From Apus apus (lineage: Eukaryota > Chordata > Aves > Apodiformes > Apodidae), in the NCBI RefSeq assembly GCF_020740795.1, contig NC_067285.1:77476342-77540341 (forward strand): DNA of 64,000 bases, in the 5' to 3' direction. Positions 1 through 64,000 of this stretch are shown piece after piece. Every line of letters starts with the position of its first letter. Within the stretch, counting starts at the first letter, position 1. Under the pieces are notes generated by a model. It made no database searches. It was not told where the DNA came from and worked only from the letters and a program-made list of their open reading frames with translations. Made by a program: the position numbers and the translations under genes.

Positions 1-3000
1 AGCTTATCAGCTGCCTTACTGCTGGGAAGATGCCTGGAGGAAAAAAATGCATTTAAAATGTAATTGGCCATGTGTTGTTAGAGCATCTCCTTGTGGTCAG
101 GAAATGTTTGAACTCCAGCAATTGGCCTTAAAGCAAAATCAGGCGTTTTCTGTTAGCATTTCAGATCCCAGTGGTGAAAACGACAATAAAGATGGATCCT
201 GTGTCTGTTTAGTGTTGGCTGCTAGTGTTTCCAGTTTTAAGTTTCAAGAGAGAAACAGTTCACCCAAAAAGTACAAAGAAGTTGCCAGAGGCACGGGGTG
301 TCTAAACTTAGTTGGATTTACTTACCTCTGTGCGTGTGTTTGCATCTGAAATGAGCAAGACTGAGCTCTGAACAGGACCTCTTACTCAACAAAAATGCAT
401 AGTGCAGCACCTGAGTATTCTCACTATATTTAAATTCTGCCTTAAACCTTGACTTTAGAGGAGTGGGCAGAGAACAGTGTGAGAGGTTTCCTGCAGCTAG
501 TTGTGTAACCCTCAAGGTGCTGTCTGTCAACTTAGAAATTTTGGGGCAAATAGTGGAAGCATTCTGTGAAATGAGTTGTAATCTAAATGTAAAGCTAAAA
601 AAATTGCTCTGTCTTGTCCCTGTTAGCCAGAACTTACTGTGGTACAGCATTTAAATAAACTTTCATGATACAAGGTGTGATTCAGTCCAGCTGAGCATAG
701 GCAGGAACTTCAGTATTTAGTATCTGACGAGGAAGGCATGGTGGAAATAAAGTATTTCTGTGGGACTGAGCCCACTGCCCCAAGCTTCTTTCTAGTCTTT
801 TATTATATTAAGTAAAACCTGTCAGTATTTGATAAATCCAAAATTCTGCACAGCTTGCAGTCTGAGCTGTGCGTAAGCAAATGCATCAAGCTGGAGTTTC
901 CTGAACTAGTGCTGGCCTCATTGGAGAAATGGCAAGAATTGCCATATGTAGCAAGCTGTAGCTTAACAGTGTTTTCTGAGGACACAGCACAGCTGTCTGA
1001 TGCTGGTGGGAGTGATCTGCCTGCCCCGTCTGCTTCCTGCAGTAGTGCACATATGCCACGGTGCTGCAGAGTGGCTGGAGATGTTCAAGGAGGTATTGTG
1101 CTGCTTCAGAATGGGAAAGAAGAGGGCTTTGGCTCCATCTCTCTGTAAGGTGGCTTCCCCTTCGCAGAGGAAAGGAATTTATTTTAGCCTTCTAGCTGCC
1201 CTAGCTCTCCTGCTCTGTGGTATTTATTGCTTCAACTTTTCCAGTGCTGGACAAGTGATACTCTGGGCAAGAATCTTGTGATTAAAAAAATGCAGTTTAT
1301 TTCTTTAATTTTCCTATTAGCCCTAATACGTTGGTTGTCTTTACAAACCTTCCCCTCAATTTGCATTGTGGCACTTTCAGAGGTATGATAGGAGATACAG
1401 TTTTGCTTCCAGGGACACTAATAACAAAATTTAGTCACATAGCCTCGCAGGCTACTTCAGGCATGGAAACAGACAAAGATTGTAGCTATGGTAAAAAGAG
1501 GAAGTGCTGTTTCAGCATAGGTTTAACCTGTTTGACAGTGTGTAGTAAAGGCTTTGCTGCTGTCTGCTGAAGGGGGAAAAAAAAGAAAAAAGGATCACCC
1601 AGTTGATCAAACTGCCCTTGCCTTGTCTGCTCACTTCTCTTCCAGAACCCTTGTGTTGCAAGTTGTCTTAGGTTTTGCTTATAGTCTTATATTGATGTTG
1701 CATAGAACACCCTGTAAGGCTTCATAGCTAACAAATCCAGTACTAACATTAGATTTACTTATTCATATCTTGAAGAAATGCCCAGTTCTGTAGTCTCTTT
1801 CTGTCTACTCTAGATTTAGGCAATGATCCCTCTTTCAGGCATCAGTCAGCCAGTCCTATCTAGGACCTTGGTGGTATCAACTCTATATATGAGCAAACTG
1901 TCAAGAGTGCTTTATGAAATAAACTCTCACCGGTCTTCCTTGGGGGTGAGTGCAGTTTTACTGCAGTAGTCATAATAAATTGATGATTTAAAATAACAAG
2001 CAGCCCTAGATTCAGTATTAAAGTATGTAAACAATGTGCTGTCTGTTGAACAACTGTCTCCTTATAAGATAAGAACAGGGCTTACTAGAAGAGGAAGCTA
2101 TGAATGAGAAACAGAGTTCCAGACTTATTTTTGGGCTCTGCTAGTGCTAGACCTTCTCATAGAGTGAGAAAAATGCATGCATTATAAAGCAATTATCAAT
2201 AGGTGATAATTGATGCCACTGTGGATCCCATACCACTTTAAACATGAAATAAAACTTAAAATTTAAAAGTTTGAGCAGTTTGATATTAATGGAGAATCGA
2301 TATTCCTTTTTCTGTCAGTTACAATTTCAGGATAAATGCTAAATGAACACCTTCACCTTTCTACTGAGTCAGGGCCCTCAGCTTGATACAGCCAGCCTCC
2401 AGAATCTTAGGACTTGGCTGCTGGAGCTGTTACAGGAAGGCAGTGATAACTGTCTGCTGTCTTGAAGAAATCTGTGCTGCTGCATTGTGGTCTGAGCACA
2501 GAAGTACAGTGCTTTAAAATCCAGAGAGGGCACTGATGTACTTTTGGTAAGCACAGGTGCTTAGATAGTTGACCTGATGAAGATAGTATCAGGATAGAGA
2601 GTTGGTTGCAGCTACAATACCACTTGGGTTTTTCTGGAGCTTAGGTGCTGGTGTGCTAGGGAAGTTAGGAATTCAGGATGTCATGAGAAGCACTTTTGTT
2701 GGCTTAAGATCTCAAATGGCCCTCTCATTGTGTCTCACTAGTTAAATAGGTGTTCTCCTTGTTCACTTCTTGATTTTTTGCTTGATGGCTGGATTACTTT
2801 GCCAAGAAAAGCAGCCTGTACCCTGAGGAAATTTGAGCCTACATCTGCAACTGCGATTGCTGCTAAAACTATAGAGATCATCTAATCCTTGGAGCACGTA
2901 CCCGTAATCACATTTGTGGGGCCAGGGGGACATCAGTAAGAGCAAACCAAGGCATAGAGCACAAAACTCTAAGAGCAAAAGGTTTTCTCAAGCCGAGGAC

Positions 3001-5100
3001 TGCTCCAGCCCAGATGTCCAGCTTCTTATGCAGGAGGGTCCCCCATGAAAGGGCTTTTCTGCCCTGGGTAGTGAACAACTGTGACCAAGTATCTGTCGCG
3101 TTGTCTCCAACAGTGCTATTCCCTCGCAGGGGTAGAGAGGGAGTAGGACTAACACACATCTGAAGTATGCAGGCTTAATAGTCAGAAGAAATGTTACTCA
3201 ACCTGTTTCTCCATTAGATTACTACTGTGCCTTTCAGAAGGTTTCTTCTTGCTCCAGTGATGTGTCAGTCTGTGGTTTTGCTCAGTAATACCAGTGTTGA
3301 TCTGGAGACAGCAAATTCTTATCCACAGGCTGATCTGAAGGTGTTGCTTCCTTGCTGCCTGGGGAAGATGTTGCCAGCCCTTCACAGAACTGTGCACACC
3401 TGCTCCTTCTTGCCTCATAAAGTAATTCTTTACAGGGGCTAGGAAAAGTGAAGCAAGACTAGCTTAAGGATGCTACCCTCTCATTCCTGCCTTTTTGCTA
3501 CAATGTGCTGTCCTCTCAGCTGAACCAATAAGAATTAAAAAAAATTTTTTTTTTTAAAGTGTGTTTGCTAGTTCGGGTCACAGCACATCACCACAGCTGG
3601 TCTGCAGGCTACACCTGAAAGGGCACTGTGCTACCAAATGTGGGCAGGACAGCAGCCAGGAGCAAAGCTAAAGGTCAAAATTATTTAAATCTTCACTGTC
3701 ACAGACCCTTTTGTACTTTGAGCATGCTAATGTTAGTTTTCACAATCTTGCAGCTTTTGCCTGGATGTGGCCACATCTATTTGACTGTATCTTTTAAAAC
3801 TGAAGCATGAGTCTGGAAATTCAGGCTTTTTATTTTCCCTTTCTGGTGCCTAAAATTTACTGGGAAACTAGTGCTGTAGAATTCAGCTTAAAACTCAAGG
3901 GAAATCCGGTTGTGTTTTCTTGGTATTTGGTTTGCCAACCACTGGATGTCAGTGCTGCTCCACTGAGGAAAGGCTCTTCCCTGCTTCCTTCCCTGTGGAT
4001 CTGAAGTAAAGGGGAGCAGAGCCTCCTGATTTGTGTCGCTCAAATACTTAAGCAACATTTGCATTTCTTGGTAAAAATTGCCACTGGGATTAAAATACTC
4101 ATTAATTGCACGTATCTGAAACAGTTGCCAAGTTTCAAACCTGTAATTCACAATTCAGGATGAGAGACGGGATTGTGCATAGGAGTTACTGTAGTCTGTT
4201 GGAGTTTATGGGCTTGATGAGTCAGACTGTAGACTGTCCCAACAAATGAAATAAAGCCTCTGGAAAAAACTAAAGGCATGATCTTACTAGAGGTGTAAAT
4301 GCAGTGCTTTTATTGCTTGCAAATGGCACATTTAGCAACACATGATTTTTCAAGTTTAAAAAGTAAATGTGCTGACAGATCTGAGGAGATTAAGTTGGAT
4401 ATGTAGCAAAAAGCCTGTCTAGACCTCTGGTTTTATGTTTTAAAAATTTATTAAATACAGATCAAAAAATGCTTATAAATTACTCACAGATGTGTTGTTC
4501 AGTTCAGGCTTTTTAATAGTTTTGGCCTTTTAAAACTATGTTAAATTACTTACTGTCTTGCATTCTTAGGCTCTTCTCCATTTTGTTCCGAAATATGAAT
4601 TACCTACACTACAGAAAGTGGGAGAAGTAAACAAAATGTTGTAGTTTTTTGCAGTGTTTGCTTTGTTTCTGTTGCAAAGGCAGTGTGCAGTGTCGTAGCT
4701 GTCTTTCTAATTGGAGAGCAAAAAAGTTTCCTATTAAATTGCTGAAGGTGCAGGTTAGTGGCACAGTACAACTTGCATCAGATGCTGCCATCTTCTTTGA
4801 GGCAAAAGATGCCATTCATTTCTGCTGCCTTTTTCATAGAGCTTTTGAATGGTGTTCAGCTGGCATGCTGATTTTGAATGTCCAACACCCCGTTTTCCTC
4901 TGTTTTAATGTAACTGTATCACCAGAATTAATCTAGGTGAATATATTTGTAAAGCAGCCCAGTGCTGTTAATAATCTGTAATTAAACACAAAACAAAAAA
5001 GCTTTCTTTTACACAGCTGACTTAATGCAACTAGGTAACATATCCATCTTGTCTCTGCAAATGGCTATATAAGTTGTCAATGGCTTAAATGCTTGTGCTA

Positions 5101-5395
5101 TCATAGAATTACAGAATGGTTAAGGTTGGAAGGCACCTTAAAGATCATCAGGTTACAACCTCCCTGCTATGAGCAGGGACACCTCACACTAGACCAGGCT
5201 GCACAAAGCCTCATCCAACCTGACCTTAAACACCTCCAGGGAGGGGGCTTCTGCAACCTCCCTGGGCAACCTAATTCCTATTGCCTTATTACTACCCTCA
5301 TGGTGAAGAATTTCTTCCTAATGTCTTCCCCCCCTCATCTCTGTTCTTTCAAGGAGGAAACCCATTGAAATTCGGCCAGGTTTAAAACTTGTCCT
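5101..5395 (-). repeat. CR1 LINE fragment, antisense
   Basis: Begins TCATAGAATTACAGAATGG (the reverse complement of the CR1 3' end), then the typical GGTTGGAAGGCACCTTAAAG, CTAGACCAGGCTGCACAAAG and CACCTCCAGGGAGGGGGCTT. It is a truncated 3' piece in a GALNT7 intron. Confidence 0.9.
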
Positions 5396-6081
5396 TGGCA
5401 GTCTATTTTATAGAATGTTTATTTGTATCTGTTCAAAAAGATGCGTACAGTTTCACAAATTTGGCCAAAGTTGTTACTTTCTTACATCCGGTCAAACATG
5501 TAACTCTTCTGTTTTGCCTAGGGGAGTGGAGGGTGGAATGGGTTTTTGGTAAGGCTGGTATTTCTTAGCTGCTCTTGTTATACCTGAAAGGGGAGCCATG
5601 AATAATAAAGCAGTAGTAAAAATCGCATCTTGTCTGCCATGGGATTACATTTTTCTCGTGAGCAGCTGTGCTTTTCTGACAGGTTTTTCACATTGTGATC
5701 ACTTTATGCAGAGCAGCTGACATGAGCTTGTCACATGTTGCTGCTGTACTTCTAGTTTACTATGTTTAAATCTATTTTATTGTGAAAGGACAGAAATTAA
5801 TGAGTTATTTCTTGTCACAACAATGCTTCTCACTTTGCTAAAGATGCAGGTTCTGCATGTGGACTGTATAACGCCAACAGAAACATTTTATAGGCAGTCC
5901 TTCTACTGGATAAATCTGATTTAAAGAAGCTTAGAAGAAAACAGTGCTGTTCTAGTGCATGTTATGCAGTAGGTGACCCAAATGCACAGTCCGTCCTAAG
6001 TAGTGATATCTGATGTCTTGAAGAGGACTCTCATCCTGGCAGCCACTGTTTGGGGCTTTTCTTTCCCCCTCTTTTCTTTTC

Positions 6082-6099
6082 TTTTTTTTTTTTTTTTTT
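6082..6099 (+). repeat. T18 homopolymer
   Basis: Run of 18 T in a pyrimidine-rich stretch (about 6058-6100), about 350 nt before GALNT7 exon a. On the - strand it is an A tract inside a 115-codon open frame. Confidence 0.9.
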
Positions 6100-6445
6100 C
6101 CTGCTGGCCCCACAAGCAGCATGGTGGTAGGGTTGTCTCTTAGGGAGGTCCATGCAATGCCATCCACCTGTACAGGAGGAAGCACATAGCTGTTGAGGCC
6201 GGAGTCTTCATTCACTGGCTGCATTCTACTTCTTCCAGGACATAAAAAGGGCTTGCTCAATGGAAACAAGCTGCTCTGAGAGCCTCGTACCTCTGTCATG
6301 CACTTAAGCTATATTGCCTTTTTATATCCTGTTTCTTTTTAATCTGAAGGATAGCTATTAGTCAAGATTTTGTTTGCACAAAGATGTTGTTAAGCAGTTC
6401 TGTAAATTACAATGTGAAAACTAATAAAATTAAATCTTTTTACAG

Positions 6446-6612
6446 ATGCAAATACTGGCATTATGATGAAAACCTGCTCACCTCCAGCGTTGTCATTGTC
6501 TTCCATAATGAAGGATGGTCCACACTCATGAGGACAGTCCACAGTGTCATTAAGAGAACACCAAGGAAATACTTGGCAGAAATTGTGCTGATTGATGATT
6601 TTAGCAACAAAG
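6446..6612 (+). CDS. GALNT7: GALNT7 exon a: start of GT-A catalytic domain
   Basis: Exon of 167 nt. The acceptor is TTTTTACAG before 6446 and the donor is GTATGT after 6612. It reads [14 protein letters not shown], then [20 protein letters not shown] and [15 protein letters not shown]. The FHNExWSTLLRT segment is the UDP-sugar binding start of the GalNAc-transferase fold. The first base completes a codon begun upstream (a GA|A glutamate would fit the family, an inference), and the last base G begins the next codon. Confidence 0.96.
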
Positions 6613-9600
6613 GTATGTTTGGAATAGTAACAGACTACCTGTAGAAAAGGAAACTTTTTTTTTTCTTGAAATAGTTTTCTTTTATTACCTGCCGTGGATT
6701 GAGTTGACTCTGCAAGAAAAGTAAGTTGCTTTTTCACAGTCCTTTCAGTTTTCAGTGAAGGGAATTTCTTTTCCAATGAACTGCTTTCATAAAGGTGGCA
6801 GTCCTTTATGTGTATTGAACTGTTTCAAACATGGGATTTGTGATAGGTGCTCTACTACAGCTGTGGAGTAGTATATAGCAGAAAGCTGGGATAGCGAGTA
6901 CCTCTCTTAGCTGTTGTGAAAACAAGTAGTTTTAAGAATATTAAAGGAGTTTGAGTTCAGTCTGTTAGAAATAAGTTATTTCTTTAGGAATTTAATAAAA
7001 ATCAATCTAGGGGTATTGAATTATTCTGATTACTTTTCATTATCTTTTTCGATGTCCAACATCCTTTTTTAGTTAAACATCACGTTAAAGTGTTTATTAT
7101 TTCTTACTGGGGGGAGGGGCTTTTAAGAATATACTTGTGTTTCGATTTCTACTTCTTTTTGAGTCCTGCATATCAACATTTTCATAAGTCCAGAGATTTT
7201 CCTCTTACTTTGTAATACACATTCTAGTCTTGGTTTAGTCAGGATATGTGTATTTACGTGTGATACTTATAAACATACACCAACTTTCTTCCTTTAACGG
7301 GGATGTCTTCAGCTTTAATGCAAATCAAGGCTGAATAGAGAGAATTGAAAGTAGGATGGTAGAGGTATAAAAAGATTGATATGAATGAAATCTGGCTTTA
7401 AACCTTTAAACAAATTTCAAAATAGTACACCAAAGCTGCAGGTTCTGCAAGATTTTACTGCAGGATGGCTCTTGAATGGAAGTTGATGGAGAAAAAGAGT
7501 AGACATACCAATAAAAACATAACTTTGTGTGGGATGACAGTGTCTTCTAGACAATGATGATGGCTTTTAGGAGCACAGGCAAGTTTAAATTGGTCAGCAG
7601 TATAAGATATATTCCATTTACCCTCCTCTTTGTTTTTATAATAGCTGAACTTGGTAGGGGCATGGAAAGCAGATGACCGTTTGAAACTCTCTTGTTTTAT
7701 CAAGTGATCTGGTCTTTTCACAGTTCCAGCCTCATAACACCAGTTGTTTGCTATGGATATACCCACTATAAATTTTAAAGCTGAACTCATCACATAGTTG
7801 AGATTGCCTTTTTTGAATATCAATCACTATTAAAAATATTTATAGTATGTTAATTTTTACGTCGTACCCGTAGGTAGGTATCATTTTTTGTTTGTTTTTA
7901 CAGGAGAGGAGAAGTTACCTGTATTGTAAACTTGACAACATCTGGGTTAGTCTAATAAAGATAATGAATAGAACACTGTAGTCTCCTGTATAATTTTACG
8001 GCTTTTGAGAATCTGGCTTAAGTGTATACACACATTATAAACCAAAACCATCTTCTCTTCTGAGGGATAAAATTTTAATAATTGAGTCAGCAGACAGGTG
8101 CTGTGTTTCTCCTTTTCGGCTGGGATCACGGCATTCCTTCAGGGCTATTCAAGGACCAAGTTAGTATTATAAAATCACTATAACACTGATGGTCTCTAAA
8201 AAAAAAATCAGATTTTTACTAATGATAGGACTTGATACTTGGGTTTCTCATGAGTTGTAGCTGACTGTGCTATGTATTTGCAATTCATGGAATAAGTTTT
8301 ATCTGGCATAACAACTCATGCTACACTTTTCCAACGTATGATGATTGTTAGATAAAGGCAGTGTTTTCCAAGAAATTAGGTTTGAAATAGAGAACTTTAC
8401 TTACACTTTCTGCTCATATATGAATGGCTAGCAGATACAGCTAGCCTGGATCTGACATCCAGCAGACCATTGTCTCTGTATTTCCCATGCTTCATTTTCC
8501 CAGATTACTTTCTTGAATCAGAAAATTCAGTAAAGCAAGTTCAAGATGCAGTTTTCTCATGTATGAGTGGCTGAAAACAAGCACAGACTGGAATGGCTCT
8601 GAACACCTTGCTGCAACTGTAGTGTTTCACTATAATAACTCTTCAAACTGCTTTAGGCTATTACTTGGTAAACATAATTAACTTAATTTCAGTAATTCAA
8701 ATTCCATTGTAGATGAAAAATGGCCAAGAGAGTAGGATCTTGCTCCACTTCTTTCTCCCCAGAGAGAAGCATGAACTAGGACAAACTGCAAAGCATGCCA
8801 AGCTGCCTGAAGAGTTCTCCAGTTGTTAGGAGAGCTGCAAAACACAAACACTCTTCATCACAGCAGAGCTGCTGGTGGCTTTTTGCTTTTTCAGCCTGAA
8901 GGAAAGCAGTGCAGACAGAACAGATAAAGGATTTTTTCCTTCCCCACCCTCTTTCAGGCTGTGCACTTTGTATCTGCCTTTCTACCCAGCAAAGAATGTC
9001 CTCTGCTCCTTAAGACCAATGCACAGGGGCCCAGATGCTGGATGAGTACATGTTTTCTGACACTCAGTGTGTCTGTCCTTCTTCCTTAGCTGCCACCTTC
9101 TCCAGTGATATGAAATCAAAATGGAGCACAGCGGTTGCAAACACTTGTAAAGGCTGGCTCATAACGAGCCCTGCCTCTCCTTCTTCATGAGAAATCCTCT
9201 TTCATCAGAACGGAGTTACTGCTGCACAGAAGCTTATATATGTTATGCCTTACAGGGAGAAACAGTTTCAGTGCTTGAAAAATGTTCTTTTCATTACAAT
9301 TCTTTGTATAAAGTCAGTTGGGAGCAGTGTTTTTGCTGAACAACACCCTCCCTTCCTTCCTTAATCTCTTCTGCAAACAGCAGGGTTCGACTGTGGAGAG
9401 CTACACAGAGAGATGGGCCGAGTTCTGCTCAGGCGTTTTTTCCTTTGTCAGAGCATAAAAGGCAACAGTAACAAGATGACGCCAAGCTAATTGGATGATG
9501 CTAGTTCCGAGATTTTCAATGGAGACCTCTGTATTAATGCATGTTAGAGTCCAAGAATTGTTGCAGCAGCTTCTACCACAGTGTCAGTGTAGCCATGCTG

Positions 9601-12600
9601 CTGCATGTTTTGAGGGGGGGATTGCCCCATTTTTTTCTTGCATTTCTTAATAGGAACAGTTAATTTTGCTCTGAGTGCTAGCTGTGTGCTGGATACAGCT
9701 GTTCTGGAAGGACAATGAGAATTTTATAGCAAAAGATTTTTCTGAAGCTCTCTACAATTACAGTTTTGTATATAGGTCTTCAAAGACTACTATTTAGGTA
9801 CCAGCTTTATTTCTTTCTGAAACATAAAGGTCAGTATCTCAGTTGGTGCCACTTGTTTTTGTAGCCCAGGCATGTGTAGATTGACTTTGAGATAAATATC
9901 AGTGCTCCTAGTAGTGTTTAAAGGCTTTGTTGACCTTTTGTGTATAATTATTTTTTTCTTCATTGCTATCTGTATTTCCTACTGATGCAACGTAAGATAA
10001 CCAAAAGGGGAGGTAATGAGCATAGATCGGTAACAGTATTTTTATTAACTTGTTAAACAGTACTTGCAGTGGGGAAGCTGAAGTGTTAATCAGTACTTGT
10101 GTTAGAGCTGAGAGCCTCAAGTTAGTAGTATTACAGCACAGAGGACTTGGAGGCAGCTGCTTTAAGTAGGACTTCTGACAGCATTTTTCTAGTTCTCAAC
10201 CTGATGTCCATGAGTCGAGGGGAAAAAAACCTGCTTTTATCCGCCTCCCCCCTGCCTTGTAATCTGCAATGTCTAAAGTCTTTTGGAGAGAGGATGTGTT
10301 TTTAAAAAACATTGATTCATGCTTTAGTCATGTACTGAGACATGAGGGGAAAATTCAACCAAGACCAGATTGGTGGTTATAATATTTGAAAGGTAAAATA
10401 CACTTTTTTAACCAAAAACCAGAATGCTGTAAGGCTGTTGACAGACACAATAAATACATGTTTTACATGAATAAAATGTAACAGTGGCTGAACAGTATTT
10501 CTAACTCTCAAACTATCAGGATTTTACACACTACTGTCATGTAGGCTTTGTAGTATCGGAAGGAAGGAAAATTCAGTTTTCCTGTGGGAAATAGTTCTTG
10601 CTGCTAACCCTGGCACAGTTTCAGGTAATGAACTGCAAAGTCCTGCCACTCGTACCGTAGAAGAGCTTTACACAATTGATATGACAGGTTTTTACAGTTC
10701 CCTGTGAACCTTACATAGTTGAACGTTTGATAGCTAAAACATTTGGCTTCTGTAGGCAGGAGAGTTGGAAATAACTTCACGTTTTAAATTAACTTTAAAG
10801 CATTCCTGACAGTCCTTCTGTAACATGTCCTTGGAATTTACAGAATAGAAAATGGTGTGGTATAAAGATTCTCCTAGTACTACTTCAGTATGACCTCATA
10901 ACTCTCTTGATTTTATATCGTAAAACTCTATATCACGGCTATCATATCATATAGCCTATATATATTACCCAGCATGTTATTCTATGCAGCATATGTGATA
11001 AAATTGTTCTTTCCCTACTTTGATATTTATGTATCCTTTAAGTTTTCCTAATGCACAAGGATTCACAAAAGAAATTGTAAATATGTGTAAGGAAAGGAGA
11101 AGAGGATGCATAAAACTTTTGAGAAGACTTATTCTTTTATAAAAGTGAGAAGGGATAACAACAGAATTAGAATATAATGTTTTCAGAAGATTGTTCTTTG
11201 GTAAAATTGCTGAATTTTCAAGTTAGGAAATATCACTTCCAAAAAACATCATTTGCATTTCAATTATTTATATGTAACTTTTGTTTAAACTAGACTTTTT
11301 TCATATATACTGTTGGCATAAGTAGCAGCAAGCTCCAGGCTTCAATCATTTTAATTCAGGATGTGGAAAATGTTGCTGCTGAAGCAACCTGGTGGCTTGT
11401 TGCTGATGAAAGGGACTTCTTCACCTTCCACCTCTGCCCATCCCCTCTCATTTTAGATCAGTGTAGGCACAGCATCTAACAGCTCCTTGGAGCTGCTGCA
11501 GACCAGTGCATGGATGCCTCAGCTTTAGCTTAGGTGGCTTATTTTGATTGCTGACTGAGAGGAACTGAAGCTGTAGGCAATTTTTTTGAGCCTTTCAGTA
11601 CAAAAATAGATTTGAAATGAACACCAGTCATTAATTCCACATAGCCTCAAACAGCAAGCGCCTGGCTGCCAACCCTTCTGCCTTTGTGAGTTTTCTCAAC
11701 AGAATCATCTGTGCAAAAATACTGTGCAACACCAGGATCCTTTTTTCAACCTGCATGGTAGGAATGTGGTTTCTAAATTGGTTTGGCAAAGACCAATGTG
11801 CAAATACAAATCTGTAACCATTTAAGTGTAGCCCCTCTTGACCCTCATGCAGTTACTGGTCCCTTTGCTGACCGAGTCCCTTTGGCTAAATGTTTCCTGT
11901 CTCATCAGTATGAAGAGCTACACCTCATTCACTGCAATTCTAGCCCTCCAATTATTCTTATTATTAATTTCATTAAAATATTAGCATAAGACCACCCCAA
12001 CCCCAAGGGGAACAGATCTAGATGAGGGATGGCAATAATTTGAATATGGTGGGCTTCTGTCTCTGGTTTCCAGATTTAATAGACTGACAGAAAATTTTGT
12101 GAGGCAGAGAGTGAGGGAAGAGAAAAGTTTAATTTGAAACATGGTGTCTTCAGATGTATGTGTAACATTCTCTGATGAGGGAAAACTATGTGCTGAAGTA
12201 TAGAAACTTCTCTGCCTGGTTGAACTGCAAGCAAAGGCCTGAAAGCCACTATGACATTTGTTGAAGTGACTGGGAATTGTCCAACCAGCTACCCTGTGGT
12301 GTGGCCAAACGCTTCGGCTGCTTGCTCTTCAGATGTGCCAGAGATAAATCTGTGCTGTGACATCAGAGAGCTCCACGACTTGATCTCTTCAGGCTTAGTG
12401 TTTGTGAGCAGTTGAATTAGAGTCTCTTAAATGTCTGTAGATATATATATATATATAAAATGTCTGTAGTTGTATTTGGGGTGTATTAAGGGTACAAAAA
12501 TGTACATTATCAAACCTCACCAAAATATTTTTCTTTGTTCTTTCTTTCATTTGTTCTTCAATAGTACACTTAAAAGAGAGGCTGGATGAGTATATTAAGC

Positions 12601-15600
12601 AGTGGAATGGCCTTGTAAAGATATTTCGAAATGAGAGGAGAGAAGGTTTAATCCAAGCTAGAAGCATTGGAGCCCAGAAGGCTAAACTTGGACAGGTAGG
12701 AGCCAGTTCACACACAAATCAGGGCTTTTTTTCTTTTTTGGGGGGGAGAGGTGGTGGTTCTATGTTTGAATAGGTGTGTAGAAACATAGTATTATATTAT
12801 TAATACTGCTTTTAAACTATACTAATTTTACTCATTTAAGCTTTTTTTTTTAATAATACGGAAGTATTTCAATGTACATAACCTTAATTAAATGATTGTC
12901 ATCTCATATACAGAAATAGAATTTTTTATTTTTTTTCTTTTGAAGGTTTTGGTTTACCTGGATGCCCATTGTGAGGTGGGAATTAATTGGTATGCGCCAC
13001 TTATAGCTCCTATATCTAAGGACAGGTAATGTTCTCCTGTTATTTCCAGTGCTTGGCCTCTTAGGAAGACAAAGTGACAGTAACAGTCTTCACTTTTCTA
13101 ACTGTAGTCAATTTTTTTTATATCTGTATTTGTTGTATGATGATTTTATTGTCATCATAGGAAAATAAGCAGATAAATCTCCTGATAGTTTCTTTTAATA
13201 GTCAAACTGAATGTTTTGCATAGTATAGATTAAATACAAGATTAAATACAAGGCGGTGATTTCAGGCACTGTTAGAAAAATGTTCCATTCTGGCTGAATA
13301 AGGAGCCTGGTTAAACAAAATAACTAAACAAAAAAGTGATATTTGATAGATGAAGAGTAGTGGTGTTTTGATTTAATCAGGATTTGGAGCCTGCGTGATC
13401 TCAAGAGTTTTTTAGCTTTCTCACCTTTGGTCTTGCAATATGGTCTTGTTTCCTCTGAAACTTTTTTTGGAGTGTTGCCCCTAATGAATGGAGACCAGAG
13501 CTTGAGCCTGCCCCTGCTGCAAGCCCAGGCACTTGATAGGAGCCAGGGGTGGAAACGCCGGCGTGGTGTGTGTGGGATCTGCCAGGGGTGACAGAGGAGA
13601 GGGATCCCCAGGGGCTTCCTTTCTTCTAGTTGTTGAAATGATGCTGTCGCCGCATGCTACCACATTCTTAGCTTCTGTGGTCTGGTGGTGTTTGTGTTTA
13701 GGAAACCATGTGTTTGTTTGAACATTTTAATCCCATAAAATAACTATTTAATCCTAAAAGTATTTGTCAACCTGTCGTACTACTAGAACTTACTTGAACA
13801 GGTGGGTTTTGTGTGTTTTAAAGGCTGTAACAGCATCAATACTGTATTTGTGCCAGGATACTAGAGAGAGGGTGGAAATACTTTTGTGCTTCCACCGAGT
13901 GTATGTTAGTCTTTTACATGAGAGAGGCTGGTGAGAACGGGCAGCTTTAGGGGCATCCTCCAGCACCACTTGCAGAGGCAGAGAGGCTACGTGAGGACCA
14001 GTGATGCCGAGGTGCAAGGTGCCAGAGAGCAGCCCTTGGCAGCCTTCTGCCAAGCCATGGTAGCCTCATTAGCATTTCCCCCCTTTTCTGTCTCGTAGGA
14101 TTTGACTTAAAAAGATTATAAAGCTCCAAGTTTGGTCACTTGGAAACTCATTTGGAAAACTGGGAGGGGAGTAACAAGATAGTGTCTTTTCCTTGGTGAA
14201 CATTTTATGTGATAGATCACAATGAGGAGTATATTACAACTCAAACAGGAAAAAATCTACTAAAGAGTGCTGATAGGAGAGCACCAGTAATGTGTTGGGG
14301 TTTTTTTATCCTGAGAGATTTGATTTGCAGGGCAATTGAATAGGACAGAATAGTGATAATCCACATTTACAGTAGTAAAAGATAAGAGCTTATCATAGTT
14401 GTTGACAGCTAAGATCTGATACGAATAGAAATTACAGGAAATAATATTACTGTGAGAACCCTAGCCCTCTACAGGCTCCTCTGTTGCCTCCAGTAGTGCT
14501 CTATTGGAAGACTGATGTTAAAAAGTAGACATAAAGAAAAAAGTACTGATAAATTGATGTATTAGCATTTCAGACCTAACTTTTCTGCTTTCAGAACCTC
14601 TTAACATAAAGGACTATCTCTTTTTTCTTCTAATGAGACTTCATTTTTTTAATAATACGTTTACGAGTGACTTTTCATATAAACTGCTCTGTAAGCTTAA
14701 TAATTGTGTAAATTTCAGATTAGACAGATTACTCTTCTGAAATTGTATTTTGCTCTCTTTCCCTTCTATAAATGCTTCAGAACTACATGTACTGTACCTC
14801 TAATAGATTACATAGATGGGAATGATTATTCCATTGAGCCACAACAAGGTGGGGATGAAGATGGTTTTGCCAGAGGGGCCTGGGACTGGAGTTTGCTATG
14901 GAAACGAATTCCGTTAAACCACAAGGAAAAGTCCAAACGAAAACATAAAACTGAGCCTTATCGGTAAAGACGGCTGTTTACATACTGTGAATCATAACAA
15001 ATAACTGTCTAAACCCTGTCATTTTTCCCTCTCCCCCCCTCTTTTCCCACGATCTACGGTCGGTGCACGTGTGCCACACGGGTCCTTGCACATAACCACA
15101 TCTCCCCTGCACCCCCCGCCACCCTGCAGAACCACATGCACTGTGCCGCTTATAGATGTCATAGATGGCAACACATATAGGATTGTGCCGCAAGGGGGTG
15201 GTGACGAAGATGGGTTTGCTAGAGGAGCGTGGGATTGGAGTATGCTATGGAAGAGGGTTCCCTTGACCAAGCGAGAGAAGGAAAGCAGAAAGACAAAAAC
15301 TGAACCGTATCGGTAATCACTAAATCACTTACCCCTCTCTTTTTTTTTTTTTTCCTGAAGTCAATATTGATCCACTAAAACTTGCATGTACTTCTAACCT
15401 GAAAATCTTCGTGTTTCTAATCACACCAGCTGCTTTGTTTAGTCAGACCTGTTTGCCACAACTGACTATTTCCTCAAAATACCTTTGCTACCTCATGTCC
15501 TCTCCATTCCTGCTCTTGTGTGGTTAATAGGGTGCACACTAGAATGACAGGGTTTGGTTTGGCAAAGAAAATATTGTATGACTTAGTTTTGAGGGGAAAC

Positions 15601-18600
15601 TCTGTTTAGCTCTGATACGTTTTTTAGGTAGCGTTGGAAACAACAGTGTTTATTTAACCATTTGTTTTGAAATAACAAGCATGCTGTGAGAATTTATAAC
15701 TGCCAGTAATGTATAAAATCTGTAGCCTGGTGTCATGGCTTGGTGCATGCATACAGATTGTGGATTATGCATGTGTGTAAAAAAAAAAAAAAAAAAAATC
15801 CCTTTTGTTATATTTCTCCCACTTGCTTTGTAGTAGATCACATCTGACAAAGCAGCATACTGTTTAAGAATCTTGCCTGGATATTTTCTAAGGTCTCAGT
15901 ATGTTTTGGAATTTCAATTTAATATACATAACATGGAAAAAAACAACCAAACAAAAAAACCCACCAAACCAAAAGATGTCTACCATCTTATTTTCTGGGA
16001 AAACTCCAATAGCTTTCACAGAAGTCCTACCTTTTTCTTTATGCTTTGTAGGGGACTGTGGTTTTTTCCCAGCAAACAGAAACTGGCTAGAAACCATAGC
16101 TTAGAAACTTGGGGTTTCTGGATGGCTTTTCAAGACTAGGAGACTGTGGTTCTGCTGTTTTTTTTTACTTTCCCCTTCACATTTAACTAATAGTGTTACT
16201 ACATTTGAAAGCAATCCTCACATCTTCAGAATCTAATTACTTCTATTGCTTATATATATGATTTAAACATTGTAAGGACTGGTGTTGGTAATTCCCTATC
16301 CTCACCCATGGTTGTTCTTTGCTAAAATGGCAACACATGCAAGGAAGTTATGAAGCTTTGATCTCTTTTGTATACAGTATAAATAATTCCATTTTCTGAC
16401 AAGGCTGTCCACATTGGAACTTAATATTCGCTTAGAGTGAAATAAACTATTTCAAACATTGCTGTTGTGTTCTGTGTTTACCATCCAAACAGGTGTTAAA
16501 ATGCTTTAAACTATTCCCAGAAACATAGAACACATGTTCTCAAAATGGTTTAAAAGATGACTTTATGTTTAATAATACTTTTCAAAGTTACAGTACTTTT
16601 TTAAAAGAGACATTCCCTGCATCTGTTTATATCCAGGCTGTATGCATTTTGTTGCAGCAATATCAAGGCAAGTAAGACCAAGTTTTGCTGAAACCATAGC
16701 CAGGACTGCTTAGTGTTAAAAGAAAACAAACCCCAAAAAAACTCTCAATAGCTTAAAGCACAGAAACAAACTTTTTGTAATGTGAGAATTGCCCCAGGAC
16801 AGAATCCTTCTTTCAGTAATATTATGCTTACCTCCTCATATCCTATAAAATAAACTACTAAGCTCATGCAGATTTTACTGTATTCTTTAACACACTTGGC
16901 AGCACATTGGAGGCCAAGACTAAAACTTCAGCATCTGAGGCCTCTACACTTGCCAAGTGTTTATGGTGCAGAGAAAAAGCAAACGTGCAGTAAAGCCACA
17001 GGGCTGTGCTCCACAGTGTGCTCCTCCCTGCTGTGCTCCCTGGCTCCCTCACCTCTAAGCAGCCAAGTCAAGGGGGACCTTTAGGAGTTAACTCAGAATC
17101 TGATCAGGTCATTTGGAGAGCAGCTGAACTGATAACCATTATACTTAACTCAGCAGATGGACCCAGCAGCTCTGGTTTTGTTGTTGCCCTACCTCTGCTA
17201 TGCAGAGGAGCTATATGTTGTTAGCCCTGCAGGTTACTTTTTCCTGAGCATTTCTACTCTAGACATTCACGTGCAGAAGGGAAATACATAATCATTGCTG
17301 TTAAAAGGAGCACGACCAAGTTAATCTAGTAGAATTAAGAGGCAGAATAGTGCTAGAAAAGACCCATCTCAATAACTTCATCATGAAAGAGTAGTTCACT
17401 TGTGTTTTATTTAGCTTACCAGGGTGATCTTGAACTCTTGGATCCTCCACCTTTCAATGCTGCAGATCATTTAAAGTCAGAAAGAATTCACTTTTTCCTT
17501 ACCAGCTTTTTTTTTTAATTGCCAACTTAGTGGGGAGCCCAACTTATATCCATAAAGTTTTTTAGATACTTATTAATCCTCAGGTGAAAAATGCATGGTA
17601 TGTGCACTGGAAATGCTTAACATACACTTCTCTCTGCTTCAGTGTGACCGAGCAATGGAAAAATTTTGGGTAAAGCCATTCTGCAAAAAAATGCTCTAAT
17701 CCAAATTATAACGTCTTTTTGACACATTAAAACTTGCTAATTGAACCCTGGCATAGATTGAGGGATTTACAAAACCATAAAAAAAAAAATACACAGAACA
17801 CTAAATCAAAATGGAAACCATATACAACTTGATCCAGGCCCTCTTAAAAATTTCCAAGAGGATAATGAAAAGTGGCTGATATGGCAGTAGCAGAAAAAAA
17901 AAAAGCCAGAAGGAGGAGATAGATACTGTTTAGCTAGAAAAACTGTATTGCTTGTGTAATAGTAAGTTTCAATGTGGCAGCTCCTCAGAGCATAAGCTTT
18001 CAGTCTGCTGTATGGTCTCATCTGTTATCTCAGAAGCTTGAATGACTTTTGAGAATGAAATGTCTTGCCATGCTGATTCTTACTTTTTTTTTAATAGAAA
18101 CACAACAACTGGCCGAATGGACAATGCCAACCAAAATTTTGTATAATAATTTAAAAAACAACAACAACAACAAATTATTACTTCCCTTTAAATTATACAG
18201 GTGTCATTTCAGAAAATCACTGGAAGCTGATGACAAAGCTTTATGATTTTTCAGTGTATTGCCATTTGTCTAATCTTTATTATATGTTAACAGTAAATTT
18301 CTTCCTTAATTAATGCTTCCCCCAAGTGTTATCATATGCTTTCAGCAGAAGAAGTTACACTGTCTTCCTCTTTCAGGTCCCCCGCAATGGCTGGTGGATT
18401 GTTTGCCATCGAACGTGATTTCTTTTTTGAACTGGGTCTCTATGATCCAGGTCTTCAAATCTGGGGTGGTGAAAATTTTGAAATTTCTTACAAGGTAACA
18501 CTAAAAAATTAAAGCTAATTCAGTTTAGTGTATGTATATTTTTTGTAAATACCCCTATTTGGAGTTCAGACCAACCAAACTCTGATTTGCACCACCTGTG

Positions 18601-21600
18601 TCTCATGAAGCCTGATAGGTTGTGTTGCAAGGAGGCGTTGTGGTAGAGGTGTGTGTCCTTTACGTTTCCTGGTGGGCTTTAGGGCAGAAACGTTCAGAGA
18701 GGTGGCTTGATGCTGAGACCCGAATGCTGCGTAATCTAGATTTTGTTAATGCTTTGGGATCACACACACCCCATAACATTTAATCTGAAATCAGACTGGC
18801 AGATTTCATGGGGGGAAACTGAATGCTGTCATGGTGAGTGTAGAAAAATACTGCTTATAATAAAAGTGTTTCCACAGAACAAGTAGTACTCAGTTTATGC
18901 ATAGATGCATATGAAGTATATAATGATGCAACAAAAAGTAATCTGCCCTGGCTTACTCCTTCCTGCCATTTTTATACCATTTATATGATCTCATGTACTT
19001 TTCAAAATTTCAAGAACTTCTTTAAAAGAGAAGTTTTCATAATTGAAACACTAACTGCATAATTCATAATCACTGCAGAAGATTTTATTTTCACTCTTAG
19101 GCATATGCATGCTCTTCAGTTAGCAGGGAACATGGTAATCATTAGCTTCTTGTAGTTTCAGTATTCATAATGACATAAGTGGCAGACAGCAGGAATCTGT
19201 CCCAATTAACAGACAAAAGTAGAGACATCTTATATTCTCAGCAGCGATCTGTGAAACCATAGCTGAATTTTACCAAAAGTACATTCAGACCTCCCCTAGC
19301 TACTCCCACTCCTTGTGATTTTCAGGAAAGCTCTGTGTGCACTTGCTCAGCTGTAAATCCATATGCAAAAGGTAGTAATTGAGGATGTTACACATACAGT
19401 CTTTATCCTTCTAGTTCTCCATCTTTCTTAGAGCTAATAAATCATGATTTAAATTACAGCAGTTTTGTAATTGAACTGCTGATTATGTAGAGGGCTCCAA
19501 ACTGGTTTCATGCAGATCACGACCGATCTTCAGCAGAGCTAAACAAAATTTATCAGTCCTGGATGCTGACTCCTGGATAGCAAATACGATGGCCTCACAT
19601 ATCTGAGGGGTGTTTTGACAAAGCTTAAGAAGCTTAATATGATAACGCAAGGAAGACAGTAAATTATTCAGCCCATCTCTCCTAATACTGTGAAGTCGTA
19701 TTTTTAATCTGGAATTCAAACTAATTTGGAACACCCCCAAAGCTAGCTTGAATTTGGATTTCATGCTACATTTCAAACTCATCAAAACTATGAGTAACTA
19801 AATTCAGATTTAGGTATGTTTTCTTTTCCCCATTAGTGGATTATCCAAGGATGTGTGGGAGGGAGGGGATTTCAGAATGGTAATGTTTTACCTATTTTTT
19901 ATTTCCAGCTACTATAGCTAAGGAAAAATGTGTTTGTACTTGAAACAATGGGATACCAAAGACAGCCTTATCTCCTACTAGTCTTTATTAAGAAAAATTT
20001 AAATGTGATGGGCATGTAACCAAAATCCATTTTAGTGATGTTATGTGAGTTGCTTTAATAAAATAAAAATATTCTGCAATAATAAAAATTAGTCAGTTCC
20101 AGATTTTGTGCACTCATTCGTTACTGTTATTTTAAAATAGCAATGGAATGAGATGGCAAACTTTTTTAAAAGGTCTTTTAAAAAGTAATTTAGCTTAGTA
20201 ATATCATGGCTGAGATAAAGATGTACTAAATACAGCCTTTAATTTCAGAGACCTATTATGTTAATGCTTGCAGAATCACAGAATGGTTTGGGTTGGAAAG
20301 GACCTTAAAGATCTTCTAGTTCTTAACCCCCTGCCGTGAGCAGGGGCACCTCCCACTAGACCAGGTTGCTCAAAACCCCATCCAGCCTGGCCCTGAACAC
20401 TTCCAGAGAGGGAGCATCCACAACTTCCCCAGGCAACCTGTTCCAGTGTCTCACCCTCCTCACACGAAATCATTTCTTCTTAATATCTAATCAAAATCAT
20501 CCCTCTTTCAGCTTAAAAACATTACCCCTTGTCCTATCACTACATGCACTTTTTAAAAGCCCCTCCCCAGCTTTCCTGTAGCCCCTTCAGATACTGGAAG
20601 GCTGCTATAAGGTCTCCGTGGAGCCTTCTCTTCTCCAGACTGAACAGCCCCATCTGAAGCAAAAGTATTTAAATATATCACAGAGTTGGTATGTTAAGAA
20701 AAGTGATTGAGATTTCTTATGTAGCTTATTATGTGTCTGTCTTAAACTCCAGTGCATACATATTAATATCTCCACCTTTGTTTTAACTTTTAGATCTGGC
20801 AGTGTGGGGGAAAACTGTTGTTTGTTCCCTGTTCTCGTATTGGACACATCTATCGTCTCCAGGGTTGGCAAGGAAATCCACCCCCTGTGTACGTTGGGTC
20901 TTCTCCTACGTTGAAGGTACTGTTTTGCTGCAACCTTGAAGGTGTTTTTTTATTTTAGATAACAACAGTTTTTAGATAATTCTACTTAAATTATCAGTAG
21001 CAGTATAGAGACAACTTCATCCAAAGCTATTTAGTATCTAAAGCTAAGATAGTAATTCCCACAGGAGGGAAATCTTTTTGCCAATCCCACTAAGAGTAGA
21101 GATTCCTAGAACCCATCTTTGAGATACAAATCACATTTCCTGTTACCTCCTCTGATTACCCCAAGACTTTGATGCACTGTGCGTAACTGGAGTACGAACA
21201 ACTCTAGTAAATACAACACACACCTGGAGAACATGATTGTGGGTTTTAAATCCATCTTTGGCTTGAAAGGAGGTGATCATAGGCAGACTTAGCAAATGCT
21301 GTAGTCTAGCATCTTGCAGAGCTTTGTGGCTCCATTTGTTAATTAAGAAGCAGTAAACGACACCTGAGAAAACGGCATGCTCTGCACTTCATCGTAAAGC
21401 TTGGTAACTCCTCAGACTCCTTGCAGGTTCAAAAGTGCTGCTCAAGCCATGATACTGAAAATACGTACCATGTCAAGAGGAGAGTGAGCCAGCTGTCTAT
21501 ATCTGAAGACACAATGTGAAACAAGAAAAACTGTTTCATAGAAGTTTCCACCTACCAGCAGGAATAGAGATGATCCTCCTGTTGAGGTTTCCTTTTGCCT

Positions 21601-24600
21601 GGTTTAAGCTTCCTCTTGTGCAGTGTTTTGTCATTGGTAAATCCTGTTCCCAAAGACCCGGTTCTTTGTAAATTCAAATCCCAGAACCATCTTCTGAGAT
21701 GTTACCTGTGGCGATGACTACTGGTAGGGTTACAGAGCGTGGCTTGAGCCAAGCTAGCAGTTGGTTCTGTTGAAAAGGGAACATCCCAGCCTTGCTTAGC
21801 AATAGAAAACTAACCTGCTACCAAAAAAGCAACAAAAAAAGATTGTCTATTAGAAATATGAACAGATGAACATTTTGATCAAACAAGCACTAGGACCAGT
21901 ACAAGGGGGACAAGGGGAAATGGGAATAGCTGGGAGTAGAGACAGGGCAATGGGAGACAGACTAGCAAATGATAGCTCCATTACTCAGTGAAGGCAAGAT
22001 GTTGGTTTGCCTCGTCTGAAATTTTAAAATACATTTCACTCTTCAGAAAAGCTGACAAAAAGTATTTACTGCATACCTAAACACCTTACATGAGTCTTCT
22101 TATCTGCTTACTGAATACAACAAAACATTATCAAGTGTTCTTAAATATTAAGTTGCCTCTCCATTCAAGGCAGGATGCAGAATACCTTTCTCCCTCTTTG
22201 AGCACCCTCCTCCCCACAGTAAATGTGCTTTTTTTATAGCTTCATTCAATATATGCTGGATGTGGATTAAAGTAAAACAATAATTTGTGCCTTTAGTCAG
22301 ATCTATTAAGATTGTTTTAACACCTGGTCATTAATGCTAGAAGAATTGTACAAAGTGTGGTGTGCATCTAGAACAGATACAGGTAATACAGAGATAAGAG
22401 CCATCAAAAAGACTCAGAAGAAAGACGTAAGAAAGTCTTGTTCACCAGGCAAGCAATCCATTTTTCCCCTTCTCCACTCAGCAATACACTACTTTGCTTG
22501 AGGAGATAACACCTCATTCATGTTTCATAGCAGACTCATTGAAGACTTTATTTTTTCACCCTTAGTGGTCTAATGTGTATCATTCACTCTATTAAAACAG
22601 TAGAAGGTGAATACAAACTCTAAATTGCAGTTCTGATACACAGCAAAGTATTGCAACATTTTATTGCACTCACAACTGAAGAGTATTTATTTTCAAATAA
22701 ACATTCTCTAAGCTTAGAAGAAGACTTTACTCTTGTTAAGCGAATCAGTTTATTTTGCTGGCTTCAGTCCTAAGATATTGTTTTAATTTGAAAATAATAT
22801 GCCTGTGTCTTTTATAATCTGCTTCAGGTGACAAATTGTTAGTACTATGTAATTATTTCATGCTGTCACTTTTATTTAAGAGGAGACATCCTTAAATCTC
22901 TGGAATTAACATGCCGTTGCATCTGATGTTGTGTGTACTTTGAGATAGCAGCAATGTCCTTGTCCTTCACAGAACTATGTCAGAGTTGTAGAAGTGTGGT
23001 GGGACGAATATAAAGATTACTTCTATGCTAGTCGGCCAGAGACAAGAGCGTTACCCTATGGAGATATATCTGAGCTAAAAAAATTCCGTGAAGATCACAA
23101 CTGCAAGAGTTTTAAGTGGTTTATGGAAGAGATAGCATATGATATACCTTCACATTATCCCTTACCACCTAAAAATGTGGACTGGGGAGAGGTAAGTACA
23201 GTATATAACATGTATTTATTTTATGAGCTTTCTTTAAAAATTGGGAACCCCGAAGAAAGTGATAGCTACTTTACATCAATCTGAGAATAGGCTCCTTGAT
23301 TACCACTGTACTAAGGCTAGGAAAAAAAATGTTATATACTTTAAGAGGTGGGATTTTTATTTTTTTTTAGCTCCATAGTTCCTGGAAGGATTATTCTGAG
23401 TCTAACTCTATCTTCAGTTGTGTCTAAAGCTTTCTCTGTCGTAACTGGAATTTTTGTTTTTTTAAAAGAAAAAATGTTAACGGTGTGTGCATAAAACTAT
23501 TGGCAAAGATGAATAGGTGAGAATCTTTTTCTGGGAAGGTGTAGAGAGTAGATAATGAAATCCAGGTGGAGTCCATTCTGCCTACGTTTGCTAGCCTGGG
23601 ATGTACTCATACAGTTAAAACCTCAGTAAATCCCTTATCTGCGTGTAAGAATTTAACATGATTCCTTAGCCATCTCCAGCATTAGTGTATATCAGCATGA
23701 ATTCACTAAATTCAGAATGTGGTGTTCTTCGTTAGACGTTTTCACATGGTTGACAGAGACAGCATGTCACCAGGCCAGTGCAGGATACCTCACTGAACCC
23801 TGTCCATTTTGTTGTAGCATTGAGTCCCCCCCTTGAGGAGCTCTTACTACATGTCTTCTGCCTGCTTTCAAATTTTTTGTTTTCCTCTTTTTAGTTGGTT
23901 CCAGCCTTGCCTGGTCTCTCCCGTTAATTTCATTTTTGCACTTTTTTCCATCATGAAGAAGAAAGAAGCTCTGGCAAAGAAAATTGGTCTGGAAATTGGA
24001 AAGACCATAAAGTCTTTGTAAAGCTGTTTGCTGGCCCTCCTGAGAAGCTGATAGGATAATGCTGTTGAGGCATGCTTTCTGATAGGACTTTTGTTCTTTA
24101 TCCCTGTGTCTGTCCCTCATCAATCTTATCCCTTTTTTTCCTGTGTAATTGCTGCTGCACAAGGTGCTTCTGAGCAGCAGGGTCAGTGGGCTGAGCCTGC
24201 CTGCAGTCAATAGCGGCTGTGTGGAACTTCTCTGCATCACGTTTCTCTCATCCATAAGATGAAAGCAACTTAGCTGAGCTCCTGCTTTATTTATGAACAA
24301 AGAGAGGGGAGACTGAATAAATTAAAACATACTTCAAAGTTGTACATTTCAGTGTCATTAATTTAAAACTGAGCTTTGCAACTCTAGCTTCATCAGTGTA
24401 CTCTAACTCACGTAAGAGCCCACAAATTAGCATGGTCATCTTGAAGCTCCATCTCCCAGAACAGTTAAGATAAGTATTTAAATTTCATGCATAGGTTCAT
24501 CTCGTATCTCTCTGGCATATTATCTGTTTCTGATTTGAAAGATAAGTGGGAATTTTCTGAACTCCTTTGCACTTATTTTTTCATTGACACTAACCTAGAG

Positions 24601-27600
24601 TGCAAAACTTCTTTTCCAGATTAGAGGCTTTGAAACTTCTTATTGCATTGATAGCATGGGACACACCAACGGTGGCTTCGTTGAGCTTGGGCCATGCCAC
24701 AGAATGGGAGGAAACCAGGTAAGGAGCTCGGGGGCAAGTATGAAGGAGAACTGCTTGCTGTGGATGGTAACAGGCCAGTTTTCTGTTAAGCTTCTATGTA
24801 AAGTCACTTAGGTGCTACCTACAAAGATGGGAGTTAGGGATTTTCCATAAGCATACTGACATTACTAAAATATCAGACTCTGACCATTTCAAGCACAAAT
24901 GGTATAAAATCAGAGGAAGTTAATCATCTCTTTTTCAGTGAACCAGGTGTATGAGAAAGCAAGGACTGTTTCAGATCAACCATATCACTGCATTAGAACA
25001 ACTGCAACCTTAGCACTGCTGTTGATTCATCATCTTTCTTCACTTAATAATTCTTCCTTGAGGAAATTACCCCCTTGCTTTGACTACCAATTATTTTACA
25101 AAGTTGTTTTGCTCTAGTGGAAACATAAAACACTTCTGTGCGTAACTCCTCTTCCACCACAGACCCCAAGAAATTGAATACAAATTTGTCTCTGCTTCAT
25201 TTACAAATTAATTGGCAGAATATAGTTAGTAATAGATGGTTGCAATCCAAGCTACTATTATGTTTGACCTGTATCTTCACAAACCTACCCACACTACCAC
25301 GCAAGCATGCTGCTTGGTATTTACATCTCCATTTTGGCTGGAAAACTTTTCATCATTTGAAGTCCTTATTTATGCTGATGTAGACTTGAACGAGGCAAGT
25401 TTTGCCAGAGTAGTCGTGAAGTCACATGCAGGATGATACTTTTAAGAATTGTGTTTGGGTTAGCTCTTAATAGCCCTTGAAATGCCTGTTTTATTTTTAT
25501 ATTTAATAAAAAAGTTCCCTAAAGTACATCTGTATATGTTATGCCCAGAAACCCTGTAGCAATCATTTAATAAGAATAGTTAGGATAGTCTTTTTGTATC
25601 TGGATGCATTAGTTTGATTTCCTTCATGGGTGAAATGCCAAAGTTTTACTGTCTTCACGTGAAATTACTATCCATGATCAAAGACTTGCTACCAGATCTT
25701 TAGAAAGGTAGTGGTTTGGCCATCAAATCATACAAAGGCTTTTAATTAGACACTTTTAGAAGTCTCCCAAATAGGGATCTCTATATTTTTATCATTTTTG
25801 TGTTGCTAGGTAAGTGTCTCAGAGTTCTAAATCCTACAGGAGAGTTCTTAATGAAATTTATTATTGCCATAGTAAAAGGGCATTACATCATGTAAAATAA
25901 AAAGCCCCCCTGAAAGATGGATTTAATGACACCAGGCAGTATTTTGAGTGATGCAATTTTGTTAGTATTTTCAGTGTTCCTAACATATTTGAGTCAACTA
26001 TTTTTGCAGTTTGTCTTTTGTTTTTTTTTTCTGTTAGCTTTTCCGTATCAATGAAGCTAATCAACTCATGCAGTATGATCAGTGCTTAACTAAAGGACCA
26101 GATGGATCCAAAGTTATGATTCTACACTGTAAACAGAATGAATACAAGGATTGGCAGTACTTCAAGGTATGCAATAGATAAGCAGAAATTATAATTTGCA
26201 TCCTTTTTTTGGTTATTTTATGTATATCTGAAAATAAAGATCTGCAACAAGGATAACTGAACAAAATCAAGTAAGTAAGTTGCACATTCTTGGAAATCCA
26301 TGCTGACTAGGAAAACGTCCTCTAGAAAAATACAAATTTACTAGTGATTCTAGCTGCTGTCTTGTGTAGCAAAATCTTTAAGGACAATACTGATGACGTT
26401 ATATGTGTTGCCACAAGTGTTAGCACTCATCTCGGAGGAAGCAAAGATTATCATAGAATCAGAGAATCCTAGGGGTTGTCACCTCTACCAGTGACAGAGT
26501 TTCTAAAAGCTTTTCATGCCATCACCCTCTCTGCCTGTATGCTTCCTATCAAGAAAGTTTCTTTATCTAATGAATGCTGTGAGAGGATTACTTAAATGCT
26601 GAGGTGTATTTAGTAGCTAGGCTCAGTATTTCATCTAATTTTGAGAGATCTAAATTGAAGTGTTTCTCTGTTTAAAGACGGATCCTTTTAAGCCCACATA
26701 AGAATAGGTAAAATAGCAGTAATCTTTGCCTTCTTGTGTTGTCTTTGCCTTCAGTGTTTCTTTTTCCTGTTTGCTAGCCATTCCGTAATAACATGCTCTC
26801 TTGTGAATTCTGGGTGTGGTGCCATTATGATGCTGTTGCAAAATCTATGAATTTTTAATAAAGACTTGGAAAGTTACCTGATATATATATGCAAAGGCTG
26901 TTACAGCCTATTTAGTGACTACATCTGTTAGTCCTTTATTAACTCTTATTTTGAACGTGTTATTTAAAAAATGTCTAAGGTTGTGTGTCTGTTAGTCTCT
27001 TAAAAAATGAGACTGAATAGTCTAAGAGTGATGTTATCCATGGATATATATGCTCCGTTTAACTCGATCTGTGTCTAAGAAACTTCTGCATCAATTTTTT
27101 TTCAGTGTTGATGTTCTTCAGTCTCTGTAGGGTATTGTATATTTATTAATTCATTAGCTGGTTATCTGGATGGTGTTTATCTGAAAGATTTAAGCACCGC
27201 TGAGTGACGCAGAATCTGTTATCCTTTAAGCCACCCTGCTTTTTCTGATATTTGCATAAAGCTGGGAAATACCAAGCACAATAATGCCATTTCCACCCAG
27301 CTTTCCTGTGCCATACAGGCAGACAAAATTCTGTAAACCTGAAATTTAAAAATTAGTAAGCAGTGTTCCAGTGCTTGCCAATTTCTGCTTTAATATTGGA
27401 ATAATATATAGCATTTTTTAACTCTCCAGCCATCCTAGTGTGTCCCAGCTTGTTATTTGGCTCTTCACGAAGAGCCAAGATTTATTTTATGCAAGAAGGC
27501 AAGAATGATCCATTTCCTCCATAATGGTACCAAGTTGTGTAATTGTTTGCTTATTACTGCAAGTTTTGAGGAAGCCCAGTAGGCATGGTCTGGGCTGTAG

Positions 27601-29052
27601 AACAAAACACTGACTGGCTTCCAGAAGGAGGAAAAAAAAGGGTGAGAGCAAAATGACCACCAAGGTTGTGTAACCAAGCAGATACTAGAAATTTGGCATG
27701 CTCTGCTTAGCAGTGTGGAGGGTATGACCATTTCTTCTAATGAGGAGGGTGTAAGGAATGAAATGCTTATGAACTGCTGAAAAATGTTGTGGCCTCATGT
27801 AAATGAAAGCTGCCAGGAGATTTTATCTCTTTGGTCGGTTGGTCGTTTGTGGAATGAATGTTAGTTTAGTGAGCATAACATCTGTGCTGCCTGAGCCTTG
27901 GGTGGAAGCAGGGCTTCAGTGCCCATGAGCAAAGGTGGGACTGGCAGTCATCTGTTTATTGTTTTTGTTCAAGCATCTGTTACTTCTCCAAGTAGAAGAT
28001 CCCCATGTCTGGCCACATGGTAGGATCAAGTATCAAGCTGAACCAATATTTGGATGTTCACATGTGTGTGGGAGCAGTGGGGCAATGGTCAGTGTCCATG
28101 CCTGGAGGAGCTGTGCACAGGGGCAGGCAGGGATGCTGAGCCCAGCCTGACTGCAGTGTTATTGGTTTGCTGCTGCTTCAGGCTAGATGCAGCCAGTCGG
28201 TGAGCCAGGACTGCATCTGGCACAGGGGTCAGCAAGCAAGAGAGGAGCCACAGGTTGCTTTGCAAGTGCCTGAGACTTGGGCATGGTAGCACAGGGTGTG
28301 TGGAAGCATGTGAGTCTCAGCCTGAAAGTGCTAGGCACCGTAGGTCTGTGGTTCCTTAGGCAGCCTGCTGTTGCTCCAGAGGCTGGACTTGCTCTCATAC
28401 CCTCTTCTCTTCCATCTACCAGCCAAACAGGGAGTAAAGCTAGTGCTTTTTTTCCCCAGTGGTATTGGTTAACACTGGGGCTGTACAGTTGCTTTATGTG
28501 AGAGCTAACCAAAGGAGGATCTGCCCAGTGGAGTCAGCTCTTGTAGAACTGTCCTCAAGAGTTAATTTTTTGGTTTGGTTACAGGACGAATGAAAAGGCT
28601 GGAAGAATTTTACACACAGTTTTGCTCACTTTCTTAGTAGTTTGTTGTCTAAAAGAAATGGAAGGTGTCTCAAGTAGACCTACACACACCAAACATTTCA
28701 TAATATGAAGGCTGTGAAAATCTAGGTTTAACAAATAGTAAGATTAGTATAGAACTGATCTATTCTGGGACACTGAAACATGTTTTGTAAATAGCTATAT
28801 GCAGTTGTAAAGAAAATGTTAAAAACAAAACAAAAAAATGAAACAAAACAAACAAACAAAAAAAACCCCAAACAACCCAATTCAACACATGTTCCTGATG
28901 GTTTTGTTTTCCAGAATCTGCATAGATTTACTCACATTCCGTCAGGGAAGTGCTTGGATCGCTCCGAAGTCCTCCACCAAGTATTCATTTCAGACTGTGA
29001 CTCCAGTAAAGCAACACAAAAATGGGAAATGAACAACATCCTTAGCGTGTAG
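6446..29052 (+). CDS. GALNT7: GALNT7 coding region, 3' part (spliced; 11 exons seen, 10 per transcript)
   Basis: Polypeptide N-acetylgalactosaminyltransferase 7, a type II Golgi membrane enzyme that transfers GalNAc from UDP-GalNAc to Ser/Thr, acting preferentially on substrates that already carry GalNAc (known for the family). Exons are 6446-6612, 12565-12695, 12946-13025, one of 14781-14963 or 15130-15312, 18377-18494, 20794-20916, 22973-23191, 24620-24718, 26038-26166 and 28915-29052. Every junction has AG/GT borders and the frame stays open throughout, giving 461 complete codons before TAG plus the last base of a codon begun upstream. Visible motifs are [17 protein letters not shown], the DxH metal site (LDAHCEV), WGGENFEIS, and a C-terminal ricin-type lectin domain. 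Human GalNAc-T7 is about 657 residues, so roughly 195 N-terminal residues (cytosolic tail, anchor, stem, start of the catalytic domain) lie upstream of the window. The family call is secure; the choice of GALNT7 over paralogues rests on the [10 protein letters not shown] and [10 protein letters not shown] segments. Confidence 0.96.
6613..12564 (+). other. GALNT7: GALNT7 intron, 5.95 kb
   Basis: AT-rich, bounded by GTATGT and ATAG. Apart from the (AT)8 tract I see no repeat body, RNA gene or exon in it. Confidence 0.85.
12441..12457 (+). repeat. (AT)8 microsatellite between 12-bp direct repeats
   Basis: ATATATATATATATATA flanked on both sides by AAATGTCTGTAG (12429-12440 and 12458-12469). Confidence 0.9.
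12565..12695 (+). CDS. GALNT7: GALNT7 exon b: catalytic domain
   Basis: Exon of 131 nt, acceptor TTCTTCAATAG, donor GTAGGA. It encodes [15 protein letters not shown], then [20 protein letters not shown] and AQKAKLGQ, the segment preceding the DxH motif; RREGLIRAR-like sequence is typical of the family. It ends on a codon boundary. Confidence 0.96.
12946..13025 (+). CDS. GALNT7: GALNT7 exon c: DxH metal-binding motif
   Basis: Exon of 80 nt, acceptor TTTTGAAG, donor GTAATG. It encodes [19 protein letters not shown] and IAPISKD. DAH is the DxH motif that coordinates Mn2+ and the UDP diphosphate. The exon ends with two bases (AG) of an arginine codon. Either downstream alternative exon completes that codon, and so does the exon at 18377. 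Confidence 0.96.
13026..14780 (+). other. GALNT7: GALNT7 intron before the alternative exon pair
   Basis: 1.75 kb. A moderately GC-rich patch at about 13490-14050 has short open frames on both strands without recognisable content. The acceptor has a good pyrimidine tract (TTTTGCTCTCTTTCCCTTC). Confidence 0.85.
14781..14963 (+). CDS. GALNT7: GALNT7 alternative exon, version 1 (upstream copy)
   Basis: Exon of 183 nt, acceptor AAATGCTTCAG, donor GTAAAG. It encodes [20 protein letters not shown], the shared core [31 protein letters not shown] and KHKTEPYR. It differs at 13 of 61 residues from the copy at 15130-15312. It enters and leaves in the same phase (one base in, two bases out). It lies between the DxH and WGGEN motifs in the catalytic domain. 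The donor lacks G at +5. I read the two copies as alternatives, not as sequential exons, because each spans the same stretch of the protein. Confidence 0.93.
14964..15129 (+). other. GALNT7: 166-nt intron between the alternative exons, almost free of AG
   Basis: Starts GTAAAG and ends CCCTGCAG. After 14969 there is no AG until the acceptor. A pyrimidine tract at 15018-15048 lies about 85-110 nt before the acceptor, and branch-like ATAAC and CTAAA sequences lie at 14994-15013. A more ordinary branch-like CATAACC is at 15091-15097. Confidence 0.85.
15130..15312 (+). CDS. GALNT7: GALNT7 alternative exon, version 2 (downstream copy)
   Basis: Exon of 183 nt, acceptor CCACCCTGCAG, donor GTAATC. 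It encodes [20 protein letters not shown], the same core [31 protein letters not shown] and KTKTEPYR. Its length and phase equal those of version 1, which lies 166 nt upstream. The open frame, intact splice sites and mostly conservative differences indicate a working exon and not a dead duplicate. A pyrimidine-rich tract with a long T run follows the donor by about 20 nt (15333-15355). The acceptor intron is discussed under findings. Confidence 0.93.
15779..15798 (+). repeat. A20 homopolymer
   Basis: Run of 20 A in the GALNT7 intron downstream of the second alternative exon. No retroposon body was recognised next to it. Confidence 0.9.
18159..18173 (+). repeat. (CAA)5 microsatellite
   Basis: CAACAACAACAACAA after an A run, in a GALNT7 intron about 200 nt before the exon at 18377. 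Confidence 0.9.
18377..18494 (+). CDS. GALNT7: GALNT7 exon e: WGGEN catalytic motif
   Basis: Exon of 118 nt, acceptor CTTTCAG, donor GTAACA. It encodes [41 protein letters not shown](A/T)MAGGLFAI and WGGENxEIS are the classic Gal/GalNAc-transferase motif that contacts donor sugar and acceptor. Its first base completes the arginine codon begun by either alternative exon; it ends on a codon boundary. Confidence 0.96.
18495..20793 (+). other. GALNT7: GALNT7 intron
   Basis: 2.3 kb with the CR1 copy at 20272-20657. A 100-codon - strand frame at 19483-19785 has no recognisable domain and is not called. Confidence 0.85.
20272..20657 (-). repeat. CR1 LINE fragment, antisense
   Basis: Well preserved 3' CR1 piece: AGAATCACAGAATGGTTTGG, CCCACTAGACCAGGTTGCTC, ACCCCTTGTCCTATCACTAC and GGCTGCTATAAGGTCTCC. 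It lies in a GALNT7 intron and ends about 137 nt before the exon at 20794. Confidence 0.95.
20794..20916 (+). CDS. GALNT7: GALNT7 exon f: catalytic domain
   Basis: Exon of 123 nt (41 codons), acceptor TTTTAG, donor GTACTG. It encodes [20 protein letters not shown] and [20 protein letters not shown], then K. The PCSRxGHxYR segment is conserved in GalNAc-transferases and includes the histidine of the metal site. A CR1 copy ends about 137 nt before the acceptor. Confidence 0.96.
20917..22972 (+). other. GALNT7: GALNT7 intron
   Basis: 2.06 kb; nothing recognised in it. Confidence 0.85.
22973..23191 (+). CDS. GALNT7: GALNT7 exon g: end of catalytic domain and linker
   Basis: Exon of 219 nt (73 codons), acceptor CTTCACAG, donor GTAAGT. 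It begins [20 protein letters not shown] and includes [20 protein letters not shown] and ends [11 protein letters not shown]. [14 protein letters not shown] is a GalNAc-transferase hallmark. C-KSFKWF marks the end of the catalytic domain before the linker to the lectin domain. Confidence 0.96.
23192..24619 (+). other. GALNT7: GALNT7 intron
   Basis: 1.43 kb. It contains a 177-codon antisense frame (23767-24300) discussed under findings; no repeat recognised. Confidence 0.85.
24620..24718 (+). CDS. GALNT7: GALNT7 exon h: lectin domain, alpha repeat
   Basis: Exon of 99 nt (33 codons), acceptor TTTTCCAG, donor GTAAGG. It encodes [14 protein letters not shown] and [19 protein letters not shown]. 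This is the first of the three ricin-type beta-trefoil repeats; YCIDS ... GPCH is the cysteine pair of the alpha repeat. Confidence 0.95.
24719..26037 (+). other. GALNT7: GALNT7 intron
   Basis: 1.32 kb, AT-rich; nothing recognised apart from the T run before the acceptor. Confidence 0.85.
26038..26166 (+). CDS. GALNT7: GALNT7 exon i: lectin domain, beta repeat
   Basis: Exon of 129 nt (43 codons), acceptor CTGTTAG after a long T run, donor GTATGC. It encodes [20 protein letters not shown] and [20 protein letters not shown], then YFK. QCL ... HC and DWQYF are the cysteine pair and the QxW-like end of the second trefoil repeat. Confidence 0.95.
26451..26485 (-). repeat. Possible CR1 3' end scrap
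   Basis: TCATAGAATCAGAGAATCCT resembles the CR1 terminal repeat, but the sequence after it does not continue as CR1. Short and uncertain. Confidence 0.35.
28821..28870 (+). repeat. A-rich low-complexity tract
   Basis: AAAAC/AAAC-type repeats ending 45 nt before GALNT7's last exon, in the place where a branch point and pyrimidine tract are expected; the pyrimidine tract is a short GTTTTGTTTTCCAG. Confidence 0.8.
28915..29052 (+). CDS. GALNT7: GALNT7 terminal exon: lectin gamma repeat and stop
   Basis: 138 nt of coding sequence (45 codons and TAG at 29050-29052), acceptor GTTTTCCAG. It encodes [20 protein letters not shown], then [20 protein letters not shown] and NILSV. KCLD ... SDCD ... QKWEM is the third beta-trefoil repeat. 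An A-rich low-complexity stretch (28821-28870) sits just upstream of the acceptor. Confidence 0.96.
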   Translation, partial: NLHRFTHIPSGKCLDRSEVLHQVFISDCDSSKATQKWEMNNILSV

Positions 29053-29940
29053 ACAAACAAAACCTACCTACTGACACAATAATTTGTACAGGACTGAAAA
29101 TAGCCTGAAAACTGCTGCAATTATTAACTTTGTACAGCTGCGAGCCTCCTGGCTTGGATGAAGGACATAGATGAACTCTGATTATTACAATAACATTATC
29201 ATCCGCAGTTAATGTTTACAAAACTGCTTTACCTTAAACTCTGTAGATGTTTACATCTTTTTTGTTTTAAGGTGTTGGTGAATTAATGTGCTGTTAGCTA
29301 TGTTTCCTAGGAACATAGCTAAGAGCGTTGTCGTCTTCTTTGGGATTACACTCAGGGGTCTGAAGGCAGTTTTTTTTATATACACTTGAAAAGGTTGGAG
29401 TAACCAGATTTTCATAGAACTTGGTGATTATCAACCTGTTGTATATTTTTGTTTAATTTTACATCTTATAAGCACTGCCACAGGTTATCAGCCAGGGTGG
29501 CCTTCTCTCACAGTCATGCTGCTTTTTTCGAAGGTGAATTTCAACATACTTAGTGCCTCTTTCATTTCTGTATTTCACAAGAAAAGCATTAGTTGGAGAT
29601 CATACAAGGGATTTTTCTGAGCTGTCACCAGAGCTAGGGACCAACTGTACCACCCCCGTGTAATTATGTTACTGAAGACCAATCAGGTTGCCGGTTTGGC
29701 TGGTCTACTTTGGCTGGATGCTGTGTATGGTGCAAGGAAGAGCATAGTGCTGAATTTAGTGCTAATGGGGTACATTTTGATGGAAGTAAGCACCTTTGCA
29801 ACTCCAGTTATGAATTGGTAACCACTAACTTGCTTGTTGAAAACATGCCTTACATAAAAATAATTGGAAAAAAAATTAAAATAAAGCTGCACAATTATGT
29901 AAAAACTTAGAAATAAACCAGTGCTTCATTTATGTTGTCA
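29053..29940 (+). other. GALNT7: GALNT7 3' UTR (shortest likely form)
   Basis: Sequence after the stop codon with no convincing reading frame. AATAAA hexamers at 29880-29885 and 29912-29917, followed by a T/GT-rich stretch, make cleavage near 29935-29945 plausible. A longer form could run to the hexamer at 31134-31139; the end is not fixed by sequence alone. Confidence 0.6.
29912..29917 (+). terminator. GALNT7: GALNT7 proximal poly(A) signal
   Basis: Canonical AATAAA, with a second copy at 29880-29885 and a T-rich downstream element. It is the first strong signal after the stop codon. Confidence 0.6.
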
Positions 29941-30620
29941 TTTTAAATGGGAATCACTTAGAGGTAGACTAAAAATTTTAATTAGGAAAAAAAATCCAGC
30001 TCCTTAACACATCTGCATCATTCCTTACAAGGACATCTGTCAGCTACTTTGGATGCCAGATTTAGATTTGAGAAGAGAAATGGAAATCCTGAAACCCCAT
30101 TTACTCATACTAATTTTCTTCTTATTTTTGTCATTAGAAACTTTTCCTGAGGGATTACAAACAAAATACAACCACTTGGTGCTACAGTTTACAGATTACA
30201 GTGTGAAGAAAAAGTTTCTAAAAATGTTCTGGAAAGAAGTTGATACAAAGTCCCTTAGGAGTATAAATATTTGCTCTGAATGAACAGAGAGGTGGAGGAG
30301 AAATTACTTAGCCCCTCTTCCTTATTCCAGATTTTGTGACTGTTAGATGTTGCCATCAGTGTACTGATTTCATAAGAGTTATGCCTCTAACATGTCACAC
30401 TACTAAATATGACTAAATGCTTCCCTGAGATCTAGAATAGCATTGCATGCAGCTTTGATTGATGTTAGCACGGGTTATGTATCATATTTGGTGACAGAGT
30501 TTGATCTTTATAGGGCTGTCTGCACTGATCTGTTAGTTTGGGATCTTTCCTACTTTCCTTAAATTTCTCATCTATCCTTTCAGAGCTATGAAAATAAAGG
30601 AGGGAGAAACTGGAGGGGCG

Positions 30621-30650
30621 TAAAAAAAAAAAGAAAAAAAAAAAAAAAGG
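30621..30650 (+). repeat. A-rich tract
   Basis: Two A runs separated by G, downstream of the GALNT7 proximal poly(A) signals. Confidence 0.85.
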
Positions 30651-31133
30651 AAAATAAGGTTGTGTGCTGGTACTTGTTCCTTGTGTGTATGAAAACTGAC
30701 TCGATTTTTGTGTGTTGGGTAGATTAATTTAATCATATGGCTATGCATAAGAGAAAGAATGGTGGCACATAATTTGTGCAGGTGTGCATTTTAAATGGGT
30801 ATTTTGTGCAATTAATTGAAAGCTGATGCTGTATGTGAATATGAATCTGTATGTGAGACTGAAACCTTGCAAAACATGAGATCATGAGAAGCTGTTGCTG
30901 TAATGACTTTTTCCTACTATAGCCGGCTTGGAAAAAAATAATTCCCATATTCTTGCTTTGTAAGTTGATAATATCACTATGCATTTCTACATATTTTATA
31001 AATTTGATTTATGCAGATTTTGATACACTGTATGTTTCTGTAGAAATTGTATAAAACTTTAAATTTATTAGGGATAAATCTGGGAAACCTATGTATATCT
31101 TACTTATGGGTTGCTTGTTTTTTAGACGAAGTA

Positions 31134-31139
31134 AATAAA
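31134..31139 (+). terminator. GALNT7: Possible GALNT7 distal poly(A) signal
   Basis: AATAAA about 2.1 kb after the stop codon, in AT-rich sequence without genes. Use is inferred only; transcript ends would decide. Confidence 0.35.
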
Positions 31140-34100
31140 ATATTTGAAATTTTGGGTTTACTATACTTTTACAGAGTAAAAATGAATTCTTATCTTTATA
31201 GAAACCCCATATCTCTAAATCTAGACAACTTCAATGTTGCAAACTTATAAATACTAAAAATGTTTTATTTTACTTTTTTGTATCTGTGGGGACCTAGATT
31301 TTTTTTCCAGTGAAGTGAAAAATTAAATTCCTACTGGGAGTTGCCATGTGGACAGATTTGAATTTTTTTGTCACCTGCCCTGATCTAATTAGTTAGATTG
31401 AATATGGTCATAGAAAATTAACTTGAGAATTATTTCTAAAGTAGAGCCAAATGTCAAAACTAGTTGGAAGTGTTTAGACTCTATATTTTGTATGTTTCTA
31501 CCAACAAGCATGTTTCAATCAAACTTTTTTTTTTCCTGAGAAGGTTTCTTAGCAAAAGAATTTGCACTGAAATCAGGACACTGAAGATGCAAGTTCAGGC
31601 CCAAGAGCAAGCTTAAGTGCTGAAATCTACAGCACATTTTTACAGATGGGGTTCTTGTTTCCCAATCATGTCTGTCAAACAACTTTTTTGTATTCAAATT
31701 TCAAAAGGCTCCTTCAGCAAAACCCTGGGGGTATAGCAACAGCAAGTTCCTGTAGGAAGTACACTTTTATTTACTGAAACGGGGACTGATAGGAAGGTGG
31801 TGACATCTTTCTTCATTGCCAGAGATCCTGGCACCAGGAGAACCCACAAAACCAAAAACAATGTCCCTCTTGACAGTATTCTAGAATCAGTTAATATTCT
31901 TTCCCCAAAGTCAGTCACTCACCTTTATTCCTTTACTATTTGCTGCTTTCATACCATCTGCCTCCAAATTGCAGTACCTAAAGCCAATGGTCAAGATCAG
32001 CTTACTCTCTGACACTAGACCAAGATGCCTGAGATCTATTACACCATGCCAGGGATGTAAAAATTTTATGTTTATCTATTAAACTTTCTGCAGGGAAAAA
32101 AAGCAAACATACCAGCAGCCTAGGAAGACACAGAGGATGCCTTGCTAAATGTTGCTGTGTATGAACCACAATATTGCTGTTAGATTAAAGAAGGTCAAAT
32201 AATGCAGAATTGACAGAGGCACAGGAATTTCAGAACATGCACAAGAAAGACTTACACCATTGAACAAAAACTGGCTTTTTTGTAAAAACATTTATTCTTT
32301 TTTCCCTGCTGGAGTCTCCGTTTCTGGTTGTTCTTTCCCTTGGTATAAGAGGCATGGGATACTAGGTCTTGCGGCATTCTGAAATCTCATCTTGCTACAT
32401 ATATGAGAGAATCCCTGAGAAGCAGCAGACGTTATCTGCCAGAGTAGTATTTACTTTCTGGGAACATCAGAAGTGGTTGACAGCATTCAGTCCTCTGGTT
32501 GTTGACTTTACTTACCCTACAAGCTTTCTCTGAACTCCTGCACTGTTGGAAGGGTAAGTTGTGTAGCTTGACTGACACTGTTTAGGGAGGCTCTATGTAG
32601 AATGAGTCTGAGTAGAAAAAGTGATAGGGTATTATAAAATGTAGGGAGTTCACCTCCCTTTTGCTTAAAAAAAAAAAAAGGGTACATGAACTATGAGCAA
32701 CCCCTGAAGACTGAAGCCATGTTGGCCCCCCTTCCACTGTGGGGAACCTCTGGTCACCTTTCCTCACATGCTGCTGCCACTGGCATGTGCGTTGGTGCGT
32801 GCTGCCTCACTCAGCACACCCTCAGCCACGTTAACTAGTCTGAACCACAGCAAAAGTGAGAAGAGGTGTTTGTGTTAATCAGTTAATGGTTAGTGACCTT
32901 TGTTTTTAAATCTTAAAAGCATAGTCTGTTCTTTACACTGACAAACAAATTAAGTGTTCTCCATTACCATGTTACATGAGTCCTAGTAAAAGAAAAAACA
33001 AGCAGTCTGCACAACCCATAGGTTTTTCACTGCACTGTGACTGTTCTGAACAACAGTGTGGATGGAGACTCCAGCAAGGTATTGGTATGGCTTATGGTCT
33101 GATGGACATTAACTGATGAAAACTGTGCATTCCTTCAGTTAACAGGTCCATGAAAGTGACAGGGATGAAAGCCTGTAAGGAGGAGTTGGCGCTGTTCAAA
33201 CACCAGGATGAAAAGGTATGTTTGTGGGTTAGATCCCTTATTTTTCTCATAATACACTAAACTGAAATGTGACTGCTTTAGGGACAAGAGCCACATCCCT
33301 TCCAATAGTGGAGTGCAGGTGGAGCAGGGCTGGGGGTCAGGTGAGTCCCACAGGTCTCATCAATGCCGGAGACATTGACTCGTCAATGTGCTCATCATTC
33401 AGTGAGAAAGCAGAACTGCCTCCAGTGGGCTGCGTGTTCAAACAGCTCAGCAATGTTCCTTGTGCAAGAGTCGTGTCTTCTACAGAAGAAAGGAGCAGAG
33501 AGCAGGGAGAAGTGGTGTAGCACTCATGTTCAAACAAAACAAAAAAAATAACACTCCAATGTCTGAGATGTGTGTGATGGCAACAGCAGCCCTCTGGCTG
33601 AGCATCCCGGGGGTCCTGAAAGAGGAAAGAAAATGAATGGAGAGATGATGCTTTACTTTCCTGAAAAGGGCTGCTCGTGGCAGTGTGTGTCAGTCAAGGA
33701 GGCAGCATTCCCAGACAGTTGGTGAATCAGAGTCTTCATATGAAGATGAAGAAGCCCTACTTGGAATAGGCTTTCTGCATCACTTGAAGGCAATACAGCG
33801 GAACTAAGAATCAAAATATAGCCTTTTCCCTTGAAATTTGTGGAAGGATTTCTCCGGAAAATAGTATAGGCCAGCATCTTTGAACAAGTCCTGATATTAA
33901 ATGGTGTATCTTTGAGTGTAAAGTCCTCTGGATCTTCTGTGTGTGGGTGCATTTTCTCTGGGTTGGGCCTGTCACAAGATACAGCATTAGGGCTTACAGT
34001 AACATCTGGGCCAGAGCCTTGAGGGCTGGTGCCTACATTTCTGAGGGCTGATGAGCGAAAATGTGCCCTCAGGAAGCTGTGTTTCCATGCAGTCAGGGAT

Positions 34101-34796
34101 CTCATCCCACTGGGGAAGCTCCATGTTGTCCTTTGGTATGCCTGGAAGACCTGGCAATTGGACGCTTCACTAACCTGAGCCTGCAGAAGGGTTACACCCT
34201 CTTGCCAGATCCTCAATTTTCTTATTTTTATTTCTGAGGCAGCAGGAAAAATGGATGAACGTAGAGTTCTTCTGGAGGATTCTTGGGGGTTCTTAAAAAG
34301 ATTTAAGAAGGGAGATTTGAGAAGGGCTGACCAGGAGAAAAAGCATACCAAGCTCACTAAGTAGCACTGAGAAATGCCCTGAAGTCCTGCCTGTCCTGAA
34401 GAAGCCAAAGAACGTCTAAAGACATCAACCTGGTAATGGAAGGGAAAGGTGCCTGTCCTACCATCTAGCAGGAAAGGTAAGATGGTGTGGGGTGTTGCCA
34501 AGGAAAACAAATCTGAAACCCTATAGCAGAATGGGATCTGATTACTACTGATATTAGAGCTATTTGGGATAAATTAATGTTGAACTGGGCCATTCCCCGT
34601 TGGAGAGAGGAGCCACTCCTCCTGCATTTGTTTTTTTCCTCTGTTATGATATCGCATTATCTTCCATGTGATGGCTATGAGAGGAAGGGATTCCACACTC
34701 CTGAAATGTCAGGACCCCTTTGTCTCTGATTGACGAAGTTGGAAAGTATTTTAACTTAGGTTAAGAATTAGGGTTAACATCAAATCTTAAAAAGGA

Positions 34797-35070
34797 CATG
34801 GAAGATCAGGCCAGAGGTCCAGCTAGCTCAGTAGCCTGTCCCCCTCAGTGGTCAGGATCAGCATGGTCAAGGAGCGCAGGACAGAGTGAAAGAACAGGGC
34901 AAGGATACTTGCCTAACATTATCCCTACTTCTGGCAATATACAACTCAACCACTTTCTGAGCTAAAGATGGTATTTACTATGTAATAGTCCAGAATTTGT
35001 CCATCCGTTCTTTGAATCTAGGCAGACTTTGGTCATCTGTCACATCTGGTTATGCAAAAAGTTTCAAGGT
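34797..35070 (-). repeat. Old amniote CR1/L3-type LINE 3' fragment, antisense
   Basis: GATCAGGCCAGAGGTCCAGC followed by AGCCTGTC, later CTTCTGGCAATATACAACTC and GTCCATCCGTTCTTTGAATC, resembles the 3' end of an old CR1-type element shared by reptiles and birds. It is strongly decayed. Recognised from memory of the family; a repeat-library search would confirm. Confidence 0.5.
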
Positions 35071-36529
35071 TTCAGAGGCAGCACACTGGCTCAGCAGCTC
35101 TCTCCTCTGCTGAAACAAATCAGTGCCATATAGGAGAGTTATGGAGGCTTTAAAAGGTCTTCATCTCAAAGGAGTAGTTAGTGCTGAGTCAGTACTGCGT
35201 CCAGCCCATCAGGAACTGGCTTCAAAGTGGCAGCACTGACAATAACGCCATCACAGTAGGTTTTTCAAAGGCCTTTTAGAAGGATGTGGTGTTGTCCACA
35301 CAAGTATCATCCTTTCAGCTCTGCTGGAGAACAGATTTATGAGTACAAACTTTGCCATTAGGTGTTTGGGCCAAGAAGCATTGAGAATAACCGTACAACT
35401 TATAGGTGAGGCACTGGACTTGCTGGCTATAAAAATTTTTCTGGGGATTGACTCCATATTCAGTCCTGGAACATCAAGAGCCTCTCCAGTACTGAGGCTA
35501 GGGGGCATAATTGTTCTCAGAATATCAGGATAATTGGAGCAACAAAACAGGTTCACTCACTAATTGGTGCTGGCCTGTGACAGTTACTTTATTGCATTGA
35601 TGAAGAGAAATTTGTGTAGGCAGTCAACTCTTTTACTTGGGTAGGTCTAAATCTCCTGCGCATCTCACAGTGAGCAGAGTTATGTATCCCTCAAGGGCTG
35701 CGTGCGTTGGAGAACGCTGCAGCGAGCTCGACATCTGGGCTCCGTTACGGGATTCTTGACACTGGATTCAACCGGGATCATGGAAAAGCAGACAGGGCTG
35801 TGATGCAGCTCACATGAGAGGCCCAGCAGTTTTGGAAATGCAGGGGTTGCTGGCAAAACGCTTAGATATTTCAAGATGTGGAAATACAAGCCAAAACGAG
35901 AAAACAGAAAAATAAATATATGTTGAGAATGGTAAGGCTAGTGAAGCAGGGAAAGTGACAGTCACCACCACAGCAAATAATCCATTGTGCAATATGTACT
36001 AGATTATGTACCAATGTTATGTACAAGAAGCCTATGATACACTGCTAGGAAACAATTCAATAGGTCATTAGCTAAGCAAAGGTAAAACCTCCTTTTCTAT
36101 TTTTTCTGATTTTCTCTCCACAGCCTTTTGCAATTTCTTTTGTGTTATTTGAATTCTAAGGCCTCTATATACTGCAGTCAGTTCCGATGTCTGTAGCTGT
36201 TCTAATAAAGGTTTTCCTTTTGAAAATGCACACAACCCCCCCACAACAAAAAGAGGCATATTTACAGTTCTTCAGACCATAGGTTCCATAGGTTCTGATT
36301 GGAAAAAGTAAGACCAAGTTTGTAAATAGGCTATGTTCTAAGTTCTCCAGCATCTGCTTCAGACTAATGAAATGTAGTTTATTGTCCACCCACACAACCC
36401 ATGACAGAAATGTTAGGCATGTTTTTTCCCTTCATATGTGTTGAGGGAGCACATATTCATGTAATACGCTTGGTATTAATGCTGTATTTCACCTGCTGGT
36501 TTTATTACCCTGTCACTCCCAGGCTGCAG

Positions 36530-37120
36530 GCTGGCTTTGCAGTTCTTTGCTGTTAGCTCTCATCTTTCTTGCAGCACCATTCACCTCTTTTTTCCAAGTC
36601 ATCTATGTATGTACTAAACAATCTTCACTAGCCATTAACTCCATCTCCAAAAATAACTTATGGGTCTGTGGAACAGCATTTCCTCTTGTGAAATCCTATT
36701 TATCCATTTGTCCACCAACTCAGCTGTACTATGGCACCTACCAGCTTGCTTATATGGGCATTACTCATCTGAAGTTCCCTGTATCTCCCCAGAATGCTTT
36801 CTAAAAATTAGTCTCATATTTATGACCTTCCATCCTCTAGCACTAAGGCAGTTTTAAGTGAAAAATTATAAAGTACGGTTCATAGTTTAGCCATTTCATC
36901 CTTGAGTTTCTTTAGAACTCTTGGATGAATACCATCTGTCCTGTCATTTTGTTTCAAAACCTTTTACACTTGGATTTGAGACAGATGCTCCACCATGCCT
37001 CCCCCATTAAAAAGTTCTGTCATGAAAACTTCCTGAAGCTCACTACAAGGTTAAAAAAAAGTTTTCCTGAGATCTTCTTTAGCCATTGCTCCTATATCCT
37101 AACTTGGCAAGCCTCCTGGT
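36530..37120 (-). repeat. Degraded CR1/L3-type LINE reverse-transcriptase region, antisense
   Basis: Read on the - strand, 36905-36952 gives NDRTDGIHPRVLKKLK, which matches the (G/A)PDGIHPRVLKEL motif of CR1-like reverse transcriptases. TTTCCAAGTCATCTATGTAT at about 36590 also fits an antisense CR1 remnant. There are many stops and no intact frame; it is a fossil. Confidence 0.55.
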
Positions 37121-39914
37121 TCTGATGTGTTTAGTCAGTTGTCATTAATCCGTGTGTTTTCTCGTGTTGCTCTGATGTTCTTTTTTTCCCTGCTACACAC
37201 TGGTGCTTCTGGCCTGTCAGGGTGCAGGTTTCTTCTGCTATACTTATTTCTAAATAACTTCAACATTTTGAAAGACTGTTTTCCTACATTTGTTATTCTC
37301 ACATACCTGCTTTTTACAGAAATCAGTCTGTTGTTTGGGTTGGTTTTTTTTGTGGTTTTTTTTTTGTGGTCTTGGTCTGCTTTATTGGGTGGTATGCCTT
37401 TTTGCTGGACCTCTAATGCAGCGTGAGCAGTCACCCAAATACCTGGAACTATTTTGAGTATCTCTTTTGCTTTGAGATGGACCTCCCAGTTCAGCTCCAG
37501 CAAAAAGTTTTCAGTGAGTGATTTCATAAGATTGCCCATATTGAACATGGATGTGAATAACTAATCTAGGTTTTCTTCTATGACCCTGTATTTTCGGAAT
37601 ATTCCCGTTACTCTTTGATCACTAGTCCTTTCCAGTGCTAATGCCTTCAGTGCTCAGAGATGGGCACTATCTGAACCCCCTGACCTGACATACCATACTT
37701 TTTAAAGCTTAATTTGAAAGTAGTAATTTTCATGTGCCATTTTCCATTTGCCTCTAATATATATTCTGCATCCTTACCGAAAGGGCAAAATATTATTTTT
37801 TTAAAATCACTCATCTGTAGTCATGACATCATCATTCTCAGTTGATAGATTAGCTTGATGCAGAGCTTTGCCATGGCCTGCTGCCGCTCATGCTGCACAC
37901 AAAATGATCTGTATAATGATGTAGGTCAGGCTAGCAGAGCAGTGCGATGGACTATTTTTGCAATTAAGATCTCCAGTAGTCAGGATATATTTGTAAATGA
38001 GATCATAAACAAAAGTAACCCATGGGTAGCTTTTCACAGACCATTCTTAGGATGAGGGACAGTGGTGGCAGCACCAGACAGTTCTGCAGTGATTTGTGCA
38101 GAAGTTGTGCTTGAGCTAAATTAGCCAATGAATGCTAAATGAACCCAAAAAAATCGTTTTACCTCACTGAGGAAAATATTAGAAAAGTTCTTTTATTCTG
38201 AATTACCTCAAGATATGCCTTTGTTCTGACACAATATTTAAAATTCTGTAACCCATGTAGCTTTCTAGGACACCTGAAGGGTTATATTTCATTTCAATTT
38301 AAAAGCACTTGAGCAGAAGTAAAAAACATTTCAAATAATCAAACTAGGCAATTTACTCTGATGCTACTGCTCCACTGAAAATAGATTATTTAAATCTAAT
38401 CAGAAAGACTTCTTGAAGCATCACCATTCTGTTCAGGGAGGGAGTCTGAGAACTGAGGGTAGGGGATGGTGTATCTACAGGGCAATTTGCACAGAGGACA
38501 CTGAACACGAGTGAGACAAGCACAGTCTTGGCTGCACACTATGAATGGGAATTGCCTCTAGCTGGAAGAATTTTTAAGGTAAGGATTAAGGTGCTGTAGC
38601 ATTGCAAACTCTCTACAGGGGAAAATGTTCTTAAGCACGTGATGTACTGCACACAGAAGAACTGTCTCTCACTTCCAGTTCACAGCTGTGGCTTCCCAAA
38701 ATCTGAGCTGGTAAAATGGAGCCATTCATGCCACCTGCATCAAGTATCTCTGGCAGATTCAACATGTGAAACAGCAGCTAATCCTCCTGATATTGCTTTA
38801 AGTAAGTATCTTGAGGGCAGGGTGAGGAGGATAAAACAATGCTACATTTCTAAAGCCTTCAAAGTTTAGTACCTACTTCAATATCGTTGCCTTTACAGTT
38901 ACCTTATTTCTGTACTTTCAGGAACACACCAACTGTTTTTGTCAGTCTTGTGATTTCACAAAGTGCTACATGATCTTGTATGCAAATTTATTTCAGAAAT
39001 CGATGGACAATAGGGAGATGCTTAAAAAGAGAACTTGGAAGCCTGCCCTTTATGGTGCTTAGTATTTTAGACATTAGGTGTTTTTCAGTACTGGGCTTTC
39101 AGAGGCTACTGAAAGATATTGTCTAGTATTTACCGCAACAAAATAAACGTAAGCTAATAGTTAGCTGTGGGATCTCAAATTCTCCATTTGCAAACATTGT
39201 TAACTATCTAGATTTACTTTTAAATCTACTGAAGGTTGAGTAAAAACGAGAACTAGAGCAACTGTATAGCCTAACTGGTGATACTGTTACCAGCACAAAC
39301 GGAAACATACCAGGAGCACATGTTCTTCACAAATACCTCTTTTCTGCAGGAATCTATTGGCATGTGTGTAGATAACATTCCAACATTTTTCATGCTGTTC
39401 TGCAAGCTGTGTATTTTATGAGAAGCCACTAATACTGGGGCCAAGGGGAGAGGGAAGGAGTAGGGAACATCTGGGAAGACATACCTCTAACTACATCTTA
39501 TCACCAGCTTTCCTGTCCGATATGGACAGGAGAAAAGGCCAGTGAACCCAAGCTCTGAGAGAGAAAGTCCCCAAGATCCAGTCATTGTCAGCTAATCAGC
39601 CAAGACAAAACTTTCTAAGACTGCTGCTTCAGTAGTTTCAGGGGAAAAACCAACTTCAGTACCTAGAACTATCAGGTGATAGGAAATGCTATCATAAGGA
39701 AAACATCAGTTTACCACTATGGGTAGGATGTGTGGGAGACAGAATTGCAACTGAACAGCAAAACAAAGTTTAAATTCCAGTATAAACTTCAAGAGATAAC
39801 ACTTCAAGACTTGCCAGTCTCACAGTAACAGTAATAGCCCAAGAAGATACAAAGCCTTATCCTGTGCTGGGCTTCTATTCTGGCAGCACCCAGCCTCTCA
39901 GAAACATCAATACA

Positions 39915-40295
39915 ACAAGAATCATGTACAACATTTTATTACAAAATTGTTAAAAAAGTAATACAATGCAATATACTACAAAATATAAGATCAGCTATTA
40001 AGCTACCCCCTTTGTTTTACTTAAGCTATTAAAAACACCTGGCTATCAGTCACTGAATTTCAACAAAATCATTAAATATGCAGAAACATTCCACAACTTT
40101 TTCTTTTTTGAAAACCGAACTGTAGCAGCCCTCAGCTACTACTTAAAAATAGAGGTCTCCCTACAAAGAACCACATTACCTATACACAAATCTGTACAGA
40201 TTTTTATACTGAAGCTAACAATGAGCTGCACTTGAGTTCACATTCTTAGCAAAATATTGGATTTTGAGCATAAATCTTTACAGCAGGACATTGAC
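39915..40295 (-). other. HMGB2: HMGB2 3' UTR
   Basis: About 380 nt after the stop codon, AT-rich, ending at a canonical signal. No other reading frame of interest. Its end is about 8 kb from the last possible GALNT7 signal, so the two genes converge without overlap. Confidence 0.7.
39935..39940 (-). terminator. HMGB2: HMGB2 poly(A) signal
   Basis: TTTATT on the + strand reads AATAAA on the gene strand, about 355 nt past the stop codon. It is the first canonical hexamer that I see after the stop. Confidence 0.7.
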
Positions 40296-40448
40296 TTATT
40301 CCTCATCCTCATCTTCTTCCTCCTCTTCATCATCTTCCTCCTCCTCCTCCTCCTCTTCTGGTTCTGCTTTCTTCTTAGATCCTGCAGGCCTACCTGGGCC
40401 TTTTTTTCCTGCGTCACTCTTGCTCTTGGCACGATATGCTGCAATATC
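40296..40448 (-). CDS. HMGB2: HMGB2 coding exon 4 (linker and acidic tail)
   Basis: 153 nt including TAA at 40296-40298, acceptor TTCTTGCAG. It encodes [30 protein letters not shown] and then 20 acidic residues (16 Glu, 4 Asp) built from a near-tandem GAG/GAA/GAT repeat. The tail folds back on the HMG boxes and moderates DNA binding (known for the family). Confidence 0.97.
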
Positions 40449-41645
40449 CTGCAAGAAAAATGCCATTTAGTTGCTGGCAATGTAACTCTGAAGACAAAAT
40501 TGTACTGCTTCAATAATGTAATACTAATATACTATGCAGATAAAATGCTCTGTGCAGAAATGCAGGATTTAAACCCTGGGACTTCCTTGCTTACACCTTT
40601 TGGCAAGAGACCACGTGATCTGCAAAGTTTTAAGTTTTATTACTGCAGTGCTTTGGAGTATGACTGTGTATTTGTCTAAGCAGGTGACCTGTTTTCTGAA
40701 GTAACTGCAAAAACTCTACACACCCGAAAACCACATCCACGTTCGCTGCAAGGGTTCCAGATACCTCCCACACCACACCCTTCCCTGCATTCTGAAGCCT
40801 GACAAACATTTAGAACGATGATGCAGATATCATTTAGGTGCAAAACAAGTAATGCATTCACAGAGACCTCAAAAACTTCAACCATTATTTTTTTCACTTT
40901 CACTGTACCTTTTCATATTTCTCCTTTAGCTTAGCAGCCTTCTGTTCATATGGCTGTTTATCTTTGGCTGACTGTTCAGACCACATTTCACCTAACTTCT
41001 TTGCTGTATCTCCAATAGACAAGCCAGGATGATCATTTTTTATTTTTGGACGGTGTTCCGAACAGAAAAGGAAGAATGCAGATCTAAAATCAGAGACAGT
41101 GATTCAGTGTCAGACTATTACAATTAATATGGAGGGGTGGTGGGGGGTGGTGTTTCTGTTCTTTTTTGGCCATAGAAACACTCACGGTGGTCTTTTAGGA
41201 GCGTTGGGATCCTTTTTCTTTCCCTTCTTCTCGCCTTTGGGAGGAACATAGTTTTTCATCTCCCTGTCATAACGAGCTTTGTCTCCTTTAGCCATTTCTT
41301 CAAACTTTCCTTTTTCCTTGCTAGACATTGTCTGCGGACAGACGGAGGGGAAAGGAGAAGAGTCTGGATCAGATCAAGCGCCTGGTGACCCACTAACACC
41401 TAAGCAGCAGCTGCTACCGGGGATCTCTTCCCAGCAGCCCGAGGCAGGGGCGGGGGCCGGCCCGGCGCAGCTCAGCGCGGCCCGGCCCCGCTCACCTTCC
41501 ACCGCTCCGAGCACTTCCGCGAGAACTCGGCGAAGTTGACGGACGAGTCCGGGTGCTTCTTCTTGTGCTCCTCGCGGCAGGTCTGCACGAAGTAGGCGTA
41601 CGAGGACATCTTGCCCCGCGGCTTGTTGGGGTCGCCTTTGCCCAT
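40296..41645 (-). CDS. HMGB2: HMGB2 coding region (four coding exons)
   Basis: High mobility group protein B2, a nuclear protein that binds and bends DNA without strong sequence preference. It is abundant in proliferating cells and has redox-sensitive cysteines. Joining 41645-41496, 41331-41186, 41083-40909 and 40448-40296 gives 624 nt, 207 residues and TAA, the usual length. HMG box A is about residues 9-79 ([20 protein letters not shown]; Cys23 and Cys45 present), box B about 95-163 ([20 protein letters not shown]; Cys106), then a basic linker and a 20-residue run of only Glu and Asp. The start has a good context (GCCATGG). The short acidic tail and the [20 protein letters not shown] linker point to HMGB2; HMGB1 has a longer tail. 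The gene has introns and intact frame, so it is not a processed HMGB pseudogene. Confidence 0.97.
40909..41083 (-). CDS. HMGB2: HMGB2 coding exon 3 (box B)
   Basis: 175 nt, acceptor GATTTTAG, donor GTACAG. It encodes [40 protein letters not shown] and [18 protein letters not shown], ending on a codon boundary. Box B has the DNA-bending activity in this family. Confidence 0.97.
41186..41331 (-). CDS. HMGB2: HMGB2 coding exon 2 (end of box A, linker)
   Basis: 146 nt, acceptor TCCGCAG, donor GTGAGT. It encodes [40 protein letters not shown] and DPNAPKRP, ending two bases into a proline codon. Confidence 0.97.
41496..41645 (-). CDS. HMGB2: HMGB2 coding exon 1 (box A, first part)
   Basis: 150 nt, 50 codons, from ATG at 41645 to ...KCSERWK, followed by GTGAGC. 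It carries [19 protein letters not shown] and the Cys23 and Cys45 positions. The exon continues upstream to an acceptor (CCCCGCAG) at about 41667, so about 21 nt of 5' UTR precede the start in this exon. Confidence 0.97.
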
Positions 41646-42192
41646 GGCGAGGTCGGCGGCGGGTCCCTGCGGGGGGTGGGAGGGGAGACGCTGCGTGAGG
41701 GCGGGGCCGCGCCCCGGCCGCTCCCGCCTCTCGCCCGCCGGCGCCTTCCCGCCCCAACACGCCCCCCGCCGCCGCCGGCCACTCTCCCTCTCTCCGGCCC
41801 GCCCCGCCGCGCCTCCCGCCACCGCCGCCAGGCGCCTCCACCCGCCCCCCGCGGCGCCCGCCCCAGCCGCGCCGCCGCCCGCGCCCCAGCCCTCCCCGCC
41901 GGGGCCGCCGCCGCCCTCCCTGCGCCGCTGGCCGCACCCGCCCCCCCGGCGGGGAATTCCCTCTCAGCGCTGGGCGCGCCGCCCGCCCCGGCAGCTCCAC
42001 GCTCGCTCCGCACCCGGCAGCGCGGCGGCTCCCCCTCCTGCCCGCTCTCCTGCCCTCTCGGCGACCTCCCTCGCCCTGCGGCGGCCGCCGGCGGGGGCTG
42101 CGCGGGCCTTGCCTGGCTGTGCGGGGCGGCGGCGGGCGGCTCTGCTCGCTCTCGGCTGCTGCTGCTCAATGGTTTCCCGGCGGCGCACTTAC

Positions 42193-42235
42193 CGCCTCTT
42201 GTTTTCCACAGCCCTACCCGCCACAGCAACTTGAC
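42193..42235 (-). other. HMGB2: HMGB2 non-coding first exon (5' end uncertain)
   Basis: On the gene strand, AACAAGAGGCG is followed by a perfect donor GTAAGT (first intron base 42192). It pairs with the acceptor at 41667, giving a 526-nt intron inside the 5' UTR. A non-coding first exon is usual for HMGB genes. The upstream limit given here is a guess; only the donor is seen. Confidence 0.6.
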
Positions 42236-42271
42236 CCGCCGCGCCCGGGGGCCCGCCCCCCGCCTCAGCCG

Positions 42272-42360
42272 ATTGGCCGCCGCGCCGGTTCAAACTGCCT
42301 GGCGCCCCGCCCCCTAAGGCCGAGGCTGCCGAGGATTCGCTAGCTGGGGCTCTGACGTCA
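42272..42360 (-). promoter_or_regulatory. HMGB2: HMGB2 promoter elements: CCAAT, CHR-like, CRE
   Basis: On the gene strand there is a CCAAT box (42276-42272), a TTTGAA cell-cycle homology-like element (42294-42289) and a palindromic CRE TGACGTCA (42353-42360), all just upstream of the first donor and inside a CpG island. NF-Y, CHR and CREB-type sites are known in proliferation-linked promoters. Their use here is inferred; the element order is not the textbook CCAAT-then-CHR order. Confidence 0.5.
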
Positions 42361-42477
42361 GCGGCCGAGCAGCTCCTGGGCTAGGTCGAGCGCCTGGGGG
42401 TCGTTCGTGCTCATACTCGCTGGAACCGGTTGCGGTGAGGAGAGCGGAGGGGGCGGGACCAAAGGCGCTGGGCGGTG

Positions 42478-42555
42478 ATTGGGGGAGAGGGACGGTTTAA
42501 AAAACCGCGGGGCCGCTCGCCATTGGCCGCCGAGCACGGCGCGCGCTTTGATTGG
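42478..42555. promoter_or_regulatory. Cluster of three CCAAT boxes
   Basis: ATTGG on the + strand at 42478-42482, 42522-42526 and 42551-42555 (CCAAT on the - strand), spaced 44 and 29 nt. They could serve HMGB2 from about 250-300 bp upstream or a divergent + strand start. TTTAAAAATA follows at 42580-42589. Confidence 0.5.
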
Positions 42556-42763
42556 GCGGAGCGGGACGCGGTAGCGTGGTTTAAAAATACAAAGGCGGCG
42601 CGCGGGGGGCGGCGCGGGCAGCGGAGGGGGCAGCGGAGGGGAGCTGCGGCGGGGCGGGCGGGGCGCGGGGCCGCCTCTGCCGGCGGCCTCGCTGGGGACG
42701 GCGGCGGGCAGCGGCCCGCGTTGCGGCCTGGCCGCCGGCGGGCGTGGGGCCCCCTCGGCGCTG

Positions 42764-42785
42764 CCTCCCTCCCTCCCTCCCTCCC
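42764..42785 (+). repeat. (CCCT)n tract
   Basis: CCTCCCTCCCTCCCTCCCTC in the HMGB2 CpG island. Confidence 0.9.
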
Positions 42786-43310
42786 GCCAGCCGGGGCTGG
42801 GCCGTGGCGGTGCGCGCGGCCGTCGTTCTCTCGGCACGAGGCCGGTGGGCCCGCGGCCTCCCGGAGCCGGCGGGCAGCAGCGGCAGCAGCCCCTCCTGTA
42901 GGAGTGGGCTCCAGCCCAGGCTGTGCCGCCCGCCCGAGGCTCGCCCCCGGGGGGCGGGCGGTGGAACGGCCCTGCCCCCGCCCCGAGCCCCCCCGTGGCG
43001 GGGTGAGGGCCGGGGCAGCGCCCGCCCCCAGCTGCCGCCCGGGGCGCGGGGCGGGGAGGCCCGCGGGAGCGTCTGCCTGCCCTTCCACTGGCGGGGGGCA
43101 AAGCGGGAGCTTGGGGCGGGCTGGAGCGGTGCGGTTCCCGTCCCAGGCCGGGCTCGGAGCACGGCGGCTGGGAGGGGGAAGGGCCCGTCCTCGTGTGTTG
43201 GGGCTCCCGGCAGCAGGGCCGGCCTGGGGCAGAGCCGGGGGTTTGCGTTAGCGCTGCCGAGGGGAGCGCCGGCGGCGGGTCTGGCCCTGCGGTCTGGGGG
43301 TGACACCGGT

Positions 43311-46300
43311 TTCCTTAGTCATTTCGTCTGCTTTGTGGTGATTTGACCCTAACCTGCACGGTATGGGGTTTGCTGATGTTGGTTTTCTTCTCTTCGGTTA
43401 TTTTCACCCAATTATCTAGTTAACGTCAGTTTAGGTAAATATTCTTAGTAATTTAAGCAGTTTCTTACACTTTTACGTTTTCAGGTGTATCGTAAAATAC
43501 TGTAAAGCACTCATGGAAACCAGGTTATAACTTTGCTTCCTGAAGATGCCATGTCTTCAGCAGTGTTTTAATCATGTCGTTGTAGCTCAGTGGTAAAAAA
43601 AAACCAAAACAAACAAACCCCACACAAAAAAACTCCACACCACTTTAAAAGTCAGCAGTAAGAATCCCTAAGCCATCTGAGGGTATTGACTAGTTGCAGA
43701 AATTACAACAGTCAAGGTCTTCCCTCCAGGGGCTCCCTCATTCCAGATTTGCTCAGTGCAAGGAGCATTGAATAAGAAGCACTTACCTTCTCCAGTTCTC
43801 CAAAATCTCTCGTGTTGTTTTTTTGTGTGTGTTTTTTTATTATTTGTATTTTTTCTCTTTCCAGCAAGGGGTTGTTCACATGAAACAGTTCACTAATACG
43901 GTAGTAAATCCCTCTGTTATCCCTGTTTCATTTTAAGCTTTATGTGTTTGCTCAAACTGCAGCCCTAAGAGACATAAATGTAAACTGGAAAAAGTTAATC
44001 AATTTTTTATAAAGAGAGGGTAAACTGACAGAGCAGCACAGAAATACGTAGTCCCTTTGAAGATGTCAAAGCCTGTCAGCAGCCAGTTTTCTGAATTCTT
44101 ACATCAGCTAACTTCTGTGGCTATTTCTTTTAATGGTGTTTAACCTACAAAAAAAACTTACACTTATCTTCTAAAATAAATGTTTACACAGGGGATATTC
44201 CATGTTCCAGTTTTGGCTCTTTATTACTGTAAACTGTTTCACAACTCCTCAGTAGCAGATTAATGTTCTAATTTCTGTGGTACAGAACTCTATGAAGACC
44301 TAGACACTTTGTAAGGGAGTTGTTTTAGTTTGTTAAGTAGCTTTAAAAATGCCTTTTAACTTCGTATGTTACTTGAAAAGCACCATGTTGTTTGGTGAAT
44401 TAAGCTGCCAGATGGGTTACTCATTCATTTTGTGGTAAACCACCTGTATATGACAGTATCTTGCAGAGTGTTTTCCAGTTAATAGTTTTGGAACAGATGG
44501 TGGAACCTTGCAATGATAACATGTAGTGAAAGAATCATAGTGCAGCTATCAGTATCTCTGGTGTAAAACCATTCTTTGTCCACCAGGCTTACGTAGAGCT
44601 CTCCATGTCACGCAGTTCAAACAAATTCATAGGTACATTGTACATTGTTTACAGACATATAAAAATGTAGGTTAACTCCATAAAAATCAGTTTTACTTCT
44701 GAATCCTCACCAATGCAGGTGAAAGAACAATTAAGTGGTTCACTAGTTTCCAGGAAAATAAAGTTTTCTCAATGTCAGTGCTTCTAAAATAGAAAGACAT
44801 GACCCCTGGGAGTTGGTCACTGAAAAGTTACCAGGATGGCCACATGCACCAGCAATTATTTTTAGCAGTTGTAAGGAGAAAAGAGTTTTTCTCATGTTAT
44901 GCTTTCAAATCAATTCTCTGTCAAGTCTTGAACCAAAAAGGGGGGGGATGTGGGGGGGGAGTGTTTGAAGCTTTGTGTAACATATTTTTTACTCTTCCTT
45001 TTAACATTAATGTAGCAAGTTCTTGGAAAAAATTACTTTGGAAATTATGGGATATGACTGGAGTGACGTTTTCTCTGTTGCCTATGTTTTTCATATCTGT
45101 TCGAAGAACAGGAAGAAAATGATTGTGGAAAAGCAGGTAGGGTGAGAAAGTGTAATTACTGCTATAGGGTAAAAAAGAGACCTGCCTTTCAAATTATTTA
45201 ATTAAATGTTTAAAGAAATAAATTAGGTTCTTTGTTCTTTTAAAGATATATTATCTACTCTGAATAAGAAAGCTTTTGTATAATTAAATGTACGCACAGA
45301 GGGTTATGTCATGCAACGTCATGTTACATAGGGCACCATAAGAAATAAAACAGTTGTGCTCTTTACATCTGTCTGTTCTCCAACAAGGAAGGCAGTATTG
45401 AAAATTTTCCATGCTTGAATATGATACTGGAAGCTTTCCACAGCATTGCCAATGCTGAAAGCTCCATGCAAGAATGCCGATGTTAGAAACTTGTCAATCC
45501 CAAAGCTGTGCCTTCCTCCCAGCACCCTCGTGCCTGGAAAAGTGCTTCTCTGTGCGCCTGGTTCCACAAAGAGCTGTCACTGTTTTTTCATTACACCACG
45601 CTGTTCCTTTTCAGACAAAACCACAAATTCTGTCTCAAGAGATTCAATCATTGTTACTCTTCCAAAGCAGTGATCTATGCAGCATTGACTTCGGTCGGTC
45701 TGCGTGGTTAATTTATTAACCACATGTGGATGACAGTTGTGGGGAAGAAGCATAAACTCCAGGACCTGAAGCTTATTTCTGCTTGAGTAATTCAGCTCAT
45801 GAAATGACTTAAGTTTTATAGCTCCCTGGCTTCGAGCCCTTTTGAGTTTCTAATCTGCTTCACAATTACAATTTTGGGTGCTATTGTTAACTTCACTTAA
45901 TCTTCAGTAAACTGCCTGTGAGGAGAGATAAACAATGTAGTGCCTAGAAATGCTGGGTAAAAAGGAGAGAAAAGACCAGGTGGGTGAGACCAGGTTACAG
46001 AGCTGAGAAACTGATTTAAAGTATGCTGTGGATGAAAAAAGTGTGTGATTGGAGTGATAATGCTTTATCGCATGCTGTACCTCTTGGCTTCTGTGGGTGG
46101 CTTCTACAGCTTTTCTGGATACTCGTGTCTGTGTGGACAAAGCAAGGGAAGAAAGTAACAAAGATCTTTTGTTTGTTTCCATCAGCGGATCCATTGAAGC
46201 AGATACCATTCAGCTGAGGAAATTGCAAACTACAGTTGCATGGCCTTAACTCTGACCAAACTTTCATTCTGGCATAAGTATATTATATGGTGACACACTG

Positions 46301-49300
46301 TCAGTTTTAATTCAGTCAGCTGGATTCAGAAGCTCCACTGTCTCTCCACAAAGACTCTGCTGTTAACCAGATTGCTGTATGGAATATGCCTTAATGTAGT
46401 CTTAATAGCAATAGAATTCTGCTGTGAGAGGTGATCGTTCTAGATTGATTAGTGCTGAATGGGTCTCACTTATGGACTCAAGAAGTCAGTGTTTACCAGA
46501 AGAATACTGAAAGCGAGTTACAGCTGCTCTGGATTTTAATGTCACCTAACTTCACTAATAGTAAAGCAGGATGTTGAAAGAAAAAGGAAATATAGCTTTA
46601 ATTGATTTTTTTTTTTCCTCAGAGGAAAAGATTAAAATCCAAGACACAAAGCATTTACATAGGTCACTGCTTTAATAAAAATACTTTTAGTGTGAGTTAT
46701 GAAGTCTACAGACAGCAAGTATGTTTTTTTACTTATTTCATGCAAGAATCTCATACTAGATACATGGTAGGAGTTTTAGGATGAAAAGCGAAAACCAGAA
46801 CTACCTATGCTAATGCTTACCTAAATGCTAAATAAAACATTTTACTGTAGTGTTTGTTATAAGCAGTTTTTCTTTGTACTCTGATAAATATGTATGTAAC
46901 TGCAGCTGCCCAGAGGCTTGCAAAAAGGATATTTCTTTAAGTATCTTAAATATTTGATATATTAAGATAATATATTAGAACTTTTCCCATTTTTTTCTGT
47001 TGTTACATAATGTGCAAATAATATGTATTTTATACAAATAAAATGTATTTACCCTTTAAACATTACAGTTTTGCTGTATTTGCTACTGTAAAGCCTGCAT
47101 AACCAGTTACGCAGCTCATAGGCAAACAGCATAGTGTTAACACCAGGCTGGTTTAGTGTGAAAGCTCAGGAACTTGTTTTGACTTTGTGCTGTGTACCAA
47201 ATACCTAAAACAAAAGCAGCCTACATTAGATACTACTTGTGACAGCTGCAAAGCAGAGACTGAACTGCAGCAGTCATATGATAGGAAATAAATACAACAA
47301 ATCTCTTGCTGTACTAATGCAGATAATATTAGGAACACCAGCTGTTCCTGGTGACAATAAGTGTTAACTGTACTTTTGCAATCTTAATTTGACAAAAACT
47401 TTTTCCCACTTACATTGGGTAAACGTGCTTTTTCTCTTTTATTTTTCTATTCCTAGACCTCACTTTCATTTACTTTCTTATTTACATTCAAAGCAATAAC
47501 CATGTAACACTTTTTCCCTGGAGATCTCAATAGACCTCCTTTATATTTTGCTATATTGTTAATCCCTTTTTACAGGTATTAAAAGAAAACAAAAATTTGC
47601 CTTTGTTCATCCATTAGATAGTTTCACATGCAGCTTAGAGGGGCTTTAAAAGGTGGATAGCTTTAATTTACACTATTGTATCAGTTTAAATGGGAAAAAA
47701 AGTTTCTATCCTTCTGTCCCCAGCCCCTAAACTCTTGCAATTTGTACTTTACCTGAAATTTATACATTACTTAAGAAATAAAATGTAATTACTAAGAAAA
47801 TTGTTGTTTCGTTTGAGAATTGGAGAGCACAGTTTCAGGATATTTTTTTTTTTCTCCTAAGCAGTAAGACAAAGGGTTGTCTGGCCCTGGAGGTGCAACA
47901 TCCAGTGAGCAGATCTGAAGAGGCTGTAATCACTGTCCGTCTCCTGAATGGTCCAAGCACGCACTTGAGGTTAGCTGCTGGTGCTCACTGCTGCCACAGT
48001 TAAGTATGTGCCAACCCACTGTTACTTACAAATGTTGAAACTTCTACAAAGCAAACCAGATCATTCTCTTTGTACCTTGTCCCTTCTAAGGGCCATTTGT
48101 CTTCTGCAGCTGTAAGGGCCAGAAATTCAAAAAAACAAGGCTGTGTGCCCCATGGGCCATGAGAGGAAAGAGGAATTGTGCTTTCCTGTCTCCACAGCCT
48201 GAAGAGAGAAGCAGGTTAGGCTGATAACGTAACACTTATCAACATGTTGGCCTTGGGTCCAGGTAGTGGAAAATTTAAATGAATTTCAGTGGGTCTTGTT
48301 AAACTTAAATGAGTCTCAAGTTTTGCTCACATGGAGTACGTCCTGTGCTGTTGCTAATGTAGATGTTGTTATAGTAGAATAATTAATTTCTCCTCATGTC
48401 TGGCAAATAGTGCTGTCACATGTGTTGTGGAAATGATCACAGGATGCACAGGTAATCTGAGACTAGAAATAAAATGCTCAGGAAATTGTGAAATTGTTGA
48501 TTAATCAGTCTCAGTTTTAGTCATGGATTCTGTGGGATTTTCCAGCCACTGATGGAAAAAGTATAGTTTCTTTAGAAGATCCCGTTGTATACCCTACTCT
48601 ATCTTATTAAGTGTTTCACAAGGAAGGTTGTTTCAGAGATCTTATGCTACTGGAAAATGCATTTGTCTATAATACCAGCCAAAAGCTAGTGCTTCTACTC
48701 CACAGCCCCAGCTCTTGTGGGGAAAAAAACCAAAACAATCTTAAGGAAGTTGATAATAAACCCTTGGGCCTATGATTAATCCTTATAACTTAGTGTGGCC
48801 ATGTGTGAAACACCCTAGGCACTGACAGGGATAAACACCTACTACGAATTAAAAAAGAAATAGGGAATGGTACAGTAGTGCATTTGAACAAAAAAAAAAA
48901 AACAAGGAAAGCTCAAGTCAAATAGAATTGTTCCCTTTCAAAGAAAGGCTGGCTTATTCCAAGTTAATAAGAAACTGAAGTGCAGCCCAAAGCATTTCTT
49001 TCCCAGATTTTTAAAAGTTGAAAAAAAAATATCCTTAGAACCTGTAAACTTTCAACTTCAGCATAAACATTTAAGAGATGAAACCGTCTTGGTGAATACA
49101 CTCCAGTTTGTAGGCTTGATCATGATATGCAATTTTATGTCACTACATTTTATAGTAATGATTAGCATTTTAATGTTGTTAAATTATTGCAATATGTAAT
49201 ACTAAAAGCACAAAATCCCCATTTTCTTTTTCTAGTAGTTAAAAATTTGCTTTGTAATGATATAATTCATTTTGGAACAAACTTTAATGGGTTTCTTTAA

Positions 49301-52300
49301 CTAGAAACATAGATAATAACAGAAGTTAAAGTTAAGAGGTAAAATATATAAATTATTATTTTTCTAATACTGAAATAGTTTACAAGGTGAGAGTATTTTC
49401 ATCCTGTGGATAGCTGTAATAGCAGAATTGGGCCTCATCTGAGTTTTTTATTATGTTAATAAATATTAGCAACCAAACACTTGGATAAGAAAAAACTTCT
49501 AAAACCATATCTTTTTAAAAATCATAATCTTGAAACTGGAGGTTTGGGGTCTCTTTTTGTGTTCTATGCTTTAGGATATGTTTTGACCAGATTTACCTTT
49601 GCGACTGTAAAGTCTAGAAGCTTGGTCAATATGGAAGCTGAGACTCTAATGTAATGTTTCAAGTAAGGGAGCTGATGTTTGAAGAACATTAAACATGAAT
49701 GTCAGTATCTACTCAATAAGCAGTGCTTTTGATTAGTTGCTGTATTTGGAATGAATGCTGGCAGTAGGTACTATCCAAAGGTAGGAAACTGGGTCTGTTC
49801 TGCCTAGTGTCCAATTTTTGTGAAAAAAATTGCAAAACCTTTTATCAGATCCTTTGCCCATAATATTTTACAGTTAAGGTATTTGTCAATTAAATCAGCA
49901 AAAAAAGCAACCCTGCATTTCAAAATTATCATTATACTCGAGTTTGTTGGAGCATAAGCCTATGTCTTTTACTCAGAATGAGCTCTGCAGGAAGTCAGGA
50001 AAATATTTAAACTCTTAACTCAAGTAATTTTACTCATTTTATTTTTATAAAAAATGTCTGCATAAGTATCAGGCTCTATCTTGCTTTTAGTGAGGAAGTC
50101 CAAGTTCCTTCTAAAGTCCTAAACAATGCATTCTGGACTTGGGTGGAGGAATCGCTGCTCGCCTGCTCCCAGGGGGCACTTAAAACCTGCTGTTAATTTC
50201 AACAAGAGCCAAGTCAGACCTAGAGATGCTTTTAACTGTACTGCAAAGACAAGGGTGCTGGAAGTCTTCAGGAATACAGGAGTTTCCCATTTTCCCTTCT
50301 GTAAAATGAATCAGTATCAGAAGAGGACATGATGCAAAGGAGCCCTGTAGTTTCTAGGATCCTCTGACAAAACTGCAAAGATTGTGTGATATGCACTATT
50401 CAAAGCAAGAAGTGAGTGATTAAAGACAGTGTCAAATCTGACTATCTATGAGCAGAAAAGAGTGGTTCACAAAATGTAAGAATGTAGCAAAGAGTATTCA
50501 GGGCTTTTTTTGTGGTATCAGGAGGGCATTTGAGAGCAGCAAAATTTGCTGAAAAGATACTGTAGTGTTTCTCTTACTTAAAAAGCTTGCTCAGCTTTAT
50601 TTCAATTATTATTTATTTATATATTTCCAAGGGATTAAAAAGTAACTCTTAAGCAATATATTACAAATATTGCTTATTACTAATAATTATATTTGTATTG
50701 TGTTACTAAACAAAACCTCCAGGGTGACACTTTTTCACTATGTGTTCCAGATAGTTGCATTACATTTCAGAGAAGCTCTAATGATGGTTTTGTTGGGTCT
50801 TTTTCTGACTGGGAGATCTAATACAATGAGAAACCAAGCATTAATCCAAGCAACCCGGATGGATAAATGTTGGGTGAAGCAGTGACTGAAGGAAGCAGAT
50901 GGATGTGCACTTCTAACTTGGCTGAGTGGAGGCCTGTGAGGAGAAGGGGTTTTGCAACCTAGTGGGTACCTCAATGCAAAGCTGGAGGTTGGCTTCTCTC
51001 TTTTTGCCTCTGTGCAGTTGTTGTGTTTGAGGTATTTCAAATGGCCTTATGCAGCACTTACCACTGCTTTGTGAACCAGAAGTAGGTGTCTTTGAGTCCC
51101 CCAACAAACCATTTGTCACGTACATTCAACAAAGAACATCTAAAGCTTCTATATCAACATTTCTCTATTTTTGCACTTTAAGGATGAAGCCACCTAGCAG
51201 AAAGTCCTTTGATGCCTCCTGTAACAAATGGCTTACTGCGAAAGTGAATTGGCACAAACTGTTAAGGGGCATGTATTACAAATCTTTAAAGCTTTAACAG
51301 TACACAGGCTTACCAGTTTTAATCCCGTAACACCTAGATTATTCTTAAAACATGATGTTTATTTTTGGACCCTATTTACCACTTTAAATCTTTTCATAAA
51401 AGCCTTTGTTACATAAAGGCTTTCATACACCCTTAGGGTCCATTGCACAAGGCAGAATACTTAAAAAAATAACATTGGCTTCAGCTGCATTACTCAAAGA
51501 CCTAGAAATACCAGTTTTGCACTATTTTAGTTAAAGCAACAGGCAATAGGAGGGTTAGTTGGTGCTGAAGTGGGTAGAGAAAATCAGAGATTCAAAGATC
51601 AGAGAAAGGAGAGCACATAAAAAGAATGGGACTTGTTTCAAATAGGGAAGGAGAGATTTGGTCACTCTTCTTTATCACAGCCAGTTGCTCTTTTATCAAA
51701 AACACCAGGGTATGTGGTGGAATTTGCAGAATTTTAAGTGTATTTTAAAGGAATCTATTTTTCATTGAAATAGAAGCCAAAACATGTATACCAATAGTTT
51801 TATTTATTATTCCATTTACTAACAGGACAATTTCAATCAAACACACTAAAGTACACTTAGACTTCAGATTAATGGTACCTATTGGGAAAGGGAAAGTTGA
51901 ACCTTATCATAAAGATGTATGTGGAGTTACAAGCCACATTTCCTTTCCAAGATTAATTACTAATAATGTGTTTGCAGTTGCTTGCGTGTATATCCAAGGT
52001 GATATGTCCGATTACCATTCTTCTTTCTCAAATTACAAAACACATCAGTCAAAAGCTAACAGGAGCTGGGGCATATGGCATCTCAGAGAGACATAAGCTG
52101 CTCAGCTCTCACCTGCACCTGGCCCGCCTTGGTGCCAGGAGAGGCCAATGACACCTGCTGATTTTAGAGCCTGGGAGCTGCAAATTCAGGCATACTTTCC
52201 AAGATGCTGTAGCTCTTACTCCTTCTGCATGCCACTTACATGCCCTGCTGTGTTTTTGGCACCTATGAGGAATGTAGGTTACTGCTGCCTTCCAATTCAT

Positions 52301-54400
52301 CTCTGCTTGTGTGTGTGGCCCGTAAGTGCTTGTGAAGTCTCATGTACAGAGTTGCTGCCATTTCCTTTGGACTGATTTAATTTTTGAAGCTTTACTCTAA
52401 TCAGTGTACTGTTGCATGTTTTATGTCTATTTAAAATCTCTTCTTATATATGCTTTAGTTATATCTGAATGCTTCTACAAACCATTACTACAGTTTACAT
52501 TATAAAATCATAATTTTAGGTGACATACTTACAATGATTTTTTTTTTAATTTCTCAGGGCCCGAGCTTCGTGAAAGTTTGTAAATCTATCCTGTAGTGAG
52601 CTTCAGACTGCCTGATAATCCCATCTAGCTGCAGCTCTTTGTATTTTTTGATCCCACATATGATGCAAAATTAAAAGTGACATGATTTCTTTGTTACTGT
52701 AAGCAGGTGTTCATACCAAATGAGGTGGTCATCCCTCTGTGCTGGTCACATGGTCCTGCCCTTCCACTGGACCTTCCTGTGTGCTGGTACATCATGCAAC
52801 TGAATGGTAAAGCTGATCACGGTTAAATTTAACTGATTTCCTTGTTGCTGGTCTAGTTGTAACCCAATCCAGTGTGCCATGCAGCCATAGAAATGTTTTT
52901 ATAGGCACAAAAGAACAGGGCACAGGTGTGAAAATGAGCAGTTTAGGGCAGAAGCTGAACTGTCTATCTGACCACTATTGTCTTACCATGATCTGATAAT
53001 GAAACTATGACACTACTTTACCTGAAATTCCTCTTATAAACTAACATATTGGCAAGCATGTCTGGGTAACATAATCAGGCCCTTAAATGCTCACAAACTA
53101 CAGTAAGAGAATCAGAAACATATTTAAAATGTTTCTTTTTCAAGTGACCTTTCCACTATACAAAATCACAGCAGCCAAACCCTGCCTGATGTATTTTATG
53201 CTCACAGTAAGGTCAAGTCCACCTGAAGAAATAAAACGGACCTCAAAAGACATAGCCTTAGAATCCAGAAACGGCTACTCATGATCCACATTCCCACTGA
53301 AGAATTCCTGGAACTCACCCTTGTCCCACTTTTCCCAGCTTGTGCTTCCTATGTTCTGCTTTAAGGCCTGCTGTCATGGTTATTGGTATTTAATTTCTTT
53401 AACAGTTACTCTTTTTTAAAGTGGGAAATCACAATAAAAAATCAAATGGTGAGTTAAACATCTGTTGCCTGAGATGATGCAAGGGCAGAGTGTGGAATTA
53501 AACCCAGGCACTTCATGTAGTCTTCAACTTGGTTGGTAACAAAATGGGGTTTGGTATTTTTTCCAAGTCTTATCCAATTCCCCTCTGTAACCACTGAAAC
53601 GTGCCTTATTGGTAAGGTAGCTGCTGTCTGTGACTACGCTCAGCTCCAGTTACTGTATCCTTCATTCACTTGTGGCTGTGCAGAGCATGAAGTGGGACTG
53701 ACCCTTATTCTCTAATGCCAGGTTATGCAATCAGATTAAGGAGCCATCTGCAGCGCAAACTGAAACTGCGCTATAATCGCGTTCCCCGGCTCAGGCAGAA
53801 CTTTGGCTTACGCAGGATCTGTGTCTCTTTGAATCATTCAGCAGTCTCCCCGCTACTCCTCTCCTCCTGCAAGCTGGAAACACATGGCAAGCGATACGGT
53901 CGAATATTTCAGTGATTAAATCATTAACGCTTTGAGTACGGGTCAGCTCGGATGCCGTTTCTGAGGTTTAAAGGACTATTCACGGCAGTTCAAAAGGAAA
54001 GCAAAACCTCACCCTTCATTATATGTGCTTTGCACGGACTTGAAAAATAGTAGGTCAAAGCTTGCTGCTTCTGCAGCTCTGCTGTCGACTGCGGAACTAT
54101 TAAGGGTTTAATGCAAATGCATCTCGTGCGTAGTTTTGTAAAGTCTCGAAACTAAAAATAATGGCTTTGATCAAGTATTTTCACAGTATCTATTTTAGCT
54201 AGTCGTATGCACAGCAAGGTCCGGTCATCACTAGAGGAAATAGCTCAGCATTCTCAGTCTTTTTCTGGTCGTTAAAGTCACCTTTATTAGTGAAAAGTCC
54301 TTTTCAATTACTAAACTGGAACGTCGCGCTGCAAGTCGTCTTTGTCTTCAAAGATCTTCACTGAAGGCACGCGAGACGGACCCCTGATGACACGTGCGGT
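43311..54400. other. Intergenic region between the HMGB2 and SAP30 promoters
   Basis: 11 kb, mostly AT-rich. I see no gene, no RNA gene and no full-length mobile element. A tRNA A-box-like scrap at 43579-43593 and a CpG-enriched shoulder at about 53.75-54.4 kb are noted elsewhere. Confidence 0.7.
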
Positions 54401-55239
54401 AAAAACAGTTTTAACAAAGGACCGAGCTTCCGCGGGTCCCGGTCCGGAGAAACCCCGGCGGCGGCAGCGCAGAGAATCGCAGGGAGCTCCCTCCCTGCCT
54501 CCCTCCCGCCGCCGGGGCGGGACCGGGACCCGCTCGCTCCCTCCGAGCGGTGGGACCCGCTCTACAGCCGTGGCTGACAGGAGGGCAAAGGGAAGGAGGC
54601 AGCGAGGCGCGGAGGGACAAGACCGAGATGGAAGGCAGAGGAAAAAATCAACTCGTAGGAAGTCCTAAGCCGGCAGTCCGAGCCTGAGACGTTACAGCCA
54701 GAAAAAGTGAAGGCGGGGGCGCCCCTGGCGAGGCGGGGGGCGCCGCGGGGACAGGGCAGAGGAAGCGTGGGCGCCGGGACGTGTTCTGGCTGCCGCGCGG
54801 CTACACGCTCGGCCGTGCGAGCGGCAACGAGCCGTGCCCCCGGGGCAGGTGCCGCCCACCCGCCGCGCTTTCTGCAGGGCCGCCCGGCCTCCTCCTGCTG
54901 CCCCGCGCCGGCCTCGCCTTCCCGCCTCCGCCCCCGCAGGGCTGAGCGCCGCCGCCGCCCGGCTGCCTTTCAAATCCCAACGGCCGCGCCGCCGGGGCGG
55001 AGCGACGAGGGGAGGGAGGGACGGGGCCTTTTAAAAGTGGGCTGAGCCGTTGCTGCAGCCCGGTGAGCCCGGCCTCCTGGCGGCGGGGGAACGGGGGCGC
55101 AGCCCAAGGCCGCAGGGGGCAGGAGGAGCGGCTCCCGCTGCCGCCACTGCGGGACGGCAGCTCCGGCCTGAGCGCCGCAGAGCGGCACGCCGAGCCCCCC
55201 ACCCGCACTCCCGCCGCCGCCGCGGTGCACCTCGGGAGC

Positions 55240-55291
55240 TGTAGTTCTCCCGCCGCGTCCGCCGCCGAGGGGGCGTGGACTGAGAACTACA
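55240..55291. promoter_or_regulatory. SAP30: SAP30 promoter: inverted pair of ZNF143-like ACTACA elements
   Basis: TGTAGTTCTC at 55240-55249 is the exact reverse complement of GAGAACTACA at 55282-55291. The second runs on as ACTACATTTCCC, close to the known ZNF143/THAP11 element ACTACAATTCCC. They lie about 400 bp upstream of the start codon. Factor identity is inferred from the motif. Confidence 0.55.
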
Positions 55292-55322
55292 TTTCCCGTG
55301 GCGCCCCGCGGCGGGGGCCCCG

Positions 55323-55330
55323 GCATGCGC
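55323..55330 (+). promoter_or_regulatory. SAP30: NRF1-like site in the SAP30 promoter
   Basis: GCATGCGC, the core of the NRF1 palindrome, in the CpG-island promoter just downstream of the ACTACA pair. Motif match only. Confidence 0.5.
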
Positions 55331-55683
55331 GGCGGGGCGGGGCGGCGCGGCGGGCAGGTTGCTGTTGTTACATAGGAAACAGCTGAAGACTCTCCACATG
55401 ACAGGGGGGAAAGGAGGAAGTGGGGCGGCCCGCGGGGCGCCGCCGCTCCAGTAGCCGCCGTGCTCGGACCGTGGCAGCCGGCGCTCAGGTCTTTCCCGCG
55501 TCTTTGCGGACTGATCGCCCTCGAGGGCGGGCTTGCGTCCCGGTGCCGCCGCTGAGGGGAGGCGGGCAGGCAGCGGAGGAGCGCCCCGCCGGGCCGCGGC
55601 GTCTCGTCGGGGAAGTTTAGTGCGGCGCGGGATCCTGCCGACCTCCCCCGGGCTTCCCGCTGGCTGAGGAGGTGGCGCCGGCT

Positions 55684-55983
55684 ATGAACGGCTTCGTCGC
55701 CGAGGAGGTGACCCAGCGCGGGGCGGACCCCGCCGCTACCGTCGCGGTGGTGAGCAATGCGGGCTCCGCCGTAGAGGTACCGCCAGCGCCGCCGGGGCTG
55801 GCTCCGGCCGCTGCCGCGGGCTCGGCAGGCGCCGGGAGTGCGGGCGGCCCCGGGGCTGGGCAGCTGTGCTGCCTGCGGGAGGAAGGGGAGCGGTGCGGCC
55901 GCGCCGCCGGCAACGCCAGCTTCAGCAAGCGGATCCAGAAGAGCATCTCGCAGAAGAAGGTGAAGATCGAGCTGGACAAGAGC
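55684..55983 (+). CDS. SAP30: SAP30 exon 1
   Basis: 100 codons, from ATGAACGGCTTC to GACAAGAGC, donor GTAAGT. It encodes an Ala/Gly/Pro-rich N-terminus and then [20 protein letters not shown] and [21 protein letters not shown] chose ATG at 55684 because the family begins MNGF; the in-frame codon at 55672 is GTG and is not a likely start. Confidence 0.95.
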
Positions 55984-58900
55984 GTAAGTCCCGGGAGGGG
56001 CGGACACAGACGGGGCTACCGCCGTCCCCTCGCCGCCGGCGGGGCAGGCAGACAAAAGCTGCCGGCAGGTCCCGACGGTGCGTGCCCGGGCACCGGCGGC
56101 GTGTCCGTCCCCAGCCCCGCTCTGCACCGGCCGGCTTCGCCAATGGCTTGGTTGGTTTCGGGGCTTTTAATAAAGTTTAGGGATTTTTTTGACGGCGGGG
56201 AAGTGTTGTTTCCTCTTCCCCACCCCCTTCCGTAGCACGGTGGAGTTTGGCTGCCGCTACATGAGGACGGCCTGAAAGTGCTCTCCCTCTTCAGGAGAGG
56301 CGGGGGAGATCGTCCTCCCTTCCTCCTTGAGTCTAGGGCCCCTTTCCACCCCTCAAGAGCCGCGGACGCCGGCTGCGTGTCCCCTCTGTGTAGCTGAAGT
56401 GGGAAGAAGCGTGGCCGGGAAGCGCGGCTCCTCCCCGGAGCGGAGCTGCATGGCTCCCGCCGCGCTAGATTATGTCTGTTCCTGGCGAGGGCAGCGCTCG
56501 GCTGCTCCGCCTCGTGTTGCAATGTTGCACGTTTCCCCTTGCCACTGTATCTTCCGCTCGGCAGCCATCGGGCGCGGCTCGGCGCTGCTCGGCCGGGCTG
56601 CTGGAGCGAACCCCGACCCGCCACCGGCGCGGGAGGCGGGGAGACCTGTCCGCCCGCCTGCGGCACGAACTGCCTGGGCGTTTCGGAGGGCTGCCTGCCC
56701 TCGCCCAGTACCGCAGGAGGGTTTCTTGGCGCCGGGGCAAAGCAGCTTAAAATGCGCGGCAGCAGGCTGGACTGCTCTGCGCTCGGTCAGAACTCCGTGC
56801 GCCCCGAGGGAGCCCTGCAGCCCTCCGCCCCGGTTCTGTACGCCCTGAGGGTCCCCCACAGCCCCCCCCCCCTCCAGCCCATGCGCCCCTAGAGACCTCC
56901 GCAATACCTCACTTCGACCCAGGGGTTCCTACCCCAGCAAGCGTGGTCCCCTAAACGCAGCTCCGGGCTTTCATGGTCATTAGAGCGCAGAACTCCTGAC
57001 ATTCAGGGTTGTTACCCGTAGATGACTTCTGCCATTCTCCCAAAGCATGCTAATCCGTACAAAGGGAAACTTTTAATAATTAAAAAAAAAAAAAAAAAAG
57101 TGTATCGCTTGACCTCGCCTAGGTAGTGAAAGTAAAAAAACAACGAGAGGAGGATACAGATGGGGAACGAGAGCCAGGGTGAAAGGAGAGCCTGCTTTTT
57201 GCCTTCCAAAGAACAACCGAAAGCTTGTTTGTTTGCTTCCCGATCCCTGAATAGCTGTGAGTGGCTGGAGGGAGGGCTGTTCTCCTGTGTCTCTGCAGTC
57301 TGTTACTGCTGAATCAGTCGGTGGCAGCACTTCAGCGTCCTCTGGGCCGAGCCGGTGGCAGCGATCTGTAGTACAGCACTTTCTTTATTTAGAAGGATCC
57401 AGTAGAAAACCTTCCTCAGCTCGGTTAATGTGACTTTGGTTGCTGAAGGCTTGTCTCTGTACGTGCATTTATGTCATAAGTCTGGGAGATTTATGTGGAT
57501 TTGATGGAAAGACACTGTATTACTCTTCCAGGCAAGACATCTGTATATTTGTGACTTCCACAAAAACTTAATTCAGAGTGTGAGAAACAGAAGAAAGAGG
57601 AAAGGCAGCGATGATGATGGTGACTCACCAGTGCAAGACATCGACACCCCAGAGGTAGTTAAATAGTTGGTTTTTTGCTAATTGTTGAGTTAAGCTTTTT
57701 CTTAGGGACTACCAAGTCTGCCCAGATACCACTTCCCATTCTTACAACTCTCCTTACTTGAGGTTGTGTAGGAAAGGGAAGACTCTTGATTCACTCAATT
57801 CTTAATATAACAAAAACTAACTTAATTTTGTGTTGTTTTTTCTGTATTAATTGTTCAGAATAGAATTAACAGGATCCTCCAGTTTATTTTTAAGTGTCCG
57901 CTGGTTTTCTCAGAAAATTGCTGTTTTGAACTTTCTCCTTCTTAGTCCTTCCTCTCCAGGGAGATGCTTTGCTACAGATCAGCAAACTGTCTTCTGCAGA
58001 AGCTGACAACTTGAAGGGAATTGCACATAGGACTTGGGATATAAATGCTTCGCTGCCCCATCCTTCCGATCCTTTCCGTCTGTGCTAAATGTGTTGCAGA
58101 TGGCTCTTGCAGTTACTCTGTTGCCTTAGTCTAATGAGGAAAGTTTAATGATGGTAGTTCTTTGGATTTATCACTTGTTGAGGGAGAAGATGCTCAGGGA
58201 GCTGTGCTAGAAAGGAGTGGAGAAGGATGGTGCTTTTCTGACCCATTTTCTCCACTGCAGACCAGTGAAACCTCACCCATTGTAAAAGTGAACTGCAGCC
58301 TTCAAAGCTTTTGCATAGTGTAGTGGGAGTGACTGCACCTAAGGCTCTTTTTCTTACATGTCCTTTGGATTATTTCTGCTACAGCCTGGCAGGTGGTGTT
58401 CAGTGTGTTAATTTTAAGCAGAGGGTGTCATGCCTACCTGTTCACTTCTAGGAGGGATTGTTTTTAAGCATTCTTCAGAAATTGTTCTGCAAGTGTTAAT
58501 GGCATCTTTATGGTCAGCGTCTGCAGATACCAGCAGCATAAGTGATGACACTTTGTGCAAGAGCCCTTGCCTAAAGGCTCCTGTCTGAAGGCTCTGGCTA
58601 AGAAGATTTTAGAGGATTGGTATGTTTGTCTGTTCAATATGTGGGATAGCTTCTTAGGAAGTTCTGTGTGGCTTCAGGTAGCAGTCTGGCACAGTGGCAG
58701 TTACAGCTCTCCTGCAGGCCTGTTTTGTTTTGTCATGTGAGAATTATAAAACATGTTACAACTGATGGATATCTCTAGAACAATAAAGCAACCTTTTTTG
58801 TTCTTGTACTACCGCTGGAAAGAAAACTGCCTGGGAAGTATTATTGAGGAGTTTCAGCTGGCTGTTTGGACAATGGCAGTATGTTTATCCCATGTGATTA

Positions 58901-61900
58901 CTGTATGCCTTAGATGCCCATTGGCTCTTGACCTTCTTTATTTTCAGTTGCTATCCAGTTTACTAAGAAAAAAAAATACCCTTCCCCTGAAAACTTGTAA
59001 GGCCCTCCTGTTTCCCTCTCTGTCATGACCATCATTACTTGTTAGAAGTGGTTCCTACAGGAGGGGAGGGGGCATCTGCAGTACTGGTAGCTTCCAGGAC
59101 TTGGAAAGCTGCTGCTACTCTTCTGCATGATGCTCTAGGATGTGGGTTGCCCACTCTGACTTTGGAAGTGGAGTTTGTACTGTGTAAGCTTCTGAGCACT
59201 AAAGGATACCCATCTTCTGTCACGCAAGGGGAATCCCATCCGGTGTGGCCAGGTTAATAAGTATGCAGTACCACTGCTGTTCTTCAAATATACTATAGTT
59301 GAAGCTGCTAAATTAATTGAAAGTGGAAGTGAATGCTTTAACCAATCTTTAATGTAGTGAGCTTGGAGTATACTACTGTAATTGCAACTGATCTAGCAGA
59401 ATTTCTCATTTGGCCTGCTTTCTCAGCTAGCTTTTCCACTCAGTCATCTGATTAAGCTCTCTTGCATTGTCAAGGAGGGTGGGAGGGTAAGCTGTTGCTG
59501 CGAGAAGTGACTGTTCATCAGAGTTCATGGGATTCAAAACTGAGGGAGTACTGGGTTAAGGTTGTGTATTTATATCCCTAAGAGGATCTTATGCAATTCT
59601 CTCAACTGTCAACTTGTGCTGAAAAATAGTTTTGGACAACTATGCTCATGCACGTAATTCCTGCATTGTGCTTATGTAGCAGGGACATGTTTGGAGAGCA
59701 AGAGCAGCTGTTTTGTTCTCTCACTTTAAGCCAAGAAAACTTTGTGCTCTAGACATTTTCGCACTTCTAGTGTGTGCTGTCTCATGGTGCAGATGTGCAG
59801 TATCTTGCATGCAACTTGTTTAAATTTAATGGCTGAAATCACAATGTAGGGTTCTCCTTAGAAACAACATTTTCACAGATGTTATATGAAAATTGTTACT
59901 GGGCTTTGTGTTATCATGCTTGAACTGGGGAACAAACAAAAAACCTAGAACTGATTAAAGTGCAATAATGAGTTCCAAGCATTGTCCGCAGCTAACGGAA
60001 GACAGAGCCATGCTTCATAAAAATAAAATGCTCTTAAACTGAGCAGGGCTGCTCTCCTTTCTGTTGGAAGGTGCAGGGTGGAGTTTGGATTTCTTTTTTG
60101 TCAAACTGAGACCTCCTGAGCTGATGGTTTACACTTGCACGTCTGTGAGATTCCAAAGTGTTTTTGAGAGGTGAACTATTAATGACTGAATCCTTTTCAG
60201 TTACATTCAAATGTTTTCCTCCCTCCCCCTCCTTTTCTTCTAGGTTGATTTATATCAGTTACAAGTAAACACACTTCGAAGGTACAAAAGACACTTCAAG
60301 CTACAGACCAGACCAGGCCTTAACAAAGCACAGCTTGTTGAAGTATGTATAAGTGTTTGTTCCATAATAGAAAATGCAACTTGCTATGGCATGTGATTTT
60401 CTCTACAATGTCATCCTTGCATGAAGAGCATACGTAATCTGGGTTTTAAGAACAAAAGGGAACTAACTGCTTATCTAGCTTCCTTCATAGGCCACAGCTC
60501 CTGAGCCAAGTAAATCAAAAGTAAAAGTTCTTTCCAGAGGAAAGACTCAACTTCTGAAAGCAGTGTGTGCTGCTTAAAAACATGAAATACTGTGTTGTAA
60601 CAGTAAGATGATCTGTGTGTTCCTAAATATCCTAGAATCACAGGTGTGTAGTCTGTGCATCAGTCATGCCTCCACCCAAAGTGTTCTGCTGAAAAGAACT
60701 AGAAACTGAGAGGTGACAGTGAAGTTCTAGCAAGGTTCAGACTTTGCTTTATAAAGCTAGTTAATGCAAACCTATGTGTTTCTGTGTATGTAAAGTATGA
60801 AAAGCAAAAATATAGGCTTCTATTGATGATTATGTTAATTAGTCCCACTGGGATTTGCCATCAGAAAAACGGAACTTTATGAAATTCATTTTTTTATCAA
60901 TAATTCTAAAGGCACTGAAGATGTGTACGAGTACAGCTCTATGTGAGTGTCTGCTGCATGTGAGTGTCATTTTAAGGGAATTCTGCACTGCAAAGGTGCA
61001 GTTACAGCAAGCTGATGTAAATACATGGGAGAACCAGTGATGTTCTCTTAACAGGGAGGTTCAGCTGCACTTGCTTCACTTCTGTGCAGTTGTACTTCAG
61101 TGCAGGTGTTTTGTTGCTCTCTCCCTTCATCTGTGTGAATTAAAGGCAAGGTTCTTATATGTGTGGCACATCTCAAAGCTGAGTTGTAATAGAATAGTGT
61201 TACTGCCACTACAAGTAAGACTGTAAAATCAGTCATCTTTTTTCTTGTATGTGAGTTGAGGTCCAGCTAGCTCTTGAATTACAAGACTGTGACTTGAAAA
61301 AACATAAGCAGTTTTTTTTTCTGTAAAACTGGCATTTCTAAGGGTCTGATTTAGGTACATCTCATCAGGTATTTGCACTAGCTTATGCTTTCTATGCTGC
61401 TTGATGAAAATAGGCAAAGCTTCCTCTGTTGTGTGCTTTGGGTGACCTGCAGGTACTTGTGAGCCTTAGCTGCAGAACTTCCTTAGCTTACAGTGCGTGT
61501 GATCCCTTGTAGCCTGCTTTAATGTACAATAGACACTCCTCTACCTGTTACTTAAAGCCCACTTCAAAGGACTCTCTCTGAATTTTTTGGGAGTGGGGCT
61601 TAGAAAGCTTTCTAACTTGCTAACTAGGCTAAACATTTTTGATTCTGTCCTGTGGTAGTTACATGAGCAGTCACATGTTTCTCACTTGCTAATTTGAATC
61701 AACAAAAATATTCTGCAACAAACCAGAGAATAGACTCAGGCAGGTACAGTATTTTGCATGTTGTTTTTTTTAAAGCTGGTATTCATTTTGATGAAAGGAA
61801 AGACTTCTGAAATGACAGAAGTAATTCAAGAACTGGTTAGAGAGTGTTTTAGTGGTTACAGCATGGTGAATTTTCATTGATAGCTGTTTTGAAGTGCTGC

Positions 61901-62484
61901 AAGTTCAATTATAGTTCTTAAAGATTCTTTTATTGTCTTAGATGCTCTATACGTTACTTAATACAGACACAACCCCCCCAGCATGAATAATGAGCAGTAG
62001 CCTCTCATTTCTGTACTGTAGTTCTCCTGCTAGTTTATAGTTATTACTTGCTTTAGAGTCAAGCTGTAATTACACAGATGTAATGGTACTTCCAATGCTT
62101 GTTTTGATAACTTTTTTTTTTCCCCTGAAATTTTTCTGGACTTTTTACTTAGGAAATTAGGGTACAATCTGCTATATTTGGTTCATGGTTCTTAATAAAA
62201 TAGTTTCTGTTTACCTGTTAAAGCAATGCAGCTTTCCTTTTTTTTTTTTTTTTAAGCTTCTAGATCAAGCTTTTCAACTTTAATGTAGTTGATTTAAATC
62301 TGAATATTCAGTTTCTGCATATAAGGTGGTTATTTAATTTCCTTGCATTCTTCTTTTATAGATAATTGGCTGCCATTTTAGGACAATTCCAGTGAATGAG
62401 AAGGACACCTTAACATATTTCATCTACTCGGTGAAGAACGACAAGAACAAACCAGATCTGAAGATGGATAGTGGGGTTCATTAG
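55684..62484 (+). CDS. SAP30: SAP30 coding region (four exons)
   Basis: Sin3-associated protein of 30 kDa, a subunit of the nuclear Sin3A-HDAC1/2 corepressor complex that helps to stabilise it and links it to DNA-bound factors. Joining 55684-55983, 57532-57654, 60244-60342 and 62362-62484 gives 214 residues and TAG. Human SAP30 is about 220; the difference lies in the Ala/Gly/Pro-rich N-terminus. An atypical zinc finger is formed by cysteines in [15 protein letters not shown] (62/63 and 71) and by C107 and H110 in YICDFH. A basic nuclear signal RNRRKRKG is at about 118-125. The C-terminal Sin3 PAH3-binding part runs from [19 protein letters not shown] to the end. The longer N-terminus and the intron-bearing structure favour SAP30 over SAP30L. 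Confidence 0.96.
55984..57531 (+). other. SAP30: SAP30 intron 1
   Basis: 1.55 kb. The first 0.9 kb is CpG-island sequence, then AT-richer DNA with the A18 run. No further exon seen. Confidence 0.85.
57082..57099 (+). repeat. A18 homopolymer
   Basis: Run of 18 A in SAP30 intron 1, downstream of the CpG island. No retroposon body was recognised. Confidence 0.9.
57532..57654 (+). CDS. SAP30: SAP30 exon 2
   Basis: 41 codons, acceptor CTCTTCCAG, donor GTAGTT. It encodes [20 protein letters not shown] and [20 protein letters not shown], then E. It holds the last zinc ligands (Cys, His) and the basic nuclear signal. Confidence 0.96.
57655..60243 (+). other. SAP30: SAP30 intron 2
   Basis: 2.59 kb; nothing recognised. 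The acceptor has a long pyrimidine tract (TTCCTCCCTCCCCCTCC). Confidence 0.85.
60244..60342 (+). CDS. SAP30: SAP30 exon 3
   Basis: 33 codons, acceptor TTCTTCTAG, donor GTATGT. It encodes [20 protein letters not shown] and [13 protein letters not shown], the first helices of the Sin3-binding domain. Confidence 0.96.
60343..62361 (+). other. SAP30: SAP30 intron 3
   Basis: 2.02 kb; only the T16 run is notable. Confidence 0.85.
62238..62253 (+). repeat. T16 homopolymer
   Basis: Run of 16 T about 110 nt before the acceptor of SAP30 exon 4. Confidence 0.9.
62362..62484 (+). CDS. SAP30: SAP30 exon 4 and stop
   Basis: 40 codons and TAG (62482-62484), acceptor TTTTATAG. It encodes [20 protein letters not shown] and [20 protein letters not shown], the conserved C-terminal end. 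Confidence 0.96.
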   Translation: MIGCHFRTIPVNEKDTLTYFIYSVKNDKNKPDLKMDSGVH

Positions 62485-62695
62485 ATGGAAAAGGTTGGGA
62501 CTGAAACTCAGGCCACAAATGAAAAGACTGAGGGTTTTTGTTGATATGCAGAAGCTTTCTTTCTAACTTTTTCTCCCCAGAGAGTTTGTCTCTGTTTTAT
62601 TTTTCATAACCTTGCTGATTTGGTTGAAAACCATCTCTATGAAACAAATTTCCTCAGCAAAAGTATTTTAAATAAATATCACTGATATTGTTGCT
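62485..62695 (+). other. SAP30: SAP30 3' UTR
   Basis: About 210 nt after the stop codon, with AATAAA at 62671-62676 followed by a GT-rich stretch (GGGTGTGTCTGT). A longer form ending after ATTAAA at 62788-62793 is possible. Confidence 0.65.
62671..62676 (+). terminator. SAP30: SAP30 poly(A) signal
   Basis: Canonical AATAAA, with a GTGGGTGTGTCTGT element about 25 nt downstream, the usual arrangement. Confidence 0.75.
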
Positions 62696-63788
62696 CAAGT
62701 GGGTGTGTCTGTAACTTATTTAGTGAGTTACTTGTACTTAATAGTTAAGTTTTGACTGATGATGTAATATTATTAAAATATTTTTCAATTAAAGTGTGCC
62801 AAGGTTATATTTATGAATGTACTTCAAGTTCTCATGATGCTATGCCTTAAAAAAAAAAAGGGCAAAAAAAGCTGTAGCAGACTTGGCAATAGATACTTTT
62901 CCTAAGGTAAAAGGCTTTAAATGACAGCTCCAGTTGTTAGCTGGGCAGAAATAGCTATATAATATTTTGATTTTCCCCTTTGGAAACCAAAATTGATGAG
63001 GGGTGTCTGACTGTTTTGTTTTTTTTAACTCATCTTGTCATCTCTGGGATATGTGCTGCTAAGCACCGAGACCTTCCTGCTCCTATATTAAAATGGAGAA
63101 AAAAAAAAAGGCAGCTCTCAAATTTCAAAGCTGTAAGTATCCATGAAAAAACTGCTGTGGCTTAGTGTGCTGAGAGATCCTTCCACTCGGTAAGAAATCC
63201 TTTAGCTGCTGGCTTTTCCATTCATCTGTATGGGCTGTGGCTAAGAAATTAATTGGAGGATGGAAGACAGAGTTTGTGCATGGTCAATATGGTATCTCCT
63301 AATAGTCATACTATACTTTTTCATTGCATGCATTAGCTCAGGGTCTGTTTAAAAAAAAAACAAACAACCAAAACCAAATTGAAACTCATGGTGACATGTG
63401 AGAAAAATATCCAGCAATACTTTTAAATTAATATCTTAGTAAAGTTTGATGTTGAACATGATATTTTAAATGACTTCTTGTCTTGTCATTTAATGGTTTT
63501 GCCAGTCTAAATATGAAGTGTATGGAATATGGTTTCTTTCTCCTTTAAGCTGTGCATGTAGGCTGAAGGAAAGGTGAAGGGAGAAGAGCCCTCATCTTAA
63601 AGCAGAGGAGGACACAGCTCCAGCTTGTTCGGTTAGCATTTGTTGCAGCTCTTAACCTTATCAGATGTTGAAAAGCTTCTTATTTTAGAAAAAATGACAA
63701 AGCATATTTTTATGGTCTAATCTGCTCAGTGTTAATCTCATGAGGTTTTTGAAAACTGCTGCTTTGCTGGTATCGCTTCAACTAGGAT
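62696..63788. other. Sequence downstream of SAP30
   Basis: AT-rich, with short A and T runs, no gene visible before the CR1 copy at the window end. Confidence 0.7.
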
Positions 63789-64000
63789 TACAGAATCATA
63801 GAATATGCTGAGTTGGAAGGGACGCATCAGGATCATTGAGTCCAACTCCTGTCCCTGTGTAGGGCACCCCAAGATTCACACTGTATGCCTCAGAGCATCA
63901 CCCAAATGCTTCTTGAACTCAGGCAGGCTTGGTGTTATGACCACTTCCCTGGGGAGTTTGTTCCAGTGCTCAACCACCCTCTAGGTGAAACACCTTTTCT
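63789..64000 (-). repeat. CR1 LINE fragment, antisense, cut by the window end
   Basis: TACAGAATCATAGAATATGC, then GAGTTGGAAGGGACGCATCA and CTGTGTAGGGCACCCCAAGA. The internal sequence differs from the copies at 5101 and 20272, so it is another CR1 subfamily. Confidence 0.9.

Follow-up and report, generated by a model that had tools for sequence, protein, structure and literature searches.

The GALNT7 gene of Apus apus carries two neighboring homologous versions of exon 6 (copy A and copy B) in the part that codes for the catalytic domain, and we hold with good confidence that this pair is old, functional and used as alternatives. That both copies look functional is supported by the sequence analysis; alternative use of A and B is very likely, and strict exclusion, i.e., one copy per transcript, is likely. 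How the GalNAc-transferases choose their acceptors is a main open problem in O-glycosylation, a field in which each gene is usually taken to stand for one specificity. If our reading is true, an old and constrained exon pair in the GALNT7 catalytic cleft would give two specificities from one gene, and A and B would provide a ready natural mutant with 13 substitutions, one of them at a known peptide contact site.

Duplicated exon 6 of GALNT7

The window, i.e., the whole stretch of 64,000 nucleotides analyzed here, covers exons 3–12 of GALNT7 by the numbering that we infer (Table 1). The earlier note had assigned the gene to GALNT7, and this is borne out by the catalytic segment, which matched human GALNT7 (6IWQ) with an E value of 2e-89 when joined with A and 4e-96 when joined with B; 6IWQ is the best match among the solved GalNAc-transferases, with 301 and 323 bits vs 168 and 170 bits for the next one, GALNT10. 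Three domains, Glycos_transf_2, Glyco_transf_7C, and Ricin_B_lectin, scored above the cut-off in both isoforms, with Glycos_transf_2 at 96.1 bits in the A isoform and 93.0 bits in the B isoform. The neighborhood is also the one expected in a vertebrate, with an HMG-box frame and a SAP30 zinc-finger frame downstream of GALNT7; GALNT7, HMGB2, SAP30 is the usual vertebrate gene order. The start of the HMG box lies in a frame at 41472–41822 on the minus strand (Pfam HMG_box_2, E = 1.5e-14), which we take to be HMGB2-like, and the SAP30 zinc-finger frame is at 55672–56235 on the plus strand (Pfam zf-SAP30, E = 2.6e-18).

Table 1. Features of GALNT7 and of the intron between the two copies of exon 6 in the window; exon numbers follow our numbering, and branch points are predictions
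Feature	Position	Strand	Remarks
GALNT7 exon 3 (inferred number)	6446–6612	+	first exon of the gene found in the window
GALNT7 exon 4	12565–12695	+
GALNT7 exon 5	12946–13025	+	DxH motif (LDAHCEV); upstream partner of A or B
Exon 6 copy A	14781–14963	+	183 nt; AG exclusion zone 53 nt; absent from the human crystal structure
Spacer intron	14964–15129	+	166 nt; AG solely at intron positions 5 and 165
Four predicted branch-point candidates	14980–15012	+	17, 34, 41, and 49 nt downstream of A; rough yUnAy matrix
Pyrimidine tract	15022–15048	+	27 nt, uninterrupted, longest of the spacer; 82–108 nt upstream of B
Conventional predicted branch-point candidate ATAAC	15095	+	35 nt from the start of B, 132 nt from the end of A
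Exon 6 copy B	15130–15312	+	183 nt; version carried by human GALNT7 structure 6IWQ/6IWR
Second long pyrimidine tract	15332–15356	+	20 nt downstream of B
TGCATG	15383–15388	+	71 nt downstream of B; single motif, possibly chance
GALNT7 exon 7	18377–18494	+	WGGEN; downstream partner of A or B
Remaining GALNT7 exons (20794–20916, 22973–23191, 24620–24718, 26038–26166, 28915–29052)	20794–29052	+	remaining part of the catalytic domain, lectin domain of the ricin type, and stop

The earlier note had described two exons that match in length and phase and have intact splice sites, placed between the DxH motif of exon 5 and the WGGEN motif of exon 7; both the description and the placement hold, and its coordinates for the two exons and the 166-nt spacer are exact to the base. 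A and B are identical at 48/61 residues and 130/183 nucleotides. Their acceptors read ttcag/AAC (A) and tgcag/AAC (B) and their donors TCG/gtaaag (A) and TCG/gtaatc (B) in the window sequence, where the slash marks the splice junction. The phase is the same for the two: the AG from the exon ending at 13025 is completed to an Arg codon (AG/A) by either copy, and the 3' ends of both are CG/G, joining to 18377. When exons 3–12 are joined, one open frame runs to the stop, 461 residues long with A or with B, in line with the claim that either copy leads in frame into exon 7; the claim that both copies or neither would also keep the frame was equally right, and these products are 522 and 400 residues long, respectively.

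The pair is the sole family of direct repeats of at least 60 nt detected in 13026–18376, spanning 193 nt at 72% identity, and the likeness stops about 6 nt 5' of the exons and about 4 nt 3' of them. Because it is limited to the exons and their immediate splice sites, the duplication is old rather than a slip of the assembly. In a search of the whole genome, A and B were the only close matches among the 14 matches listed (100% and 79%; the next one at 47%, E = 0.0013). By their adjacency, homology, equal length, equal phase, and intact splice sites, the two internal exons are tandem duplicated homologous exons.

Selection on both copies and age of the duplication

Synonymous sites are saturated between A and B (Sd 29.5 of 39.0 sites, pS 0.756), and nonsynonymous ones differ little (Nd 23.5 of 144.0 sites, pN 0.163); third codon positions hold 31 of the 53 nucleotide differences. 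Two neutral models were simulated. Briefly, in the first one, B evolved without selection up to the A–B nucleotide distance, and none of the 20,000 runs reached 48/61 identities (mean 28.8, maximum 40); in the second one, a constrained B branch took up half of the differences as synonymous changes while A acquired the remainder neutrally, and again none of the 5,000 runs reached that value (maximum 47). The substitution pattern and the simulations together indicate purifying selection on both copies. Saturated pS, low pN, and no match in 25,000 simulations thus mark the duplication as old and neither copy as relic-like.

A tree of the 61-residue segment (nine rows) joined A and B in its best topology with support of 47/10, and the AU test kept two alternatives, i.e., B with human (p-AU 0.34) and A with human (p-AU 0.32). 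Please note that four of the eight GALNT-like paralogue loci of the genome entered this tree (L004, L005, L006, and L012), the other four (L007, L008, L009, and L011) and four chance matches (L010, L013, L014, and L015) being left out. The protein tree fits several orders of the duplication relative to the bird–mammal split, so we claim great age solely from the synonymous saturation. The branch lengths in the protein tree are 0.3 for A and 0.008 for B.

Copy differences in the predicted acceptor-binding region

Human GALNT7 in 6IWQ/6IWR holds a B-like exon, scoring 111.8 bits with B and 92.3 bits with A; the human segment is identical to B at 52/61 residues and to A at 45/61. A and B differ in 13 columns; human agrees with B at seven of these, with A at none, and with neither at six, and there are three further columns in which A and B agree and human differs. 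If GALNT7 does exist as two isoforms, the structures solved for the human enzyme, and perhaps the bulk of the work on it, would have covered the B isoform only.

The GAWDW motif itself is unchanged, with five of the A/B differences before it and eight after it. The chain of GalNAc-T2, in which L223 starts LDSHC and Val255 lies within PIIDVIN, aligns without gaps to the bird sequence from the DxH motif on, and this places the first A/B difference at the Val255 site: Val in B (PLIDVID) and Tyr in A (PLIDYID). The site is Val in all five alignments listed, i.e., GALNT7, GALNT10, two GALNT1 sequences, and 6E4R, which is a GalNAc-transferase 9; in the eight GALNT-like paralogue loci of the genome, it is Val in six and Thr in two. 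According to PMC4432651, peptide binding by GalNAc-T2 is governed by a hydrophobic groove made of Val255, Leu270, Phe280, Trp282, and other residues. GALNT7 acts as a follow-up enzyme with a preference for peptides that are glycosylated already, and its catalytic domain has a putative GalNAc pocket (PMC10901373, PMC8472655). The natural reading of these sequence differences is that the A and B isoforms would differ in acceptor choice.

Splicing signals in the spacer intron

The AG exclusion zone of the B acceptor is 160 nt, whereas the ten remaining GALNT7 acceptors in the window have zones of 19–102 nt (53 nt for A and 102 nt for the last exon). On the plus strand of the window, two of the 4,418 AGs have a zone of at least 150 nt, the B acceptor included, and mononucleotide shuffling of the spacer gave 758 sequences without AG in 200,000 trials. 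The other such AG, at 42212 (191 nt), is near the HMG-box frame in apparently GC-rich sequence, and its long AG-free zone is probably compositional. In one human exon set, 165 of 67,334 have a zone of at least 150 nt, and those with a zone of at least 100 nt are more often alternative (PMC1431707).

The four distal branch-point candidates precede the 27-nt pyrimidine tract, and at 17–49 nt from A they are below the 50-nt limit that PMC5740500 applies to potential steric interference, reported there for 57 of 629 human clusters. All branch-point and donor matrices used here are rough. With the donor matrix, A scored 4.4 and B 3.1; six of the other seven donors scored gave 7.0–11.7 and the seventh 4.0, the donor at 26166 standing outside this set. 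The folding of the spacer RNA, taken alone, is ordinary (z 0.18). The pyrimidine tracts flanking B are possible PTB sites, and TGCATG is a possible RBFOX site.

In the mechanism we propose, exon 6 of GALNT7 was duplicated in tandem long ago, which would have left two exons under purifying selection that are used alternatively, with copy B probably the default, as the version in the human structure, and copy A the alternative; the gene would make two equal-length enzymes differing at 13/61 residues. The isoforms would prefer different glycopeptide acceptors owing to these differences, including Val (B) or Tyr (A) at the Val255 site of the groove. Joining of A to B would be blocked by a branch point for B that lies too near the donor of A (17–49 nt), and the choice between A and B would be set by repression or activation of the distant pyrimidine tract of B together with two weak donors. 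The reading frame gives no help in enforcing exclusion since the both-copy and no-copy products are in frame. The earlier note had called for a splicing mechanism, and the spacer offers a candidate. Exclusion through U2/U12 incompatibility or through a frameshift finds no support, with all sites being GT-AG with ordinary donors (by eye) and both copies in frame.

The feature that favors the steric step is the large AG exclusion zone (160 nt) upstream of B; the counterweight is that the last exon, which has no hint of alternative use, also has a zone of 102 nt. By analogy with known layouts, we give the steric block of A–B joining by a distant branch point, taken on its own, slightly less than an even chance. 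The full proposal, i.e., two tissue-specific GALNT7 isoforms with Val vs Tyr grooves at the Val255 site and exclusion by a branch point near A, is tentative and we regard it as possible rather than probable. With this spacer, the old steric model of exclusive splicing could be put to the test. Next to B, the largest AG exclusion zone among the GALNT7 acceptors in the window is that of the last exon (28915), and a distant branch point may be possible there as well.

The conventional candidate ATAAC scored 3.80 with the rough matrix, equal to two of the four distal ones, the other two being higher (4.12 and 4.38); it lies 35 nt from B and is followed by a C-rich tract, so it would permit A–B joining and counts against the steric model. 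If B uses this site (15095), both copies could be functional and alternative and yet not strictly exclusive, so that transcripts carrying a single copy, whether A or B, would be made beside others with both or none, and regulatory proteins alone would choose. The products with both copies or neither do stay in frame, and skipping of human GALNT7 exon 6, which would be the same exon if two exons precede the window, has been reported (PMC13039441). However, the tract behind ATAAC is poor in U (16/20 pyrimidines, U only 3/20), the longest tract is the distant one upstream, and a second 61-residue copy within the catalytic fold would be expected not to fold normally; we consider non-exclusive use rather improbable.

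That copy A is a decaying relic out of use might be argued from the B-like exon in the human structure and from the longer branch of A. Against this stand its open frame and intact sites, the saturated synonymous and few nonsynonymous changes, which no neutral simulation matched, and a Glycos_transf_2 score as good as that of the B isoform, so that a relic seems very improbable to us. That the pair is an assembly error or a recent, inconsequential tandem duplication can hardly be entertained: nothing was found in favor of it, and it is refuted by the 72% identity, which covers the exon with its immediate splice sites, by flanking introns in which no repeat was found, and by the synonymous saturation. 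Alternative use of two old and functional copies is the reading that we prefer.

Relation to known exon pairs and published work

Splice variants of Drosophila pgant9 reportedly have different substrate preferences, and they are said to differ in the lectin domain and not in the catalytic domain, unlike the GALNT7 pair. To go by a gene total of 12 exons, ten of which lie in the window when the A/B pair is counted once, the human exon 6 would be the exon described here. Databases may also hold a second isoform of mouse Galnt7 with the same length. For pgant9, a GalNAc-transferase gene, splice variants are described in PMC6115407.

PMC9741552 reports tandem duplicated exon events in GALNT13, Pgant5, and gly-5, and those of GALNT13 and gly-5 are of the same family and the same kind as the GALNT7 pair; its main text has GALNT13 as the sole "GALNT" name, not GALNT7. 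The A and B isoforms of Drosophila pgant5, the orthologue of GALNT1, differ within residues 398–457 of the catalytic domain, and a one-residue difference between isoforms alters the peptide preference (PMC12776162). The pgant5 segment covers a flexible loop and helices I/II, whereas the GALNT7 segment, as known here from its sequence, is between DxH and WGGEN. The GALNT7 pair extends the known type of switch in the family to another GalNAc-transferase gene, and together with GALNT13, Pgant5, and gly-5 it would make exon duplication a recurrent means of tuning the family.

The alpha-tropomyosin layout enforces exclusive splicing. In alpha-tropomyosin and alpha-actinin, mutually exclusive exons go together with an AG exclusion zone and a distant branch point close to the exon upstream (PMC1431707), a layout that the GALNT7 spacer resembles; their branch points were mapped experimentally, whereas those of GALNT7 are predicted and have a conventional rival candidate.

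A 2026 paper describes that inclusion of human GALNT7 exon 6 is reduced in endometriosis and that knock-down of GALNT7 or of the critical exon leads to more proliferation; a tandem partner of exon 6 is not mentioned in the text examined (PMC13039441). Within the accessible parts of PMC13039441, PMC9513660, PMC10135431, PMC8153164, PMC6302748, and PMC8472655, GALNT7 splicing appears in PMC13039441 only, and GALNT7 is not named in the available main text of PMC9741552, PMC7954323, and PMC5740500. Among the matches listed from the published text examined, we found no report of the GALNT7 exon pair; the pair may well be annotated elsewhere.

Relatives of the exon in paralogues

Searches for relatives of copy A gave 172 pattern matches in genome_contigs and six in viral_contigs, none of which encodes a relative, as expected for a vertebrate exon. 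With tblastn of A and B on L004–L015 (about 1.5 kb each side), all eight GALNT-like loci contained a single GALNT exon, and beside the paralogues only weak further matches were seen within the same distance. For the AG exclusion zones of paralogue acceptors, six loci were tried, and five of them had an AG close to the start of the query; those of L009, L011, and L012, with zones of 43–59 nt, look like true acceptors, and those of L005 and L006, within coding sequence or doubtful, were excluded from the comparison. Two GALNT10/GALNTL6-like exons are on the same strand about 111–166 kb before the GALNT7 exon, at contig positions 77325610–77325738 (L004) and 77380366–77380530 (L027), and at this GALNT10/GALNTL6-like gene the exon homologous to A/B is present as a single copy within 1.5 kb each side. 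The two exons probably belong to one gene.
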